A stretch of 64,000 nucleotides of DNA from Acidobacteriota bacterium (lineage in GTDB: Bacteria; Acidobacteriota; Terriglobia; Acidiferrales; UBA7541): the NCBI GenBank assembly GCA_013289585.1, contig JABCZR010000008.1, positions 62,001 to 126,000 of the forward strand, read 5' to 3'. The notes beneath the pieces were generated by a model. The model ran no database searches and was not told the origin of the DNA. It saw only the letters and a list, made by a program, of their open reading frames with translations. Numbering within the stretch: the first letter of the stretch is position 1; every line of letters starts with the position of its first letter. A program made the position numbers and the translations under genes. Shown one piece after another: positions 1 through 64,000 of this stretch.

Positions 1-538
1 GCCAGGCCCAGCCGGACCCAAATCGTCCCATGCCTGCCGCAGCAAATTTCTCCTGAAAGCCGGCGAACGATCCAAAGGCGGAACTGATGGCTGCGCTCAA
101 ATCCCCCTTTGGTTCCCCACCGCCACCCTTCTTCATCAGCGTCCAGAACAGCGAGTGGTTCCAGTGGCCACCGCCATTGTTTCGAACGGCAGCGCGAATG
201 TTCTCGGGAACGGAATCGAGCCCTTTGAGGAGATCGTCGATCGACTTGGCCTGCAGATCGGCATGGCCATCGAGGGCCTTGTTCAAGTTCGTCACGTAGG
301 CGCCATGATGTTTGTCGTGATGGATTTCCATCGTCCTGGCGTCGATATGCGGTTCCAATGCGTCAAACGGATACGGCAACGGGGGCACTGTAAATGCCAC
401 GGTTTGTTCCTCCAGTGTGAGATTTAAATCCGAGTGGATTGCAGTTCCGGCGCGCAAGAAACGGGGTGCAGAATTTCCTCCCCCCAACAATCCTGCGCCA
501 ACAATGCCGGTATTCACCAAAAACTTGCGGCGATTCAC
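1..538 (-). CDS. sod: Fe/Mn superoxide dismutase with Tat signal, 3' end cut by window edge
   Basis: This enzyme dismutates superoxide to peroxide and oxygen. The frame read from a GTG at 538 has a GGAG ribosome site about 5 bases upstream and opens with a twin-arginine signal ([10 protein letters not shown], then a Gly/Ala-rich stretch), so the enzyme is probably folded in the cytoplasm and exported. The mature part starts around residue 46 with the SOD signature [20 protein letters not shown], and has [23 protein letters not shown] and, at the edge, [10 protein letters not shown]. The catalytic metal Asp/His pair near the C-terminus lies beyond the window, so Fe versus Mn use cannot be judged. 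About 179 codons are visible of a usual 220 or so including a leader. Divergent or co-directional partners to the left are not visible. Confidence 0.93.
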
Positions 539-701
539 GGGAGCTCCAAATGCGAGGAGGGCCAGTCGACCGGCGGAGTGGATTATACCGCTAGTTCCCG
601 CGGGAAGATATTGGCACCCGTCATGCGCCCGGCGCACCACCCTCTCCATCCTCCACCGACTAGAAGGAGGCTGCTGTGCCGTTCGAGACAGTTCCTTTGC
701 G

Positions 702-1841
702 CTATCGTTGGATGCGCGAAAGAGCCCAAAGGGCAGATTCGGCAATCATCTGGTCAGGAGAGGATTGCAATCGTTCCAGAAGCCGGATGGATCCAGCATG
801 CGCCGCGGCGCTGGCTCGCAAGCCGGAATTGCCAAGGGCAATGCAGGCGTTGCGCACTAGCCCGCGCCACTTGGTGCGCTTGATAGGGCTGCCGAGAAAG
901 AGTCCGCGGAAATCCGCTTCGGTTAAGCTCGCGAGCCATTCGAGCCTGGGAAGCAGGAACGTCTCCTCCCGGCCGGAGGAACTGTCCGCTGCTTGACTCT
1001 CTTTCGACTCTGGAAAAGTTCTCGGCTGGAATTCCTGGAACGATGTCATGGGAGCGTGCCGATTCCACGGACAAACATCCTGACAGATATCGCAGCCGAA
1101 CACCTGCGTGCCCATAGGGCCGCGCAACTCCTCCGGGATGCTGCCGCGCAGCTCGATGGTCAGGTAGGAGATACACTTCCGCGCATCCAGGACGTAGGGC
1201 TCGACGAAGGCTTGCGTGGGACAAGCATCCAGGCATTGGCGGCAATTTCCGCACAGGTCCGGGGGCGGCAGTTCGTTTGCGGCCACAGATGGCTCCAGGT
1301 CGAGGGTGGTGAGGATCACTCCCAGAAAAAAGAACGAACCGAGAGTCTCGTTCAACAGCAGAGTATTTTTCCCAAGCCAGCCCAATCCCGCGTATTTTGC
1401 TAGCACCCGTTCCTGGACCGGGCCGGTGTCCACGTATGCGCGTGATTCGAATGGCTCGCGAACGCGCTCGCGGAGAGCTTCCACGAGAGCATTCAATCGA
1501 ACTCGCAAGACTTCGTGATAATCGTCTCCCCAGGAATAGCGGGAGATCCAGCCACGCGGCTCACCATCGTTGCGAGGTGCGCGTAGGTCCGTCGAAAGAG
1601 GCTGCGCCGTATTGTAATTGAGCAGGCAAACGATGATGCTTCGGACTCCCCGCATGACGCTTTGCGGATCGGCCCGCCGCGGATCGGAGAGATAGTTCAT
1701 CTCGCCCGCGTATCCGCTGGCCAGCCATTGCGAGGTGTTCGCAAGCTCCGGAAATTTTTCCGCACATACGACACCGCAAAGATCGAAACCCAATGATTTC
1801 GCGTGGGCGATGACCCACTGCGTATCGGAGATCTGCTTCAT
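702..1841 (-). CDS. queG: epoxyqueuosine reductase QueG
   Basis: QueG catalyses the last step of queuosine tRNA modification, reducing epoxyqueuosine to queuosine using cobalamin and two [4Fe-4S] clusters. Both ferredoxin-type cluster motifs are present ([16 protein letters not shown] and [12 protein letters not shown]), preceded by the family's N-terminal region ([20 protein letters not shown]-like, [12 protein letters not shown]). The C-terminal ~60 residues form a HEAT-like repeat ([11 protein letters not shown] end). I start at ATG 1841 (MKQISDTQW, 379 aa); the frame extends upstream to 1952, but those 37 residues are low-complexity and would overlap the anti-sigma antagonist gene. It follows that gene on the same strand and may be co-transcribed, without an obvious functional link. 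Confidence 0.95.
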
Positions 1842-1908
1842 CAGCAAGATTGTGCCGCAGGCATGCGCTGGAAGCGAGAGGGGAACGTTAACAGGTGTTA
1901 AGGGGCCG

Positions 1909-2265
1909 CTAAGAGGCGGGCTGCTCGAAACTGCTGAGCGCGGCGTGTTCATCCGTGAAAACGTCGAATACGGTAAAAAGTTTGGTGATTTGCAGGAGGT
2001 CGCGCACCTTTTTTGTCAGGTGCAGCAGCTTCAAGTCACCCTTCCGGCTTTTCACGGCCGTGTACCCACTGACGAGCTCACCGATTCCCGAGCTGTCGAT
2101 GTAGTCGACGTCGGCGAGATTCAGCAAGATCATGGCGCGCCCTTCGTCCAGCAAACCGCGGATGGTCTTTCTCAGCAGAGCGCTGCCCTCGCCCAGAACG
2201 ATGCGTCCGCTCAAATCCACAACGGTAATGTTTCCGGCATCACGATTGGTGGCGTGTAGTGACAT
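1909..2265 (-). CDS. STAS-domain anti-sigma factor antagonist
   Basis: A 118-residue single STAS domain of the SpoIIAA/RsbV type. Such proteins release sigma factors (or other partners) by binding an anti-sigma kinase when unphosphorylated, and are switched off by phosphorylation of a conserved Ser. The phosphoacceptor region is clear: DVDYIDSSGIGELVSGY around residues 52-68. It lies 8 bases downstream of the HATPase-type kinase gene on the same strand, the usual partner arrangement, so the two form a partner-switching pair. No sigma factor gene is adjacent, so the target is not evident. Start ATG 2265 gives the conserved N-terminal strand (NITVVDLSGRIVLGEG). Confidence 0.93.
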   Translation of the reverse strand: MSLHATNRDAGNITVVDLSGRIVLGEGSALLRKTIRGLLDEGRAMILLNLADVDYIDSSGIGELVSGYTAVKSRKGDLKLLHLTKKVRDLLQITKLFTVFDVFTDEHAALSSFEQPAS

Positions 2266-2273
2266 CTTTTACC

Positions 2274-2759
2274 TTACGCTTCCTGATGAGGCGCGGAACT
2301 CTGTCCACCCTCGCCATTCGGAGAGCTACTGCCAGGCGTGGGCAGCTTCTTCGACATTACGATTTCCGCGCCGCCCGTTTTTCCCGGTACCACATCAAAT
2401 TCGTCCATAAACGCGCGCATCAAAAAAATTCCTCGCCCGGAGGTGCTGAGCAAATTCTCTTCCGCGAGCGGGTCCGGCACATCGGAAAGTTTGAATCCCG
2501 TGCCTTCATCCAGGACATGGATGATCATGCGATCGGGAGTGAGATCCACGGCCAGGTAAATCTTTTTTTCGGGCCGCTCCTGATTCCCGTAGTGGAATGC
2601 GTTGATGACTCCCTCGCGCACGCTCATCCCGATTCGGTAGCAGTCGTCTTCACCGAAGCCCGCAGCTTCCGCCATGCGCAGACACATCTCCTCGGCAAGA
2701 TTGACGCTTTCGACTTGCGTCTCCAACGTGACTTCAAGATGCTTGGCGTCTGAACCCAT
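2274..2759 (-). CDS. RsbW-like anti-sigma kinase (HATPase_c)
   Basis: A 161-residue GHKL-fold ATPase of the RsbW/SpoIIAB type. The N box (CYRIGMSVREGVINAFHYGN), G1 box (VLDEGTGF) and G2 box (GRGIFLMRAFMDEFDVV) are all present, so ATP binding and kinase activity toward the neighbouring STAS protein are likely. The last ~25 residues (PGSSSPNGEGGQSS...) are a disordered tail. It is the first gene of a two-gene unit with the antagonist. No sigma factor lies next to it, so it may control one elsewhere, or a different effector. The 180 bases upstream carry no other gene. Confidence 0.92.
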   Translation of the reverse strand: MGSDAKHLEVTLETQVESVNLAEEMCLRMAEAAGFGEDDCYRIGMSVREGVINAFHYGNQERPEKKIYLAVDLTPDRMIIHVLDEGTGFKLSDVPDPLAEENLLSTSGRGIFLMRAFMDEFDVVPGKTGGAEIVMSKKLPTPGSSSPNGEGGQSSAPHQEA

Positions 2760-2939
2760 CTTTTGAGCTGCTGCTGCCCCGAGAGCCCCTAATATGAGCG
2801 CATTATGGGTAACATAGCAACGGAAACGGAGTCAATGGAGCGATTAAGCTACAGCCTTCGGACCAACGAGGGAGAATCCGCATTCTAGCCTGTCTCTCCC
2901 TTGAAACCAGCTCACGTGAATTGGCTCGAGTTCGTAGAT

Positions 2940-3530
2940 TCAAGAGGGACAGACAGGAATGTCTGTCCTACCACCCGGCTTGCAGGCGCTGGACCATGGC
3001 CAATCTTCAGGATAGTGGACCAAGCCAGCAGTCACTGGATTATTCTCGATGTAGCGGACGATTCGTTCTAGTTGTGCCGGATTCCGTACCCAATGATCGA
3101 ATGATTCATCTTGCCAGAACGCCTGTCCGGTGCGACCCAACACGCGATTGGCGCATCTGGCCGTGTAGCCCTTCAGAAACTTCGTGATCCTTCGAATTGG
3201 CTGAACTGTTTCGATCAAGACGTGAACATGATTGGACATCACAACAAAAGCGAAGATGCGGTAAAGATGACGCTGCGATTCGCCGTACCTCAGAGCCTCC
3301 ATCACAAGATTTGCGACGCTAGGGTTTTTCAGCCACATCGGGTCACGTTGCCCAGAATCCAGGAAACGGTCGAAAGCTACAAACTTTTTTCCTTCTGATT
3401 TTTCGCTACATTCTCGCCAAAAAGCGGCTGGCAGAGATCCTGCGAGTCTCCATGTGATGAAAAGAATCTTTCCCGGCGGTTGCCAATGCGGCAGATGTCG
3501 TTTGTAGTAGGGCTTGATTTCGCGGGGCAT
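2940..3530 (-). CDS. REP-associated tyrosine transposase (RAYT)
   Basis: A Y1/HUH single-strand nuclease of the IS200-related TnpA_REP group, which acts on REP palindromes. The N-terminal block (RRHLPHW-like, ILFITWRLAGSLP), the HUH motif (MSNHVHVLIET) and the helix carrying the catalytic Tyr (FLKGYTARCANRVLGRTG), followed by QDESFDHWVRNPAQLERIVRYIENNPVTAGLV, are all present. I start at ATG 3530 (MPREIKPYYK, 196 aa). The frame opens 15 codons further upstream, but those codons are translated REP palindrome. The last nine codons are also REP sequence (2947-2968), so the native C-terminus has been extended by a palindrome. It is flanked by REP copies at 2947, 3538 and 3612, and carries no transposon ends of its own. 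Probably a domesticated, chromosomal RAYT. Confidence 0.93.
   Translation of the reverse strand: MPREIKPYYKRHLPHWQPPGKILFITWRLAGSLPAAFWRECSEKSEGKKFVAFDRFLDSGQRDPMWLKNPSVANLVMEALRYGESQRHLYRIFAFVVMSNHVHVLIETVQPIRRITKFLKGYTARCANRVLGRTGQAFWQDESFDHWVRNPAQLERIVRYIENNPVTAGLVHYPEDWPWSSACKPGGRTDIPVCPS
2947..2968 (-). repeat. REP palindrome, type 1, copy a
   Basis: A 9-bp perfect stem (GGACAGACA / TGTCTGTCC) with a 4-base loop. Read on the minus strand it is preceded by GTAG, the tetranucleotide typical of RAYT-recognised REPs. It forms the last nine codons and lies just before the stop of the RAYT gene. Confidence 0.9.
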
Positions 3531-3537
3531 AACAGTA

Positions 3538-3559
3538 GGACAGGCATTCTTGCCTGTCC
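3538..3559 (+). repeat. REP palindrome, type 1, copy b
   Basis: Stem GGACAGGCA / TGCCTGTCC with loop TTCT, preceded on the plus strand by GTAG. Relative to copies a and c the stem carries a G-C pair in place of A-T on both arms, a compensatory change. It ends 7 bases upstream of the RAYT ATG, so the hairpin would sit over the ribosome-binding region of that mRNA. It forms an inverted pair with copy c. Confidence 0.9.
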
Positions 3560-3611
3560 TTTCCTTCAGAGCCAAATGATGTAACCCAACCCGTGTTTAG
3601 AAACTCCAGAG

Positions 3612-3633
3612 GGACAGACAGGAATGTCTGTCC
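3612..3633 (-). repeat. REP palindrome, type 1, copy c
   Basis: Stem GGACAGACA / TGTCTGTCC, same core as copy a, with GTAG on the minus strand. It lies 52 bases from copy b in opposite orientation (a REP doublet) and immediately after the stop of the YifB/ComM gene, where it could also act as a transcript-end hairpin. Confidence 0.9.
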
Positions 3634-3636
3634 TAC

Positions 3637-5178
3637 CTAAGCCCAATAGGAGCGGTCGAGAGTGCGGTACTGGATCGCTTCACTTAGATGCTTTGGCTCG
3701 ATGCCCGCGCCGCCGTCCAGGTCTGCGATGGTGCGGGCTACTTTCAGGATGCGATCGTGGGCGCGGGCGGAGAGGCCGAGGCGGGTGATGGCGTTTTCGA
3801 GCAGCTTTTCGCCTTCGGCGGAGATGGCGCAGTGCTTTCGAATCATCTTGGGCATCATTTGCGCGTTTGCATAGGTCTTTTTTTCCGTACGGAATCGCTC
3901 CAACTGACCGTCTCTTGCAGAAATCACGCGCTTCCGAACTGCGGCCGAATCTTCCGCGGAAGACGGCGCGCGCAGCTCCTTGTACTTCACCGCGAGGACT
4001 TCGATGTGAATGTCAATGCGGTCCAGCAGCGGACCGGAGATTTTCGAGACGTAGCGCTGGATCATCGGCGGAGTGCAGTGGCATTCGCGCGTGGGATCGC
4101 CAAAATAGCCGCAGGGACAGGGGTTCATTGCGGCGGCCAGCATGAATCGCGAAGGAAAAGTGACCGAAACCGCCGCGCGCGAAATGGTCACCGAGCCGTC
4201 TTCCAGCGGCTGGCGCATCACTTCCAGGACGTTTCTCTGAAATTCGGGCAACTCGTCGAGAAACAGCACTCCATTGTGCCCAAGCGAAACTTCCCCCGGC
4301 CGCGGCCCCGCGCCGCCACCGATCAATCCTGCGTCGCTGATGGTGTGATGCGGCGAGCGGTACGGCCGGGTTCCCACGAGCCCGCTGCCATTCTCCAGGA
4401 CTCCTGCAACGCTATGTATGCGGGTGGTCTCGATGGCCTCTTCCAGCGACATGGGCGGAAGGATAGTGGGAATGCGCTTCGCTAGCATGGTCTTGCCTGC
4501 GCCGGGCGGACCGATGAATAAAATGTTGTGGCCGCCCGCGCATGCCACTTCCAGCGCGCGCTTGGCAGCTTGCTGGCCGTGCACGTCGCGCAAGTCAACA
4601 GAGTACTGCGCGGCCTCCGAAAGCATTTGCCGCGCGTCGACTTTTACGGGGGCAAACGATTCCGGCGAATTGACGAGATCGACAGCTTGCGGCAGGGACT
4701 TCAGCGCGAAGACGTCCACGCCTTCGACGACGGCCGCTTCCTTGACGTTTGCTTCCGGCACGGCCACCGACTTCAACCCGACTTCCCGCGCCGCCAACGC
4801 GGCGGACAATGCGCCTCTCACGGGCCTAACGCTTCCGTCGAGGGAGAGTTCGCCCAGAAACATGCACTTGTCGAGCTGCTTGCCGAAAAACTGTCCCATG
4901 CAGCCGGTCAGGCCGAGGGCCATCGGTAAGTCAAACCCCGAGCCTTCCTTGCGCACATCGGCAGGCGCCAGATTGATCGTGACGCCCTGGCCGTAGGGAA
5001 ATTCATATCCGCAATTTCGCAGAGCTGCTTTGATGCGCTCCCTGCTCTCCTTCACGGCGTTGTCCGGCAGACCTACGACGTTGAAATCCGTCATCCGCGC
5101 CGAACCTACGTCCACCTCCACCTCGACGAGGTAGGCGTCAATTCCGTACACCGAAGCGCTGAGCGTCTTGAAGAGCAT
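3637..5178 (-). CDS. comM: YifB/ComM-family Mg-chelatase-like AAA+ ATPase
   Basis: ComM is a hexameric branch-migration helicase that helps integrate incoming DNA during natural transformation; many bacteria without competence also carry it. Visible are the N-terminal Lon-protease-like S5 fold ([44 protein letters not shown]), Walker [14 protein letters not shown], Walker [10 protein letters not shown], and the zinc-type [15 protein letters not shown] in the chelatase insert, ending with the C-terminal domain ([18 protein letters not shown]). I choose ATG 5178 (513 aa) because family members begin at this motif; the frame continues to 5226 with 16 unconserved residues. No competence genes are adjacent. 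Confidence 0.93.
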
Positions 5179-5382
5179 CGTAGTCGCGCGGATCCAGGCT
5201 CTGTCCGAGGCGGAAGGGAGCAGCAAGCCCAGCGCGCAGCATAAATCAATCAGCTAAGATACACCAGAGATAACTCATTCTGTAGTACAGCGCCGGCCTC
5301 CTTCCCTTTACACGTGCTGAGGGGCCACGTATATTGACCTCATCGGGAGTTTGCGAACACTCCTCCCCGCGCGAGGCTTTCT

Positions 5383-5958
5383 ATGTTCGGTATTGTGATT
5401 TTGGGCCTGCTCGTACTGCTCGTAATTCTAGCCATCGGGATGTACAACGGGCTGGTGCGGCTGAAGGTCCAGTGCGATAACGCCTGGGCGGATATTGACG
5501 TTCAACTGAAGCGGCGCTACGACCTGATTCCCAACCTCGTGGAAACCGTGAAGGGCTATGCCGGGCACGAAAAGGACACGCTCGAAGCAGTGATTAATGC
5601 GCGCAACCGCGCGATGACGGCGACCGCTCCCGGCGACAAGGCGCAGGCGGAAAACATGCTCTCCGGCGCGCTGAAGAGCCTCTTTGCGCTTTCCGAAGCT
5701 TATCCGCAGCTCCGGGCGATCGAGAGTTTTACTTCGCTGCAGAATTCGCTTTCACAGATTGAGGACACCGTGCAGAACGCGCGGCGCTATTACAACGCCG
5801 TCGTGCGCGACCTCAATACCAAGATTCAGCAGTTTCCCACCAACATTTTTGCCAATATGCTGGGCTTCAAGCCGCGCGAGTTCTTTGAAGTGACCGCCGC
5901 GGCTGAGCGCGAAGCGCCCAAGGTGAGCTTCAACGCGCCCAGTGCGCCGACTGCCTAG
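5383..5958 (+). CDS. lemA: LemA family membrane protein
   Basis: A 191-residue LemA protein: one N-terminal transmembrane helix (residues 2-24, GIVILGLLVLLVILAIG) followed by a helical domain with the signature DIDVQLKRRYDLIPNLVETVKGYAGHE and, near the end, TNIFANMLGFKPREFFE. The molecular role of LemA is not settled; it usually sits beside a membrane protein with a TPM or DUF2207 domain, as here. GAGG lies 7 bases before the ATG. A short inverted repeat (GGAGT...ACTCC, 5346-5363) lies in the leader. The next gene starts 16 bases downstream, indicating one operon. Confidence 0.95.
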   Translation: MFGIVILGLLVLLVILAIGMYNGLVRLKVQCDNAWADIDVQLKRRYDLIPNLVETVKGYAGHEKDTLEAVINARNRAMTATAPGDKAQAENMLSGALKSLFALSEAYPQLRAIESFTSLQNSLSQIEDTVQNARRYYNAVVRDLNTKIQQFPTNIFANMLGFKPREFFEVTAAAEREAPKVSFNAPSAPTA

Positions 5959-5974
5959 TGAGAACGCGGCCTGT

Positions 5975-7735
5975 ATGAACCGCGCCCTCTTCCGGCCAAC
6001 ACGTCTTGCGTTCGCCGCTGGCCTTTTCCTCACGTTGTTCTCATTGTTCGTTTGCGCGGCTCCGGCAAAAGAACTGCGCATCGAAAAATTCAGCTCGGAG
6101 ATTGTCGTCGCCCCGAACGGCTCGATTGACGTCACCGAAGTCATTACCGTGCGATTCATCGGCGGGCCCTGGCATGGGCTGTATCGCTCCATCCCCGTGG
6201 AATACGTTACGCCGCAGCAGCTGAACTACTCGCTCTTCCTTACGGTGAAGAACATCGCGGACAGCGACGGCAACAAGCTGAAATTCGAAGCCAGCCGCGA
6301 ACGCCATTACCGCAAACTGAAAATCTTCGTTCCGAACGCCGACAACTCCACGCACACCATTTCCATCGAGTACACCGTTTCCGACGCGCTGCGTTTTTTT
6401 GAGGACCACGACGAGCTCTACTGGAATATCACCGGCGACGAATGGGATATTCCAATTCAATCCGCCGACGCGCGCATTATTCTTCCCGAAGGCACGACGA
6501 ACATCCGCGCCAATGTTTTCACGGGCAGCTTTCGCTCCACGGCGCACGATGCGGACGTAGAAATCGTGGGCAACGGCGTTGAGGTGCGCACGCGCGATCC
6601 GCTGCGTTATCACGAAGGACTGACGGTCGCGGTCGCTTTCGACAAAGGCTTCGTTCACGAACCTACCGCATTCGACAAGTTTTCACTCTTTGTGCGAAGC
6701 AATTGGCCGCTGGGGCTGCCGTTCGTTGTCTTCGTCATCATGTTTTATCTCTGGTGGACCCAGGGACGCGATCCGCGCTTGCGACCTATCGCGGCACAAT
6801 ACGAGCCGCCGGACCAGCTCACTCCAGGCGAAGCGGGAACGCTGGTCGATAACTCCGCGGACATGCGCGACATTACGTCTTCGATTGTTGACCTCTCCGT
6901 GCGCGGCTATATGGTGATCGAAGAGCATCAGAAGGACCGCATGCTCGGGCTGGTCCACGACAAGGACTACAACTTTGTACTGAAAAAAGAGCGCTCCGAA
7001 TGGGCCACATTGAAGCCCCACGAACAGGTTTTGTTGAACGGGTTTTTCACCATGGGCACGGTGGGCGAGAGCGTCTCGATGTCCAGTCTCGAAAACCGTT
7101 TTTATAAGAACCTGCCGGATATCAAGAGCCGCATTTTCGAATCTCTTGTTACGCATGGCTACTATCGCCGCCGGCCGGACAGTGTGCGCGCTTCGTATAT
7201 TGGCGCCGGCGTTGTGATTGGCCTTCTTTGCATTTGGGGCGGCACGGGGATCGCTTCTTCCATGGGCATGGCGCCGCTTACGTTCATAATTGCGGGAGTT
7301 CTTTCCGCCGCGATCATCTGCGGCTTCGGCTGGTTCATGCCTGCGCACACGGAACAAGGTGCGCGCGCGCTGGAAGGAGTTCTCGGCTTCGAGGATTTCT
7401 TGAATCACGTGGAATCCGACCGCTTTAATCGCACGATCAAAACGCCGCAGATGTTCGAGAAATTTCTGCCCTTCGCCATGGCCCTGGGCGTGGAGAAAAA
7501 CTGGAGCAAAGCCTTCCAGGGCATCATGACGCAGCCGCCGGACTGGTATCGCGGCTCGTATGGCCCGAATTTCTACCCCATGATGTTCACCAATGACCTC
7601 AGCACTATGTCTTCCCGCGCCAGCAGCGTCATGGCTTCCGCTCCGCGCAGCTCCGGAGGCTCCGGTTTCGGCGGTGGCGGAGGCGGTGGTTTTTCCGGAG
7701 GCGGTTTCGGCGGTGGTGGTGGCGGCGGCTTCTAG
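5975..7735 (+). CDS. DUF2207 membrane protein with glycine-rich tail
   Basis: A 586-residue exported membrane protein. A signal peptide (LAFAAGLFLTLFSLFVCAAPA) precedes the DUF2207 ectodomain (IEKFSSEIVVAPNGSIDVTEVITVRF, GPWHGLYRSIP). A transmembrane helix lies near residues 243-262 (LPFVVFVIMFYLWW) and two more near 408-450, then a cytoplasmic region and a tail made almost only of Gly with Phe and Ser, which is typical of the family. Function is unknown; partnership with LemA is the common context. I start at ATG 5975; an in-frame GTG at 5942 would overlap lemA. No conserved catalytic motif is apparent. Confidence 0.92.
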   Translation: MNRALFRPTRLAFAAGLFLTLFSLFVCAAPAKELRIEKFSSEIVVAPNGSIDVTEVITVRFIGGPWHGLYRSIPVEYVTPQQLNYSLFLTVKNIADSDGNKLKFEASRERHYRKLKIFVPNADNSTHTISIEYTVSDALRFFEDHDELYWNITGDEWDIPIQSADARIILPEGTTNIRANVFTGSFRSTAHDADVEIVGNGVEVRTRDPLRYHEGLTVAVAFDKGFVHEPTAFDKFSLFVRSNWPLGLPFVVFVIMFYLWWTQGRDPRLRPIAAQYEPPDQLTPGEAGTLVDNSADMRDITSSIVDLSVRGYMVIEEHQKDRMLGLVHDKDYNFVLKKERSEWATLKPHEQVLLNGFFTMGTVGESVSMSSLENRFYKNLPDIKSRIFESLVTHGYYRRRPDSVRASYIGAGVVIGLLCIWGGTGIASSMGMAPLTFIIAGVLSAAIICGFGWFMPAHTEQGARALEGVLGFEDFLNHVESDRFNRTIKTPQMFEKFLPFAMALGVEKNWSKAFQGIMTQPPDWYRGSYGPNFYPMMFTNDLSTMSSRASSVMASAPRSSGGSGFGGGGGGGFSGGGFGGGGGGGF

Positions 7736-7804
7736 GGCCTGGGTATTTTAGGAAGAGAGCTCGCAGCAACGATTCAGTGAGCTGAAAACCGATTTTCGAT
7801 GAGA

Positions 7805-9574
7805 CTAGTGCTTATCTTCGCTAGCGGCATGAGATTCTTTCGGGCCCACGCCGTAAAGCGCCAGGACGTCTTGTAGCGTTACCACGCCTTCCAATTGATG
7901 TATGTCGGCGCGGTTCACCACCGGCAGTAGGTCAAGTCCGCTTCCACCCATACGATCGAGCGCCAGGTGAAGCGAATGGTCCGCATGCACGTGCGCAAAA
8001 TCGGTCGGATCCACAAGTTCGTACAGTCGCTTGTCCGGGGCGCCATTTCCGACGGCTTGCTGCAGGCTCTGCAGACTAACTACACCAATCACTCCGCGTT
8101 CATCGCTGACGGGCCACGCATGGAATCTGCTGGACTGCGATTTTTCCAGCGCTTCCTGCACCGTGAGGCTGCCGTTCCATACTTCCGTGGCGTCGCGCAT
8201 GGCCTGAACAACGCGGCGCTGGCCACCCTGCTGACGCGTCTCCGCCGTCGGCAGGTGAATACCGTCCTGGTGCGCCAGAACTTCATAGATCGGCTGCTTC
8301 TGAAACCTGGCGGAGATGAAAAAACTCACCAGGCTGGAAATCATCAGCGGCACGATGACCGCATAATCCCGGGTGATCTCAAAAATCATGACCACCGAAG
8401 TCATGGGCGCGCGGATGATGCCCGCAAACGCCGTGCCCATGCCGACCAGCGCATAGGCTCCCGGAGAAGCCACATATCCCGGCAGAAAATGTTGCGCCAC
8501 GGTTCCGACAATTCCTCCCAGCATGGCTCCCAGAAACAAGCTGGGCCCGAATATGCCGCCGGCATTGCCGGAGGCATAGCTAGCGGCGACGGAAATGAGT
8601 TTGAGCATAAGCAAGAGGATCATCAGCTTGAGCGCCATCTTTCCGTTCAACACGTCGCCGACGTGTTTGTACCCCACGCCCAGGAGTTGCGGTACAAACC
8701 AGCCCATGATTCCAACCGTCAATCCCCCCGCTACTGGCTGGAACCACACGGTTTTTCGCGGGAAGCGCAGAAAGCGCCCTCTCATCCAAAGCAGAAGTTT
8801 CGTAAACGCCACCGAAACGAAACCGCCGGCAACTCCGAGCACCCCGTAAATCCCCAACTCTCCCGGATGGACCAATTGATATTGCGGCACCTGAAAGAGC
8901 GGGTCGTTTCCCAGAAGCAGTCGAAGCATCGCCCAGGACGTTGCCGAAGCCAGCACGACGGAACCCAACACCGGCGCGTGCATGTCGCCGACTACCTCTT
9001 CCAGCGCGAACAAAACGGCGGCCAGCGGCGTATTGAACGCAGCGGCGATCGCTGCCGCGGCCCCGACGGGGATAAGCGCCTTCACTTTGTCCGGCCGCAG
9101 GCCCAGCTTTCTGCCCAGCACCGACGCAATACCAGCTCCAACCTGGACAGCCGGCCCCTCGCGTCCAAGCGGCAGACCGCTCGCCAATGTCGCGGAGGTA
9201 CAGAGAAATTTTCCGAAGACGGTTCGAAGTGTGATTCGCCCGCCGCGGGCATAGAGTGCCGCTTTCGTCTGGGGAACTCCGCTGCCGCGCGCGTCCGGAA
9301 AAAAGCGGTAGAGCAGGTAGCCGACTGCTAGTGATCCGATCACCGGGACAAGCAATCTTCGCCACGCCGCTCCGCCGGGAGGATACAGCCGGGCACCGAA
9401 TCGCTCCGTGACAAGAATGAAAGCGACGACGCACAGGCCCACTAGGGCCCCGATCAGCAACGTCAGGATCAGAAAGACTTGTTCCTCGCGATCGGAAAGG
9501 AACAGGGCCCACTTCTGTGCCGGGACATTCCACCAGGTGTGGCCGGTTGTCTCTGCTGTTTCCTTCAAGTCCAT
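7805..9574 (-). CDS. ClC-type chloride channel/antiporter with CBS domains
   Basis: A 589-residue ClC transporter. The ion-pathway motifs are intact: GSGVPQTK, GREGPAVQ (with the gating Glu, as in H+/Cl- exchangers) and GNAGGIFGPSL. About ten hydrophobic helices run from residue ~30 to ~440, followed by a C-terminal pair of CBS domains (MRDATEVWNGSLTVQEAL; DPTDFAHVHADHSLHLALDRM) that usually sense adenine nucleotides. The frame runs upstream to 9823 but would overlap the MarR gene, so I choose ATG 9574 (MDLKETAETTG), 10 bases after the MarR stop. Co-transcription with marR suggests ligand- or stress-controlled expression. Confidence 0.94.
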   Translation of the reverse strand: MDLKETAETTGHTWWNVPAQKWALFLSDREEQVFLILTLLIGALVGLCVVAFILVTERFGARLYPPGGAAWRRLLVPVIGSLAVGYLLYRFFPDARGSGVPQTKAALYARGGRITLRTVFGKFLCTSATLASGLPLGREGPAVQVGAGIASVLGRKLGLRPDKVKALIPVGAAAAIAAAFNTPLAAVLFALEEVVGDMHAPVLGSVVLASATSWAMLRLLLGNDPLFQVPQYQLVHPGELGIYGVLGVAGGFVSVAFTKLLLWMRGRFLRFPRKTVWFQPVAGGLTVGIMGWFVPQLLGVGYKHVGDVLNGKMALKLMILLLMLKLISVAASYASGNAGGIFGPSLFLGAMLGGIVGTVAQHFLPGYVASPGAYALVGMGTAFAGIIRAPMTSVVMIFEITRDYAVIVPLMISSLVSFFISARFQKQPIYEVLAHQDGIHLPTAETRQQGGQRRVVQAMRDATEVWNGSLTVQEALEKSQSSRFHAWPVSDERGVIGVVSLQSLQQAVGNGAPDKRLYELVDPTDFAHVHADHSLHLALDRMGGSGLDLLPVVNRADIHQLEGVVTLQDVLALYGVGPKESHAASEDKH

Positions 9575-9584
9575 GTCGGGCGGG

Positions 9585-10067
9585 TCACTCACGATGGTTC
9601 GCCGCGCGATTTCTGGAAGGGCGTTTCGATCGCTTCCCGCCTTTTGAAGAGCGCCCGTTTTCCAGCAGAGCGCTGATGGCGCGGACAAATGCAAGACCAC
9701 TCGCGCGAAGTTCACTGATGCGGTGGCGCGCCACTTGTTCGAGCAGTTTTTCTCCACGGGGCAGGAGAGAGACCAGAACGCGCCTGCGATCGTCACGGCT
9801 GCGTGTCCTGCGAACATATCCATGCAGCTCCAGCCGGTCGATCAGTTCGACCGCGCTGTGATGCTTCAACGCCAGCCTATCGGCGAGCGCGCGGATGGTG
9901 GCCTCTTCTCCTTCGGGAAGGCCCCGGACCGCGAGCAGCAACAGGTATTGCTGCGGCTCCAGGCCCGCGGCGCGGGCCACGGAGTCTCCCTCACCGACAA
10001 ACTTGCGGATGAGGTAGCGCAGTTCCGCGAGCGCCGCGTACTCCGCGGAGGTGATCTCCTTTGACAT
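9585..10067 (-). CDS. MarR-family transcriptional regulator
   Basis: A 160-residue winged-helix repressor of the MarR type (EPQQYLLLLAVRGLPEGEEATIRALADRLALKHHSAVELIDRLELHGYV, then the DRRRVLVSLLPRGEKLLEQV wing). It lies first in a two-gene unit with the ClC gene. A perfect 10-bp inverted repeat with a 5-bp spacer lies just upstream of the ATG (10073-10097), the size expected for a MarR operator, so autoregulation of the operon is likely. The inducing ligand cannot be told from sequence. Confidence 0.94.
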   Translation of the reverse strand: MSKEITSAEYAALAELRYLIRKFVGEGDSVARAAGLEPQQYLLLLAVRGLPEGEEATIRALADRLALKHHSAVELIDRLELHGYVRRTRSRDDRRRVLVSLLPRGEKLLEQVARHRISELRASGLAFVRAISALLENGRSSKGGKRSKRPSRNRAANHRE

Positions 10068-10072
10068 TCAAT

Positions 10073-10097
10073 AAGTATATCGCACTACGATATACTT
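10073..10097. promoter_or_regulatory. Inverted-repeat operator of the marR-clc unit
   Basis: AAGTATATCG and CGATATACTT form perfect 10-bp arms around a 5-base spacer (CACTA). The site begins 6 bases upstream of the marR ATG, so a bound MarR dimer would cover the promoter or transcription start. Assignment to MarR is by position and geometry. Confidence 0.8.
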
Positions 10098-10148
10098 GGA
10101 CACTTTCCCGTTGAACTGAGCGATTTGATTAACCCCTGGCTATCTACG

Positions 10149-10173
10149 TCGGCTTCTGCCGATTTCTTTTTTT
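10149..10173 (+). terminator. Short terminator-like hairpin
   Basis: TCGGC-TTCT-GCCGA followed by TTTCTTTTTTT. The stem is only 5 bp. No plus-strand gene ends here, so it could be an attenuator ahead of the zinc-ribbon gene or chance. Confidence 0.35.
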
Positions 10174-10221
10174 CTCGGGAGGTAACTCTGATAAACTACT
10201 TATATTATTAAGAGGGATAAC

Positions 10222-10569
10222 ATGGGTAACTCAATCTGTCCTCGCTGTCACCAAGCCCTTTCTACTCCTCCTTTAATGAATTTGCAGGAATGGTCAAGTT
10301 TTGTCTGCCCCAGTTGCAGAGCGAGGCTCCGACAAAAATCTACGTTGCGATCGAACCATCTTTTACTTTTCGGACTCTCCCTCGCAAGCCTTGGGGGATT
10401 CCACTTCGCACCGCGATGGCTAAAACTACTCTTCATCGTTCTCGGGTTGGTTTCTTACCTCGCAGCTTTTGTAATTTTGCTCTTCGAAGCTCGGAGTCCT
10501 GAACTGCAGCTTAAGAAGCCTTTGCCCAAGCCGGAAATTGTTCTTAACCTGAACAACCTTAACAATTAG
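10222..10569 (+). CDS. Small zinc-ribbon membrane protein, function unknown
   Basis: A 115-residue protein: an N-terminal zinc ribbon (CPRC at 6-9 and CPSC around 29-32), a short basic stretch, then two hydrophobic helices (LLLFGLSLASLGGF and LLFIVLGLVSYLAAFVILLF), and a proline/asparagine-rich tail. GAGGG lies 7 bases before the ATG. The gene and its upstream 120 bases are more AT-rich than the surroundings, which may indicate acquisition or a strong promoter region. Not recognised as a named family; a membrane-tethered zinc-ribbon regulator or assembly factor would fit the architecture. Confidence 0.75.
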   Translation: MGNSICPRCHQALSTPPLMNLQEWSSFVCPSCRARLRQKSTLRSNHLLLFGLSLASLGGFHFAPRWLKLLFIVLGLVSYLAAFVILLFEARSPELQLKKPLPKPEIVLNLNNLNN

Positions 10570-10601
10570 CATTTGGGCGCCAAAGCCGCCTCTAGGCGTG
10601 A

Positions 10602-11063
10602 CTACAGTTGTTTGCGGAAGGACTTCTGCGTCTTGTAGTGCTCGTAGCCGTTTCGTTCGTAGAATTTGTGCGCGCGCTCGCGGTTCACGTTCGAACGTAC
10701 CGACATGCCCTTGCAGCCATGCTTGCGGGCCCAATCTTCTGCGGCGGTCAGCAACCTGGCGCCCGCGCCGAGGCTTCTCTTCCCATCCGCCACAATGAGG
10801 GTGTTCACTTCCGCGCGAATCTCCACTTCGAGCAGCGGCTGCTTGCTTACGTGCAGCCAGCCGATCACGCCATTCGTTGGGGATTCCGCAACAAACACAG
10901 CGTGATCTGAAGCAGGTTTTATGCGTCGCAATCGCTCGCGGATCTGGGCCGCCGTTGCCGGATACCCGAGCTGTCCGCTAAGTTCCGCGAGTTGCGGGGC
11001 ATCGCCGCTCTTCGCGCGCCGGATCTTCAGTTCGTTCCTGTTTGCGTTTGCCAACTGTATCAA
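10602..11063 (-). CDS. GNAT-family N-acetyltransferase
   Basis: A 153-residue acetyltransferase of the GNAT fold: N-terminal LKIRRAKSGDAPQLAELSGQLGYP, the acetyl-CoA loop region around GKRSLGAGARLLTAAEDWARKHGCKGMSVRSN, and the family's end RAHKFYERNGYEHYKTQKSFRK. The substrate is unknown. The ATG overlaps the stop of the upstream AlkD-like gene by 4 bases, so the two are translationally coupled. Confidence 0.92.
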   Translation of the reverse strand: MIQLANANRNELKIRRAKSGDAPQLAELSGQLGYPATAAQIRERLRRIKPASDHAVFVAESPTNGVIGWLHVSKQPLLEVEIRAEVNTLIVADGKRSLGAGARLLTAAEDWARKHGCKGMSVRSNVNRERAHKFYERNGYEHYKTQKSFRKQL

Positions 11064-11758
11064 ACCGCCTTTCGCCGAAGCCGCGCTTGCACGGCGTCGC
11101 TCCTCAGTTCGCGCAGCGCATCCGCCGCGATCCAGCGCGCCGCTCGTGAATCCTGCTTTCTGATTCTTTCCGCCGCTTGGATGGCTTCCCGGTTCAACCG
11201 AAGATTTCGCTTCCCAATATTTCGCAAGGTCCAGTTGACCGCTTTTCTTACGAAGTTGCGTTCATCGTGCGCTTCGCGTTCGATCACTCGCAAGAATTGT
11301 AAAAATCGCGCGTCCGAAGCCACCTTGTCCTTATAACTCAAGTACGCCACCAGTGAAAAACCCGCGCGCTTCTCAAATTCCTCGCTGCGCCTGCTCCATT
11401 CCGCCGCCTTCTTCCAGGCGAACTTCGTGTGAGCGTAAAGATAGCAGCACGCCGCATCCACAATATCCCAGGAATTGAAATCGCAAGCCCAACGCTCCAT
11501 TTCCGCGGCGGTGATTCTCTCCGGTTCGCCGATGAATGTGGCAAGGATACGAGCCTCGTGAATGCCCGTCGTCCAAAGCTCTTGCGCGAGACGGTGATCT
11601 TTTCCAATATGCTTCGCGAATTTGTGTAGCACGGGCGAGGAGACTCCGTACGCTTTTGGGACATGCACACCAAAGTAGGCCATCTTCGCGCGAACTTTCG
11701 GATCGGCTAGCCCCTTCAGCTCGCGCAACACAGCCTCTTTCGTCCATTGGCGAGCCAT
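11060..11758 (-). CDS. AlkD-like DNA alkylation repair protein
   Basis: A 232-residue all-helical protein of the AlkD/ALK-HEAT group, which removes alkylated bases without base flipping. Conserved stretches are VHVPKAYGVSSPVLHKFAKHIGKDHRLAQELWTTGIHEARILATFIG, EMERWACDFNSWDIVDAACCYLY and NFVRKAVNWTLRNIGKRN. I start at ATG 11758 (MARQWTKEAVL), since the 22 residues upstream are unconserved and would overlap dtd. The gene is coupled to the acetyltransferase downstream and lies 19 bases after dtd, with mutM further up: a compact run of DNA-repair and quality-control genes. Confidence 0.9.
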   Translation of the reverse strand: MARQWTKEAVLRELKGLADPKVRAKMAYFGVHVPKAYGVSSPVLHKFAKHIGKDHRLAQELWTTGIHEARILATFIGEPERITAAEMERWACDFNSWDIVDAACCYLYAHTKFAWKKAAEWSRRSEEFEKRAGFSLVAYLSYKDKVASDARFLQFLRVIEREAHDERNFVRKAVNWTLRNIGKRNLRLNREAIQAAERIRKQDSRAARWIAADALRELRSDAVQARLRRKAV

Positions 11759-11777
11759 CGTTCGGGGATGGCTCTGC

Positions 11778-12227
11778 CTAGAACGTTTTGTCGGAGTCGA
11801 GGAGGATCGTGACCGGGCCTTCATTGACCAGCCCCACGGACATCATGGTTTGAAAAATTCCCGTCGCCACGGTGACGCCAAGAGCGCGGAGCGCCGCGCA
11901 AAACCCTTCGTATAAAGCTTTCGCCAGCTCCGGAGGCGCCGCCGCGATGAAGCTCGGCCGCCGCTGCCCGCGCGCATCGCCATAAAGTGTGAATTGCGAA
12001 ACCACCAGCGCGCTGCCCTTCACATCCAGCAGCGACCGGTTCATCTTACCTTGGTCGTCTTCAAAGATTCGCAGGTTGCTGACTTTCTCGGCCATTGAGA
12101 CTGCGACGGCCGAGGTATCTTCCCGGCCGACGCCAAGTAAAATCATCAGCCCCGCGCCGATCTCGCCCGTGACGCGTTCTTCCACCGTCACGCGCGCCCG
12201 GCTCACTCTCTGGAGTACTGCGCGCAT
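11778..12227 (-). CDS. dtd: D-aminoacyl-tRNA deacylase
   Basis: DTD hydrolyses D-aminoacyl-tRNAs (and glycyl-tRNA-Ala), keeping D-residues out of proteins. The 149-residue chain has full family length and both active-site motifs: SQFTLYGD around residues 77-84 and the cross-subunit Gly-cisPro motif NEGPVT near residue 137. It starts at ATG 12227 with [15 protein letters not shown], typical of the family, and lies 9 bases after the mutM stop. Confidence 0.96.
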
Positions 12228-12236
12228 GCCGCTAGC

Positions 12237-13142
12237 CTAGTTATCTCTCTTTCGTTTTGCTCTCGGCAATGGCAATACCGCAAATCCACGCGGCGCTGGC
12301 TGGCATTTCGGACAAAAATAACTGCTGCGCCCCGCTACAATCCCGCGCCGGATCGTAGCCTTGCACCGGTAACACCCCTTGCCTTCGCGGCCGTAAGCCC
12401 GATGGTGCCGCTGATACTCCCCCGGCTCGCCCTCCGCGTCAAGAAAATCGGAAATCGAGGACCCGCGCATCACGATGGCTTTCTGCAGAATTTCTTGCAG
12501 CACGCGGCGTAGCGTCTCCGCTTGTTTCGCGTTCAGCCGGCCGCCCAAACGAGCCGGATGAATTTTTGCTCGCCACAAGCTCTCGTCGGCGTAGATATTG
12601 CCCACGCCACGGAGCACGGACTGGTCCAGCAGCAACGCCTTGATCCGCGCGCGGCGTCCTCGAATCCGGCTCGCGAATTCCTCGGTGCTCACCTCCAGTG
12701 GATCGGCACCGAATCCCAGCAGTTCTTCTGCGAGCGGCGCTTCCGTCAGATATGCGATGCGCCCAAAGCGCCGCGCATCCACGTAACGCAGCTCGCGGCC
12801 ATCATCGAGCAGCAAGCAAACATGCGTGTGCTTTTCGCGGGGTTGCTCCGCAGGGCTCGGGGCGATCTGCCCGGTCATACCGAGGTGTACCAGCAGCGAC
12901 GCTGGAACCGCATCGCCATTCGAAGGAATTCGCCCTGCCGACGCTGCCGCGGAAAGCCGCAGCAGCATGAATTTTCCATAGCGCTCGACGGCCTCGATCT
13001 GCCGCCCCGGAAGGTGCTCCTCCAGCGCCGCGGGATCATCAATGAAATCCGTTTTCCCAAGCGACACGGAGACGATCCGCCGCCCGAGAATCACTCGCCG
13101 CAATCCGCGCGCTACCGTTTCGACTTCAGGAAGTTCGGGCAT
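12237..13142 (-). CDS. mutM: Formamidopyrimidine-DNA glycosylase (Fpg/MutM)
   Basis: A bifunctional glycosylase/AP lyase that removes 8-oxoguanine and formamidopyrimidines. The start at ATG 13142 yields MPELPEVETVARGLRR, whose Pro2 is the catalytic nucleophile and Glu3 the general acid. The H2TH region (LLDQSVLRGVGNIYADESLWRAKIHP) and a C-terminal zinc finger with CYRCK and YFCPKCQ are intact. Length 301 residues. First of the mutM-dtd-AlkD-GNAT run. Confidence 0.96.
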   Translation of the reverse strand: MPELPEVETVARGLRRVILGRRIVSVSLGKTDFIDDPAALEEHLPGRQIEAVERYGKFMLLRLSAAASAGRIPSNGDAVPASLLVHLGMTGQIAPSPAEQPREKHTHVCLLLDDGRELRYVDARRFGRIAYLTEAPLAEELLGFGADPLEVSTEEFASRIRGRRARIKALLLDQSVLRGVGNIYADESLWRAKIHPARLGGRLNAKQAETLRRVLQEILQKAIVMRGSSISDFLDAEGEPGEYQRHHRAYGREGKGCYRCKATIRRGIVAGRSSYFCPKCQPAPRGFAVLPLPRAKRKRDN

Positions 13143-13281
13143 AGGAGGACCGAGATCCCAAAGTAACACACACTTGAACTCAACGCTGCTCGTATAGTGA
13201 GGTGATCTCCGGAAATTGACGGACTTCTTTGCGAGACTTTCAAAAAAAAACGAAAAGCTCCTGGATCAACCTCGATATAGC

Positions 13282-13309
13282 GGGGCGCAACGATGCCGCG
13301 CCCCTACAA
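13282..13309 (-). repeat. GTAG-headed palindrome, type 4, copy 1
   Basis: Stem GGGGCGC / GCGCCCC (7 bp) around 9 bases. Read on the minus strand it begins TGTAGGGGCGCGGCAT. A second, degenerate copy with the same 16-base head lies at 29226. It sits in the gap after the tricorn gene and could double as a transcript-end hairpin. Confidence 0.75.
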
Positions 13310-13325
13310 AATAAATCGAGCTTTG

Positions 13326-16300
13326 CTACTTTTTCTGATAATTCGGATACGGCGGATGATCCGGAATCACCACGGGATTCTTCTTCAACGCTTCCATGGT
13401 GACTTCCACTGCCTTTTCGAGTTGCCGGTCGTGCCCCGCCGCAACGGACGCCGGATCATTTTCCACTTCAATGTCCGGCGCAATCCCGTGGTTTTCCACT
13501 TCCCATTCGCCCTTCAACCCGTAGATGGCAACGCGCGGCGCCGTCACGAATCCACCGTCAAGAAGCACCGGATAGCCATAAATCCCGACCAGCCCGCCCC
13601 AGGTGCGCGTGCCAACGAGCGGCCCGATCTTGTCCTGCTTGAACATCCACGGCAGCGCGTCCCCGCCGGACCCGGACATTTCGTTGATGACCATAGTCTT
13701 CGGCCCATAGATTTGCGACAGCGGGGAGCAGAACGCTTCGCCTTCCCGCGAGATCGCGCAATTCCGCAGCGGCCGCTTCAGCATGTCAATGATGTAGTCC
13801 GCCACTTCGCCGCCGTGATTGTAGCGTTCATCAATCACCGCGCCCTGCTTACCCACCTGCGCGAAATAAAACCGGTTGAAATTGAGGTACCCGCCGACGT
13901 TCGTGTCCGGAACGTGCACGTACGCCAGCTTTCCTCCGCTCAGCTCATCCACTTTCCTCCGGCTGTCCTCTTCCCAGGCGCGGTTGCGTAACGGAAATTC
14001 GCTGGGCAACGGAACTACGGTTACCACTCGCGCGTCTTTGCCGTCCGCGTTCGGTCCCACTTTGATTTTGATCTGTTTGCCCGCCGTGTTCTCAAAGAAG
14101 CTGTAGACCTCCGCCGGCGGCCGAACCTCACGTCCTTCCACTTCCAGCAGATACTCTCCTGCCTTTACATCCACTCCCGGCTGCGTCAGCGGCGCGAGCA
14201 GATCCGGGTTCCAGTTCTCGCCGTTGTACACGCGTGCGAACCGGTAGCGGCCATTTTCGATTTTGTAATCGGCCCCGAGCAACCCGCCACGCACCCGTTT
14301 CGCCTGCGGAATGTCGCCCCCGCCGATGAACATGTGGCCGATGGTGACTTCTCCCAGCATTTCATCGAAGAGATAGTTCAGGTCCGCGCGCCCTCCGAGG
14401 CCTTTCAGGTAAGGCGAGTATTTCTTCTCCATGGCCGAAATGTTCAGCCCATGATGATTCGGGTCGTAAAGGAAATCGCGTTCGATGCGCCAGACTTCGT
14501 GGTACATCTGATTCCATTCCGCGCGCGGTTCGGAGTAGACTTCCATCCCGTCGATCTTCAACGCGCCGTCGCCCGGCTTTACAACGACGGCGGTTCCGGT
14601 AATGAACCAGCCCGGCCCTTGCCGGTACAAAACTTTCTCGCCATTCGCGGAAACTACGAATCCATTGATTCCGCCGACAAACGGCTCGGTCTTCCGCGTG
14701 GTTAGATCAAATTTCGAAACACTCGCAGGCGTCGGTTCACCGAATCGCGGGACGTCCACGACTTCGGAAAGGAACAGCGTTCCCGCCTTTCCCGCATCCA
14801 GGCCCACATAATTCGCACGCTTGATCGGCAGCGCGACGATCCGCTGACCAATCCCATCCAGGTCAATGGTGACTTTAACGGCCTCGTCTTTCTTCTCGCC
14901 TTCCTTCCCCTTCTCGGCTTCTTTGCCTTTATCAGCATCTTTGTTCTTGTCTGCTTCTTTGCCCTTGTCACTGCCCGCGGAATCCTTTTTCTCTTCGGCC
15001 GCTTTTTCCTCGTCGCTTTGCGGCTCTACGGGTGAAGCATCGCCCTTCTTCAGAACTGCCGCGTAAACATTGCGCAGCACCGGATGCTGGTAGCTCGAAA
15101 GATCGAGCCATCCCGCCGAAAGCCCCACGTCTGTGCTGACCGCAAAAAACAGATATTTTCCGCCCTTGTCGAACACCGGATAGCGCGCATCGCTGATCCC
15201 GTCCGTGATCTGCGAAGCCTTCGCGGTTTCCAGCGAATACACAAAAATGGCGCGCTGATGATTTTCAAGAAGCTTTGCAAACGTGAGCCATTTGCTGTCT
15301 GGCGACCACGCCTCATTGAAAGCAGAGGTTGGATCGTCGTAGCGATCCGTCGTCACTTTCACGGGCACGCCCTTCTCCACATCCACGTACCACAAGTTCA
15401 GCCTTTTGTCCGTGTACGCGATTTTCTTGCTGTCCGGCGACCACACCGGGCCATAGAAATACGATGGCGGATTGCCTAGATTAATTTTCTTCACCGCTCC
15501 CGAACCCGCCTGATCCCTAATGTGCAGCGCGTATTCGCCGGATTCATCCGAAAAATAGGCGATCGATTTGCCGTCGGGCGACCATGCCGGATCACGCTCC
15601 GCCACGCCCGCCGTACGCGTCAGGTTTCGAACGTCGCCCTTTTCTCCCGGAACGGTGAAAATCTCGCCGCGCGCTTCGAACACCGCGCGCGCCCCGGTCG
15701 GCGATATCGCCGCGTTCTGAATCTTGTCGCCAACTTTTTCGTAGTGCGGCCGTGTCGCAGGCAAATCGCCCGCAATCCGAATGTTCACTTTCTTCGATTG
15801 CCCACTCTCCGGATCAAATAAATAAATCCCGCCGAATTGTTCATAGACCAGCGTGTCCGTCCCCGCGGACAACGACTTGAAATCCAATCCCTTGTTTTCG
15901 ACAGCCTGCTTGACCGTTTTCGATTTCGTGTCATAGGCGAAAAGGCTTACAGGCCCGTTGCGGTCCGAAAGAAAATAGACCGTGTCGCCGAACCACACCG
16001 GATGCGCGTCATTCGAATTCTCTCGCGGCACTCTTTCCAGCGCCAGGTCGCTCAGCCGCACAATATAGATTGGCGTGGTCTGCCCGCCGCGATACCGCTT
16101 CCAGGACGTCTGCCAGATTTCGTTTGGCACATACGCGATGCGCGCGGCGTCGGGCGAGAACCACGCCTCTTCTCCGCGCCACATCGGCAGAACTTCCGCC
16201 GGGCCGCCTTCCGCGGGAACGGTGTACAAACGGTCGAAGTCCGCATAGGAATCGCGCGGCGAATGGAAAAGCACGCGCTTGCCGTCCGGCGTCCATCCCA

Positions 16301-16637
16301 CCGCAATATCCGGCGCGGGATGCCACGTCAGCCTGCGCGGTTCGCCGCCCTCCGCAGGCATCACAAACACATCCGCGTTCCCGTCGTATTGCGCTGTGAA
16401 AGCAATCCACTTGCCGTCCGGCGAGAAAACCGGTAATCCTTCGTGTCCGCCCGTCGTCAGTTGCCGCGCATCGCCGCCCTCGCGAGGCACGCTCCAGAGG
16501 TACCCGCCATAGGCAAAAACCACTTGCGTCCGGCTCACCGTCGGCGAATGCGCCAGCAACAGCGTTTCTTCCGCAGCGCGGGAAGCGCCCGCGAGGCCCA
16601 GCAAGACACCCATCAGGATCGCCATTCGAAAGCGCAT
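13326..16637 (-). CDS. Tricorn-type S41 family peptidase with beta-propeller
   Basis: A 1103-residue exported protease. A signal peptide (MAILMGVLLGLAGASRAA) is followed by beta-propeller repeats of the TolB/WD40-like PD40 type (VFSPDGKWIAFTAQ, WSPDGKSIAYFSD, WSPDSKKIAYTD). A Lys/Glu/Asp-rich low-complexity linker lies near residues 540-585. Then come a PDZ region and the S41 tail-specific protease domain with the Ser motif MSGSGGD at about 987-993 and ENHGIAPDIEVENDP near the end. Tricorn proteins degrade peptides, with the propeller gating access. The gene stands alone, between a palindrome downstream and a short gap upstream. Confidence 0.93.
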   Translation of the reverse strand: MRFRMAILMGVLLGLAGASRAAEETLLLAHSPTVSRTQVVFAYGGYLWSVPREGGDARQLTTGGHEGLPVFSPDGKWIAFTAQYDGNADVFVMPAEGGEPRRLTWHPAPDIAVGWTPDGKRVLFHSPRDSYADFDRLYTVPAEGGPAEVLPMWRGEEAWFSPDAARIAYVPNEIWQTSWKRYRGGQTTPIYIVRLSDLALERVPRENSNDAHPVWFGDTVYFLSDRNGPVSLFAYDTKSKTVKQAVENKGLDFKSLSAGTDTLVYEQFGGIYLFDPESGQSKKVNIRIAGDLPATRPHYEKVGDKIQNAAISPTGARAVFEARGEIFTVPGEKGDVRNLTRTAGVAERDPAWSPDGKSIAYFSDESGEYALHIRDQAGSGAVKKINLGNPPSYFYGPVWSPDSKKIAYTDKRLNLWYVDVEKGVPVKVTTDRYDDPTSAFNEAWSPDSKWLTFAKLLENHQRAIFVYSLETAKASQITDGISDARYPVFDKGGKYLFFAVSTDVGLSAGWLDLSSYQHPVLRNVYAAVLKKGDASPVEPQSDEEKAAEEKKDSAGSDKGKEADKNKDADKGKEAEKGKEGEKKDEAVKVTIDLDGIGQRIVALPIKRANYVGLDAGKAGTLFLSEVVDVPRFGEPTPASVSKFDLTTRKTEPFVGGINGFVVSANGEKVLYRQGPGWFITGTAVVVKPGDGALKIDGMEVYSEPRAEWNQMYHEVWRIERDFLYDPNHHGLNISAMEKKYSPYLKGLGGRADLNYLFDEMLGEVTIGHMFIGGGDIPQAKRVRGGLLGADYKIENGRYRFARVYNGENWNPDLLAPLTQPGVDVKAGEYLLEVEGREVRPPAEVYSFFENTAGKQIKIKVGPNADGKDARVVTVVPLPSEFPLRNRAWEEDSRRKVDELSGGKLAYVHVPDTNVGGYLNFNRFYFAQVGKQGAVIDERYNHGGEVADYIIDMLKRPLRNCAISREGEAFCSPLSQIYGPKTMVINEMSGSGGDALPWMFKQDKIGPLVGTRTWGGLVGIYGYPVLLDGGFVTAPRVAIYGLKGEWEVENHGIAPDIEVENDPASVAAGHDRQLEKAVEVTMEALKKNPVVIPDHPPYPNYQKK

Positions 16638-16674
16638 GCTTCCTCCCTAAAACAAGATAAACGAGATGAAATCG

Positions 16675-16800
16675 TTAGCTAGAATCGACCCGAATTCCCG
16701 CGGCGCACCAGCTCTTCAGCGCCGTACGATCTGCATGTACCCACCACGGCACAGAACCATCCCAGTAAGACGGATGAACCGCGAAAAATGTTTGCAAAAA
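16675..16800 (-). other. Possible short ORF or gene remnant
   Basis: Just past the cyclase stop, one minus-strand frame reads LRDFLQTFFAVHPSYWDG then SVPWWVHADRTALKSWC and ends IRVDSS-stop. The Trp-rich, protein-like composition suggests a remnant or a very small gene starting at a TTG, but no ribosome site or known domain is evident. Confidence 0.25.
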
Positions 16801-16810
16801 ATCGCGCAAT

Positions 16811-17617
16811 CTAAGGCAGGAGCGCGAAGACCCGGACCGGCCCCCCCGAGCCTCCCTCCAGCTTGATCGGCGCCACAATCAGAAACGCGCCAGTCTCCGG
16901 CAGTTCGCTCAAGTCCGCCAGGTTTTCCAGGTGATACAAGCCCGTGCCCAGCGTCAAATGATGCACCGCGAAATCACCCGAGGCCCCGAAATCAATGCTC
17001 AGCGTGTCGCATCCCAGGCCGCTCACTTTTCTTTCGATCAATAATTTTGCCGCTTCCGTTGAAAAACCAGGAAAATGCATTTTTCCTTGGCCATCCTGGT
17101 TGCGATAACGCTTCACATCCGGCCATCGCGAAGACCAGCCCGTTCGCAGTAGCACGATAGCCCCTTCCTGAATCCGTCCGTGCTTTTTCTCCCACGCTTC
17201 CACGAAAGCTGCGGGAACCTGATAATCTGCGTCCTTCGCGCTTTCCGCGCGCACATCCAACACCACCGCCGGGCCCATCAGTTTCTTTGCGGGAATCTGG
17301 TCTACCGTGATTTGTCCCGGCGGAAAATGCGCCGGCGCATCCATATGCGTTCCGTAATGTTCCAGCATCCAGAAACTTCTCGTGAAGTAGCCGTTCTTCT
17401 CAATCGTGGCGTTCACTTTTGCTTCGAAAAATTTCTCATCACCCGGCCAGGGCACCAGTTTGTCGCTGATGGCGTAAGTCAGGTCCACCACCCGCGTTTT
17501 TCCGGATGGAACCCCTTCGAGCATGGCGTCTCCGCGCGGATTTTGCGGATAAAGAGTCATGAATGCAAAAACACAACTGGCGATAACTCCGGAGCGGCCC
17601 ACGGCGCTCATTTCCAA
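16811..17617 (-). CDS. Cyclase-family metal hydrolase, probably exported
   Basis: A 268-residue member of the kynurenine-formamidase-like cyclase family. The metal-binding signature is YGTHMDAPAHF around residues 108-118 (family consensus HGTHxDxPxHF), with TGWSSRWPDVKRYRN, FPGFSTEAAKLLIERKVSGLGCDTLSIDFG and a final HHLTLGTGLYHLENL. The N-terminus (SGVIASCVFAFMTLYP) is hydrophobic and may be a signal peptide. No tryptophan-pathway gene is nearby, so the substrate is unknown. The EVE gene lies 13 bases upstream on the same strand. Confidence 0.9.
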   Translation of the reverse strand: MEMSAVGRSGVIASCVFAFMTLYPQNPRGDAMLEGVPSGKTRVVDLTYAISDKLVPWPGDEKFFEAKVNATIEKNGYFTRSFWMLEHYGTHMDAPAHFPPGQITVDQIPAKKLMGPAVVLDVRAESAKDADYQVPAAFVEAWEKKHGRIQEGAIVLLRTGWSSRWPDVKRYRNQDGQGKMHFPGFSTEAAKLLIERKVSGLGCDTLSIDFGASGDFAVHHLTLGTGLYHLENLADLSELPETGAFLIVAPIKLEGGSGGPVRVFALLP

Positions 17618-17630
17618 CCCCCATTCCTTT

Positions 17631-18089
17631 TTATGGCAGCGGGATGCCCGGCGTCGCGATGATCCCGGCCATGCGCAGGATTTCCTGGTACTCCGTGTCG
17701 CTGATCATGGTGACGATCAAGCGTACGTTCTTCAACAATTTCATTTTCTTCAGCGCGGGATTGGCGCGGAGTTCCGCCAGGGTGACCTGCCTTGGAAGCT
17801 TTTCGAACGCGCGCAAGTCCGCAACCAGATTTTTCTCTTTGCGATCGTGGGGATCGGGGTAGGGATCGCGCGTAATCTCCGCAATCGAATAGAGCGTCCG
17901 TTCCGGCGCGGAATGGTAGCACAGCACGCGGTCGCCCTTGCGCACCTGTTTCAGTGCGCGGATCGCGTCGGGTTTCGAAGCGGCACCATGCCACATCTCC
18001 TTGCCCTTAACGAAGAGTGTGTCCCAGTGATAGTGGTGGGGGTCGGCGGTAAAGATCCAGTAGTGGCGTTGCGCAGTCGGAGTCGACAT
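17631..18089 (-). CDS. EVE domain protein
   Basis: A 152-residue single EVE domain (PUA-like fold, thought to bind modified nucleic acid bases). Matching features are the N-terminal YWIFTADPHHYHWDTLF, MWHGAASKPDAIRALKQVRKGDRVLCYHS, SIAEITRDPYPDP and the C-terminal MKLLKNVRLIVTMISDTEYQEILRMAG. No restriction or defence genes are adjacent, so a housekeeping RNA role is possible. The 160 bases upstream are AT-rich and contain no other gene. Confidence 0.92.
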   Translation of the reverse strand: MSTPTAQRHYWIFTADPHHYHWDTLFVKGKEMWHGAASKPDAIRALKQVRKGDRVLCYHSAPERTLYSIAEITRDPYPDPHDRKEKNLVADLRAFEKLPRQVTLAELRANPALKKMKLLKNVRLIVTMISDTEYQEILRMAGIIATPGIPLP

Positions 18090-18250
18090 CGATTCTTGGA
18101 GTCGGCAGCAATATACACGCTGGCATCCAAAAAGCGAAACAAAATATGAGGGTTAGCTGATACTTGAGGTGGGAAAGGTGTAGGAGCGCAACTGGCAATA
18201 TTTCGTCTAAATCTAAATATTTATATTATTTTCAATGGCTTACGGTATAT

Positions 18251-18556
18251 CTATCCAACATCGACAAAAATGTCTTCTCCCCTGATCTCCACAGGGTAAC
18301 AATCCACCCCAACCGTCGGGTTCTGGGTTACTTTGCCGGTAGTCACGTTGTACTGCCACCCGTGCCAGGGGCAAGTCACGATGCTCCCATCCAAAACCCC
18401 CTGGCCCAGCGGCCCGCCCCGGTGCAGGCACGTATTGTTAATTGCGTAGAATTTGCCCCCAACATTCGCCACGGCAATCGCCTTGCCCTCCACCTGAAAC
18501 TCCCGGATCGTCCCTGGAGTAATCTCATTCGTCTTCGCCGTCCGCGCCATCGCCAT
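18251..18556 (-). CDS. Rieske [2Fe-2S] ferredoxin-like protein
   Basis: A 101-residue Rieske protein with both cluster motifs intact: CLHRGGPL (residues ~43-50) and CPWHGWQYN (~62-70), which place two Cys and two His ligands. It has no membrane anchor, so it resembles the small soluble ferredoxins of dioxygenase systems or nitrite reductase small subunits. It lies about 100 bases downstream of nuoB on the same strand across a pyrimidine-rich gap. The electron partner is unknown. Confidence 0.93.
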   Translation of the reverse strand: MAMARTAKTNEITPGTIREFQVEGKAIAVANVGGKFYAINNTCLHRGGPLGQGVLDGSIVTCPWHGWQYNVTTGKVTQNPTVGVDCYPVEIRGEDIFVDVG

Positions 18557-18655
18557 CTTTTCGTCTCTCCCGTTTATTTCTCTCCGCTCTCTGTGTTCTC
18601 TGCGACCTCTGTGTTAAGTCCTTTCTTCCTTTACTTCCTCTACTTCCTTGGCTTC

Positions 18656-19216
18656 CTACCTCGGCGCCGGCGTCTGCGCCACCATCACTCCCTGCTTGAA
18701 TTCATCCACCATTTCCGCCTTCAACCGCACTTCCGTCGGCCGCTTCGCCAGCGTCATCTGGTCAATCTTGTCCTGCAGCTTCAACAACGCGAAAAACAGC
18801 CCCTCCGGCCGCGGCGGGCATCCCACCACGTACACATCGACCGGTACGATCTTGTCCACGCCCTGCAGAACTGGATACGCATTGAACGGCCCACCTACAC
18901 TCGAGCACGCTCCCATCGAGATGCACCACTTCGGGTCCGGCATCTGTTCCCATACGCGCTTGAGCACCGGCCCCATCTTCAGCGTCACCGTCCCCGCTAC
19001 GATCATCAAGTCCGCCTGCCGCGGCGAGGGCCGGAACACTTCCGCGCCAAACCGCGCCATATCGAACCGCGAAGTCGTGGAAGCAATCATCTCAATCGCG
19101 CAGCACGCCAGCCCAAACGTCAGCGGCCAAATGGCGCTTTTCCGCGCCCAGTTGAACACGTAGTCCACCGACGTGATCATGAAATTCTTTTCGAACCGCT
19201 GATCCAGTACGCCCAT
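18656..19216 (-). CDS. nuoB: NADH-quinone oxidoreductase subunit B, standing alone
   Basis: NuoB carries the N2 [4Fe-4S] cluster of complex I, the last electron carrier before quinone. All cluster Cys are present: C38/C39 in LACCAIEM, C104 in MGACSSVGG and C133 in [10 protein letters not shown]. Length 186 residues is normal. No nuoA, C or D flanks it; neighbours are an SDR and a Rieske ferredoxin. A good sigma70-type promoter lies 39-67 bases upstream, supporting independent expression. The isolated position is unusual, since nuoB is normally inside a 10-14 gene operon. Confidence 0.95.
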
Positions 19217-19254
19217 AGGCCGCCATTCTCCCGCAGCGCAACCATCTTCCGCGG

Positions 19255-19283
19255 AGTATAGCTTCCGCCTGTACTCTAGTCAA
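19255..19283 (-). promoter_or_regulatory. Predicted sigma70-type promoter of nuoB
   Basis: On the minus strand TTGACT, 17 bases, TATACT. Predicted start of transcription near 19248 leaves a leader of about 30 bases before the nuoB ATG. Confidence 0.7.
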
Positions 19284-19308
19284 AGTATCGTGCGATCGCC
19301 GCGTTTCG

Positions 19309-20133
19309 TTAGTCGCGCGTTAGCTCTTTGTACTTACGCGAAAGGGCTTTCCAATAAGTGCCCGGTCGCAGGCGCTGCAGGATGTCGATCTTGTAGGCGT
19401 CCGAGCCGATCAGGATGCGCGGCTCGCTACGCTCCACGCCACGAAGGATGCGGGCCGCGGCTTCTTCAGGCGTAATCCGGAAAAACTTCTCAAACCGGGC
19501 GATTTTTTCTTCAACATCGGTTCTTTTTACGCCCGCTCCGACGCGTGCACGCCGGGCAATCGCCGTCCGGATTCCCGCCGGGTGCACGCAAGAAACACGC
19601 ACGGGCGTTTCTGCAAGCTCATGCCTCAGGCACTCCGTAAATCCCCGCACCGCGAACTTGCTCGAGGAATACGCCGCTTGCCCCGGTGGCGCGATCAGCC
19701 CATATAAGCTGGAAATATTCACAATATGTGCCCGCTGTTCCCGCTTCAGCATCGGCAGGAAAAACTTCACGCCGTACACCACGCCCCAGAAATTGATGTT
19801 CATCAGCCACCGGAAATCCTCCAGTGAAATCTCTTCGAACATCCCCTCCATCGCCACCCCTGCATTGTTGATCAGCAGCGTCACGCGCCCGTGTTTCTTG
19901 CCGACCTCCTCGGCAAACGCGCTCACTCCTGCTTCCTCGGCGACATTCACCACATGCGTCGTAATCGGCGCCTTCCTGCTTCCAATCGATTGCGCGGTCT
20001 GCGCGAGCCCCGCTTCATCCACATCCGCAATCGCCAGCGCGGACCCCGCCTCCGCCAATCGCTGTGCCAGCGCGCGCCCAATCCCCGAGCCCGCCCCCGT
20101 CACCACCGCCGCCCCACCACTTAGAAATGACAT
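19309..20133 (-). CDS. Short-chain dehydrogenase/reductase
   Basis: A 274-residue classical SDR: cofactor motif TGAGSGIGRALAQRL, NNAGVAMEG, the Ser of NISSLYG and the catalytic YSSSK (Tyr-x-x-x-Lys). The C-terminal region (AAARILRGVERSEPRILIGSDAYKIDILQRL) resembles SDRs annotated as acyl-chain or sterol reductases, but the substrate is not determined. I start at ATG 20133 (MSFLSGGAAVVTGAG); 25 additional in-frame residues upstream lack conservation. Confidence 0.92.
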   Translation of the reverse strand: MSFLSGGAAVVTGAGSGIGRALAQRLAEAGSALAIADVDEAGLAQTAQSIGSRKAPITTHVVNVAEEAGVSAFAEEVGKKHGRVTLLINNAGVAMEGMFEEISLEDFRWLMNINFWGVVYGVKFFLPMLKREQRAHIVNISSLYGLIAPPGQAAYSSSKFAVRGFTECLRHELAETPVRVSCVHPAGIRTAIARRARVGAGVKRTDVEEKIARFEKFFRITPEEAAARILRGVERSEPRILIGSDAYKIDILQRLRPGTYWKALSRKYKELTRD

Positions 20134-20271
20134 TGGAAAACCTCGGTAACTAAACGAATTGCCGCCAGCCACATCGTCACAGCGAAACACTTGCTGCGGC
20201 CCACTCATACCACAGTTCGACCATCGTCACCAGAATTTGGATTTCACCGCTCGGAAGAGAGGAAGAATCTA

Positions 20272-20745
20272 CTACGATTCGGCCGTAACCTGATTGCGCC
20301 CGGCGCGCTTTCCGCTGTACGGGGCCTTATCGGCCTGCTTGACCAGTTGGCAGAATTCCGGAGGCTCCTTGCCCTGGAATCCGGCGATCCCGAAGCTCGC
20401 CATTACTGAAACAACATTTCCTCCAAACGAAAATTTCAGCGCCGCAAATTGTGCGCGCAGCCTTTCCACTGTCAGCCTTGTGCTCTTCTCGTCCAGATGC
20501 GTCATCACCAGTAGAAACTCATCCCCGCCCATCCGCCCGCTGAGGTCCGATGCTCGCGCGTTTTCTCGCAGCATTTCCCCGAATTTCTGCAGCACCTGGT
20601 CGCCCGCCGGATCGAATGGTTTGGTCAGGTAATCGTCAGCGCCCGCCGCCAATTCTTTCACCACGTTGTCCTTCTCCGAAATGCTTGTCACCACGATGAT
20701 GTAGGTATACAGGCGCTGCGCATCCCCGCGAATGCGCTCGCACAG
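20272..20745 (-). pseudogene. Decayed receiver-GGDEF regulator
   Basis: The frame right after the methyltransferase stop reads as the C-terminal half of a response-regulator receiver (LCERIRGDAQRLYTYIIVV, then AAGADDYLTKPFD) joined directly to the second half of a diguanylate cyclase domain (GDQVLQKFGEMLREN, GRMGGDEFLLV, KRAGRNQV). Missing are the receiver N-terminus with its phosphorylated Asp, the linker and the DxLTGLxNR start of the GGDEF domain. The junction looks like an internal deletion at PAGD. The GGDEF signature itself survives, but the protein lacks about half of each domain, so it is probably inactive. Confidence 0.8.
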
Positions 20746-21432
20746 CTACTTGGTGCCGCACACCAGCAACGCGCCTTCGGACTTGAACGCGCGCAGTTGC
20801 GCCGCATCGCGGAACCATCTTCCGGTGTAAACATCCGGAGAAGGCGAGCCGTCCACGATTCGTTCATGCGCCACGTTCGAAAAACCTGCGCTTCGAAACA
20901 GCTCCGCCCACTCCTCCGAGGAAAGCAGCCGCGTGGGCACGGCCAGCAGATCGCCCCACTGGTGACAATGGGGATTGTCGCGATAGTAGTTAATCACAAT
21001 CCACGCGGACCCGCCGTCGTGCAGTACCCGAAGAATATCTTTGATTCCCGCTGCAAGATCGGGCCAGTAGAAAGAAGATTCCACCGAAATCACATGAGAG
21101 AAAAAATGCGGTTGCCACGGTATTTCCGCCACTTCTCCCGTCACAAACATCAAATTGCCGAAGTCCAAGCTCGCGCGCCGCGCGTGACGGATCATCTCGT
21201 CCGAGATGTCCATCCCCACTACGCGCCCCTCGGGCACCAGTTTCGCCAGCCGCCGCGAAAGCCACCCAGCCCCGCATCCCACGTCCAGCACGTTGTCCGT
21301 TGGCGCCAGCCGCATCTTCTCCAGCACCGGCAGCGTGATGGGCAGGTGCTCCTGCTCCATCCCCTCCCCGCGCCCCGCCTCCGCCCAGCGGTCAAACTCC
21401 TCGCGAAGAGAATCTCTTGAATCCAAGGGCAT
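20746..21432 (-). CDS. Class I SAM-dependent methyltransferase
   Basis: A 228-residue Rossmann-fold methyltransferase with motif I NVLDVGCGAGWLSRRLAKLVPEGRVVGMDISDEMIRHAR, an acidic motif II, and ILRVLHDGGSAWIVINYY. The family resembles UbiE/Methyltransf_11 types that act on small molecules; the substrate is unknown. The stop of the upstream aspartic-protease-like gene (21435) nearly abuts its start... in reading order that gene precedes it by 2 bases, so the pair is probably co-transcribed. Confidence 0.9.
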   Translation of the reverse strand: MPLDSRDSLREEFDRWAEAGRGEGMEQEHLPITLPVLEKMRLAPTDNVLDVGCGAGWLSRRLAKLVPEGRVVGMDISDEMIRHARRASLDFGNLMFVTGEVAEIPWQPHFFSHVISVESSFYWPDLAAGIKDILRVLHDGGSAWIVINYYRDNPHCHQWGDLLAVPTRLLSSEEWAELFRSAGFSNVAHERIVDGSPSPDVYTGRWFRDAAQLRAFKSEGALLVCGTK

Positions 21433-21434
21433 TT

Positions 21435-21794
21435 TCAGAGGGCGAGCAGATCTCGAGGAACTAATCTTTTTGCCACCAGATCAACCAGGAACCCCAGTCC
21501 CTCAAGTGCCGTTGCGCCCAGCACCGCGGCCTCACCAGGCTCTCCGAAGGCCACTTGCACCGGAGCCTTTCTACCGTCAAAAGTTAAAAGGACGGCTGTA
21601 ACGTCTCGTTCCAGACGTCGGCCATCCGCCAAGGAAAACGGCAGCCGCGAAAAAGCAGCTACGCCCAGCCTCTGGAGAATTTCCCGCGGGATCCAAGACA
21701 GTGTCGCTCCGGTCTCCACAAGCAAGGAGACTTCCTCCGTCTGGCCCGGAACCGCCACATTCGCCAATTCCACCGTTACATCGAACATTCCCAT
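21435..21794 (-). CDS. Retropepsin-like clan AA protein with altered active site
   Basis: A 119-residue single-domain protein matching small bacterial clan AA aspartic proteases: FDVTVELANV at the start, LLVETGATLSWIPREILQRLGV, then LADGRRLERDVTAVLLTFDG and AVLGATALEGLGFLVDLVAKRLV (the second hydrophobic-hydrophobic-Gly signature). The motif that normally reads DTGA or DSGA here reads ETGA (GAG codon), so the catalytic Asp is replaced by Glu. Activity is therefore doubtful; a binding role is possible. It lies 21 bases downstream of thiC and 2 bases upstream of the methyltransferase. Confidence 0.82.
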   Translation of the reverse strand: MGMFDVTVELANVAVPGQTEEVSLLVETGATLSWIPREILQRLGVAAFSRLPFSLADGRRLERDVTAVLLTFDGRKAPVQVAFGEPGEAAVLGATALEGLGFLVDLVAKRLVPRDLLAL

Positions 21795-21815
21795 CGTACA
21801 TCTCCAACCAAGTTG

Positions 21816-23240
<1,425 letters not shown>

Positions 23241-23255
23241 TCAGAAGCCGCGACC

Positions 23256-23355
23256 CGTGCCGCCACAATGCTTATCCTTCGGCACGCAGTCTCCGGTATG
23301 AAGTCGAATTATGGCACCCGGTGAAGGGTGCCGCAACTTGCGGCAACGCGACTTC
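23256..23355. other. Structured, unassigned region upstream of thiC
   Basis: Several perfect inverted repeats nest in 100 bases: CGTGCCG (23256) with CGGCACG (23280); GAAGTCG (23300) with CGACTTC (23349), enclosing GGCACCC (23313) with GGGTGCC (23326) and GCCGC (23330) with GCGGC (23340). The last two overlap by three bases and so are mutually exclusive. This could be a thiC leader RNA or a regulator-binding region. It does not match the TPP aptamer (no CUGAGA, no GAUCUGGxUAAU). The remainder of the 23232-23642 gap shows no gene. Confidence 0.5.
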
Positions 23356-23642
23356 GTTTCCCCATCTGGAACTCTCCCCGATCACTATTTCCAAAATGGT
23401 TGAGGAACGCTTTCCCCGAAGCGCTACCTCTTCGCTGCGTCTTCTCGCTGGCGTCCTAACAGCATCGCTCAAGAATAGGAAATGGGGTGAAAGAGAAGAC
23501 TTCCTCGATGTACCTACGCTGCTCGCCTCGGGCCGCTTCTCCCATTACTTGGCAACTCAATTGCCCCTGGATTTGCGCCCGCTTCGACTTTCTTGGGAAT
23601 CGAAGGTCTAAAACGCTCTTGCATCGGCAAGAAGGAGTTCCC

Positions 23643-24139
23643 ATGAATGTTCTACCCGTTGCTGCCTGGCAACTCTTGCAGCGATGTTTGCCGCGCGCGC
23701 CGCAATGGCGCAAGACACTTCACCGGATTCACGACCAGATATCCCAGTGCTTCTTCTCGAATCAAAGAATCCGAATTCCTCGCCGCGACCGCCCGAACCA
23801 AACCCACTTCAGCCAAAACCCAAATCCACCACCATCAATTTTTCCAAAACTAGACTCATCCTCTTCAGCGCCGCCGTATACGCCGCTAGCATCGCCGACA
23901 TGCATCAGACCCTTGATGTAAGAAAAAACTACTGGTGGCATGAAACCGATCCACTGGCAAAGCCCCTCGTCCGTCTCCCCACACCCGCGTACTACGCCAC
24001 CGGCCTGGCTATGGCTACCGGCGTGAACTGGCTCAGTTGGAAAATGGCCCGCTCGCATCGCTGGCACAAGCTAGCGCCCCTACCACAGATTTTCTCCATC
24101 ACCGGCAATCTCTACGGTTTTCATTCCAATCGCTTCTGA
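23643..24139 (+). pseudogene. Small exported/membrane protein, apparently frameshifted near its start
   Basis: AAGGAG lies 8 bases before ATG 23643, which opens MNVLPVA. The frame that carries the rest of the protein is shifted: inserting one base near 23663 would give a good signal peptide, MNVLPVA-x-LATLAAMF followed by AARAAMAQD. The shifted frame then continues through a proline-rich segment, a hydrophobic helix (LILFSAAVYAASIAD), DVRKNYWWHETDPLAKPLV, a second helix (YYATGLAMATGVNWLSW) and RSHRWHKLAPLPQIF to a stop at 24139. An internal ATG at 23684 could rescue a shorter form but lacks a ribosome site. The family is not recognised. Either a real mutation or a sequencing error. Confidence 0.65.
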
Positions 24140-24216
24140 CCCGAGCGCTCCGCCGAGCGCTTTCGCACCTCGTGCTGATTTGCTTCTGCGCCGCGAATTC
24201 TTGTCAAAATTAGCAC

Positions 24217-24246
24217 TTGACATGTGGCGAAACAAAAGCGAATATT
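24217..24246 (+). promoter_or_regulatory. Predicted recQ promoter
   Basis: TTGACA at 24217-24222, an 18-base spacer and AATATT at 24241-24246. The position would place the transcript start around 24253, about 30 bases before the TTG chosen for recQ. It also explains why the open frame from 24217 is not coding at its 5' end. Confidence 0.55.
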
Positions 24247-24282
24247 GCCTCGCCCTCTCCTCACTGGGCTAAGGAGTTCTAC

Positions 24283-26238
24283 TTGTCGGCCGCGCCCTCC
24301 CTCGCTACCCAAAGCCGCGAAGACTCCTCCTCGAACTGCACCGCTTCCCCAATCCACCAGGCCTTGCATCGCTATTGGGGCTACGAGACCTTCCGTCCTG
24401 GCCAGGAAGCCATCGTTCGCAGCCTCATCGCCGGCCGCGACGCCTGCGTCATCATGCCCACCGGCGGCGGCAAGTCCCTCTGCTACCAGCTTCCCGCCGT
24501 CCTCGACGCCCGCACCGCTATCGTGATCTCCCCGCTTATCGCCCTCATGCAGGACCAGGTTGCGCAGCTTCTCCAAATGGGCATTTCCGCCGCTTGCTTG
24601 AACGCCGCCACTCCTCCGGAAGACCGCGCCCACATCCTCCAGCAAGCCGCCACAGGCAAATACCAGCTCCTTTATCTTTCACCCGAGCGCGTCGCCCTTG
24701 GCAACACCGTCGACTGGCTCAAGAGCCTCCCTATCTCCTTCTTCGCCATCGACGAAGCCCATTGCATCTCCGAGTGGGGCCACGAATTCCGCCCCGAATA
24801 TCGCCAGCTCAGCCGCCTGCGCGAAATCTTTCCCGACCGACCCATCGCCGCCTTCACCGCCAGCGCCACCAAACGCGTGCGCGGCGACATCATCGAACAG
24901 CTGCGCCTCCGCGATCCCCATAAACACATCGCCAGCTTCCGGCGCCCCAATCTCCGCTACATCGTCCGCCAGTCCAACGCGCGCACCCAGGACGAACTCC
25001 TCCTCCGCGCCGTGAAGCGAGTCTCCTGCGGCAGCGTCATCGTCTACGCTCCCACCATCGCCCGCGTCGGCGAAACCGTCGACCTCCTCGAGGAAAACGG
25101 CATCGCCGCCATCGGCTATCACGGCCAGATGGAATCCCGCGCCCGCCGCGAAAACCAGGAAAAATGGATGGCCGACGAAGTCCGCATTCTGGTCGGCACC
25201 ATGGCCTTCGGCCTCGGCATCAATAAGCCCGCCGTGCGCGCCGTCATCCATCTCGCTCTCCCGAAAAGCGTCGAACAGTATTATCAGGAAGCAGGCCGCG
25301 CCGGGCGTGATGGTCTCCCTGCCGATTGTTTCCTCTTTTGGCAGAAAAAAGACACTGGCTTGCACACCTATTTCATCGGAAAAATTGAAGATCGCGCCGA
25401 GCGCGAACGCGCCTGGGATCGCTATCACGAGGTCGAACGCTTCGTGGACTCCCACAGCTGTCGCCAGCGCCACATCTGCCAGCACTTCGGCGAAATTCCC
25501 AAATGGGATTCCTGCGGCAATTGCGACGCTTGCGCCGCGGCTCCCAGCTGGCTGGAAATCGAACTCCACTCACCTCGAAATAAACGCAGTGCGCAGCGCA
25601 GAGTGGCGACAACTCGTCCGGCCCCGCCGCCTACAGAAGTGCAGCGGGATCCGACACTGCTCGCTAACTCCTCCGTGGATCGAGAGTTGAATGACTATTT
25701 TCGGGAGTGGCGGCGGAATACCGCCAGGGAGAAGGGAGTTTCCGCCTTCGTCATCCTCCACGATACTGCTCTCGAGGATTTGTGTCTCGTCGAACCATCA
25801 AACTTGAAGGAGTTGCGTCGCGTGTCCGGCTTCGGCGAAAAGAAAGTCGAAATGTACGGCCAGGAGATTCTCGACGCCCTCCGCCGCTTCCGCGACGGCC
25901 AACGTGCCACCAACGATGGCAAACCAAAAGTCTCGTCCCCCGCGAAGGAGACTCTCCGTCTCCTCGAAGCAGGCCGCACTTTCGAAGAGATCGCTCAAAT
26001 CCGCGAGCGCACGTTGCGGGCCGTCGTATCCCTCGTCGCCGACCTCATCGAACGCGGAGAAACCATCTTTCAACCTAACTGGCTATCCCCCGAGCGCTAC
26101 AACCAGATCACCGCCGCTTGCCGCCAGCTCGGCATGGACCGCCTCAAGCCCCTCAAAGAAGCCCTCCCTCCCGAAATCCCCTACGAAGAAATCCGCCTCG
26201 TCGTCGCCCACCTCCGCACCCCATCCGCATCTCGATAG
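24283..26238 (+). CDS. recQ: RecQ-family ATP-dependent DNA helicase
   Basis: A 3'-5' DNA helicase for recombination and fork repair. Motifs in order: motif 0 (YETFRPGQEAIV), Walker A MPTGGGKSLCYQLP, DEAH as IDEAHCISEWGHEFRPEY, FTASAT, VIVYAPT, TMAFGLGINKPAVR and QEAGRAGRDG. A zinc-binding Cys set follows (CRQRHICQHFGE and CGNCDAC), then an HRDC domain and a C-terminal helical domain with SSPAKETLRLLEAGRTFEEIA. I start at TTG 24283 because AAGGAG lies exactly 6 bases before it; the more upstream TTG at 24217 overlaps a promoter hexamer. Length 651 residues. Confidence 0.95.
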   Translation: MSAAPSLATQSREDSSSNCTASPIHQALHRYWGYETFRPGQEAIVRSLIAGRDACVIMPTGGGKSLCYQLPAVLDARTAIVISPLIALMQDQVAQLLQMGISAACLNAATPPEDRAHILQQAATGKYQLLYLSPERVALGNTVDWLKSLPISFFAIDEAHCISEWGHEFRPEYRQLSRLREIFPDRPIAAFTASATKRVRGDIIEQLRLRDPHKHIASFRRPNLRYIVRQSNARTQDELLLRAVKRVSCGSVIVYAPTIARVGETVDLLEENGIAAIGYHGQMESRARRENQEKWMADEVRILVGTMAFGLGINKPAVRAVIHLALPKSVEQYYQEAGRAGRDGLPADCFLFWQKKDTGLHTYFIGKIEDRAERERAWDRYHEVERFVDSHSCRQRHICQHFGEIPKWDSCGNCDACAAAPSWLEIELHSPRNKRSAQRRVATTRPAPPPTEVQRDPTLLANSSVDRELNDYFREWRRNTAREKGVSAFVILHDTALEDLCLVEPSNLKELRRVSGFGEKKVEMYGQEILDALRRFRDGQRATNDGKPKVSSPAKETLRLLEAGRTFEEIAQIRERTLRAVVSLVADLIERGETIFQPNWLSPERYNQITAACRQLGMDRLKPLKEALPPEIPYEEIRLVVAHLRTPSASR

Positions 26239-26271
26239 AACAGCGCGACCGCACCGGTGCCGAAGTTCTCC

Positions 26272-26297
26272 TGTAGTGGCGGGTCTTCAGACCCGCG
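26272..26297 (+). repeat. GTAG-headed palindrome, type 2, copy 1
   Basis: GCGGGTC-TTCA-GACCCGC, a 7-bp stem headed by TGTAGTG. A 26-base identical copy in the opposite orientation lies at 36629. It sits between recQ and the toxin-antitoxin promoter. Confidence 0.85.
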
Positions 26298-26406
26298 ATT
26301 TTAGAGGCCCGTGCACTCCAGTCGGCTTTCGTGGCACAGCCAACCCGGTTCTCGACTCTGTACGCGGCCCGTTCAAACCGGCTTCACAGGCTCTTCAGTA
26401 CTCGCA

Positions 26407-26440
26407 TGCCATTTGGCACAAAATAATTGACATCATGGCA
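26407..26440 (+). promoter_or_regulatory. Possible operator of the toxin-antitoxin unit
   Basis: TGCCA-TT-TGGCA forms an inverted repeat at 26407-26418, and a further TGGCA half-site lies at 26436-26440 within the promoter spacer. The location fits autoregulation by the Xre-type antitoxin; binding is inferred. Confidence 0.45.
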
Positions 26441-26455
26441 GAGTAGTTCTATTCT
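26427..26455 (+). promoter_or_regulatory. Predicted toxin-antitoxin promoter
   Basis: TTGACA, exactly 17 bases, TATTCT. The -10 hexamer ends one base before ATG 26456, so transcription should begin near 26462, where a second in-frame ATG lies. Confidence 0.75.
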
Positions 26456-26929
26456 ATGTCTATGGAAAGGCGCATCGCACGCAAACAGCCACCCTCAGCC
26501 TCGGGCCGCTCGGCCGGGTATAGAACCGCCGGCGCCAGCCTCGGTTTGGCTGTAGCCTCGACCCCCCATCTCATCCGCGAGCTCCGCAGGGGGCTTCCTT
26601 TTCGCGCTCTTGAATTCCTTTCCTCCGAAAGCGGCATTCCCATCAACGAACTCGCGGACCTCGTCGGAATCCCTCCCCGCACCTTGGCTCGCCGCAAGGT
26701 TTCCGGCCGGCTGGCTCCCGCGGAATCCGAACGCCTCCTGCGCATCTCCCGCATCTTTGAGCTTGCCGTCGCCCTGTTCCATGGCGTCGGAGCCGATGCC
26801 CTTGCCTGGCTCCGCAGTCCCCGCCGCATCTTTGCCGGTTCCACTCCATTGGCTTACTCCGCCACGGAACTCGGCGCGCGCGAGGTCGAAACTCTGATCG
26901 GCCAGCTTGAGCACGGCGTCTTTCCGTGA
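26456..26929 (+). CDS. Xre/MbcA/ParS-type antitoxin
   Basis: A 157-residue antitoxin of the RES-Xre class. An N-terminal Xre-like helix-turn-helix (FLSSESGIPINELADLVGIPPRTLARRKVSGRLAPAESERLLRISRI) is followed by the DUF2384 toxin-binding domain (FELAVALFHGVGADALAWLRSPRRIFAGSTPLAYSATELGAREVETLI) that plugs the toxin's NAD pocket in known pairs. The frame starts at ATG 26456, but the promoter -10 ends at 26455, so translation more likely begins at ATG 26462 (MERRIARKQ) on a leaderless mRNA. The toxin gene follows 16 bases after the stop. Confidence 0.93.
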   Translation: MSMERRIARKQPPSASGRSAGYRTAGASLGLAVASTPHLIRELRRGLPFRALEFLSSESGIPINELADLVGIPPRTLARRKVSGRLAPAESERLLRISRIFELAVALFHGVGADALAWLRSPRRIFAGSTPLAYSATELGAREVETLIGQLEHGVFP

Positions 26930-26945
26930 GCCTGGCACTTCTGGC

Positions 26946-27410
26946 ATGAGCACCGTCGCCTGGCGAATCGTCCTTCGCCGCTTCGCCAAGTCTGCTTTCA
27001 CCGGCGAAGGCGCGCGCCTCTTCGGTGGCCGCTGGAACTCTCCCGGACGGCCCGTCGTCTACACCGCCCAATCCCAGGCGCTCGCCGCCCTCGAAATCCT
27101 CGTCCATCTCGATTCCGAAAAACTCCTCCGCCACTATCTCGCCATTCCTGTCACGATTCCGCCGCACCTCATCGAACACCTCTCCCCGTCTTCTCTTCCA
27201 AAAAATTGGCGCGCCTATCCTGCCCCACGCAGCACTCACGCCATCGGCGACTCCTGGCTCTCGCGCGCCTCCTCTCCGGCCCTCCAAGTCCCCAGCGTCG
27301 TCATCCCCTCCGAATCCAATTTTCTCCTCAATCCCGCCCACCCCCAGTTCGCCAAGCTCCGCCTCGGCAAGCCTGTCCCCTTCCGGTTCGACCCTCGCCT
27401 AACTCGGTGA
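26946..27410 (+). CDS. RES-domain toxin (NAD-degrading)
   Basis: A 154-residue RES toxin; characterised homologues degrade NAD+. The signature residues are present: Arg in AWRIVLRR, the Arg-Gly-Gly-Arg-Trp-Asn core (GGRWNSPGRPVVYTAQSQALAALEILVHL, with the conserved Tyr and Glu), and the Ser region VPSVVIPSESNFLLNPAHP ending in PFRFDPRL. I start at ATG 26946 (MSTVAWRI); a TTG 39 bases upstream would overlap the antitoxin. Translation is probably coupled to the antitoxin, since no clear ribosome site precedes this ATG. Confidence 0.93.
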   Translation: MSTVAWRIVLRRFAKSAFTGEGARLFGGRWNSPGRPVVYTAQSQALAALEILVHLDSEKLLRHYLAIPVTIPPHLIEHLSPSSLPKNWRAYPAPRSTHAIGDSWLSRASSPALQVPSVVIPSESNFLLNPAHPQFAKLRLGKPVPFRFDPRLTR

Positions 27411-27484
27411 TCGTGGCGATGACAACGATTGCAGCTATCCCTTCCCTCCTATCGCGCAGCAGACAAAGAGCTTACAAGTAATCC

Positions 27485-27512
27485 TTGACTAACTGTACCG
27501 ATATGGTATACT
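27485..27512 (+). promoter_or_regulatory. Predicted promoter of the APC permease gene
   Basis: TTGACT, 16 bases, TATACT, with a TACC-GATAT-GGTA inverted repeat in the spacer and -10. The start of transcription would leave a leader of about 280 bases that contains the repeat units at 27673-27731. The 27411-27802 gap otherwise shows no gene. Confidence 0.6.
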
Positions 27513-27672
27513 TCTTGTGTTGCCTAGGCGCCGATCTTAGGTGCTGCCTCCGATGGCCGCCTGCCAGGAAGTCCTTCTAACTCATCCAAACTCTTCCCAT
27601 CCCAGACCGTTACTCTCTTGCCGACAGAGCGTCCCCATAAGTCCTTCAGCTGCAACGCTTATGGATTACGCC

Positions 27673-27731
27673 GCAAGTATTGCAAACAAAAGACTTACAG
27701 AAAAACTAAGCCCTTTAAATGCAACACTTAC
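27673..27731. repeat. Repeat units of the AAGTGTTGATTC family, locus 1
   Basis: One direct unit (GCAAGTATTGCAAACAAAAG..., 27673-27698) and one inverted unit (complement begins GTAAGTGTTGCATTTAAAGG, 27705-27731), with a partial third at about 27645. A G-run (GGGGTGGGGGG, 27740-27750) follows. The same family and an adjacent C-run occur at 51128-51243. Confidence 0.65.
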
Positions 27732-27802
27732 AAAAAACTGGGGTGGGGGGCCCCTCCTGTCAACGTTCAGCGCGCACGATTCAGGTGCGGACAAAACCCA
27801 GA

Positions 27803-29206
27803 ATGCGCTACCCTCTGCGGCACAAATCTGCCCTGCACACGCAAGCGAGGTCTGCGAACATTACCGTCAACGCCAACAAACCCAGTGCAACGCGCGCCGC
27901 CCTGCGGAAAGCCACGCTGCTGCCCTTCGTTTTCGTGATGTACGCCTACGCCACTGGCGGGCCCTTCGGCCTCGAAGATATGGTTACCACCAGCGGGCCG
28001 GGACTCACGCTGTTCTATCACCTCTTCATCCCATTTTTCTGGTGCGTCCCCGTTTCGCTCGTCGCCGCGGAGCTGACCACCGCGATTCCCGTCGAAGGCG
28101 GCTTCTACCGCTGGGTCCGCGCGGGATTCGGCGACTTCTGGGGATTTCAGGCTGGATGGTGGAATTGGACAGCTTCGTTTCTTCTGGGCGGCTCGTACGG
28201 CGTTTTGACCGCGGACTACCTTACAAATTACCTTTCGTTCTATTTCACGATTCCCGGCTGGATGCACTACGTCATCGCCCTGGCGGTGATTGCGTTGATC
28301 GGCTACATCAACATACGCGGCATCCAGCTGGTCGGCAGGGTCGCCACGATTCTGGAAATTTCTATTTTGCTGCCGCTCGTGGCGCTGTGCGCGATTGCGG
28401 CCACGAAGTGGCATCACAATCCGTTTGTTCCTTTGGTGCCGCCGCACGTTCCGCCGTTTCAGGTTTTTGGAGTGGGGCTGGCGCTGGGACTGTGGCTCTA
28501 CTCCGGCTACGAGCAAGTGTCGAGCGTCGCGGAAGAAGTGGAAAATCCCCAGCGAAGCTACCCGATCGCGCTGGCCATCGTCGTCCCGCTTTCCATCGCC
28601 ACCTATTTTTTGCCCACGATGTTTTCTCTCGCTGCCCTCGGAAACTGGCAGCAGTGGCACACCGGATATTTCTCCGATGCCGCACAGTTGATCGGCGGAC
28701 CCTGGCTGGGAATGGCGATGGCTGCTGCCGCGCTGATCACCAATTTTTCGCTGTTGAACGCCACGGTGCTCACCGGCACGCGCATGCCCTCCACGATGGC
28801 GGAGGACGGCTATCTGCCGCCTGTGCTGGCCGCGCGTCACGCGCGCTATGGCACCCCGTGGATCGCCATCATCGTTTCGTCGATTGTCTCCGCGCTTCTG
28901 GCGCAGAAAACTATGGTGCAACTCCTGACCATCTACGTCTGGCTCCGCATCGGGGTGACGATTCTCACGGTGCTGGCATCTTGGCGCCTGCGCAAGACCC
29001 AGCCAGACCTGCCGCGTCCGTTCCGAATTCCTTGGGGCCGCGCCGGACTGCTCTACGTCATCATCGCGCCGGTGGCTATGAGCGTCGTCGCGCTGGTGGC
29101 CAGCGATCCATTCGCGCGAATGTGGGGCCCCATCCCCGTCCTGCTCGGCCCCGTCATGTATTTTGTGTTTCGCAGATTCAAAATGGCGCCGAAAAGCAGC
29201 CTCTAG
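27803..29206 (+). CDS. APC-superfamily amino-acid permease
   Basis: A 467-residue transporter with about 12 hydrophobic helices. Typical APC features are the first helix (LLPFVFVMYAYATGGPFGLEDMVTTSGPG), VAAELTTAIPVEGGFYRWVRAGFG, GYINIRGIQLVGRVATILEI, and LWLYSGYEQVSSVAEEVENPQRSYP. The substrate is not evident; amino acids or polyamines are usual. The chosen ATG 27803 (MRYPLRHKSALH) leaves a 40-residue cytoplasmic N-terminus; the frame upstream reaches 27719 and consists of translated repeat sequence. Confidence 0.9.
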   Translation: MRYPLRHKSALHTQARSANITVNANKPSATRAALRKATLLPFVFVMYAYATGGPFGLEDMVTTSGPGLTLFYHLFIPFFWCVPVSLVAAELTTAIPVEGGFYRWVRAGFGDFWGFQAGWWNWTASFLLGGSYGVLTADYLTNYLSFYFTIPGWMHYVIALAVIALIGYINIRGIQLVGRVATILEISILLPLVALCAIAATKWHHNPFVPLVPPHVPPFQVFGVGLALGLWLYSGYEQVSSVAEEVENPQRSYPIALAIVVPLSIATYFLPTMFSLAALGNWQQWHTGYFSDAAQLIGGPWLGMAMAAAALITNFSLLNATVLTGTRMPSTMAEDGYLPPVLAARHARYGTPWIAIIVSSIVSALLAQKTMVQLLTIYVWLRIGVTILTVLASWRLRKTQPDLPRPFRIPWGRAGLLYVIIAPVAMSVVALVASDPFARMWGPIPVLLGPVMYFVFRRFKMAPKSSL

Positions 29207-29225
29207 GGACAGATCGGCCGTGCCT

Positions 29226-29250
29226 TGTAGGGGCGCGGCATGCTGCGCTC
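29226..29250 (+). repeat. GTAG-headed palindrome, type 4, copy 2
   Basis: TGTAGGGGCGCGGCAT matches the minus-strand head of the copy at 13282; the right arm is degenerate (CTGCGCTC). It lies between the convergent permease and oxidoreductase genes. Confidence 0.65.
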
Positions 29251-29267
29251 TTTGAGAAGGATAGTAA

Positions 29268-30566
29268 TCACGTAAAGAAATCGAGGATTCTGTACCAGGC
29301 ACCGGCAAGAGGGAGCGCCCAGGTGTTTCCGCTGCGCAGGCCGAACGGGGCAGCGGGAAACTTGATGCCGTCGAATGGAATGTCGTTTGGATCGCCGCAA
29401 ATCACTCCGGCGAGTTTTGCACCGAACCAAGTTGCCGCGGCCACGCCGTGCCCCGCAAAGCCGGCAGCAAAATACATGCCGTCGATTTTTCCGGCGTGCG
29501 GCATCACGTCGAGAGTGAAATCAAGCGTGCCGCCCCAGACGAATTCGACTTTCGTGTCGCGGAGTTGCGGGTAAACGCTGATCATGCCACGGCGCAAAAT
29601 TTCGGCGCTTTGCCGCACAGTGTTTTCCGTCTCGGGGAAAAACGCCGCTCGGCCGCCAAACAGCATGCGGTTGTCCGGCGTGAGCCGGTAGTAGTACAGA
29701 AAATGCTTCGAGTCGTAGATCATGCGGTTGCGCGGGCTCAATTCGCGTGCAAGTTCGGCGGACAAACTTTCCGTCGCGATAATATACGAGCCGATGGGGA
29801 TTATTTTTTTGCGTAGCGCCGGAGTCGATTCCGTCGTATAAGCGCCGCTCGCGAGAACCACTTCCCGCGCGCCAATTGTTCCGCGTGAAGTTTTTACGCG
29901 GAACTTGCGCGCGCCATTTTTCATTTCTGGTTCGACGGACGTAACGCGCGTGTGATCGAAAAGGCAAGCGCCCGCACGCTGCGCCGTGTTCGCCAGGCCG
30001 GCGACATACCGTGCGGGATTCAAGCCCGCGCTGGTTTCGTCCACCATGCCGCCGAAATAAATGTCCGAGCCGATTTCCGCACGCAGCTCTTTCTTCGGGA
30101 TGATGCGCAGCTCGTGGTTGAATTCGCGCCTGGTGAGCGCGGCGGTTTCTTCGTAACCGTCGAAATGCGCCTGCTTGCAGGCCACCTCCAGGTGGCCGCA
30201 GCGCGAAAAATCGCAGTCGATCTTTTCCTCGCGGATAATCTGTTCGACGCAATCGATAGTTTCGAGCGACGCGGCGTACATCTCGCGGACGATGTTTATG
30301 CCATAGCGCTTGATCAGCGTCGGCGCCGGAAGCTTCATCCCGGTGAGCACCATACCGCCGTTCCGCGAACTGGCGCCCCAGCCGGAAGTCTCGGCTTCGA
30401 GCACGGCCACGCTCACGCCGCGTTTGGCGAGCGCCCGCGCCGCGGACAGCCCGCAGAATCCGGCGCCGACCACAGCGACGTCGACGGAATCGGGGAGATC
30501 CGCCGCCGCCGCGATAGAAGGCGAGGCAATAGTGGTCGCCCAGTAGTTTTTCTCTTGGATGGGCAT
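29268..30566 (-). CDS. FAD-dependent amine/amino-acid oxidoreductase (DadA-like)
   Basis: A 432-residue flavoprotein of the DAO fold. The FAD site DVAVVGAGFCGLSAARALAKRGVSVAVLEAE is at residues 29-59, then GWGASSRNGGMV, SLETIDCVEQIIREEKIDC, a second FAD contact (EVVLASGAYTTE) and the C-terminal GMYFAAGFAGHGVAAATWFGAKLAG. This architecture is shared by gamma-glutamylputrescine oxidase (PuuB) and D-amino-acid dehydrogenases, so oxidation of an amine or amino acid is likely. It converges on the APC permease, which could supply substrate. Confidence 0.9.
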   Translation of the reverse strand: MPIQEKNYWATTIASPSIAAAADLPDSVDVAVVGAGFCGLSAARALAKRGVSVAVLEAETSGWGASSRNGGMVLTGMKLPAPTLIKRYGINIVREMYAASLETIDCVEQIIREEKIDCDFSRCGHLEVACKQAHFDGYEETAALTRREFNHELRIIPKKELRAEIGSDIYFGGMVDETSAGLNPARYVAGLANTAQRAGACLFDHTRVTSVEPEMKNGARKFRVKTSRGTIGAREVVLASGAYTTESTPALRKKIIPIGSYIIATESLSAELARELSPRNRMIYDSKHFLYYYRLTPDNRMLFGGRAAFFPETENTVRQSAEILRRGMISVYPQLRDTKVEFVWGGTLDFTLDVMPHAGKIDGMYFAAGFAGHGVAAATWFGAKLAGVICGDPNDIPFDGIKFPAAPFGLRSGNTWALPLAGAWYRILDFFT

Positions 30567-30637
30567 CGGTGGAGCTGGCGTGAGGAGATTCTAGCATTGA
30601 CGGCAGCCGGAAAAACAATTGCGGTCAAGCGTGCAAC

Positions 30638-30677
30638 AAAAAAAGAAGACGGCAGTCAGCCAGGGCTGCCTGCCGTC
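30638..30677 (-). terminator. Intrinsic terminator of the TIGR03118 gene
   Basis: On the minus strand GACGGCAG...CTGCCGTC, an 8-bp stem with a 14-base loop region, is followed by TTCTTTTTTTG. It lies 39 bases past the stop of the TIGR03118 gene and before the oxidoreductase start. Confidence 0.85.
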
Positions 30678-30715
30678 CCCTCACGTGTTTTTTTTTCGAA
30701 AGGAATTCGCGTTGT

Positions 30716-31900
30716 TTATTCCTCGTCGCCGTCGAGGCCATCGACGGGGGTGATACTGCCGAACAGGCCGTCCTGTTCACCGTTGATCCCGGCGGTGAAG
30801 AACAGGGTGTTGGCCGGCCCAGCACCGTTTTTGGCGGGGTCGCCATCATTGCCGAAGGTAAGCGACCACAAACCATCAATGGTCAGAATCGAATCATCGG
30901 GAGCCTTCACGAAGCCCATGAATTTGTAGGTGAAGCCATTGAAGGCAGCAATCCATCCACTGCCGAAATTACCGACGAGGATGGCGTTGCTGAACTCGCC
31001 GAAATCGCGAGTGGTCCAGACAACTCCCCACGGCGCGTTGAGCCAGTCGCCGTGCTGGAGGTGACCAATATGTTTGCCGGCAGGCGTGAATATTTCAACA
31101 AAACCGAGACCATCACCGGCCACGTCATCGTGGCGGGCGGCATCCTGCTTGGCGTAGGTGACGAACAGAACGCCGCCGATGTTTTGGATGTTGAATGGCG
31201 CGAACCCGCGCGGGATTCTTTCGGTGCCGCGGTCGTCACGGTCATGGTCGCCATCACCATCGGGATCGAAGGCGTCGCGGCCGAGATGCACCGGCATGAA
31301 GTTGGTATCGTAGACTTCCACTTTGGCGGAGCGGAAATTCGTGACGTAGAGAAATTTCTTACCGTCGATTTCGCCGGACGTGGCGCCTTTGTAGACCGCT
31401 CCGTTGGCCGAACCGTGATCGGAGTTGTCGACCATGAGGACGGCGTTCTGCCCGCCGTTCCATCCAGAGATGGTTCCATCTTCAGTCGCGAAGATGAAGT
31501 GGGCAGATGTTCCGGGAGTGCCCGGAACGGTCAGGAAATCTGTGGGGCTGCCATTGAAGACGACGCCGGTGGGCGTCGACTGGGTTCCTGCCGGGGAGCC
31601 CTTTGGAGGGGGAACCGTGACAGTGCCGGTGCCGTTGATAAGAACGATGGCGCCAGTGAAGCCGGAGTAGAGAGTGGAAGTGCCAGAATTGTTGTTGCCA
31701 ACCCAAAATGGACTACCACCCGGAGAGCGGGTCAGTCCCCAGGGATTCTTAAGATTGGGGTCGGTAACTGGGGCCATACCGGGGAGGTCGGAGACCAGGT
31801 TCTTTTGTTTGTAATGTTGCGCCTGTGTTACAGCGGGGAGCAAGAAAAGCGAAAGTGCAAAGGCCGGAAGAAACTTCGAGGACTTCCATGTGGACAGCAT
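30716..31900 (-). CDS. TIGR03118-family exported beta-propeller protein
   Basis: A 394-residue secreted protein with a signal peptide (FLPAFALSLFLLPAVTQAQ). The family hallmarks NLVSDLPGMAPVTDPNLKNPWGL, SPFWVGNNNSGTSTLY, HFIFATEDGTISGWNGGQNAVLMVDNS and DLVGNFG-like repeats are present; an NHL-type propeller is expected. Function is unknown. Residues ~210-225 carry an Asp-rich insert (DPDGDGDHDRDD) reminiscent of calcium-binding loops. GGAAGG precedes the ATG. Downstream lies a good terminator, so it is monocistronic. Confidence 0.9.
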   Translation of the reverse strand: MLSTWKSSKFLPAFALSLFLLPAVTQAQHYKQKNLVSDLPGMAPVTDPNLKNPWGLTRSPGGSPFWVGNNNSGTSTLYSGFTGAIVLINGTGTVTVPPPKGSPAGTQSTPTGVVFNGSPTDFLTVPGTPGTSAHFIFATEDGTISGWNGGQNAVLMVDNSDHGSANGAVYKGATSGEIDGKKFLYVTNFRSAKVEVYDTNFMPVHLGRDAFDPDGDGDHDRDDRGTERIPRGFAPFNIQNIGGVLFVTYAKQDAARHDDVAGDGLGFVEIFTPAGKHIGHLQHGDWLNAPWGVVWTTRDFGEFSNAILVGNFGSGWIAAFNGFTYKFMGFVKAPDDSILTIDGLWSLTFGNDGDPAKNGAGPANTLFFTAGINGEQDGLFGSITPVDGLDGDEE

Positions 31901-32199
31901 TTGAGAATCCTTCCAAAGCTAGATTTTCGACGCGAAACACGTCCCACGCGTTCGCAGACGAACCTCCGCCGGCTGGACTCGTGGGGACTTGCTGCAAGCC
32001 AGATTCCAAGATCCTCTGCCCGGCTGACTATGAAGCGCCGCTGAGAACATGGAACTTGCGTGATGCATGCTGTGCGGGGGCCGATGCAAGTTCCAAAAAT
32101 CTGAAGCAAAGAATCAAAAAGAATACTGAAGATTGGAGAGATTTATTCCCCGATTCGAATGGAATAACGGCGGATTACGACCGCATGTGGAAAAACTGG
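31901..32199. other. Gap without recognised gene
   Basis: About 300 bases between the start of the TIGR03118 gene and the end of the metallophosphoesterase gene. It should hold the promoter of the TIGR03118 gene; I see no convincing hexamer pair, hairpin or ORF. Confidence 0.5.
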
Positions 32200-33552
32200 C
32201 TAGGAAGTGCGCAGTACAATCAAAGTGATTTCCGGTGGCACGCCCAAACGCACGGGGGCGCCGACTGTGCCAAGGCCGCGATTGACGTAAATATTTGCCA
32301 TCCCCGGAGAAGGGGAGGCGAACGCCAGTGGAACGGAACTATGAGCAGAGGAAGCAGTCTTCCCGTTGGGAGCGGGCGCAAGAAGCGGGCGCTGGTACAA
32401 ACCGGCGATGTAGTCGGTGATGAAGCGCGCGGGGCTGAGGCGATGGTCGAGGATTTCGACCTGGATCTGGCCACCGTGCGTGTGGCCGGCAAGAGAAAGC
32501 TCGATGCCGAGTTCCGCGGCACGATGGAAAGAGTTTGGATTGTGCGAAAGGAGGATGTTAGGCATGTCGCGGCGGACGAGCGGTTCGACATTGGCGAGCG
32601 TTTGTTGTCTCTGGCCGCGGGAAGTGCGCTCGCGCTGGTAATCGACGCCGATGAGATTGAACTGCGCGCCGTTGTAAGTGAGTTGCGTATTTTCCTGGCG
32701 AAGGAGCTTCATGCCGGCCTGGGAATAGAGATACGCCGCTTCATCTTCCACGCGCGCATAAATTTCATGATTGCCGTTGCAGCCCCAGGTGCCAAGAGGC
32801 GCGTGCAGACGACGGACTTCCTCAACGCAATCGGCGATCGAATCACCCGCGCCGGTGATGAGATCGCCAGTGACGACGGCAAGATCGGCGCCGAGATCGT
32901 TGGCCATGTCCACCGCGCGGCGAACCTGAGCGCAGGACATGTAGCTGCTCAAATGAATGTCGCTGATCTGAACGATTTTCATGCCGTCGAGAGCGGCTGG
33001 CAGATCGTGCATGGGGATTTCGACACGGCGGACCTGGTAGTTCAGGCGCTCGGCGGCGTAACCGTACATGGCGCCGAGAAAAGGAGCAGCGCCGGCGGCG
33101 GCAGTGGCGGCGCGGAAAAAGTAGCGGCGGCCCGGATCGGCAACGGTTTCAGCAGCAGGGACGCGCGAGGAGCCAGTTGGCAACGGTAATGGAGAAGTGG
33201 CCTTGGTAGAGGAGGTACGAAATAAGCGCCAAACGCGTTCCACGCCGTGCACCATTTTGACGGCCAGGTAGGAAAAGAGCGCGCTGAAAAACCAGAGCCC
33301 CGTCAGAACTCCGATCATCGAGGCACGGGGAATGAGCCGGCCGTGGCCCAAGCTGATGCCTTCGACCAGGGTAGCGATAACGAGAAGCAGGATGAGGACG
33401 TAGGCGAGCCTGGCAGCCACGCGCAGCCAAACCTGGCCCCAATTCGAACTGAAGCGCCAAAGGGAGCGGTACCAGAAGCGTTGGGAAAGAAAGAGCAACG
33501 ACAAGATGCTCAAACCGATGGCGATGCGCAGAAACAAGAAGGCCCAATTCAC
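32200..33552 (-). CDS. Membrane-anchored metallophosphoesterase (YaeI/YkuE type)
   Basis: A 450-residue calcineurin-like phosphoesterase on a membrane scaffold. Four hydrophobic helices occupy residues ~5-115 (WAFLFLRIAIGLSILSLLFL, AYVLILLLVIATLV, IGVLTGLWFFSALFSYL), followed by the two-metal site: KIVQISDIHLSSYM, VVTGDLITGAGD, GNHEIYA and LAGHTHGGQIQV. YkuE/YaeI relatives act on UDP-sugar lipids, but the substrate here is not known. I choose GTG 33552 with GGGGGA 7 bases upstream; an ATG at 33651 would add 33 unconserved residues. Confidence 0.88.
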   Translation of the reverse strand: MNWAFLFLRIAIGLSILSLLFLSQRFWYRSLWRFSSNWGQVWLRVAARLAYVLILLLVIATLVEGISLGHGRLIPRASMIGVLTGLWFFSALFSYLAVKMVHGVERVWRLFRTSSTKATSPLPLPTGSSRVPAAETVADPGRRYFFRAATAAAGAAPFLGAMYGYAAERLNYQVRRVEIPMHDLPAALDGMKIVQISDIHLSSYMSCAQVRRAVDMANDLGADLAVVTGDLITGAGDSIADCVEEVRRLHAPLGTWGCNGNHEIYARVEDEAAYLYSQAGMKLLRQENTQLTYNGAQFNLIGVDYQRERTSRGQRQQTLANVEPLVRRDMPNILLSHNPNSFHRAAELGIELSLAGHTHGGQIQVEILDHRLSPARFITDYIAGLYQRPLLAPAPNGKTASSAHSSVPLAFASPSPGMANIYVNRGLGTVGAPVRLGVPPEITLIVLRTS

Positions 33553-33759
33553 GATGAATTCCCCCAAGCCGTAAACCTCAAGTCTAGCACGCCCGGGCGT
33601 CTTGAAATTCGTGTGACCGATGGCGGTTTCCTGCGTAAGATGTACACCCACGGAGCGCGCGCCAGCAGCGGGATATAGCCGTTCGAAACATCTGGCGCGA
33701 CGGCCCGTCTGATGGAGAGTACGCTTCGACCAGTTCGGAGCGAAATGGAGGGTGGATTT

Positions 33760-34326
33760 ATGAAGAAGTGGAAAGTTGTGGCAGGGTTGGTGCTGGCGGC
33801 GGGGTTGGCCGTGGTTCCGGTGGGATCACAGGAAAAGAAGGCGGCCGCGCCAAAGCCGCCCATGAGCTCGAACCAGGCGGTTCTCGAAACGTGGAACGAT
33901 ATCGGGCGCAAACTGACCACCATGGCGGAGGATTTTCCCGAGGACAAGTACGAGTTCAAACCAAAACCGGAGCAGCGAAGCTTCCGGGAGCAGCTATTAC
34001 ACGTTGCAGATACGAATTATTTCTTCACCAACCCGGTGGAAGGAAAGAAGGCGCCCGCTCAGGAGGATTTTTCAAAGGACAAACTGAAGAGCAAGGCGGA
34101 AGTGGCCGCGTATGTGAAGAAATCGTTTGCCGATGGCGCGGCGGCGATCAAGGCAAAAGGCGATGCGGGGCTGAATTCCCTGGTCGTCGATCCGTACGCG
34201 AACCAGCAGGTGCGCGTGATTGACTTCGCTTACGGATTCGCGGAGCACTCGGGAGAGCACTACGGGCAGCTGGTGGTGTACTACCGGTTGTCGGGATTGG
34301 TGCCGCCGGAGTCGAGGCCGAAGTAG
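33760..34326 (+). CDS. Exported DinB-family protein
   Basis: A 188-residue four-helix DinB/YfiT-like protein with a signal peptide (MKKWKVVAGLVLAAGLAVVPVGS). Putative metal-binding His residues lie in LLHVADTNYFF and AEHSGEHYGQLVVYYR. DinB proteins bind metals and some act as thiol transferases; secreted versions are common in Acidobacteriota with no known substrate. GGAGGGTGG precedes the ATG. A strong intrinsic terminator follows 35 bases after the stop, making it a single-gene unit. Confidence 0.9.
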   Translation: MKKWKVVAGLVLAAGLAVVPVGSQEKKAAAPKPPMSSNQAVLETWNDIGRKLTTMAEDFPEDKYEFKPKPEQRSFREQLLHVADTNYFFTNPVEGKKAPAQEDFSKDKLKSKAEVAAYVKKSFADGAAAIKAKGDAGLNSLVVDPYANQQVRVIDFAYGFAEHSGEHYGQLVVYYRLSGLVPPESRPK

Positions 34327-34360
34327 TAATGAAATAAGGAAATAATGAAGTAAAGAAAAG

Positions 34361-34394
34361 GGCGCGGTGCGCAGGCATCGCGCCTGTTTTTTTT
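34361..34394 (+). terminator. Intrinsic terminator after the DinB gene
   Basis: GGCGCGGTGC-GCAG-GCATCGCGCC, a 10-bp stem with one G-T pair, followed by TG and eight T residues. Confidence 0.92.
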
Positions 34395-34405
34395 CCGTCG
34401 TGGCG

Positions 34406-36550
34406 CTAAGGGGTTGCGGCGCCGGTGGCGCCGTTCTCTAGGAGAGCGATTAATTGTTTGGGATCGCTGGTGGGTGGGAGACAGGTGTTGCCGGAGCAGA
34501 CGATGGCGAGAGGTTTGTTGGCTGGGAGATGCGGGAGGGTTTCTTTGAGAGCGCCGGCGAGATAGGTGAGCGAGGCGCCGGGAGTAATTCGAAAGACGGA
34601 TTTGCCTAAACGGTAGACGCGATGGGCGGCGGCTTCGAGAGCTTGGGCGGCGGGATCGTTCGAATCGCCGGTGATGACGACTTGCAGCGGGTGATGAGCG
34701 AAGAGCGTGGCGGCGAGGCCGTAGGTGGCGGCGAAGAGGCCGTACTGCGGGGCGATGCCGGCGAAGGCTTCGAGCGTTTTCCTGGCGAATGCGTGGTAGC
34801 GGTCGTCGCCGGTGAAGGCGTGCATTCGAACGAGCGCGATGGCCGCGATGGAGTTGGCGCTGGGCGTGGGCGAATCCTGGAAGGGCTTGCGGCGGACGTC
34901 GAGACCGCCCATGGGCGCAGCGTCGGATGGGCGATCGAAGAGGCCGCCGCCTTCGGCGTCGCCGTAGCGGGAAATGGTGAGGTCCATCGTTATTTGTGCG
35001 GCGGTGAAGTAGCGAGGATCGAGCGTAGCTTCGTAGGCGTCGAGAAGCGCGAGGACGCCGAAGACTTGATCGTCGAGCGAGCCTTCGAGTGCAGGGCCGC
35101 CGATGCGGTGGCCAAAGCCGCGGGATTCGCTCCAGACTTCTTTCAACATGCGGTCGAGAGTTTTTAAGGCGAAGGCGCGGCAACTCGCTGCATCAGGGCG
35201 ATCGATGACCTTGGAGGCGTCGAGATAGGCTGAGACAAACATCGCGTTCCAGGATACGTACATCGTCTTATCTATGAACGGGGTAGGTCTGTCGGAACGG
35301 GCCTTGCGCATTTTCTCGAAGGCGCTCAACCATGTCCGGGCGACCTCTTTCATGTCGCGCCCGAGAGACTTCGCAATGTCTTCGAAATTACTTGCAACCC
35401 ACAAGACGTTTTTCGCAGGATTGTGGTGCATTTCCCCCTGGGGCTCGACGTCGTAATATGACTCCATGACGCCAGATTCTTCAGGCGTCAGGGCGGCACG
35501 AAGTTCGTCAACAGTCCATGTAAAGTAGTCCCCATCGTCCTCAAGGGAATAGTCCGCATCCTGGCTGGCAAAGAAGCCACCGGCCTGTTGATCGGACAAG
35601 TCTGTGTTAACCCAGCTAACGATGTTCTCCGCTACAGCTATGAACAGCGACTGGCGACTTGGGTCCTCCGCGTGGGCGAGAGACGCGACCTGCGAGAGAT
35701 GAACATAATTCTTCAAAAGTTCGGAATTGTCGTAGGACATCTTTTCGAAATGGGGAACGAGCCAGCGTTCGTCGACCGAGTAGCGGTGAAAGCCACCTTC
35801 TAGCTGGTCGTAGACGCCGCCGCGGGCCATTTTCTCGAGGGTGGTTTCGGCCATGGCGAGGAGATGTTTTTCTTTGGTTTGCTGATAGCGCTCGAGGAGG
35901 AGATCGATGGCCGAAGCGTGTGGGAATTTCGGGGCGCGGCCGAAGCCGCCGTTCTTGATGTCGAAGAGCTTGGTGATGGAAGCGATTTGCTCGTCGACGA
36001 CGCCGAGATCGAAATCGGCGCGCGCACCAGTGAAGGCTTCAGCCTGCGCGACAGCGTCGGAGAGCGAATTGGCGGCGCGTTCGAGTTCGGCGCGTTTGTT
36101 GCGGTAAGAATCCGCGACGGCTTGAAGCAGGCGGCGGAAGCCGGGACGGCCCATCTGATCGTCTGGCGGGAAATAGGTGCCGCCGAAAAATGGTTTTCCA
36201 TCGGGGAGAAGAAAACCCGTGAGCGGCCAGCCGCCCTGGCCGGAGATGGCGCTGATGGCGGATTGATAGCGCGAGTCAACGTCGGGGCGCTCGTCGCGAT
36301 CGACTTTTACGGCGACGAAATGTTCGTTGATGATTTTCGCGATTTCGGGATTCTCATAGCTTTCGCGATCAATGACGTGGCACCAGTGGCACCAGACGGC
36401 GCCGATGTCGAGCAGGATGGGCTTATCTTCGGATTTGGCGCGTTCGAACGCGGCGTCGCCCCATTCATGCCAGTCGATGGGCTGATGCGCGGCGGAACGC
36501 AAATAGGGGCTGGCGGAATCTTTCAGGCGGTTTTCGGGATGGTCGGTCAA
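34406..36550 (-). CDS. DUF255 thioredoxin-domain protein (YyaL/SPATA20 family)
   Basis: A 714-residue cytosolic protein. The N-terminal thioredoxin-like domain carries SASPYLRSAAHQPIDWHEW, the redox-type motif GAVWCHWCHVIDRESYENPEIA, DRDERPDVDSRYQ and GGWPLTGFLLPDGKPFFGGTYFPP. The rest is an (alpha/alpha)6-like glycosidase-fold region (GGVYDQLEGGFHRYSVDERWLVPHFEKMSYDNSELLKNY, FFASQDADYSLEDDGDYFTWT). The biological role is uncertain. Full length compared with relatives near 680-720 residues. Confidence 0.93.
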   Translation of the reverse strand: MTDHPENRLKDSASPYLRSAAHQPIDWHEWGDAAFERAKSEDKPILLDIGAVWCHWCHVIDRESYENPEIAKIINEHFVAVKVDRDERPDVDSRYQSAISAISGQGGWPLTGFLLPDGKPFFGGTYFPPDDQMGRPGFRRLLQAVADSYRNKRAELERAANSLSDAVAQAEAFTGARADFDLGVVDEQIASITKLFDIKNGGFGRAPKFPHASAIDLLLERYQQTKEKHLLAMAETTLEKMARGGVYDQLEGGFHRYSVDERWLVPHFEKMSYDNSELLKNYVHLSQVASLAHAEDPSRQSLFIAVAENIVSWVNTDLSDQQAGGFFASQDADYSLEDDGDYFTWTVDELRAALTPEESGVMESYYDVEPQGEMHHNPAKNVLWVASNFEDIAKSLGRDMKEVARTWLSAFEKMRKARSDRPTPFIDKTMYVSWNAMFVSAYLDASKVIDRPDAASCRAFALKTLDRMLKEVWSESRGFGHRIGGPALEGSLDDQVFGVLALLDAYEATLDPRYFTAAQITMDLTISRYGDAEGGGLFDRPSDAAPMGGLDVRRKPFQDSPTPSANSIAAIALVRMHAFTGDDRYHAFARKTLEAFAGIAPQYGLFAATYGLAATLFAHHPLQVVITGDSNDPAAQALEAAAHRVYRLGKSVFRITPGASLTYLAGALKETLPHLPANKPLAIVCSGNTCLPPTSDPKQLIALLENGATGAATP

Positions 36551-36628
36551 AGTTGCTCACAGTTTGAGCCGGCGAAGAACGAGCATCGGAAAATCTTCGC
36601 TTTGCTCAGGATGACAGCGGGAAAAAAG

Positions 36629-36654
36629 CGCGGGTCTGAAGACCCGCCACTACA
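36629..36654 (-). repeat. GTAG-headed palindrome, type 2, copy 2
   Basis: The reverse complement of 26272-26297, identical over 26 bases: GCGGGTC-TGAA-GACCCGC with CACTACA on the plus strand. It lies in the gap between the DUF255 gene and the DUF2203 gene. Confidence 0.85.
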
Positions 36655-36683
36655 AAAACGCTGCTGGAATTGAGATGCCAAAA

Positions 36684-37169
36684 CTATTGTACAGTGTCGC
36701 CGGGGCCGGCATCGCGCGGGTCGAGCGGCTTGCGGCTGGCATAACCTTCGTCCTGGCGATGATAAAAACGGATGCGGTCTTCGCCGAGCTTCCAGCAGAG
36801 ATAAACCTCTTCATTGGCGATGACGGACGGAAAATCGAGCAGGCCGATATCGAGATCCTTGATAAGGCAGCCGGTTTCCAGGATGCGATTGAGCGAAGTC
36901 TTCAGCGTCTCCGCAAGCTGCTGGTGTTCCATGCGCAGCGCCGCCAACTTATCGTACGGCACGAGAATGCCGCCCATCATCATGATGCGCGCGGAGACTG
37001 CGGAGAGATCGGTTTCGAGACCAGCAAGTTTTTTGCGGCAATCGATGGCTTCGACGAGAAAAGGCTCAAGTTCCTGGCGGGCGCGCTCCGCTTCCTTCAG
37101 CGTGAAGAGGCGCTGCTCTGGTTCGGGCGATTCGTCCTGTTCGCGGTCGTCGTCTTCGTCGGCCATCAC
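36684..37169 (-). CDS. DUF2203 family protein
   Basis: A 161-residue cytosolic protein: an acidic N-terminus (DEDDDREQDESPEPE), a long helical region (FTLKEAERARQELEPFLVEAI..., GGILVPYDKLAALRMEHQQLAETL) and the conserved C-terminal segment CLIKDLDIGLLDFPSVIANEEVYLCWKLGEDRIRFYHRQDEGYASRKPL, which defines DUF2203. Function unknown; no catalytic motif stands out. No operon partner. Confidence 0.9.
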   Translation of the reverse strand: MMADEDDDREQDESPEPEQRLFTLKEAERARQELEPFLVEAIDCRKKLAGLETDLSAVSARIMMMGGILVPYDKLAALRMEHQQLAETLKTSLNRILETGCLIKDLDIGLLDFPSVIANEEVYLCWKLGEDRIRFYHRQDEGYASRKPLDPRDAGPGDTVQ

Positions 37170-37203
37170 ATTCCGTTTCAGCGCGATCCGCGCGCCGCAA
37201 GAA

Positions 37204-37225
37204 AGAACAGACTGAAGTCTGTTCT
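37204..37225 (-). repeat. GTAG-headed palindrome, type 3
   Basis: AGAACAGACT-GA-AGTCTGTTCT, a 10-bp palindrome; on the minus strand it is preceded by GTAG. Only one copy is in this window, between the moaA stop and the DUF2203 gene. Confidence 0.75.
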
Positions 37226-37299
37226 ACTTTGATGCTAGCGCAAAGTCGCGATGCGGTCGATGCAAGATTCGGTTCCTTCGCGTCCTAATGAGAATTCTC

Positions 37300-38283
37300 T
37301 TAGCCACCAATGAAAACCATTGTGCGCGAAGGCGGCTGAAAACCCGGCGTGTTAATGCGATGGCCTTCCTCTTTTTCAGTGACGATGGAGCGGATGAAGG
37401 ACACAACGTCATCGTCGCTGGCGCCTTCACGAAGCAGCGAGCGCAGGTCGTGATCGTCCTTGCTGAAGAGGCAGGTGCGCAGTTTGCCGTCGGCGGTCAA
37501 GCGAATGCGCGAGCAGTGGCCGCAAAAGGGCTGCGTGACTGGAGCGATCAGGCCGATTTCTCCGGGAGCGCCGTCGGCGAAACGATATTTGCGGGCGGTT
37601 TCACTGCGTTCGTGGGGAATCTGCACGAGCGGCCAGCGGGCGTGAATACGCTGGTGGATTTCCGCGGCGGGGACGACGAGGTCGCGCGTCCAATGGCGAT
37701 CGGCGTCTAGCGGCATAAACTCGATGAATCGCATGATGACGCCGCGCTCGCGGGCGAATTCGGCGAAGGATTCGACTTCGTCGTCATTGAGGCCACGGAC
37801 GAGCACGGCGTTTACTTTTGCGGGAGCGAGCCGCGAGCGCTGTGCCGCGTCAATTCCAGCCATGACGTTGGAGAAAGACTTGGTGCGAGTGATACGTTCG
37901 AATCGGCCGGGATCGAGCGAATCCAGGCTGATATTGATGCGGCGAAGTCCGGCGGCCAGGAGCCGTTCGCAGCGTTCAGCCAGCAGGTGGCCGTTGGTGG
38001 TCATCGAAAGGTCTTCGATGCCGAGAGCGTGAAGCCGCGCGATGTAATCCTCGACGCCTTCACGAACCAGCGGCTCACCGCCAGTGATGCGAATTTTGCG
38101 AATGCCGAGGCTCAGAAAAATGCGCGCCAGGCGGTCGAGCTCGGGCCAGGAGAGAATTTCGTCGTGATCTCGATAATTTTCCGGGTCAGCGGAGCGGCAA
38201 TAGACGCAGCGAAAATTGCAGCGGTCGGTGATGGAGATGCGGAGGTCGGTGATCTGGCGGCCGAATTTGTCGTGAAGGGTCAT
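37300..38283 (-). CDS. moaA: GTP 3',8-cyclase MoaA
   Basis: MoaA starts molybdenum-cofactor synthesis by radical-SAM cyclisation of GTP. The 327-residue chain has the SAM cluster motif RCNFRCVYC (C22, C26, C29), the GTP-site C-terminal cluster (CGHCSRIRLTADGKLRTC), ITGGEPLVR, and the C-terminal double Gly needed for activation. No other moa or mog gene is adjacent. The transcript begins near 38532 and passes through a molybdenum-cofactor-type aptamer and a terminator before the ATG, so expression should fall when cofactor is abundant. Confidence 0.96.
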   Translation of the reverse strand: MTLHDKFGRQITDLRISITDRCNFRCVYCRSADPENYRDHDEILSWPELDRLARIFLSLGIRKIRITGGEPLVREGVEDYIARLHALGIEDLSMTTNGHLLAERCERLLAAGLRRINISLDSLDPGRFERITRTKSFSNVMAGIDAAQRSRLAPAKVNAVLVRGLNDDEVESFAEFARERGVIMRFIEFMPLDADRHWTRDLVVPAAEIHQRIHARWPLVQIPHERSETARKYRFADGAPGEIGLIAPVTQPFCGHCSRIRLTADGKLRTCLFSKDDHDLRSLLREGASDDDVVSFIRSIVTEKEEGHRINTPGFQPPSRTMVFIGG

Positions 38284-38335
38284 GGTCTGTCTACTTCTCG
38301 AATGCAGTTGCCGATTTCTCTATTTAGACGCGCCC

Positions 38336-38374
38336 AAAAACAAAACCGCCCGATCCAGTGCTAGGAATCGGGCG
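38336..38374 (-). terminator. Terminator of the moaA riboswitch
   Basis: On the minus strand CGCCCGAT...ATCGGGCG, an 8-bp stem with a 12-base loop, followed by GTTTTGTTTTT. It ends 53 bases before the moaA ATG and lies just downstream of the aptamer. Confidence 0.88.
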
Positions 38375-38404
38375 CTCACCGAAAAAGTGCATATTTTCGG
38401 TGCA

Positions 38405-38532
38405 ATCGCTCCTTTCCAAGCACGGGAGGCTCAGGCGTTTCCGCCCAAACCCTCAGTCCCAGCAAATTTCTTGGGACATCGCCCCAGCAGCCGTGGGCTA
38501 TCTCTCCCGTAGGCCGCAGGGGTCGGAGTTAC
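38405..38532 (-). ncRNA. Molybdenum-cofactor (Moco) riboswitch aptamer
   Basis: The minus-strand leader of moaA contains GCCTCCCGTGCTTGGAAAGG, closely matching the conserved 3' end of the Moco RNA motif (GCCUCCCGU...UGGAAAGG in the E. coli moaA leader as I recall it). Its CTCCCGT (38422-38428 on plus) pairs with ACGGGAG (38504-38510), forming the closing stem. Inside lie a GTCCCA/TGGGAC stem (38456-38477) and a GGCG-GAAA-CGCC tetraloop hairpin (38434-38445). A further hairpin (38377-38402) separates it from the terminator. Exact 5' boundary is uncertain. Confidence 0.85.
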
Positions 38533-38538
38533 CGCCTC

Positions 38539-38567
38539 AGTGTACGCCGGCCCTTTGACTTGTGCAA
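38539..38567 (-). promoter_or_regulatory. Predicted moaA promoter
   Basis: On the minus strand TTGCAC, exactly 17 bases, TACACT. The start of transcription near 38532 falls just upstream of the Moco aptamer. Confidence 0.7.
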
Positions 38568-38632
38568 TTGGGGCAGCGGAAAGCCTCCGGTACGGACGGC
38601 TCAGTGGATTGTGATAGAGTTTTGGCCACGCC

Positions 38633-39811
38633 ATGCGGATCTTCGTTTTGGGGGCCGGAGCGACCGGTTCCCTACTCGCACAATTGCTGGAGCGGCAAGG
38701 ACATACGGTCTGGTGCGGCGACCGGGACCCGGAGCGCGCACGGCGCTTCCTGGGCAAGAGGAGCACCATCGCGGTCACGGAAGTGAACGCGCGGAACCTG
38801 CGCGGGATCGTAAAAGCCGCGAAGGGCTGCCAACTGATCGTCAACGCCTCGGCTTCGCTTTTCAATGAGATTGTGCTGCGCGCGGCACTGCGCTTGAGGG
38901 CGCATTACGTCGATCTCAGCTCGCACCTCACACGCCATCCCTTTCGAGCCGAGCAATTTCGCTACACGAAGAGATTCGTGGGGAAAAATCGCGCGGCGCT
39001 GATTAACACCGGCGCGGCGCCGGGGCTGACCAATTTGCTGGTGAAACGAGCGGCAGAACAGCTCGACGAGGTCGAATCCGTTCACATCCGGATCTACGAG
39101 AGCAGCGAGAGCGACGATCCAATTTCGCAATGGTCTCCGGAAGTCTCTTTCGATGAAGCTGTTTCTCACCCGCGCATCTATCGAGACGGAAAGTTTCACT
39201 TGGGCAAGCGGTTCTCGGAGATCGAGAAGTTTCGCTTCGCCGATCCGATTGGCCCGGCGCGCGTGGTGCTGGCGGCACAGGACGAGGTGGCGACGCTGCC
39301 GCGCTTTATTCCCATGCGAAATCTCGACGTCAAAATCGGCGGTAATGAAATCGACAGGCTGCGGCGCTGGCACAAGCAGGGGAAACTTTCGAGATCGCGC
39401 GGTATGGCGAAGCTGCGATTCCCGGAGACGTCTTCGCCGCGAATGATCGCGAGGTTGATTCGCCAGGGAATCCTGCAAAACGCGCGGTTCGCGGCGGCGG
39501 TGCTGGTGAGCGGCGTCAGGCGCGGGAAGAAAGAGGATCAACACCTGCTGGTCCGCAGCGACTGCACGTTTCCGACGCTCTACCAGATTCGCCAGCAAGG
39601 GCGATATGCGACGCCAGTGGCGTATGCCACCGCGCATATCGCCGCGCTCTTCATCAAGTTTTTTCCGCGGAATGTTTCAGGTGTGCTAGCACCGGAAATG
39701 CTGCCCGCGGAGACGCGGCGCGCCATCCTTGCGGGGATCCGCAAAAAGTTCAAGATTACCCGCAAGACGACTGTACTGAGACATGGTGGCGAAGAAGACG
39801 AAGACGCTTAG
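38633..39811 (+). CDS. Saccharopine-dehydrogenase-like NADP-binding protein
   Basis: A 392-residue oxidoreductase: N-terminal Rossmann motif FVLGAGATGSLLAQLLERQGHTVWCGDRDPERAR, then CQLIVNASASLFNEIVLRAAL, YVDLSSH and INTGAAPGLTNLLVKRAAEQLDEVESVHI, the pattern of the saccharopine dehydrogenase/carboxynorspermidine reductase superfamily. No lysine-pathway gene is adjacent, so the substrate is unknown. It is transcribed divergently from moaA. A 13-base imperfect inverted repeat overlaps its stop codon. Confidence 0.88.
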   Translation: MRIFVLGAGATGSLLAQLLERQGHTVWCGDRDPERARRFLGKRSTIAVTEVNARNLRGIVKAAKGCQLIVNASASLFNEIVLRAALRLRAHYVDLSSHLTRHPFRAEQFRYTKRFVGKNRAALINTGAAPGLTNLLVKRAAEQLDEVESVHIRIYESSESDDPISQWSPEVSFDEAVSHPRIYRDGKFHLGKRFSEIEKFRFADPIGPARVVLAAQDEVATLPRFIPMRNLDVKIGGNEIDRLRRWHKQGKLSRSRGMAKLRFPETSSPRMIARLIRQGILQNARFAAAVLVSGVRRGKKEDQHLLVRSDCTFPTLYQIRQQGRYATPVAYATAHIAALFIKFFPRNVSGVLAPEMLPAETRRAILAGIRKKFKITRKTTVLRHGGEEDEDA

Positions 39812-39844
39812 GCAGCCGCGCTAGAAGGAAATAGCGCAGCTGCC
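39811..39844. terminator. Hairpin between convergent genes
   Basis: GGCAGCCGCGCTA and TAGCGCAGCTGCC pair with one mismatch around 8 bases. It lies between the convergent saccharopine-dehydrogenase-like and DUF1326 genes and could end both transcripts, though no T-run follows on either strand. Confidence 0.5.
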
Positions 39845-39865
39845 TGATTCTGCGAGGTCCGAGGA

Positions 39866-40600
39866 CTAGTCTGCGGACGCAGACTTTGCTTTTCCTGAAA
39901 AGTGGATGGTGATCAGGAACCCGTTCGTCCCATCGTAGGAAAACTTGTGGCCGTCCCCTTCGAAGGCTTCGTGCTTGCTCTTCCACATGCGGAAGCCGTC
40001 GTTGGACTGCGCGCCCCAGTATTTCAAGTTGTTTATAACAACTTCATGACTAGGATTACCGCCCTCGACGCGTTCCAGAAGAACTTCACCCTTGCCGCTG
40101 TTCATCTTCGCGTGAGCTACGCCAGTTTTGGTGTCGACATTCCATGAGAATGCGGCGGTATCCACTCCCTTTTTCTGCCAGGGAATCGGATAGAGCTGGC
40201 CGAGGATGTCCGCCAGTGCGACCTGTTGTTCCTTGGTGACGCTAGGATCGAAATTCACGACCAGCCAGGAGTCCTTGCCCGTGCTCCAGTCGCTCCCCAG
40301 ATCGGTGGCGATCCAGACCTTGGCGCCATCCAGTTTTGTGTCCTTGTAATGGCCCTTATCAACGTGGAGAACGAGGTTGGCGCGGCAGAAATGCTCATCC
40401 ATATGATGTTCACCCATGTGGTTCGTGGAGTGGGTGTTGAAGTAGCAGGGACAGAACATGTCGCAACTGCAAGCTTCGATGTAGCTGGCTGTCATGTCAA
40501 AGTCGGAATTTGAAGCAGGCTCCTGGGCGGAAGAAGTGAAGTAGACGAGGCTAGAAGCAAGCGCAAGCACTGGAAAAACCATTAAACGAGGTATACGCAT
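39866..40600 (-). CDS. Exported DUF1326 protein
   Basis: A 244-residue protein with a signal peptide (LMVFPVLALASSLVYFTSSA). The DUF1326 signature is the Cys cluster YIEACSCDMFCPCYF, followed by a His-rich stretch (HSTNHMGEHHMDEHFCRANLVLHVDKGHYKDTKLDG), which suggests metal or redox binding. GGAGGG lies 6 bases before ATG 40600; the frame upstream to 40639 is unconserved. Function unknown. Confidence 0.9.
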   Translation of the reverse strand: MRIPRLMVFPVLALASSLVYFTSSAQEPASNSDFDMTASYIEACSCDMFCPCYFNTHSTNHMGEHHMDEHFCRANLVLHVDKGHYKDTKLDGAKVWIATDLGSDWSTGKDSWLVVNFDPSVTKEQQVALADILGQLYPIPWQKKGVDTAAFSWNVDTKTGVAHAKMNSGKGEVLLERVEGGNPSHEVVINNLKYWGAQSNDGFRMWKSKHEAFEGDGHKFSYDGTNGFLITIHFSGKAKSASAD

Positions 40601-40690
40601 CTTTTTCCCTCCAAACCAATCATATGAGGCAGGACCCAACCGGGATTAGGGCGAGTCTACGCTCGAAATTTGGCGGATTCAAATATTTTT

Positions 40691-40712
40691 CACAGTCGCT
40701 CAAGCGACTGTG
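40691..40712. terminator. Perfect hairpin after the methyltransferase gene
   Basis: CACAGTCGCT-CA-AGCGACTGTG, a 10-bp perfect stem 42 bases past the methyltransferase stop and upstream of the DUF1326 gene. No T-run follows on the minus strand, so termination is plausible but not certain. Confidence 0.5.
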
Positions 40713-40753
40713 AGGAGGTTGAAGAGTTTCAGGCCGCGTTCCAGTGATGAGAC

Positions 40754-41830
40754 TCAGGGCCGCGCTTCAAAGATCAGGTTGAATGGGGTTTGCGTGGCAC
40801 GGCGGAAATGCGAAAAGCCTCCCGAGGTTACCACTTCGCGCAGCCGTTTTTCCCCGGCCTGCGCTCCGAGCGCGAGCCCTACTTCTTGTGAAAGCGAGGC
40901 AGGCGTGCAGAGCAAAGTGGATGCCCCGTAGAAGGCGCGACCGATGGGATTGAGATTGTCTTCCAGCTTGTCGCCCGCAAAAGGTTCTACGATCATCCAG
41001 GTGCCGTCTTTTTTCAGCGTGCTGCGCACGTGCGCCGAAGCGCCGGCGGGATCGCCCATGTCGTGCAAGCAATCGAAAAACGTCACGAAGTCGTAGTCTT
41101 TGCCGGGATAGTCCTTGGCCTTGGCAACCTCGAAGCGAATGCGATCGGCCACTCCAGCGTCTTTCGCGCGCTGCTTCGCGGTTTCAATGGACTTGTCGTG
41201 GTAATCAAATCCCACAAATTCGGACTTGGGATAAGACTTCGCCATCAGCACGGTCGATGCACCAAGGCCGCAACCCACGTCCGCGACTCGCGCACCATTT
41301 TTCAGTTTGGCATCCACACCCTCGAGCGCGGGAATCCATGCCGTGACGAGGTTGGCGGCATAGCCGGGACGGAAGAATCGTTCCGTGCCCACGAAAAGCT
41401 CATGATGGTGCTCGTGCCAGCCCATTCCCTGGCCGGTCTTGAATCGTTCGCTGAGTTGCTCTTCGGCCTTTGTTGCTGCAAGGGCGGCCTGAAAAGCGCC
41501 GGGCATGAATGCCGGACTGTTTTCATCGGCCATGGCAAATGCCTGCTCTTCGCTGAGGTGGAACTTGCCGTTTGCCGGAGTGTACGTCACGTAGCCGCCT
41601 GCGGCTTGCGCGCTCAGCCATTCCCGCACGTAGCGTTCTGACGTGCCTGTGCGTTTGGCGAGTTCCGCAGGCGTTTGCGGCCCGCCGGAAGCGAGCGCTT
41701 TGTACAATCCGAGCTTGTCGCCGATGCGGACTAAGGCCGCATTGAACACCGCGCCGAAGTCGTTGATAGCCTTGCCCAGAAACTCGTGCAGCTTGTCCGG
41801 ATTGATCGCCATGGGTGTGGCCTCCGTCAT
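40754..41830 (-). CDS. Winged-helix SAM-dependent methyltransferase
   Basis: A 358-residue two-domain enzyme. An N-terminal winged helix (IGDKLGLYKALASGGPQTPAELAKRTGTSERYVREWLSAQAAGGYV) of the type that dimerises O-methyltransferases is followed by the Rossmann domain with motif I GARVADVGCGLGASTVLMAK, a FDYHDKSIETAKQRAKDAG segment and FFDCLHDMGDPAGA. Rv2258c-like enzymes share this arrangement. Substrate unknown. Confidence 0.9.
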   Translation of the reverse strand: MTEATPMAINPDKLHEFLGKAINDFGAVFNAALVRIGDKLGLYKALASGGPQTPAELAKRTGTSERYVREWLSAQAAGGYVTYTPANGKFHLSEEQAFAMADENSPAFMPGAFQAALAATKAEEQLSERFKTGQGMGWHEHHHELFVGTERFFRPGYAANLVTAWIPALEGVDAKLKNGARVADVGCGLGASTVLMAKSYPKSEFVGFDYHDKSIETAKQRAKDAGVADRIRFEVAKAKDYPGKDYDFVTFFDCLHDMGDPAGASAHVRSTLKKDGTWMIVEPFAGDKLEDNLNPIGRAFYGASTLLCTPASLSQEVGLALGAQAGEKRLREVVTSGGFSHFRRATQTPFNLIFEARP

Positions 41831-41897
41831 GAGGAGTCAAAACTCTACAAGTAAACGGATTGTAGGCCCGCCAATCGACAGCGGCAAGAAGAGAGTT

Positions 41898-42098
41898 TCA
41901 ACAGCAGCGGTTGGGCCGTGAATAGCGGCGGTTGAGTTGCTCCACGTAGAACTCCTTGGGTGTAAGAGCGCGGCAAGCGTTGCTTCGTGTCGCCGGCGAC
42001 CGAAGGTAGCGTTCGTAAGCGGCATCGCCACACCATTCGCGGAGGCCGCGCCAGAAGCGACGAAGCAGGCGCGCGGCGGTTTTGGTCGCGTGGCGCAT
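41898..42098 (-). CDS. YbdD/YjiX-type small partner of CstA
   Basis: A 66-residue protein (MRHATKTAARLLRRFWRGL, then YERYLRSPATRSNACRALTPKEFYVEQLNRRYSR and a final NRCC). The tyrosine-led core and Cys-Cys end match YbdD/YjiX (DUF466). In E. coli these small proteins are needed with CstA or BtsT for pyruvate uptake. Its ATG overlaps the cstA stop by one base (TGATG), so the two are translationally coupled, supporting a functional pair. Confidence 0.9.
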   Translation of the reverse strand: MRHATKTAARLLRRFWRGLREWCGDAAYERYLRSPATRSNACRALTPKEFYVEQLNRRYSRPNRCC

Positions 42099-44185
42099 CA
42101 GTCGTCTCCGTGGGCAGCGCCGGAGTAGTCCGCGGCCCACCGTGTGGCAACATAAGGCGATTCGTGCAGCACAGTTTCTTTGCGGCGGCTGAGAATCGCG
42201 TACCACTGCACGAGGGCTTCGAGGATCAAAACAAGGATCATGCAAGCAAGAACCCCAGTCACGGCGGCGTCGAGGCGCTGGTTGAAAATGAGGCGCTGCG
42301 TTTCGGCAATTTTTGCCGCGGGAATTGCTCCGGCAGCAACCTGCGCGGCGAGCGCATTGGCTTTCGAGAGGAAACCGAGGTTGGGATTCGAATCGAAGAT
42401 TTTCTGGTAACTCGCGGTCATAGTGACGAGAACAAGCCAGGCCATCGGCAACAACGTCATCCAGATCAACCGCACCCGTCCCATTTTAAGCAGGATGGTG
42501 GTGGCCACGACGAGCGCGACCGCCGCGAGCAACTGGTTCGAAATGCCGAAGAGCGGCCAGAGCGAATTGATTCCGCCGAGCGGATCGACCACGCCTTGAT
42601 ACAGGAAATAGCCCCACAGACCAACAATGATCGCGCTGGAAAGCAGAATCCCCGGCATCCATCCCGAACGGCCAAAGGGTTTCCAGACACGGCCGCCAAG
42701 TTCCTGAATCATGAATCGCCCGACGCGCGTGCCTGCGTCCAGAACGGTAAGAATAAAGAGCGCTTCGAACATGATTGCGAAGTGGTACCAGATGCTGAGG
42801 AGCCGCTCGCCTCCGATGGTGCTCGAGAAAATTTGCGCCATGCCGACCGCGAGCGATGGCGCGCCGCCGGCGCGATTCCAGAGCGTGATCTCGCCGACTT
42901 TGTGAGCGAGGTCCGTCATGGTTTGCGCTTGCAGCGTAAAGCCCCAGCCGCTGATGGTGGCGGCAGCCGCGTCCCCGGTTCCGCCGACGATGCCGGAAGG
43001 ACTGTTGATCGCGAAATAGACGCCAGGCGGCATTGCGCAGGCCGCGACCATGGCCATCACTCCGACAAACGATTCAAGAAGCATCGCTCCGTAGCCGATG
43101 AATCGCGCGTGGCTTTCGCGGAGAATCATTTTCGGCGTCGTGCCGGAAGATATCAGCGAATGAAATCCGCTGATAGCGCCGCAAGCGATGGTGATAAAGC
43201 AGAACGGGAAAACTTTGCCTGCGAAGACCGGGCCGGAACCGTCGATAAACCGTGTCAGCGGCGGCATTAGAACCTGCGGGCGCACGATGAGAATGCCAGC
43301 GGCAAGTGAAAAAATCGCGCCGGCCTTGATGAAGGCGCTGAGGTAGTCGCGCGGCGCCAGCAGCAGCCAAACGGGCAGCGCGGAAGCGGCGAAACCGTAA
43401 ACCATGATGGCGACCGCGAGGGCGACACCACCAAGAGTAAAAACTTGCGCCCAGGAGGGTGACTCAGCAACCCAGCGGCCAGCGACAACCGCGAAAAGCA
43501 CCAGCGACACGCCGATGAGCGAGGCTTCGAGAACGCGGCCGGGGCGGAAGTAACGCAGGTAAACGCCCAGCAACATGGCAATCGGTACGGTCATCGCCAG
43601 AGTAAAGGTGGCCCAGGGAGAGGACTTAAGCGCATTGACAACAACGAGAGCTACCACCGCCAGAAGAATGATGAGGATTGCCAGAACGGCAAGTTGCGCG
43701 ATGAAGCCGCCGCGCCGGCTGACTTCTTCTCGCGCCATTTCGCCGAGCGATTTGCCGTTGCGGCGAATCGAACAAAAAAGAATGACAAAGTCCTGCACGC
43801 AGCCGGCAAACGCGGCGCCTGCGATAAGCCATAACGTGCCCGGCAAATAACCGAATTGCGCGGCCAGCGTGGGGCCGACAAGCGGACCAGGGCCGGCGAT
43901 GGCGGCAAAGTGGTGGCCGAAAAGCACCCATTTGTTGGTGGGCACAAAGTCACGGCCGTCATCGTGGCATTCGGCGGGTGTGGCGCGATTGTCGTCTAAT
44001 GCAAGGAGCTTTGCCGCGAGGAATGCGGAATAGAACCGGTAGGCTACCAGATAGCTGCAAACCGCGGCCACAACGAACCACGTCGCATTAAGCGGCTCAC
44101 CGCGATCGAGAGCGATCTTGCCAAGCGCAGCCGCACCAAGCAGCGCGACTCCAAGCCAGACGATAATCGCGAGGACCCGCTTCAT
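42098..44185 (-). CDS. cstA: Carbon starvation protein CstA-type transporter
   Basis: A 695-residue membrane protein with about 16-18 hydrophobic helices. Characteristic parts are RFYSAFLAAKLLALDDNRATPAECHDDGRDFVPTNKWVLFGHHFAAIAGPGPLVGPTLAAQFGYLPG, VQDFVILFCSIRRNGKSLGEM and HSLISSGTTPKMILRESHARFIGYGAML. CstA relatives import pyruvate or peptides under carbon limitation. The start overlaps the S10 peptidase stop by 4 bases and the stop overlaps the YbdD start, forming a coupled three-gene operon. Confidence 0.95.
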   Translation of the reverse strand: MKRVLAIIVWLGVALLGAAALGKIALDRGEPLNATWFVVAAVCSYLVAYRFYSAFLAAKLLALDDNRATPAECHDDGRDFVPTNKWVLFGHHFAAIAGPGPLVGPTLAAQFGYLPGTLWLIAGAAFAGCVQDFVILFCSIRRNGKSLGEMAREEVSRRGGFIAQLAVLAILIILLAVVALVVVNALKSSPWATFTLAMTVPIAMLLGVYLRYFRPGRVLEASLIGVSLVLFAVVAGRWVAESPSWAQVFTLGGVALAVAIMVYGFAASALPVWLLLAPRDYLSAFIKAGAIFSLAAGILIVRPQVLMPPLTRFIDGSGPVFAGKVFPFCFITIACGAISGFHSLISSGTTPKMILRESHARFIGYGAMLLESFVGVMAMVAACAMPPGVYFAINSPSGIVGGTGDAAAATISGWGFTLQAQTMTDLAHKVGEITLWNRAGGAPSLAVGMAQIFSSTIGGERLLSIWYHFAIMFEALFILTVLDAGTRVGRFMIQELGGRVWKPFGRSGWMPGILLSSAIIVGLWGYFLYQGVVDPLGGINSLWPLFGISNQLLAAVALVVATTILLKMGRVRLIWMTLLPMAWLVLVTMTASYQKIFDSNPNLGFLSKANALAAQVAAGAIPAAKIAETQRLIFNQRLDAAVTGVLACMILVLILEALVQWYAILSRRKETVLHESPYVATRWAADYSGAAHGDD

Positions 44186-45741
44186 TTTGCCGGGCCCGTG
44201 GCCGCGCTGGACTTGATGAATTGCGCGATGTCCGCTTTGAGCTTGGTGAGCGACGCGGGATGCACGTACATCATATGGCCGGCTTCGTAGTACGCGCCGC
44301 TGAGATGGCCTCGCAGCGTCGGGTCAAGGCCGAGATGATCGAAGGTGTAGTCGGCGGCAAAAAACGGCGTAGCCAAATCGTAGTAACCTTTGGCGACAAA
44401 AACGTGCAGGAAGGGATTTTGCGTCATGGCGCTGCGCAACGTCTCCGCGACGTTGACGTAGCGGTTTTCATATGGCGCGTAGTTCCACGGCCGCACGCGG
44501 CCGGTGAGCACTTCGTAGGGCAAATCGCTGTCAAATTTCAATTCATTGCGAACGTAATCGTTCAGCATTCCGGAATATGGACCGATGATGGCGGCGATGC
44601 TGGGATCAAACTCCGGATGTTCACCGGCAGCATCGCGATCGATTCCCAGGAATCGCGCATCGATGCGGCCGGTGGTGCGGCGCTCGTTGCGCAAAAGCTG
44701 TTTCGTAAAGCGCTGAATCTCGATGCGCTGGTTGGTGAGCTCGATGTATTCCGGCGAAAGTCCTGTTAGACGCGCCAGCTTCTGCGTGATCTCGGTATGT
44801 TTCACCGCGGGGAACGCGTCACCGGCCATCAGCGCATCCGCGTACTCTCCCACCGCGAACCTGCGCGATTCTTCGACGGCTTTCTGCAGATCACCCTGCA
44901 AATCCGGCGGAAGTTTTTTGTGATACCAGGCGATCGCCGTGTACGTGGGCAAATAAAGGATGTACGGCAAGTCGTTGCCGGTATCGAATTCCGCCGTTTC
45001 GAAATTCAGAATGGCGGAAATCAGAATGATGCCGTTGAGATACATGCCATAGCGCTGCTGCAGATAACCGGAAAGGCCTGCGGCGCGCGTGGTGCCGTAG
45101 CTTTCGCCGGCAAGAAACTTCGGCGAGGACCAGCGCTTGTTGCGCGTGGCATAGAGCCGGATGAAATCCGCCACAGACTCGACATCTTCCGTGACACCGT
45201 GAAATTGCTTCGGCGCCTCGCCCGGAACGGCGCGGCTGTAGCCGGTGGAAACCGGATCGATGAAGACGAGGTCGGTGATATCCAGAAGCGAAGCGTCGTT
45301 GTCCACCAGCTTGTACGGAGGCGGAAGGAGCGCACCCGCATCACCCATCTGCACGCGGCGCGGGCCAAACGCGCCAAGATGCAGCCAAACGGACGCAGAG
45401 CCGGGGCCGCCATTGAAACTGAAGGTGATGGGGCGCTGGCCTGCGTCGCTGACATCGTCCTTTGTATAAGCGACATAAAAAATGCTGGCCTTGGGTGTCC
45501 CGTCTTCGAGCTTCAAAAGAATCGTGCCCGCGGTCGCGGTGTATTTGATCTCCTGTCCGCCAAGTTTGATGGAATGCTTGGATTGGACGATTTTTTCTTC
45601 GGGAACGGCCGGCTTCTTTTCTTCTTTCGGTTTTTCTGCCGCCTTTTCCGGCGAAGGCGTTGGCTGCTGTTGGGCAAAGCAGAGATTCGCTCCAAATAGC
45701 AGCAGCACGAGGAAACTCACAAGTCGAAGCGAACACCTCAT
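44182..45741 (-). CDS. Exported S10 serine carboxypeptidase
   Basis: A 519-residue secreted peptidase. The signal peptide is LRLVSFLVLLLFGANLCFA, followed by a Lys/Pro/Glu-rich linker. The alpha/beta-hydrolase core has FSFNGGPGSASVWLHLGAFGPRRV, IDPVSTGYSRA and the nucleophile motif AGESYGT (Ser214); the catalytic Asp region is YYDLATPFFAADYTFDHLGL and the His region is YYEAGHMMYVH. AAAGGAG precedes ATG 45741; the frame runs upstream to 45930 without conserved sequence. Coupled to cstA, so peptide breakdown may feed that transporter. Confidence 0.93.
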   Translation of the reverse strand: MRCSLRLVSFLVLLLFGANLCFAQQQPTPSPEKAAEKPKEEKKPAVPEEKIVQSKHSIKLGGQEIKYTATAGTILLKLEDGTPKASIFYVAYTKDDVSDAGQRPITFSFNGGPGSASVWLHLGAFGPRRVQMGDAGALLPPPYKLVDNDASLLDITDLVFIDPVSTGYSRAVPGEAPKQFHGVTEDVESVADFIRLYATRNKRWSSPKFLAGESYGTTRAAGLSGYLQQRYGMYLNGIILISAILNFETAEFDTGNDLPYILYLPTYTAIAWYHKKLPPDLQGDLQKAVEESRRFAVGEYADALMAGDAFPAVKHTEITQKLARLTGLSPEYIELTNQRIEIQRFTKQLLRNERRTTGRIDARFLGIDRDAAGEHPEFDPSIAAIIGPYSGMLNDYVRNELKFDSDLPYEVLTGRVRPWNYAPYENRYVNVAETLRSAMTQNPFLHVFVAKGYYDLATPFFAADYTFDHLGLDPTLRGHLSGAYYEAGHMMYVHPASLTKLKADIAQFIKSSAATGPAK

Positions 45742-45908
45742 AGGCGACAGGCTCCTTTGTAGGCAAACATGAATCACAATTTTGCGACGTGCGGCATCGT
45801 ATGCGAGAGTGTGCGCAGCGTCAATCGCTTCCAATTGCCCGCGCAAGACGGTTTCCCCAGCAATTCCTGTTGCGCCGCAGGAAATCACGGTTAGAATGCC
45901 GACCACAA

Positions 45909-47843
45909 ATGAAAACTTGGCCTGAGGCACTTTCCATTTGCCGTGCTTGGCGCGGCGCTCTCGCTTCGCTCCAACTTTTTGCCGCGCTCACGTTCGCAGC
46001 CACCTGGGGCGCGGCACAGCAAAAAGACGATCTGCCCCATCCGAAAACGGTCGAGGAATTAAAGAAAGCAATGAAGGACGTTCTCGACAAGGAGCACGTG
46101 CCGGGAGCGGGAGTCGCGCTGATCGCCAACGGCGAACTCCTTTGGTGCGGCGGAATCGGCAAGGCGGATATCGCCGCGAATCGCGACGTCACCTGCGATA
46201 CGGAGTTTCGCGTGGGCTCGGTCAGCAAGACGTTCGTCGCGCTGGCGCTGCTGAAATTGCAGGAGGAAGGAAAAATCAATCTTTACGCGCGGCTGCAGGA
46301 TGTCGCGCCGGAAATCCCCGCGAAGAATAAATGGGAAGCCACGCATCCCGTGCGCATCGTGAACCTGCTCGAGCATACGGCCGGCTTTGACGACATGGAA
46401 TTCAGCGAAGTTTACAATCTGCACGATCGGTATGATTTTCCACTGCTGGATGTCTTCAAGCGATTTCAGAAACCGCAGATTGCACGCTGGCCGCCGGGAA
46501 CGCGCATGTCTTATTCAAATCCCGGGAACGCTGTGGCTGGTTACCTGATCGAAAAAGTCTCGGGAAAACCGTTCGATCAATACATCCGTGAATCTTTTTT
46601 GCGGCCTCTTGGCATGAAAAAGGCGGATTATCCTTTCACCGACGTCGTCAAGCCCTTTCTTGCTACTGCCTACGAAGGCAATCCTCCGAAAGCTCTCGGA
46701 TATCCGTCCATTTACTTGCGTCCGGCGGGAGACCTCAAGGCTTCTCCGGGCGAACTCGCAAAACTGGTGCAATTTCTTCTGCGCCGCGGGAAAACAGAGG
46801 AAGCGCAACTGCTGAAGCCGGAATCGATTCTGCGGATGGAAACGCCGGAAACCACGCTCGCCGCAAAAAACGGGCTGCGGCTCGGCTATGGGCTGGCGAA
46901 CTATTCGAGCGTCGAAGGCGGAGTCGTGACGCACGGCCACAACGGCGGCATCGATGGGTTCCTCTCCACGTATCGCTACATGCCGGAACAGGACTGGGGT
47001 TACGTCATCCTGCTCAACAGCTCCAGTTCGAGCCGCGCGCTGACGGAAACAAACCGGTTGGCGATCGATTTTCTTTCGAAGGATTTTTCCAAGCCGCGGC
47101 AGCCCGCCACCAGCCCGGCGGCCGCCGAGCTGGAAAAGCTCGCGGGTTTCTACGCACCGCGAGCACCGCGCAACCAGATGTTCGCTTTCCTGGATGATTT
47201 GGTGGGAGGCACGCGCATCCGCGTGATCAACGGCAAATTGGCGCGCTCCGATTTATTCGGCCAGCCTGAACCGCTACTCTGCGTCGGCAAGAACCTGTTT
47301 CGCGGCGAAAAAGAGCCCGAGGCAACAACAATCTTTTTCACCAATGAATCCGGAGGAAGGGCGCTCGCCGGCAACGGGCTAAATGGAATCCCGTACAGTG
47401 AACGAGGCAATCTGGTCCTGCCTTACGTTCGAATCGCCCTGCTGCTTCTTTGCGTGTTCGTCATGCTGACAACTCTTCCGTTCGCGCTGGTCTGGATTGT
47501 CCGCAAACTCTTCGGCGCCATGAAGGAAGTGCGCCACTTGCCGGTGAGGGTGCTCCCGCTCCTTGCGACGCTGGCGTTTTTGCTCGTGCCGGTTTGCTTC
47601 GCGCAGCTCAATGGTCCGCGAATCGGAACATTCAACGCCTGGACCGCAGGGATCTTCCTCGGAACATTTGTGTTCCCACTCTTTTCCGTCATCGGCCTGA
47701 TGCTCGTCTTGCGCGTGCCAAAATCCGAGATTCACCGCGGCGTTCGAATCCACTCGCTCCTGGTCTCCTCCGCCTGCTGCATGCTCACCGGTTTCCTCTG
47801 GTCCTGGCATCTGCTCGCCCTTCGCCTCTGGGCCACGCAATGA
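45909..47843 (+). CDS. Class C beta-lactamase-fold serine hydrolase with membrane C-terminus
   Basis: A 644-residue exported enzyme. After a hydrophobic N-terminal signal (ALASLQLFAALTFAATWG) comes the penicillin-binding fold: the SxxK motif S104-V-S-K107 (RVGSVSKTF), Y202-S-N (MSYSNPGNAVAGYLIEKVSG) and the HGHNGGIDGF motif. The last ~140 residues contain four hydrophobic helices (PYVRIALLLLCVFVMLTTLPFALVW, LPLLATLAFLLVPVCFA, GIFLGTFVFPLFSVIGLML, SACCMLTGFLWSWHLL). Likely a D-amino-acid or ester hydrolase rather than a drug-resistance enzyme. It is divergent from the S10-cstA operon. Confidence 0.9.
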   Translation: MKTWPEALSICRAWRGALASLQLFAALTFAATWGAAQQKDDLPHPKTVEELKKAMKDVLDKEHVPGAGVALIANGELLWCGGIGKADIAANRDVTCDTEFRVGSVSKTFVALALLKLQEEGKINLYARLQDVAPEIPAKNKWEATHPVRIVNLLEHTAGFDDMEFSEVYNLHDRYDFPLLDVFKRFQKPQIARWPPGTRMSYSNPGNAVAGYLIEKVSGKPFDQYIRESFLRPLGMKKADYPFTDVVKPFLATAYEGNPPKALGYPSIYLRPAGDLKASPGELAKLVQFLLRRGKTEEAQLLKPESILRMETPETTLAAKNGLRLGYGLANYSSVEGGVVTHGHNGGIDGFLSTYRYMPEQDWGYVILLNSSSSSRALTETNRLAIDFLSKDFSKPRQPATSPAAAELEKLAGFYAPRAPRNQMFAFLDDLVGGTRIRVINGKLARSDLFGQPEPLLCVGKNLFRGEKEPEATTIFFTNESGGRALAGNGLNGIPYSERGNLVLPYVRIALLLLCVFVMLTTLPFALVWIVRKLFGAMKEVRHLPVRVLPLLATLAFLLVPVCFAQLNGPRIGTFNAWTAGIFLGTFVFPLFSVIGLMLVLRVPKSEIHRGVRIHSLLVSSACCMLTGFLWSWHLLALRLWATQ

Positions 47844-47846
47844 CTG

Positions 47847-48536
47847 TCACTCCGGCAACGAGGTGAAGCGCAGCAACGGATACATTTCGCGAAAAACTTT
47901 GGTGGCTTCGCGCGGAAAGGAGGCGCGTGTGGCGGCAGTGGGAGCGAATTTTCGGCGGATGACCCACGCCTGCAACTTTTTCCAATCCTCGGGCGCTGTG
48001 GGCCAGCCTGATTTTTTCGTCCATTCCCCTTTCACGGTCGAGTACCAGTAGCTTTCGTAGCGGCGGCCGAGCCGCTTCTTCTGTTTCGCAACCCAGCCCG
48101 CATCCGCCACCACGCGGGGTTCAGCGATCAGTGCGATCGTGGATTCCTTGCGCTTCCCACCGGAGTAAATGCGGAATCCTGCGGTAACAGTGTCTATGGA
48201 TAGCCCCACATAAAGCTGGCCGGTCTCGCGTTTGCCCGGCGCGGGAACCGAAAACTTCAAGTACATGTGCGTTTTGTAGAGTGTTTTGTCTTTTGCGAAG
48301 CGAATATCCCGGTTAATGCGCGAGAAATTCGGCCCGGTGCGCCCGGACGTATCGAATCTCCCATCGAGCTTCAGCACCGCGTCCGAGGTTTCCTCAAGCA
48401 GCCGCCGGAAAGGCTGAACCAGCGCGGTTTGATAGCGCTCTCGATTCGCGTCCATCCACTCCTTGTGGTTGTGCCGGCCAAGATCCTTGAGAAATTGAAA
48501 AGTTTCGCGCGTGAATACAGGTCTTACGGGAACCAT
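47847..48536 (-). CDS. DUF2461 family protein
   Basis: A 229-residue protein with the DUF2461 pattern: FTRETFQFLKDLGRHNHKEWMDANRERYQ at the start, INRDIRFAKDKTLYKTHMYLKFS, and YVGLSIDTVTAGFRIYSG, ending with WVIRRKFAPTAATRASFPREATKVF. Function unknown. I choose ATG 48536, with GAGG 6 bases upstream, over 48590. It converges on the serine hydrolase gene with only 3 bases between stops. Confidence 0.9.
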   Translation of the reverse strand: MVPVRPVFTRETFQFLKDLGRHNHKEWMDANRERYQTALVQPFRRLLEETSDAVLKLDGRFDTSGRTGPNFSRINRDIRFAKDKTLYKTHMYLKFSVPAPGKRETGQLYVGLSIDTVTAGFRIYSGGKRKESTIALIAEPRVVADAGWVAKQKKRLGRRYESYWYSTVKGEWTKKSGWPTAPEDWKKLQAWVIRRKFAPTAATRASFPREATKVFREMYPLLRFTSLPE

Positions 48537-48640
48537 AGAGAGCCTCGATCTTTTCGCGCGATTTTCTGCGCGGCGTTCCTCAGCGTACACGATTCCAAAT
48601 GAACGTCAATTCGGCCTGGCTTCGCACAATGCCACAAGTA

Positions 48641-48662
48641 GGACAGACATTCTTGTCTGTCC
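48641..48662 (+). repeat. REP palindrome, type 1, copy d1
   Basis: GGACAGACA-TTCT-TGTCTGTCC headed by GTAG on the plus strand. It forms an inverted pair with the copy at 48690, 27 bases away. Confidence 0.9.
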
Positions 48663-48689
48663 TCTTACGTGAAACTCCACCCTGGAAAA

Positions 48690-48711
48690 GGACAGGCAGG
48701 AATGCCTGTCC
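48690..48711 (-). repeat. REP palindrome, type 1, copy d2
   Basis: GGACAGGCA-GGAA-TGCCTGTCC; on the minus strand the head reads CTAG rather than GTAG. The second arm of the REP doublet, 45 kb from the RAYT gene. Confidence 0.88.
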
Positions 48712-48761
48712 TAGAAGATTGGCACTTGCCGCGGAGTACCCGCGCCAGCTAGTCTGCCTGC

Positions 48762-49418
48762 ATGAGCAACTTCACCCCCACCGAACGAACTAAAGTCCAT
48801 CGCAAGCCCGATCGTGGCAGCTACGATCGCGAACTGATCTATCGCATTCTCGATGAAGCTTTCGTTTGCCACGTCGGATTCATCGCCGACAATCTGCCCG
48901 TGGTCGTGCCGACCAACTACGTGCGCGTGGGCGATAAACTTTACTTGCACGGCTCGATCGCCAGCCGCTTGATGAAAACGCTTGGGAGCGGCGCACCGTT
49001 CTGCCTCAGCGTGACGCTGCTTGACGGTATCGTCTGCGCTCCTACCGCGACAGGTCACTCCGTCAACTATCGCTCTGTCGTGGTCATGGGCAAAGCGGTT
49101 CCCGTCGAAGGCGAAGCCGCCAAGCGCGCGGCCATGCGCGAGTTTGTGGAGTACGTGATTCGCGGTCGCTGGGCCACCGTGCACCCGCCAACGGAGCAGG
49201 AGTTGAAGGGCACCATGGTCCTCGCCGTGCCGCTCGTCGAAGCATCTGCTAAAGTGCGCACCGGATTCGCGGTCGACGACGACAAAGAATATTCCTCGCC
49301 CGGCTGGACCGGAGTTATTCCCATGAAGTGGATGGCGCAAACACCCGTGCCTGACCCGCGTGGTAACCCAAAGAATCCGATGCCACTAAACATTGCGAAT
49401 TATTCGCGGCCGCAGTAG
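48762..49418 (+). CDS. PPOX-class FMN-binding flavoprotein (NimA-like)
   Basis: A 218-residue split-barrel flavoprotein of the pyridoxamine-phosphate-oxidase superfamily. Conserved segments are ELIYRILDEAFVCHVGFIADNLPVVVPTNYVRVGDKLYLHGSIASRLMKTL and VNYRSVVVMGKAVPV, the pattern seen in NimA-type nitroimidazole reductase relatives. Cofactor is probably FMN; substrate unknown. It follows a REP doublet and has no obvious operon partner. Confidence 0.9.
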   Translation: MSNFTPTERTKVHRKPDRGSYDRELIYRILDEAFVCHVGFIADNLPVVVPTNYVRVGDKLYLHGSIASRLMKTLGSGAPFCLSVTLLDGIVCAPTATGHSVNYRSVVVMGKAVPVEGEAAKRAAMREFVEYVIRGRWATVHPPTEQELKGTMVLAVPLVEASAKVRTGFAVDDDKEYSSPGWTGVIPMKWMAQTPVPDPRGNPKNPMPLNIANYSRPQ

Positions 49419-49487
49419 CCATGGCCTCATAATTCTCGCTGTCAGCCTAGACTTGAAATTGCATTCTCTTGTTTCGTGAGGTGATCC

Positions 49488-50282
49488 GTGCGGTCTGTTC
49501 TTCGCTCATCCTGGTTAGGAATATTGCTTGCGATAAGCGCAAGCGCCGGTAGCTTTGGACAAACTCCGCCGAAAGTATTGAGCAAAGACGATCTCCTCTT
49601 CCGCAAGAACACTTATACCGACAAGAAGGGCAATAAGATGCCCTATCGCTTGTTCGTGCCGCTCGACTACGACGCACAACAGAAATATCCGCTCATTCTA
49701 TGGCTCCACGGCGCCGCGGGCCGCGGTTTCGACAACAAATTGCAAATCTCCGGCGGCAACGAACTCGGCACACACACCTGGACGACACCCGCGAATCAGG
49801 CGCAACTCCCCGCCTTTGTCCTCGCGCCCCAGTGCCCGCAAGATCATTACTGGTCCGAGCCGGAAACCAACGAAATCTCGCCCGAGCTGGAATTGGCGCT
49901 GGAGATTCTTGCTTCTGTACAAAAGGATTTTTCGATCGATCCTGGCCGGATTTATATCGCGGGACAATCTATGGGCGGCCTGGGCGTCTGGGCGCTGCTG
50001 CAGTCACAGCCCGATCGCTGGGCCGCTGCGATGGTGCTCTGCGCGCACGACAATTTCACGAATGTAAGGGGCATCGCCCGCGTCCCGCTGTGGATCTTTC
50101 AGGGCGATGCGGACATGGTCGTGCCGGTCGTCCTCGTGCGCCAAATGGTGAAGGAGTTGAAGAAATCCGGCGCGCAGCCCCGCTACTCCGAATATCACGG
50201 CGTCGGCCACGAGGTGTGGGAGAAAGCCTTCGCTGAACCGGACTTGGTGCCATGGATTGCGGCGCAGAAGCGCCCACAGTAG
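49488..50282 (+). CDS. Exported alpha/beta hydrolase (predicted peptidase type)
   Basis: A 264-residue secreted enzyme with a signal peptide (SWLGILLAISASAGSFG) starting at GTG 49488, preceded by GAGGTGATC. The fold shows PLILWLHGAAGRGFDNKLQISGG, QCPQDHYWSEPE, the nucleophile elbow IAGQSMGGLGVWALL, GDADMVVPV and a final VGHEVWEKAFAEPDLVPWI with the catalytic His. It resembles COG4099 peptidases and feruloyl-esterase-like hydrolases; substrate unknown. Confidence 0.9.
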   Translation: MRSVLRSSWLGILLAISASAGSFGQTPPKVLSKDDLLFRKNTYTDKKGNKMPYRLFVPLDYDAQQKYPLILWLHGAAGRGFDNKLQISGGNELGTHTWTTPANQAQLPAFVLAPQCPQDHYWSEPETNEISPELELALEILASVQKDFSIDPGRIYIAGQSMGGLGVWALLQSQPDRWAAAMVLCAHDNFTNVRGIARVPLWIFQGDADMVVPVVLVRQMVKELKKSGAQPRYSEYHGVGHEVWEKAFAEPDLVPWIAAQKRPQ

Positions 50283-50320
50283 CACAGGCTTCATTCTGCG
50301 GCAGCGGAAGAGCGCGGCAA

Positions 50321-51070
50321 TCAGGCAGCCGTTAGCAGCACCGGTTCGCCGCGCGTGATCACGATCGTGTGCTCGTAATGTGCTGAGAGGCTGCCATCCG
50401 TAGTGCGGTAGGTCCAGCCGTCTTTATCGAGTGATACCTCGCCCGTGCCCGCCGCGATGATCGGCTCGATGGTGATGACCAAGCCTTCCGTCAACTTGTG
50501 CTGCGCTGAAAAGTCCGCGTAGTTGGGCACCGACGGCGGCTCATGAATCGTTCGCCCGATGCCGTGGCCGCCGAGTTCCTTGACGACGTAAAAGCCACGG
50601 CGGCGCACCTCGCGCTCTACCGCGCGGCCAATGTCTTTCGTGCGATTGCCCGCTCGTGCCGCGCCCAGCGCCTGCCGGAACGCGCGCTCCGCGCAATGCG
50701 CCAGCTCATGCGCTTTTCCGTTCGACGAAGCAGGTGGCGCCTCGATGCTAACCGCCGAATCCGTGTGATAGCCGTCCTTTTCGGCGGTCAAATCCAGCTT
50801 CACCAGATCGCCCGCGTGAATCACGCGATCCCCGGGAATCCCGTGGACCACTTCATCGTTCACGCTGATACAAACGTCGGCGGGAAACCCATAGACCATC
50901 GGCGGCGAAGACCTCGCCCCATGCTCCACCAGCACCCGGGAGCCAATTTCGCAAAGCTCCGCCGTCGTCACCCCCGCGCGCACTTGCTCGGCCATCGCGC
51001 GCAGCGCCTTCCCCACGATCATTCCGCACGCGCGCAACTTCTCAAATTGTTCCGGAGAGTTTATGGACAT
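50321..51070 (-). CDS. map: Type I methionine aminopeptidase
   Basis: Map removes the initiator Met from nascent proteins. The 249-residue chain has all five metal ligands in context: LDLTAEKDGYHTDSAV (two Asp), KELGGHGIGRTIHE (His), VITIEPIIAAG (Glu) and YEHTIVITRGEPVLL (Glu). No adk or secY gene is adjacent, so this is a stand-alone copy, not the ribosomal-operon one. The 150 bases upstream contain the second locus of the AAGTGTTGATTC repeats. Confidence 0.95.
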   Translation of the reverse strand: MSINSPEQFEKLRACGMIVGKALRAMAEQVRAGVTTAELCEIGSRVLVEHGARSSPPMVYGFPADVCISVNDEVVHGIPGDRVIHAGDLVKLDLTAEKDGYHTDSAVSIEAPPASSNGKAHELAHCAERAFRQALGAARAGNRTKDIGRAVEREVRRRGFYVVKELGGHGIGRTIHEPPSVPNYADFSAQHKLTEGLVITIEPIIAAGTGEVSLDKDGWTYRTTDGSLSAHYEHTIVITRGEPVLLTAA

Positions 51071-51147
51071 AGTCGAATTCTCATTTGCAGGGAAGTGGAC
51101 ATTGGTGGAAATTCCGAAGCCATTCCTACCCCCTCCCCCTGTTTCCT

Positions 51148-51243
51148 GTAAGTGTTGATTCGAAATAACTTAAAAAATCACTAAGCCCTTTAGAATCAAC
51201 ACTTCGTAGAAGGCTCGCAAGTGTTCATTCTAAATGAGTTAAG
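51148..51243. repeat. Repeat units of the AAGTGTTGATTC family, locus 2
   Basis: Three units of about 25-28 bases alternate in orientation: 51148-51173 (GTAAGTGTTGATTCGAAATA...), 51180-51208 inverted (complement TACGAAGTGTTGATTCTAAA...) and 51217-51243 (GCAAGTGTTCATTCTAAATG...). A C-run (CCCCCTCCCCC, about 51129-51140) precedes them. The same family occurs at 27673-27731 with a G-run on the other side. Confidence 0.75.
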
Positions 51244-51273
51244 CACACAGAGGGTGCACGCAAACAACTAGGT

Positions 51274-51558
51274 TCAATGATGCCCGCCACCACCATCGAA
51301 ACCACCATGGTCACCGCCGTGGAAGCCGCCAAAATCATGCCCGCCCGCATCGCCGCCGTGATGCCCGGCCTCATGAGCATGCCCATGATGGGGCGTGCAG
51401 TCTGGTCCTTCCACAATATCGCCGATGGGTACATCAGCCGAAGCTTTGTTTTCCGCGCGCATCGATTGCACGTCTCGCCAGTTGGAACGAAGATGGGCCC
51501 AGGCGGACCCAACTACTGCGAGCACGACAACAATGAAAACGACCGTAAGAATGTCCAT
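51274..51558 (-). CDS. Membrane-anchored His/Gly-rich small protein
   Basis: A 94-residue protein: one N-terminal transmembrane helix (ILTVVFIVVVLAVVGSAWA), a short linker, and a C-terminal tail rich in His, Gly and Asp (CTPHHGHAHEAGHHGGDAGG then HDFGGFHGGDHGGFDGGGGHH). About 14 His residues in 40 suggest binding of a transition metal at the membrane surface. Not a recognised family. It lies 6 bases downstream of the FmdB gene on the same strand, so the two are likely co-transcribed. Confidence 0.8.
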   Translation of the reverse strand: MDILTVVFIVVVLAVVGSAWAHLRSNWRDVQSMRAENKASADVPIGDIVEGPDCTPHHGHAHEAGHHGGDAGGHDFGGFHGGDHGGFDGGGGHH

Positions 51559-51564
51559 ACTTGC

Positions 51565-51795
51565 TCAATTGCAGCCGCAACCCCCGCCGCAACAATTGCC
51601 GCCACCGCCCGAGAACCCGCCCGATGGCTTGGCTGCCGCGCCGTTGCTTGACCCATTCGCCGCGCTGAAAACAGAAAGCTGCAGGGTGTTCTTCTTCCCC
51701 GCGCACTTCGGGCAGGCAATCTCCTGCGCTTTGTTCAGCACAATCTTTTCAAAGTGCGTCTGGCAATCCTCGCAAATGTATTCGTAAATCGGCAT
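51565..51795 (-). CDS. FmdB-family zinc-ribbon protein
   Basis: A 76-residue protein with the FmdB putative regulatory domain: MPIYEYICEDCQTHFEKI and the second Cys pair ACPKCAG. The C-terminus is a Gly/Cys-rich tail (GGGGNCCGGGCGCN), which adds further metal-ligand potential. FmdB-type ribbons occur next to many unrelated genes; the role is undefined. Co-directional with the His-rich membrane protein, pointing to metal handling as a shared theme. Confidence 0.9.
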   Translation of the reverse strand: MPIYEYICEDCQTHFEKIVLNKAQEIACPKCAGKKNTLQLSVFSAANGSSNGAAAKPSGGFSGGGGNCCGGGCGCN

Positions 51796-51819
51796 GGATA
51801 GATTGTAAGGCCTGTCCTC

Positions 51820-52215
51820 TCAGTAGATAAAGCCCATATACATACAGCTATACGTACACAACGGCATTGTGATGCACCAAAGCGAGAGAGGACGTCGCAA
51901 CTTTCCTCTTCCGAAAGCGGCTACAAGACAAACAAGAAACCATGACACAGCACTGATCCGGTTCAGGATGAGCCAATAATAGTTCGGAGGGTCTACAAAA
52001 GATTGAGAATCCCAGTGGTACTCATGCCCTAAGAATGCCGACACGAGAAACAAGCATAGAGTCCCCAAGCCTAGGGCGCGTGTCAGGAGCTTTTCCTTCC
52101 AGCCACTTTGTGTGAGGCCAGTTCGATTCATACCCCAGACCACCCACGCGTAGGTTAAGCAGATTGCAGGAAGGCCCATAAAGAGGGCCACGATGAGTAT
52201 TCCTTGAATCTGCAT
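51820..52215 (-). CDS. Four-helix membrane protein, function unknown
   Basis: A 131-residue hydrophobic protein with about four transmembrane helices (ILIVALFMGLPAICLTYAWVV, ALGLGTLCLFLVSAFLG, YYWLILNRISAVSWFLVCLVAAF, LWCITMPLCTYSCMYMGFIY). Base composition is lower in GC than the neighbours. I do not recognise a family. It lies 70 bases downstream of the Tes-like gene on the same strand, so it may share its transcript. Confidence 0.65.
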   Translation of the reverse strand: MQIQGILIVALFMGLPAICLTYAWVVWGMNRTGLTQSGWKEKLLTRALGLGTLCLFLVSAFLGHEYHWDSQSFVDPPNYYWLILNRISAVSWFLVCLVAAFGRGKLRRPLSLWCITMPLCTYSCMYMGFIY

Positions 52216-52285
52216 TTACCTGCCCCTAAGAAAACTGCCTCCGGCGAACTGGAGGCAGCTTGAAACTGGGAGTTGGACAGGATGC

Positions 52286-54517
52286 CTAGTCGCCGGCGAC
52301 GGCTTCGGCGGCCTTTTCGGCGGATGGCGTGCTCGCAGGAGCGCCGTTCCCGTTTGAATGGCCGTTGCCGTTCGAATGAGCGGCGCCATTGCCATTGCCG
52401 CTCGCAGGAGCGATGGTGACCGGCTTGCCGGCATTCGCGAAATTAGCTGGCACCGCTTTGGCAATGTCGCTAACCGTGCCGATCTGCACGACCGTCGGCT
52501 GGGGCTTCTTCAGCACCAACTCTTCGTATATCGCGCGGACTTTGGCCTGCTCTTCGTAAGCCTTCTTGCGGCGAGCGCGGTCTTCTTCGGCCGCGGTCAC
52601 GGGAATGTCGTGCTCCAGGTGGCGCACGCGAGCGGCGTCATCGGCGTCAATCTTCAGCGAATGCTCAAAGCTCTGCAGGTTGACGCTCTTGCCCTTGGCA
52701 TAGATCTCGTGCTTGCCGTGGTTCTTGTACCACTCGGCCACGGTCGCGTTCTTATGCATGTTCTCGATGATCTGACGCCATCCCACACCGGTGTTGTACG
52801 CACAGAAGGAAATCTCGCCCTGCTGTGTGGCGTAAGGGATGATGCACATTTCCGTGCGGCGGAAGTCATAGTTGAACAGATCCTGGAACCACATTCCCGC
52901 GATGAACAGGAAGTTCCACGGATCCTGCTGGCGGCGCTTCATGGCATCTTCGTAAGTGCGGTCCGGAGAGGTCTTGCCGTATTTCTTCTCCGCGCCCTTG
53001 GTCAGCGCCCAGGTCTTGTCAAACTTCTTGAAGAGGTCGTACAGCTTCAGACCCTTCGGCCCCTGGAACGGGTGGTAATTCTTCAAGAGGGCCATGGCCA
53101 TCATGAAGTTCGAAAAATTCTTGCCGCGAGCCGCGTCGGTAATCGCCGTCACGTCTTTCGTCAATTGCTCGGCGTCCAGGAAGCGCGGAACGGGAGCCCA
53201 TTCCTTCGTTTCCTTGTTGATCATCAGCGCCGTGCCCACGCCGCAGTTCGGGTGGCAACCGCAGGAGAGCGAGCCCCAGTTGGACTCTTGCCCCTTGACC
53301 ATGTCCGAGAATCCGGCAAACGTGCTGATGAACGAAATCGGGAACCAGTCGCGCGTCGGCTCGACCTTGCCCACCTGGGTGCTGACGTCCTTCGCCAGAT
53401 GCGAAAGCGTGTAGCGCTGGCGCAGGCGGCGTTCCGGAGTAATGTCTTCATCGCGGCCGGTAAACGAAACCGGCTGGAAGCTGACGAAGGCGATCTTCTT
53501 GGGGTTCTCCATCGCGAACTTCACGATGGTGCCGACCTGGTCGTTGTTTACGTTGTTGACGATGGTCACGACCAGCACGATTTCAATGCCCGCTTCGTGC
53601 ATGTTTTCGATGGCGCGCAGCTTCACGTCAAACAAGTTGCCGATCTGGCGGTGGCTGTTGGCATCGTTGCCGATGCCGTCGAACTGCAGGTACGCGTAGC
53701 GCATGCCCGCTTCGAACGCCTTCTTGCAGAACTCCTTGCTCTTGGCGAACTCGATGCCGTTGGTCGCGGCCTGCACGCTGTTGTAACCGATCTTGCGCGC
53801 ATAGGCGACCGCATCAAAGAAATAAGGGCTCATGGTCGGCTCGCCGCCGCTGAACTGCACGGACATCTGCCGGCGCGGCTTGATCCTCAGAGCGTTGTCC
53901 AGGATTTCCTTGATCTCTTCCCAGCCCAGCTCGTGCACATAACCAACCTGGTTGGCGTCCATGAAGCAGGGATCGCACATCATGTTGCAGCGGTTAGTCA
54001 GGTCCACGGTCAGCACAGACCCGCGGCCATAGCGAACGGTCGAGGAGCCATGCTTGTGAAGGTCTTCGTCGTTGTGCGCGGGAATATCGCGGCCGGGGAA
54101 CTGCTTCTCGATCCAGTTGAGGAACTTGGAATCGACGGCCATCATGTCTTCGTAGTGGCCGTGGAGCGGGCAATCCTTGACCATCCAGACTTGCCCATCG
54201 CGCTCGATGATCTGCGCCTTGATCTCGCCGACCTTCTCATGCATCAGGTCGCGCCAATCCTTCTTCCCCGCGATGATCGATTCGCGCGCTTCCTTCACGC
54301 ATGCCGGACAAAGAGAGTCAGTCTGCCGCGGGAAGCCCAGCGTCGGCTTGGTCTTCTCCCAGGACTTAAGCAGCGGCTTATCGGACCATTTTGGTGTAAC
54401 GGACGGATTGGGATTGCGCTTGTTGAAATACTGGATCGTGTCAAATGTGATTCCAGCCGCTTTGCACAGAACCCAATCAAACGTCCTTGCGAGCTGAGTG
54501 CCTACTTGATTCGGCAT
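52286..54517 (-). CDS. Tes/Mss-like radical SAM enzyme (candidate membrane-spanning lipid synthase)
   Basis: A 743-residue radical SAM protein. Cys pairs at C70-PAC73 and C116 (KDCPLHGH) form an N-terminal metal site; the SAM cluster motif is C177-NMMC181-DPC184; GGEP lies at 224-227. Further Cys at 419, 421 and 425 (SCGCHPNCG) and near 580-596 (MCIIPYATQQGEISFCAYN) suggest auxiliary clusters. The layout matches archaeal tetraether synthase Tes and its bacterial homologues, which join lipid tails by C-C bonds. The C-terminal ~60 residues are disordered (SNGNGHSNGNG). Product assignment is inference: acidobacteria contain iso-diabolic acid, and this enzyme is a good candidate. Imperfect G-rich repeats lie 180-270 bases upstream. 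Confidence 0.82.
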   Translation of the reverse strand: MPNQVGTQLARTFDWVLCKAAGITFDTIQYFNKRNPNPSVTPKWSDKPLLKSWEKTKPTLGFPRQTDSLCPACVKEARESIIAGKKDWRDLMHEKVGEIKAQIIERDGQVWMVKDCPLHGHYEDMMAVDSKFLNWIEKQFPGRDIPAHNDEDLHKHGSSTVRYGRGSVLTVDLTNRCNMMCDPCFMDANQVGYVHELGWEEIKEILDNALRIKPRRQMSVQFSGGEPTMSPYFFDAVAYARKIGYNSVQAATNGIEFAKSKEFCKKAFEAGMRYAYLQFDGIGNDANSHRQIGNLFDVKLRAIENMHEAGIEIVLVVTIVNNVNNDQVGTIVKFAMENPKKIAFVSFQPVSFTGRDEDITPERRLRQRYTLSHLAKDVSTQVGKVEPTRDWFPISFISTFAGFSDMVKGQESNWGSLSCGCHPNCGVGTALMINKETKEWAPVPRFLDAEQLTKDVTAITDAARGKNFSNFMMAMALLKNYHPFQGPKGLKLYDLFKKFDKTWALTKGAEKKYGKTSPDRTYEDAMKRRQQDPWNFLFIAGMWFQDLFNYDFRRTEMCIIPYATQQGEISFCAYNTGVGWRQIIENMHKNATVAEWYKNHGKHEIYAKGKSVNLQSFEHSLKIDADDAARVRHLEHDIPVTAAEEDRARRKKAYEEQAKVRAIYEELVLKKPQPTVVQIGTVSDIAKAVPANFANAGKPVTIAPASGNGNGAAHSNGNGHSNGNGAPASTPSAEKAAEAVAGD

Positions 54518-54693
54518 AAACCTCTATCCTCCACTTTCAAAAATGCAAAGTACTTGGCCCTTGGATTATCCGGAGCCCATTCAATCGTCGGAGCCGAGCC
54601 CCAACCGACTGCCCCCGGGCTCACACTTGAGTGCACTAAAACCGTACCACGAACACCAGGTACGTCCAATAAGTCTTTGGACTCCTATAGTTT

Positions 54694-54791
54694 GACGGTT
54701 ACTGGGGGTAGACGCCAGCGCCTTGTGCCGAACGGTCAGAATGGGGGGTTGAACGGTAAACGGGGGTAGCCAACGGTCATCCTGAGGGTTG
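54694..54791. repeat. G-rich imperfect direct repeats upstream of the Tes-like gene
   Basis: Four units share ACGGT followed after 4-8 bases by a G-run: GACGGTTACTGGGGGTAG (54694), GAACGGTCAGAATGGGGGG (54730), GAACGGTAAACGGGGGTAG (54751) and CAACGGTCATCCTGAGGG (54771). A further GGGGG lies at 54797. They sit in the 324-base gap 54518-54841, between 177 and 274 bases before the Tes-like ATG. An inverted repeat GTACC/GGTAC lies nearby (54645-54663). No ORF is convincing in the gap. Confidence 0.6.
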
Positions 54792-54841
54792 CCTTAGGGG
54801 GTTACTCCTAGTGCGAATGGCCTGCAAGTTTTCCTGTTTGG

Positions 54842-55939
54842 CTACTCATTCAGGGACGGCCGCAGCACCGCAACCACAAAATGCGCGAAATGCGACGCGC
54901 CTTCATCCAGTTGCAGCCAGCGAACCACGCAATGATCGGCGAGATACTTTGGCACGCGCGCCTCGGGAATCCCCAGGTGCTCGGCAAGTTGTGGCTTGAG
55001 GGAATCCGCCCCGCGCCGGCTCGAACCACCACGCAGCAAATTGCCGATGGCTATCCGCAGTGTCTGGCAGGCTTCGACGTAGTAATAGCTGGTCAGGTCC
55101 GAATCCGTCAGCACAAAGACGCCCGGCCCCACCGGCGCCGTATCCGCTTCGTTGAGTCTTACCGGCGGGCAAGTCAGCAATCGGCGAAATTGCATCTCCA
55201 GCAGCGAAATCCGCGAGGACAATCCCGGATCTCCGTAGCGTCCTTTAACGCTCGGGCCGCCGGGCTCTCCCACCGACTCGATCGGCAGGCTGGGCATCGC
55301 CCGGCTATGCGTCACTCTCGGAGGCGTCGGTTCAGCCGATTCATTGAACACCGCTGGGGGCAAACCCCGAGGTTGTGGTGTCGCAGGCGCCTCGGCAGCC
55401 CGTTGAGCAGGAGCAGCCGCGGCATCTCTACCTGCGCCTCCCTTGCGGCGGTTCCGGCCGCCTCGACGACCGCGGCGACGCCGCTTCCCCTCCGCGTCGG
55501 CAGTGGCAGGCGCGTTCGCGTCAGCATCGGTGGCTTGTTGCACTTCGCTGCTGACCGCCACAATCGATTCGAACGCTTCCGCGTTCTGCGCAAACGGCAA
55601 TCCAGGCTCGGGCATCGTTATAGGAGGCGAGGTCAACACAAAGTCGTCTGCCGGCGCGGCGCCGGACGTTTCCAGCGGAAGCTCTCCCGGCACGCCGCCA
55701 AGCCGCACCGCCGCTTCCTGCGCTTTGATTTTCCAATCGGCGCGGCGGAATCGCTCCGCGGCAGCGGAATACCATTTTGCGGCATCGGCATTCTGCCCCG
55801 AAGTTTCGAAATATTTCGCCAGTTCGAACGCCACCATGGCGTCCCGGGTTTTTTCGTAAAGATTCGAAAGTTGTCCCGCGGGATCCTTGCTGGTGCGTGC
55901 TCGGCGAATGCGTGCGGTAATCTGTTTCCAGTCGGCCAT
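54842..55939 (-). CDS. TPR-like, RG-rich protein with possible degenerate GIY-YIG-like end
   Basis: A 365-residue protein in three parts. Residues 1-85 are helical and TPR-like (YEKTRDAMVAFELAKYFETSGQNADAAKWYSAAAERFRRADWK). A disordered centre contains a basic block (KRRRRGRRGGRNRRKGG, ~151-167) able to contact RNA or DNA. The last ~100 residues (PGVFVLTDSDLTSYYYVEACQTLRIAIGNLL ... VVRWLQLDEGASHFAHFVVAVLRPSLNE) resemble a GIY-YIG fold: PGVFVL for PGVY-x-L, YYV for YIG, and the ending LRPSLNE for the usual KPxLN, but catalytic Tyr/Arg/Glu are not clearly kept. Function not assigned. Confidence 0.6.
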   Translation of the reverse strand: MADWKQITARIRRARTSKDPAGQLSNLYEKTRDAMVAFELAKYFETSGQNADAAKWYSAAAERFRRADWKIKAQEAAVRLGGVPGELPLETSGAAPADDFVLTSPPITMPEPGLPFAQNAEAFESIVAVSSEVQQATDADANAPATADAEGKRRRRGRRGGRNRRKGGAGRDAAAAPAQRAAEAPATPQPRGLPPAVFNESAEPTPPRVTHSRAMPSLPIESVGEPGGPSVKGRYGDPGLSSRISLLEMQFRRLLTCPPVRLNEADTAPVGPGVFVLTDSDLTSYYYVEACQTLRIAIGNLLRGGSSRRGADSLKPQLAEHLGIPEARVPKYLADHCVVRWLQLDEGASHFAHFVVAVLRPSLNE

Positions 55940-56089
55940 ATGTTGACTGGCATTGTAACAGCGGAAGCCGATGTGGGCCAGCGTCGCTGCTGGGGAGCGG
56001 TGGCTGGACGATCCTTGGTGCGGCGATGATTATTGATTGACGCCGGAAATGTTAGCCAGTATTCTCTACCTGGCCCTCTTGGAGGCGTA

Positions 56090-56770
56090 ATGTCGCGCTT
56101 GCGCGAAGCTATCGCTGCACTCTTAACGTTAACTCTGTTTCTTTCACCTGTCTGGGGCGCCCCCTCTTCTTCGCTCGGAACCGTTGTTTACGCCGATCGC
56201 GCTCATATGGGCGCCGGCGTCGCATCCGTTGGCAGCACGGTTTTTGGCGGCGACCGTTTGAGCACGGAACAATCCGGCAGCGTTCAGGTCCGCGCCGGAG
56301 CTGCTCGCTTTCTCTTGTCCAGCGCCAGTAGCGCCACTTTTGCGAACGAGGATGGCTCGCCGGCGGCTACGCTCACCCTCGGCTCCGCCACGTTTTCAAC
56401 CGCCAATTCCCGAGCCTTCGCGCTCCACGTGGCCTCCGCCGTGATTCGCCCGAACACTGACGAACCGACCATCGGATACGTCACCGTTCTGAATCCCAAA
56501 GAACTCGTGGTCAGGAGCACCAAGGGCTCGCTGATGGTTGCCGTTGGTGATGACGTGCGCGTAATTCCCGAAGGCGCCGCTTATCGCATCGTTCTCGATT
56601 CAACGGACGCTCCGCCGCCACAAAAACCTGCTGGAGCTGGTGGTAAGGGTTACGGCGGATCACCGGTGAAAGCCGCCAAGAGCAAATTCATCTGGTACGC
56701 CATCGGCATAACCGCGGTGGTCACTTTCCTCGCCGTCCAGGAAGCCTTAGAAAGTCCTGACCGCCCGTAA
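56090..56770 (+). CDS. Exported FecR-like protein with C-terminal membrane helix
   Basis: A 226-residue protein with a signal peptide (IAALLTLTLFLSPVWGAPS), a FecR-like beta-rich region (LGTVVYADRAHMGAGVASVGSTVFGGDRLSTEQSGSVQVRAGAARFLLSSASSA, VLNPKELVVRSTKGSLMVAVGDDVRVIPEG) and a C-terminal hydrophobic helix (FIWYAIGITAVVTFLAVQEAL). GGAGG lies 4-5 bases before ATG 56090. No TonB-linked or ECF sigma gene is adjacent. Likely an envelope protein of unknown role. Confidence 0.8.
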   Translation: MSRLREAIAALLTLTLFLSPVWGAPSSSLGTVVYADRAHMGAGVASVGSTVFGGDRLSTEQSGSVQVRAGAARFLLSSASSATFANEDGSPAATLTLGSATFSTANSRAFALHVASAVIRPNTDEPTIGYVTVLNPKELVVRSTKGSLMVAVGDDVRVIPEGAAYRIVLDSTDAPPPQKPAGAGGKGYGGSPVKAAKSKFIWYAIGITAVVTFLAVQEALESPDRP

Positions 56771-56836
56771 GCGCCCTGCATCCTCGCAATTCCCCGGCAC
56801 AAGCCTGATCTGGTTCGCGTGATTCTTCTGCTTGGA

Positions 56837-59800
56837 TCAATGCACTGAGAATTTCACCGGCGCCACTACGGCCGCGGCTTCAGGATTGTAGTAATCGTAC
56901 AGCCTCGAAGGCGCGCTGAGAGATTCCATCCGGTAGCGCAGCCGATAGTCAAAGCTGAAACTGGTTCCTCCCGCCGCAGGCCAGATGTAGAAGACCACCC
57001 TGTCCGGCTGCACTTCGTAGCTGCCGCCTCCCGCCTCCAGCGAAGCGCGATCCACTTCCGCTCCCGGAGGCAGCCCCACCTCTCCCAGCATCATTCCGTA
57101 TCCTTTGAACCCGATGCGCTCCGCTTCCACTGTGCAGTGAACCGTGTCCCCCATTTTGGCTTCAATTCGGTCATATTGCACTTTCCAGCGCAGCGCGCGA
57201 TTCTCGCCGCTCAGCAGATTTTCTTCGCTCGTCGCGGAAGATTTCCCCCATGGCAGGTAGTAGCTGGTGAAAACCGTTGCATTTATCGCCTGCGCACTTG
57301 CGTCACTCAGGATTTCAATCTTGGTTTCCTCTTTTTCAAGCGCGTCCGCCAGCGCCACTGTGATGGGTCCCGTCGCTTCTTTGGGATCGGGCAGAGACAC
57401 TGTCTTGAACGTGCGCCCGTTCACTTTGATCGTAGCTTGTGTCGCGCTCGCCCCACCTGCCGTTACCGGCATGCTCGCAATCATGGCTTCGATTACATTT
57501 TGCGTCGCCTGCGTCGAGTACCACACCCCGTACCGATCTTTATGCGCCAGCAAATACTGTAGTCCGCGGCCGGCCATTTCTTGCGCATCGCGGTCCGCAT
57601 GCTGCGCTTCCATTTTCGTTAATGCTTCCACGGCCAGCGCCGTCACTTCCAGCCGGCCCGCGCTCCCCCATCCGTAGAACGGCGAGGTATTCGCTTCCAG
57701 GTTCCAGTACATCGCGTCGCCCTCGCGGTGCGCCAGTTGCTCCAGCAGTAAGTGCGCATTCTCAATGTGCGCGCTCCTCCCGCTCTCCACCGCGGCCAGC
57801 GAGTAGTTCCCGACGAGATACGCATCGCTCCAGGAATCGATTCTCTGTTCCAAGAAATGCAGCGCCGCATCCACTGCCGCGCGCAACTGCTGCTCTTCCT
57901 TCGCTCGCTCTTCTTTGCTGACTGAATTCTCCGTTGCTTCGATTCCCGCTTCCGCCAGGGTGCGCGCAATGTACGCCGTCGAATTCGCGTCTTCCATTTC
58001 CTTCTGGATATCCCAGCGGTACATTCCCCACACTCCTGGCCGGATCTGGTGCGCCAGCAGATAATCGCGCAATCGCCGCCGCACATTTTCGTCCACGGGA
58101 ACAAACTCTCTCGCGCCGCTCAAAAATCGCAGCGCATACGCAGTCAGCGCAGGGCTCGCCGACCACTTGTACCAATATCCCAGCCCGCCATCGAGATTCT
58201 GCATTTCGGCGAGCTTTCGAACGCCTTCCTCCACTGCCGCACGAGCCTGCGCGGCCACCTCCGAGCGCGGATTCTCGCCCCCCGGTTTGTCCTGCCCTGC
58301 TTTTTTCAAAACTTCCAGTGCCATCAAGCTGACGTACGCCGTGGACGTCACCTGCTCGGCGCAACCCGCCGGTCGCCGCCCGATTCCTTCCATCGCATCG
58401 AGAATATGCGCCATCAAATTCGGATAAATGCGCAGCTCCGCTTCGATCGATCCGCTGATTGCCGTTTCCGGCACGCGAACGCTCATTGCGCCCGCTTCCG
58501 CCGTCAGCACCCGGCTCGTGCTGAACGAAATCTCCTGCCCGTTGGGATGAACAAGCAGCTCGCGTTCCACCGCATCACCCGTCGACCCATTCCGCGCCGT
58601 CACACGCTGCTTTGCCTCTTTCGCGCTGTGGATCGCCCGGTAAGTGAACACCGCGGTCGCGTCTCCGTTGGCCGGGACCGTCAACTTCTGCTGTGCCGCC
58701 GCCAGATTCAAAAACCACGGCTCGGCCTGCAGCTCCGCGAGAATGGTTTGCGGCTTCTCCATGTAGTTGCGCAGCACCACTGGCTGGCTGATCTGGTCTC
58801 CTTCCGTCAGCACTTTCGGCGGATCGCTTTCAACAAAAAATGGCTGGAAACTCCGTAACTCTTTTTCCGCCACGCCGATCTGCCCGCCAACCGTGGACGC
58901 TATCACCGACATCTTCCACGCCGTGATGTTGTCGCCCATGGGAAATCGGATGTGCGCGTGCCCGCTCTGGTCCGTGATTACTTCCGGCCGCCACACCAGC
59001 GTTTCCGGGAAATACTTCCGCAGCTTCGGCGTGAACAATGGTTTCTCCGCAAGTGTCGAACCAGGAGCCTGTTTCCCGCTCATCGCCAGACCCGGCGCAA
59101 GCGCTACCGAAGTTGCCAGTTCCGACCTGGTCGTCTGCAGGTCCGCTATCGCTGCCTCCACCGTCACCGTTTCCGCAGCGAGGCCCAACTGCAATGTGAA
59201 ATTTACCTTAGCCGTATCGCCTGCTTGCACCGGCACGAGCAGCATGGTGCTCGTTGTGAATCCGATTGCCACACATCTCACTTCATAAATCCCCGCCGGG
59301 AGATTAGAGAAGCGATACGTCCCTGAAGGATTGGTGCTCTCCGTATACTCCACCCCGGCTTCGGCCACTGCGGTGACCGTCGCACTTGGCACTACAGCTC
59401 CTGAAGGATCGGTGACCACTCCCGTGATGGCTCCCCGCCCGCCTGCTAACGGCTTCTGTTCCTTCGCGGGCATCGCGCGAATATCCTTGCTGCTTCGTTC
59501 CGCCGTGACGCGGCTGAATTCAGCAACGGCAAACGCTCGGCTTACATCGATCTCGGGCCCTTCCCCGTGGCTTGAGACCGTCACGTATTCAACCTCCTGG
59601 GTTACCGGAGTGATTTGCGTTCCGGTATGCGATTCTCCCGCGGCATCTGTGTAAGTCCGCACATTGACGCGGTCGCTATACCGGCTCTGCTTGCTGAAGG
59701 TGAAGTAGTACGGACGGCCCCACGGATCGGTCAATTGTTCCGGAGTCAGTTTTGCCCTGGCCAGGACGGGCTTCAGATCTTCATCGCTCTTGGGAAATGT

Positions 59801-62800
59801 ACCCGTCAGCGCGTACTGCTCCGCCAGCGCCCGGGCCAGTGCTTCACTCTCTTTCGTGAAATACTGCACTGTGGAAGTCCACTCCGGCACGTCGTCCCAG
59901 GAGTGACGCGCTTTGCTGTCGAAGATTCCGTCCGGTCCTGCGCTGCTCACCAGGATGCGGTACTGGTTGCGCGTAATGTCAAACTCATAGCGGTACAAGT
60001 TCCCCCAAGGATCGCGCAGCGCATCCAGATTGATCCCTCGTCTCTGCATCTCCTCGCGCAGCGTTGGATAATCCCGGATATATTTTCCCGTCCCCGCCGC
60101 ATACTCTCGCGCGACAACATTGATCTCTCTTCCCGTTTTGCCGAAGTAAGGCCACGTTATCTCATCCGCTACAAAATCGTCTGCCGTCCCCGCCTTCTTG
60201 TCCGTTCCGTTGCTTACCAGATCCAGCACCGTTCTCGGCCCAGCCACTGAGAAAACCGCGCGAAACGCCACTCCCCACGGATCGCGGACTTCATCAAACT
60301 CCATTCCCGCGGCCCTAAGCGCCGCGCGCACTTCCGCTTCGTCCCCCGGATATTCGCCATGCGTTTCGGCCCAGGCCACCAAGGCCTTGCGCGTGTCTTT
60401 CAGCTCGCTTTTCAGTGTCGCAGCAAATTCAGTGCTCGCGCCCGCTGCATCCCATCCCGACGCCGCAAATCCGTTGCTTGCCCCCAACCAGCGGTCGTAT
60501 CCCGTGCGCACTAGCGCCTCCGCCACCAGATCCAGATCTTCTGGAAACGGTTTGCTGGCATCCAGGCTGAGCAAATCCCGATACGTGATTCCTCCGATGC
60601 TTTGGCGGTAGTAATAATCCAGATAGTCGTAGACAGAGAATCCGTAACCGCGTCCAAACTCCTCGTCGGTGCGCACCCGCTCTGCGACCGCCCGGTCGTA
60701 AACCAAGACTCCCAGCGCGCTTTCCGCCGGCTTGCCGTCCGGCGCGGACACATCCAGGTCGCTGGACACCATTTCGCCCGGGTTGTACACCGTCTTTTTC
60801 ATCCCCACCTTGATGTCTAGTTCTTCTTTCGCGGGATACAGGACTTGCGCACTGCCGCTGAGCGTCACTTCTCCATTGTCCTTTGCCGTCAAGCAGTACG
60901 CGGTAACGTGGATTACTCCATGAAATCGCGGTTCGAACGGAATCTTGACGGTTCCCCGCCCCGCGCTCAATTTCGCCACCGTCGACCGCAGCATTCCATC
61001 CGCGCTCCACACGCTGACAATAGCTTCATCCGTTCTCGCGTTTGTTTCGATTTCCACCTGGATGGAGTCGCCGGGATGGTAAAGCGTGTGGTTCGGACGC
61101 ACGCGAAGGTATTCCGGCGTCACATCGGCGTTGATCTCTTCCTGTAGCACGCCCTGACGCCCTTCCTTGTCTCTCGCCTCCAGTTCGAGCATAGCGTTCC
61201 GCGAAGTGGGCTGCGCCGTTGGACCGTAGTAATTCCCATACGTGCGCCAGCGCCCATGACTTACAAGAATCACTTGTTCCGGGATCGGTGCAATTTCAGC
61301 TCTCCCGACGCCATAACGATTGGTGTGAAAATGCCCCAGCGCGATCTTCTTGGTCTTGTCGTACTGGTTCCCTCGTTCATCTTCCTCGATCGGCATCGCT
61401 GCGCTGACTTCTCCGTCCGCGGACACCGGTGTTCCATCCGCATACGAAGTCGTCACATAGAAAGTGGCATTGCCGCCTGTCAGAATGGAGCTGGCATCCA
61501 GGAGATACACGTGAATCGGTTGTGCTGTCAGCCGCACATTGAAGCGCCGTTGCTCCGTCCGGCCCGTTGACGCGTCCGTCACATAAGCGGCAAGCGTTAC
61601 GTCCTGGAAGCGCTGGTAGTTGTTTTCCTGGAAATTCTTGAACTCTTCGCTGAGATCGATTTTCGCGTGGTAGTGCCCGTCGGCATCCAACTCTCCCGTG
61701 ACGTCGCCCGATTCTTCCGCCTCCCATTTCTGGTTCTTGTAATTCCATTGCCGTCCCTGTTGCTTCACCACTCTCACTTTTCCGCGCTGCACGGGCTTCC
61801 CGAAGAGGTATTCCGCGTGCACATCCACAACGGCATTTTGCCCCGGCATGTAGTAAGTGCGGTCAGGTTCCACTTTCACTTCGTAGGTGGGGAGCTCGTA
61901 CCGGCTGACCCGCACGGTGCTTTCCGCCAGCGCCTCTCGGTTGTAGTCGTCCTTTTCGGATTCCAGTTTTGCGCTCAACCGCTGTTGTCCGAGTTGCAGC
62001 AGTTTGGGAATCTCCCAGTCGGCGGTGGCGATCCCGAACGCCGACGTCGTTACTTTCTTCTGGAATTGCTCCTGCCCTTCTTCGTCCTCTATGGTCAGGT
62101 CAATCTTTTTTCCAGCCAGTGTTCGCTTGTCCGGTCCGAACGCCATCAGCCGTACATGCACGGTTTGTCCCGGCTGGTACAACGGTTTGTCCGTACTCAT
62201 CGTGATTCGCGGCGGCGGCGGCCCAGGAAATTCAAATTTGATCGAGGTCTCTTCGTTGAACCCGCCGCGCACGACGGTTGCAGTAACTTCACCGTCGTCG
62301 TCCTCCGGTTTCGCCGGCAATTGGAATGTCACCACCGCGTTGCCGTCGGCGTCCGTGGTGACCTCCCGTTTTACGATCTTGTCCTCGTCGTTCCCGATCT
62401 GCATCGTCACCTGAACCGTTTGTTTCGCCAGCGGTTGCCCTTGCGGAGAACTCAGCACTCGCAATCGGACCGGATAGTGCGATCCGCGTTCGACCTTTTC
62501 GGCCGCTGCCATTCGAATCTCGAATCCGTCCTGAATCATTCGTCCGAACTGCACCACACCCCCGGTCACCGGGAGCCCGGATTCCGCGCTCGGAAAAAAT
62601 ATGTACAGCAGCCTGTACCAGCCCAGAAGCGAGGGGGAAGTACTTGGCAATTTGGCCGCTGCCCAATCGAGCTTTTCCACCGTTTCTCCCTGTTGCTCCA
62701 CAAACGTCCCGGAAGTGGACGCTGACACCCAATCATTCTGATCCAGTAGTTCGATCGCGAACGATCCTGAAACCGGTTTGTCCGTTGGATTGAATATCGC

Positions 62801-62950
62801 AAATTCAAGAATGGGATTTGGCAGCAGATGAAACCGGATTCGCGCTTCGTCCACTCGCAGGGCGTTCGCCGCTTTTTCCTGCGCCCCGCCGGTTCCCGCC
62901 AGAAAACAGAACAATAATCCGGCAACTAGCCATCTTCGGATGGTTATCAT
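56837..62950 (-). CDS. Alpha-2-macroglobulin-family protein with inserted pseudopilin-like repeats
   Basis: A 2037-residue exported protein. A signal peptide (RWLVAGLLFCFLAGTGGA) is followed by macroglobulin beta-domains (MSTDKPLYQPGQTVHVRLMAFGPD). The thioester motif is intact: PAGCAEQ with Cys at about 1530 and Gln at 1533, then the alpha-toroid. Two unusual inserts lie between: three pseudopilin-like modules (~842-925, 953-1016, 1030-1097), each with a DPWG core (VRDPWGVAF, LRDPWGNLYRY, LTDPWGRPYYF) like the GspG C-terminus, and a carboxypeptidase-regulatory beta-sandwich (~1165-1265, GVVTDPSGAVVPSATVTAV). Bacterial macroglobulins trap proteases in the periplasm. No bait-region function can be read from sequence. 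Confidence 0.92.
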   Translation of the reverse strand: MITIRRWLVAGLLFCFLAGTGGAQEKAANALRVDEARIRFHLLPNPILEFAIFNPTDKPVSGSFAIELLDQNDWVSASTSGTFVEQQGETVEKLDWAAAKLPSTSPSLLGWYRLLYIFFPSAESGLPVTGGVVQFGRMIQDGFEIRMAAAEKVERGSHYPVRLRVLSSPQGQPLAKQTVQVTMQIGNDEDKIVKREVTTDADGNAVVTFQLPAKPEDDDGEVTATVVRGGFNEETSIKFEFPGPPPPRITMSTDKPLYQPGQTVHVRLMAFGPDKRTLAGKKIDLTIEDEEGQEQFQKKVTTSAFGIATADWEIPKLLQLGQQRLSAKLESEKDDYNREALAESTVRVSRYELPTYEVKVEPDRTYYMPGQNAVVDVHAEYLFGKPVQRGKVRVVKQQGRQWNYKNQKWEAEESGDVTGELDADGHYHAKIDLSEEFKNFQENNYQRFQDVTLAAYVTDASTGRTEQRRFNVRLTAQPIHVYLLDASSILTGGNATFYVTTSYADGTPVSADGEVSAAMPIEEDERGNQYDKTKKIALGHFHTNRYGVGRAEIAPIPEQVILVSHGRWRTYGNYYGPTAQPTSRNAMLELEARDKEGRQGVLQEEINADVTPEYLRVRPNHTLYHPGDSIQVEIETNARTDEAIVSVWSADGMLRSTVAKLSAGRGTVKIPFEPRFHGVIHVTAYCLTAKDNGEVTLSGSAQVLYPAKEELDIKVGMKKTVYNPGEMVSSDLDVSAPDGKPAESALGVLVYDRAVAERVRTDEEFGRGYGFSVYDYLDYYYRQSIGGITYRDLLSLDASKPFPEDLDLVAEALVRTGYDRWLGASNGFAASGWDAAGASTEFAATLKSELKDTRKALVAWAETHGEYPGDEAEVRAALRAAGMEFDEVRDPWGVAFRAVFSVAGPRTVLDLVSNGTDKKAGTADDFVADEITWPYFGKTGREINVVAREYAAGTGKYIRDYPTLREEMQRRGINLDALRDPWGNLYRYEFDITRNQYRILVSSAGPDGIFDSKARHSWDDVPEWTSTVQYFTKESEALARALAEQYALTGTFPKSDEDLKPVLARAKLTPEQLTDPWGRPYYFTFSKQSRYSDRVNVRTYTDAAGESHTGTQITPVTQEVEYVTVSSHGEGPEIDVSRAFAVAEFSRVTAERSSKDIRAMPAKEQKPLAGGRGAITGVVTDPSGAVVPSATVTAVAEAGVEYTESTNPSGTYRFSNLPAGIYEVRCVAIGFTTSTMLLVPVQAGDTAKVNFTLQLGLAAETVTVEAAIADLQTTRSELATSVALAPGLAMSGKQAPGSTLAEKPLFTPKLRKYFPETLVWRPEVITDQSGHAHIRFPMGDNITAWKMSVIASTVGGQIGVAEKELRSFQPFFVESDPPKVLTEGDQISQPVVLRNYMEKPQTILAELQAEPWFLNLAAAQQKLTVPANGDATAVFTYRAIHSAKEAKQRVTARNGSTGDAVERELLVHPNGQEISFSTSRVLTAEAGAMSVRVPETAISGSIEAELRIYPNLMAHILDAMEGIGRRPAGCAEQVTSTAYVSLMALEVLKKAGQDKPGGENPRSEVAAQARAAVEEGVRKLAEMQNLDGGLGYWYKWSASPALTAYALRFLSGAREFVPVDENVRRRLRDYLLAHQIRPGVWGMYRWDIQKEMEDANSTAYIARTLAEAGIEATENSVSKEERAKEEQQLRAAVDAALHFLEQRIDSWSDAYLVGNYSLAAVESGRSAHIENAHLLLEQLAHREGDAMYWNLEANTSPFYGWGSAGRLEVTALAVEALTKMEAQHADRDAQEMAGRGLQYLLAHKDRYGVWYSTQATQNVIEAMIASMPVTAGGASATQATIKVNGRTFKTVSLPDPKEATGPITVALADALEKEETKIEILSDASAQAINATVFTSYYLPWGKSSATSEENLLSGENRALRWKVQYDRIEAKMGDTVHCTVEAERIGFKGYGMMLGEVGLPPGAEVDRASLEAGGGSYEVQPDRVVFYIWPAAGGTSFSFDYRLRYRMESLSAPSRLYDYYNPEAAAVVAPVKFSVH

Positions 62951-63251
62951 TGGACTCCCCACCACAGGTTCTCTCCGACCAGCGTATCAGCACGTCACTT
63001 TTTCGCGGCGGGCTGTTCCCCATCCGCCAGTAAGCAGACGGCCACGCTCCGTTCCGCAACTTCTTGCGCAGCGCCCGCACCTCTTGTTTTCGATTGGTGG
63101 AACTTCGACCCGGGATGGATTAAAAACTTGGATGCAGGGTCTGCAGAAATGGAAGTTTAGGCTACTCAAATACTTCTCAGGTATGCCGTTTGAGGCGTGG
63201 GCTTGGGGTGGCCCCTAATTCCTGATCTCTGGTCCCTGATTTCTTGCAATT
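62951..63251. other. Gap without recognised gene
   Basis: About 300 bases between the start of the alpha-2-macroglobulin gene and the end of ridA. It should contain the macroglobulin promoter; I see no convincing hexamers, hairpin or ORF. A short direct repeat of ATCAGG lies near the ridA end. Confidence 0.4.
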
Positions 63252-63629
63252 CTACAGAGCCGCAATGACTTCGATTTCGACGAGCGCATCTTTCGGCAGC
63301 CGCGCTACCTGCACGGTCGAGCGCGCTGGCGGCGCCAGCGTGAAATACTTGGCATACACCTCGTTCATCGTCGAGAAATCGTTCATTTCCTTCAGGAAAA
63401 CCGTGGTCTTCACCACGTGATGTAGATTCGAACCCGCCGCTTCGAGAATCCCCTTTATGTTTTCGAACACCCGCTCCGTCTGCTGGCGAATCTCCCCGCC
63501 TGTCATCTCGCCCGTTTTCGGATCCAGCGCCACCTGCCCGGAGACAAATAGGAAACCGTTCGTTCGAATCGCCTGCGAATACGGTCCGATGGGTTTCGGG
63601 CCCCGGTCGGTCAGAACGATGTCTCTCAT
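63252..63629 (-). CDS. ridA: RidA-family enamine/imine deaminase
   Basis: RidA hydrolyses reactive enamines and imines, such as those from PLP enzymes. The 125-residue chain has family length and the signature segments: [59 protein letters not shown] and [24 protein letters not shown], with the catalytic Arg in [16 protein letters not shown] precedes ATG 63629; the frame upstream to 63695 is unconserved. Confidence 0.96.
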
Positions 63630-63778
63630 GCTTTGATCTCCTTTGCGGAATGGTCTGCCGACGCGGCGGCGTTCGCAACGCGGCGCGAACTTCACTCGCC
63701 AGTAGTGGCGAGGCGCGCCTATAGCATATGACGGATCGCGATTCGAATCATGCGTGGTGAGGTACGCGCGATGCTGGA

Positions 63779-63958
63779 TCAGCGGGACCGGCGGCCGCCC
63801 TGGCGCACGAACCCGGTGTTTGAATGGTTGCGCGCGGCCTCGCGCGCGCTGGCTTCCCGGTCTGCCTGCGCATCGGTCATGCCTTCGCTGATGCGCTCGA
63901 GAATCTGTTTTTCCGTGAGCCCGGTATTTTTCAGGCGCCCGATTTCCGTGCTCCCCAT
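63779..63958 (-). CDS. Small unknown protein, possibly cut by window edge
   Basis: A 59-residue ORF from ATG 63958 ([20 protein letters not shown] ...) rich in charged residues and helical, ending with [10 protein letters not shown]. The frame remains open to the window edge at 64000, so the true start may lie further upstream. Not recognised; the [10 protein letters not shown] segment resembles short regulatory or stress peptides, but no function is claimed. Confidence 0.5.
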
Positions 63959-64000
63959 TGTAGGCAGGCCCTTCAACCGCCGCTGCAAAATCGTGTCGAC

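Follow-up and report, generated by a model that had tools for sequence, protein, structure and literature searches.

In many Acidobacteriota iso-diabolic acid is a major lipid of the membrane, and brGDGTs, which serve as temperature and pH proxies, are presumed to be built from it. Archaeal Tes joins two lipid tails end to end. The question raised by the locus analysed here, a gene for a radical SAM protein within a 64,000-nucleotide stretch of acidobacterial DNA (hereafter the window), is whether its product is a coupling enzyme of this kind. The idea of a coupling role for acidobacterial Tes homologues has been published before: passages of PMC8941075 describe 456 bacterial homologues, Acidobacteria included, and passages of PMC10087280 propose two homologues of Solibacter usitatus for brGDGT coupling and call the coupling enzyme of that pathway, as of 2022, unknown. 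Mss of Thermotoga and Clostridia, by its description, likewise couples bacterial acyl chains tail to tail, and has since been shown as the coupling enzyme in other bacteria (passages of PMC11604127). The acidobacterial homologues of Zeng 2022 and Halamka 2022 embody the same brGDGT idea and probably overlap with the genes described here; the N-terminal cluster loss, the CxCHxxC motif and the division into types A and B set out below go unmentioned in the passages of those papers drawn on here. The present analysis offers one defined candidate, near-universal in its class, for membrane-spanning lipid synthesis, with specific residues named.

The gene and its relationship to archaeal Tes

The open reading frame list of the window places the gene at positions 52286..54517 on the minus strand (743 aa, ATG start, stop codon included in the coordinates), with a GGAGG-like stretch, noted by eye, directly upstream of the ATG; a promoter scan at the gene found none, with 1.1 expected by chance. 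The radical-SAM and HMPTM zinc-ribbon domains of Pfam both match the product above their cut-offs, in agreement with the first-pass annotation, which had described a 743-residue radical SAM protein. Its match to archaeal Tes/GDGT-MAS (PDB 7tol) has an E-value of 7.5e-60, far past chance, and a profile match gave 1.3e-71. The profile scoring that the annotation had proposed as a check gave a divided answer: 483 of the 486 positions of the NCBIfam Tes model NF045702 are covered and the match is clear, but the score of 321 bits lies under the equivalog cut-off of 450, which weakens a coupling role; three scanned proteins of groups C and D (the canonical acidobacterial Tes-like proteins) scored 573-619 bits. 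An AlphaFold model of the protein (pTM 0.74, mean pLDDT 66.5) aligned with the GDGT-MAS structure 7tom at a VIA-align Z of 23.1 (rmsd 3.9, 436 residues aligned, model residues 61-602), the next family being MoaA at Z 14.9, and Foldseek returned the GDGT-MAS fold at ranks 1 and 2.

In three trees rooted on TrsS-like proteins (group E) the window protein nested inside Tes, within a long-stemmed acidobacterial clade that we call type A, a group that was named only once the first tree was known; the outcome that the annotation had held against its own proposal, a position outside the Tes clade, did not occur. The first tree comprised 80 rows, the second 44 of those and the third 42; for the 44-row tree the long branches D_L176, E_L200 and E_L182 were removed together with E_L177, group A was reduced from 45 rows to 15 and group B from 6 to 4. 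As the closest outgroup to type A the trees placed three C rows (L166, L167, L168). With the 44-row tree, an AU test against canonical Tes as a clade excluding types A and B gave p 0.002. The first trees retained two of the three columns of a lost N-terminal motif (see below), and the 42-row tree repeated the analysis with residues 146-166 of the window protein cut from every row; without this diagnostic stretch and two haloarchaeal rows (L199, L201) the AU p rose to 0.029, with the same placement of A and B, and this rise counts against the coupling reading. Because its score is under the Tes cut-off and it lacks a metal-site motif that the solved enzyme has, the protein is filed here as a Tes-derived variant and is not Tes proper; the Tes-like identity claimed earlier stands as regards tree placement, fold and C-cluster positions, and falls short on that cut-off and that motif.

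Relative to MJ0619, the archaeal enzyme of 7tol and 7tom, the window protein has longer N- and C-termini. A predicted N-terminal helix (residues 4-34, 54416..54508, minus strand; AlphaFold secondary structure) belongs to an extension preceding the rubredoxin site, which measures 69 residues here and 8 in MJ0619; the median number of residues before the first rubredoxin Cys is 75 in group A, 46.5 in C and 24 in D, all upper bounds that use the first-possible start codons in the loci. The helix is mildly amphipathic over residues 3-21, and it might, as a guess, touch the membrane. At the other end an Asn/Gly-rich tail (residues 690-743, 52289..52450, minus strand) is real, as the annotation had said, but is not the unusual addition that it was taken for: it varies between relatives, the stretch beyond residue 620 measuring 0 to 136 aa in the type-A alignment (contig ends may have cut some of these proteins short), residues 689-743 have a pLDDT below 50, and it resembles a commonplace disordered terminus.

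Metal sites of type A

Ligand conservation was assessed in 125 distinct type-A rows, the window protein included, condensed from 152 ORFs that were 560 aa or longer and showed 45% identity or more; members of the 200 collected that were shorter, more distant or truncated at a contig end did not enter. Common to type A and MJ0619 are the fold, the radical SAM motif, the rubredoxin-like site and the C-cluster positions with Met439 and Tyr459. The rubredoxin-like or zinc-ribbon domain (residues 62-126, 54140..54334, minus strand; PF23545 and alignment to MJ0619) contains C70, C73, C116 and H119, kept in 125, 125, 125 and 124 of the 125 rows, with MJ0619 C33/H36 aligning to C116/H119. CPAC at 70-73 and CPLHG at 116-120 are read directly, as had been reported, and give a CX2C...CX2H site whose C73-to-C116 spacing is 43, wider than in MJ0619 and than the 21 of groups C, D and E. 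The radical SAM core spans residues 169-335 (53513..54013, minus strand; PF04055, 69.8 bits, residues 173-335), and its CxxxCxxC at 177-184 (53966..53989, minus strand), likewise located correctly at first pass, supplies the predicted ligands of the SAM-binding [4Fe-4S] cluster, C177, C181 and C184 (C98, C102 and C105 of MJ0619), in 125/125 type-A proteins.

Type A departs from MJ0619 at the N-terminal auxiliary [4Fe-4S] cluster. Residues 150-166 (54020..54070, minus strand), where a second CxxxCxxC would be expected from the alignment, form a short His-containing loop, and the MJ0619 positions C73, C77, C80 and His align to a gap, H156 and S159, both of which are invariant in type A. The motif occurs in 0/125 distinct type-A proteins as opposed to 14/14 canonical rows (MJ0619 included), among which the 13/13 rows of groups C and D all retain it. 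Judged from the sequences, the auxiliary motif is lost in type A, and a cluster might still be held by other residues; types A and B are not alone in this, as haloarchaeal rows L199 and L201 also lack the motif. What the other metal sites do is described as not clear by the authors of the GDGT-MAS structure (passages of PMC9433317), and if type A works, a natural deletion experiment for the N-terminal cluster has already been done.

The C-terminal catalytic cluster is matched in full by alignment: C338, C455 and C470 of MJ0619, taken to be the conserved Cys of that domain (C455, not C456, being the conserved one), correspond to C425, C558 and C572, and the labile Met439 corresponds to M542. 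The Cys set that the annotation placed at 419-425 is confirmed by direct reading of C419, C421 and C425 in CGCHPNC (53243..53263, minus strand); C419, C421, H422 and C425 are each present in 125/125 type-A proteins, so that an invariant CxCHxxC sits at the catalytic cluster, its C419, C421 and H422 being additions relative to MJ0619. The rest of the site (residues 538-576, 52790..52906, minus strand) comprises M542, C558 and Y562 (Tyr459), found in 125/125, and C572, found in 123/125 (one X, one gap). No Cys at all lies at 580-596, where further sets had been claimed; the last two are C558 and C572. Met439 is the ligand that the structure paper names, but its conservation speaks only weakly, because the M439A variant of MJ0619 is still active (PMC9433317, same passages), and since AlphaFold confidence is low at both ligand regions (141-194 and 545-584) we claim no distances between Cys419 or Cys421 and the catalytic cluster. 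Type B, which is also encoded in the source genome, has lost two C-cluster positions, an indication that relatives in this group change chemistry.

Distribution and gene neighbourhood

Type A is carried by 194/199 genomes of its class and, with two candidates scored per genome, by 179/395 genomes of the phylum; match numbers per genome from two-candidate scans were disregarded. With all candidates scored, it alone spans the Tes profile in 12/12 hand-picked genomes of one family of the same class (f11) and in 3/3 hand-picked genomes taken as Chloracidobacterium-like, the 15 together standing for two lineages of presumed iso-diabolic acid producers. Genomes of a further, putatively Vicinamibacteria-like group (f66) carry it too, and among 12 genomes with a C protein 8 are without type A and 4 (G025, G037, G073, G203) have both. 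Iso-diabolic acid is common in acidobacterial subdivisions 1, 3 and 4 (PMC4644332), accounts in six Edaphobacter strains for 11.8-30.4% of fatty acids (PMC11354219) and occurs in Chloracidobacterium, which has two chromosomes (PMC12816986; passages in each case). The genome distribution of type A fits membrane-spanning lipid synthesis. Some genomes, such as G094, hold two type-A copies.

The neighbourhood was discarded as a functional clue: across 80 loci (L047-L126) the commonest neighbour, an immediately upstream ORF without a Pfam match, recurs in 28, and no lipid operon was found around the type-A genes of these loci, which weakens a coupling role. Type-A genes have a SPASM radical SAM gene as immediate neighbour in L038, L042 and L084, and canonical Tes has one next to it in L191 and L192; as a general partner its product was rejected, being present in 5/33 chosen genomes at E 1e-60 and absent from the source genome. 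The window protein itself gave no SPASM match in the Pfam scan, and Gms, the GMGT synthase, is described as SuiB-like and separable from Tes (passages of PMC11186832). A search for ether-lipid genes covered PF09989 (DUF2229), which we take to be part of Ger/PlsA; a profile search did not find it in the source genome and did find it in 4/14 control genomes, and for that reason the product in the source organism may be ester-linked.

Proposed reaction and competing explanations

We predict, at a probability of about 0.7, that the window protein, as a Tes-derived enzyme, joins two iso-branched lipid tails at their ends to give iso-diabolic acid in intact lipids; for type A at large, tail-to-tail coupling of iso-C15 lipids is the likely function. 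Homology, fold, placement inside Tes, near-invariant C-cluster positions and genome distribution argue for this coupling. Following MJ0619, the CxxxCxxC cluster, whose motif is present, would cleave SAM to a 5'-deoxyadenosyl radical. An iso-C15 acyl chain in a hydrophobic channel would then lose a hydrogen from its terminal methyl, and the carbon radical could, again as in MJ0619, be stored through a C-S bond to the C-terminal cluster, for which the positions C425, C558 and C572 with M542 are seen; a second SAM cleavage would activate the other chain, after which the two carbons would join. Electron entry would have to bypass an N-terminal [4Fe-4S] cluster, and we guess that the retained rubredoxin site might serve.

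Not every Tes homologue couples well, since some Halobacteria have one and no GDGTs, and MA_1114 yields only trace macrocyclic archaeol (passages of PMC8941075); bacterial homologues are described as unconfirmed (passages of PMC11868695). It is conceivable, if unlikely, that type A is a radical SAM enzyme acting on lipid tails without a tail-to-tail bond, through mid-chain methylation, cyclisation, desaturation or cross-linking, and that an Mss-type enzyme makes the iso-diabolic acid. The missed Tes cut-off, the long stem and altered cluster set of type A, and the loss of two C-cluster positions in its derived sister type B, which also weakens the coupling reading, would all suit such a reaction, as would the separate validation of Mss as a bacterial coupling enzyme by expression (passages of PMC11604127); an Mss-like gene that escaped the searches is conceivable. 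Against this alternative, the 125 type-A proteins keep the three C-cluster Cys, Met439 and Tyr459 at 98-100%, and the 15 hand-picked genomes of the two presumed producer lineages contain no second protein spanning the Tes profile.

A non-lipid substrate such as a cofactor or peptide, as with TrsS, MoaA or SkfB, we consider very improbable. The TrsS profile (NF045646), with which a radical SAM core and a zinc ribbon are shared, does match the window protein across the radical SAM half, and MJ0619 originally carried the annotation pterin methylase (passages of PMC9433317), but the score is 217 bits against a cut-off of 490 and the protein falls outside group E, a clade whose TrsS-like name rests on one scanned member, L178, itself under 490 at 309 bits. 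In the trees the TrsS-like rows cluster apart (support 99/95 in the 44-row tree and 100/100 in the 42-row tree), and the three C-cluster Cys are missing from 11 of the 14; the other three, L199, L200 and L201, the first and last of them from haloarchaeal plasmids, have the Cys and lack the Met. Ten plasmid records at 24-29% identity had been considered as relatives and were set aside, the four retrieved all belonging to the TrsS-like group; in 3/3 annotated records among these the TrsS-like gene directly precedes a methyltransferase gene, whereas 0/7 scanned window ORFs around the type-A gene encode a methyltransferase. A protein-isoaspartate methyltransferase-like ORF does lie 1-2 kb away in 5/80 related loci (by eye). 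The near-complete coverage of the Tes profile and a GDGT-MAS fold match far above the others likewise speak against a non-lipid substrate. That the gene is a degenerate or non-functional relic is scarcely credible: one auxiliary cluster motif is gone, but the frame is open, the ligand positions are intact, and 61-97% orthologue identity together with presence across the class indicates purifying selection.

More tentatively, and at rather less than even odds, type A may be a distinct, old Tes-like class adapted to aerobic Acidobacteriota, without the N-terminal [4Fe-4S] cluster, with a His and two additional Cys next to the catalytic cluster (possibly a different ligand set), and acting as the iso-diabolic acid synthase of the phylum; type B would have arisen within it, lost catalytic-cluster ligands too, and taken up a different radical reaction on lipid tails. 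A tie to oxygen use is only suggestive: COX1 is present in 18/18 chosen type-A genomes and in 11/16 chosen canonical-only genomes (Fisher p 0.016, for hand-picked genomes and a statistic that ignores phylogeny), the canonical-only label deriving from best E-values with two candidates per genome, and 8 of the 16 having been searched again with all candidates scored.

Relationship of the window protein to tetraether lipid synthase

The 743-residue reading frame at 52286-54517 on the reverse strand is present as the first-pass annotation described it, and direct reading places its Cys residues at 18, 70, 73, 116, 177, 181, 184, 264, 419, 421, 425, 558 and 572. The Cys sets previously noted at 177-184 (177, 181, 184) and 419-425 (419, 421, 425) were therefore seen, but the last set lies at 558 and 572 and not at 580-596. 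The protein carries Pfam radical SAM and HMPTM zinc ribbon domains, and its top NCBIfam model is the tetraether lipid synthase Tes. The proposed Tes likeness held for best model and for coverage (483 of 486 positions), but the score of 321 bits fell below the curated cut-off of 450. The same model was matched by all 51 proteins of alignment A1. By far the best solved-structure match was the archaeal GDGT-MAS MJ0619 (PDB 7tol/7tom; E 7.5e-60 with the single sequence, 1.3e-71 with a profile). For an AlphaFold model (pTM 0.74, mean pLDDT 66.5), 7tom gave the top structural alignment, with Z 23.1 and rmsd 3.9 Å over 436 residues; the MoaA family came next (Z 14.9, 243 residues), and Foldseek was in agreement. 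The window protein is homologous to Tes. Because two features that define Tes were tested, and the motif of the N-terminal auxiliary cluster proved absent and the score sub-threshold, we file it as a Tes-derived variant and not as a Tes, one that probably works like Tes.

The window spans bases 62001-126000 of contig 8 in a 4.73 Mb assembly that is 97% complete. The nearest named loci, in MAGs titled Acidobacteria (some ‘gp2’, or subdivision 2) and ‘Candidatus Acidiferrum’, encode proteins 89-95% identical. Elsewhere in the window are a molybdenum/tungsten cofactor riboswitch (38393-38540, reverse strand; RF01055, 75.2 bits), a CstA carbon starvation protein (42098-44185, reverse strand; 827 bits) adjoined by a serine carboxypeptidase-like gene (44182-45930), and a 2042-residue alpha-2-macroglobulin-like protein with a carboxypeptidase-regulatory domain (56837-62965, reverse strand), inside which lies a short match to type II secretion protein G.

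Metal sites and phylogenetic position

The MJ0619 ligands published in PMC9433317 served as our alignment reference. In the rubredoxin site C70/C73 form the first pair and C116/H119 correspond to MJ0619 C33/H36, the radical SAM cluster residues C177/C181/C184 correspond to C98/C102/C105, and in the C-terminal domain C425/C558/C572 align with the conserved Cys C338/C455/C470, M542 with Met439 and Y562 with Tyr459. Opposite C73, C77 and C80 of the MJ0619 N-terminal auxiliary cluster are a gap, H156 and S159. We counted residues in 125 distinct type-A proteins (at least 45% identical to the window protein, which is among them). Every one of them has C70, C73, C116, C177, C181, C184, C419, C421, H422, C425, M542, C558 and Y562. 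H119 occurs in 124 and C572 in 123 (the others being one X and one gap), and C419, C421, H422 and C425 make up an invariant CxCHxxC. A CxxxCxxC motif was sought between residues 120 and 172 and found in none of the 125. Conservation of the Met is no proof of function, since the M439A variant of MJ0619 is reported to remain active (PMC9433317). In type A both termini are longer than in Tes, a helix being predicted in the N-terminal one, and the rubredoxin spacing is doubled (43 versus 21). Electrons would enter without the N-terminal cluster.

The clustering proposed earlier was borne out in a quick tree of 80 rows and a careful one of 44. Rooted on group E, both trees place types A and B (the paralogue type) inside Tes next to the group C proteins L166, L167 and L168, and in the 44-row tree the fork uniting A and B with these three has support of 100/99. 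Constraining canonical Tes (MJ0619 and groups C and D) together without A and B cost 34 log units there (AU p 0.002). That tree retained two of the three N-terminal motif columns; a repeat with the whole motif stretch and two haloarchaeal rows removed gave the same placement and again 100/99, but now at a cost of only 13 log units and with the AU p up to 0.029. As the AU test was framed only after the 80-row tree had been seen, and the A + B stem is long (1.04 and 0.89), the placement may carry long-branch effects, and the nesting, though it has good support, is not certain. Since all 14 canonical rows (MJ0619, 10 of group C and 3 of group D) possess the N-terminal motif along with all five C-domain residues, the motif would on this tree have been lost on the A + B stem.

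L166, L167 and L168 are canonical-type Acidobacteriota proteins and form the nearest outgroup to type A; the N-terminal motif is present in each of them, and their C338 regions are already type-A-like, making them useful intermediates. The motif is also missing, apparently separately, from L199 and L201, distant radical SAM proteins of haloarchaeal plasmids in which all three conserved Cys of the C-domain are present; a methyltransferase gene comes after each. The name TrsS-like for group E comes from one member that was scanned, L178, which scores 309 bits where the TrsS cut-off is 490, and a methyltransferase gene follows the E-type gene in three annotated plasmid records.

Distribution and the proposed link to iso-diabolic acid

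At a cut-off of E <= 1e-170, type A is present in almost every genome sampled from the class (194 of 199, the five without it being four of family f7 and one of f94), and in 179 of 395 sampled from the phylum. Thirty hand-picked genomes were scored with the Tes model, giving 285-326 bits for type A; three scanned proteins of groups C and D, the canonical Tes-like proteins of other Acidobacteriota, gave 573-619 bits, over the cut-off. In all 12 same-class genomes of family f11, probably Acidobacteriaceae (subdivision 1), type A (312-324 bits) is the sole match spanning the profile, one (G122) having an additional 232-bit match to its first 310 positions. In three 3.7 Mb two-contig genomes, presumably Chloracidobacterium, type A is likewise accompanied only by partial matches, which cover positions 2-315 at 224-258 bits. 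Within the thirty, no match above 64 bits occurred in the three f32 genomes (likely Holophagaceae) or in G049, G082 or G044.

Published records of iso-diabolic acid cover subdivisions 1, 3 and 4 (PMC4644332), six Edaphobacter strains at 11.8-30.4% of fatty acids (PMC11354219), and Chloracidobacterium, which has a two-chromosome genome (PMC12816986); neither measurements for subdivision 2 nor a list of non-producers turned up in the literature searched. The type-A distribution fits a role in membrane-spanning lipid synthesis. This role, put forward in the first-pass annotation, is not a new idea, as Zeng et al. described 456 bacterial Tes homologues, Acidobacteria included, and remarked that tail ends are alike in iso-branched and isoprenoid lipids (PMC8941075), and Halamka et al. 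proposed two Solibacter homologues for brGDGTs (PMC10087280). The latter paper, from 2022, calls the iso-diabolic acid pathway enzyme still unknown, and PMC11868695 regards the role of bacterial homologues as unproven. Type A would couple iso-C15 lipids tail to tail, and the product in this organism may be ester-linked.

Both kinds occur in one organism, G025, where a canonical Tes-like gene is the divergent neighbour of a type-A gene (locus L191, 4517-6217 reverse and 7052-9091 forward). A SPASM radical SAM protein directly adjoins type-A genes in three loci and canonical Tes in two (L191, 2512-4155 reverse; L084, 6655-8301 forward; L038; L042; L192). It is AhbD/NirJ-like (TIGR04545, 249 bits, below cut-off) and could be a lipid partner of the Gms kind.

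The type-B paralogue

The window's own genome also encodes a type-B protein (contig 1, 214369-216060, forward strand; loci L010 and L196), 44% identical to the window protein and scoring 248 bits on the Tes model. The 6 rows compared, this paralogue and its relatives, retain both the rubredoxin site and the radical SAM motif. Their C338 position is His, Gln or Arg, C455 is replaced by Ser and Tyr459 by Val; all six keep the C470 position and four of them the Met. Because the MJ0619 mechanism stores a carbon radical on the C-terminal catalytic cluster, type B should not form the same C-C bond. Its occurrence in several relatives suggests that it is probably functional, with a different chemistry. 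Neither a Tes clade lacking the N-terminal cluster nor the type-B loss was described in the literature searched, which left out the main paper on Mss (the bacterial membrane-spanning lipid synthase) and most subscription papers and is for that reason weak evidence that either is new. By eye, the type-B neighbours in this genome resemble single-strand DNA-binding protein, sigma factor and ImmA/IrrE-type peptidase reading frames.
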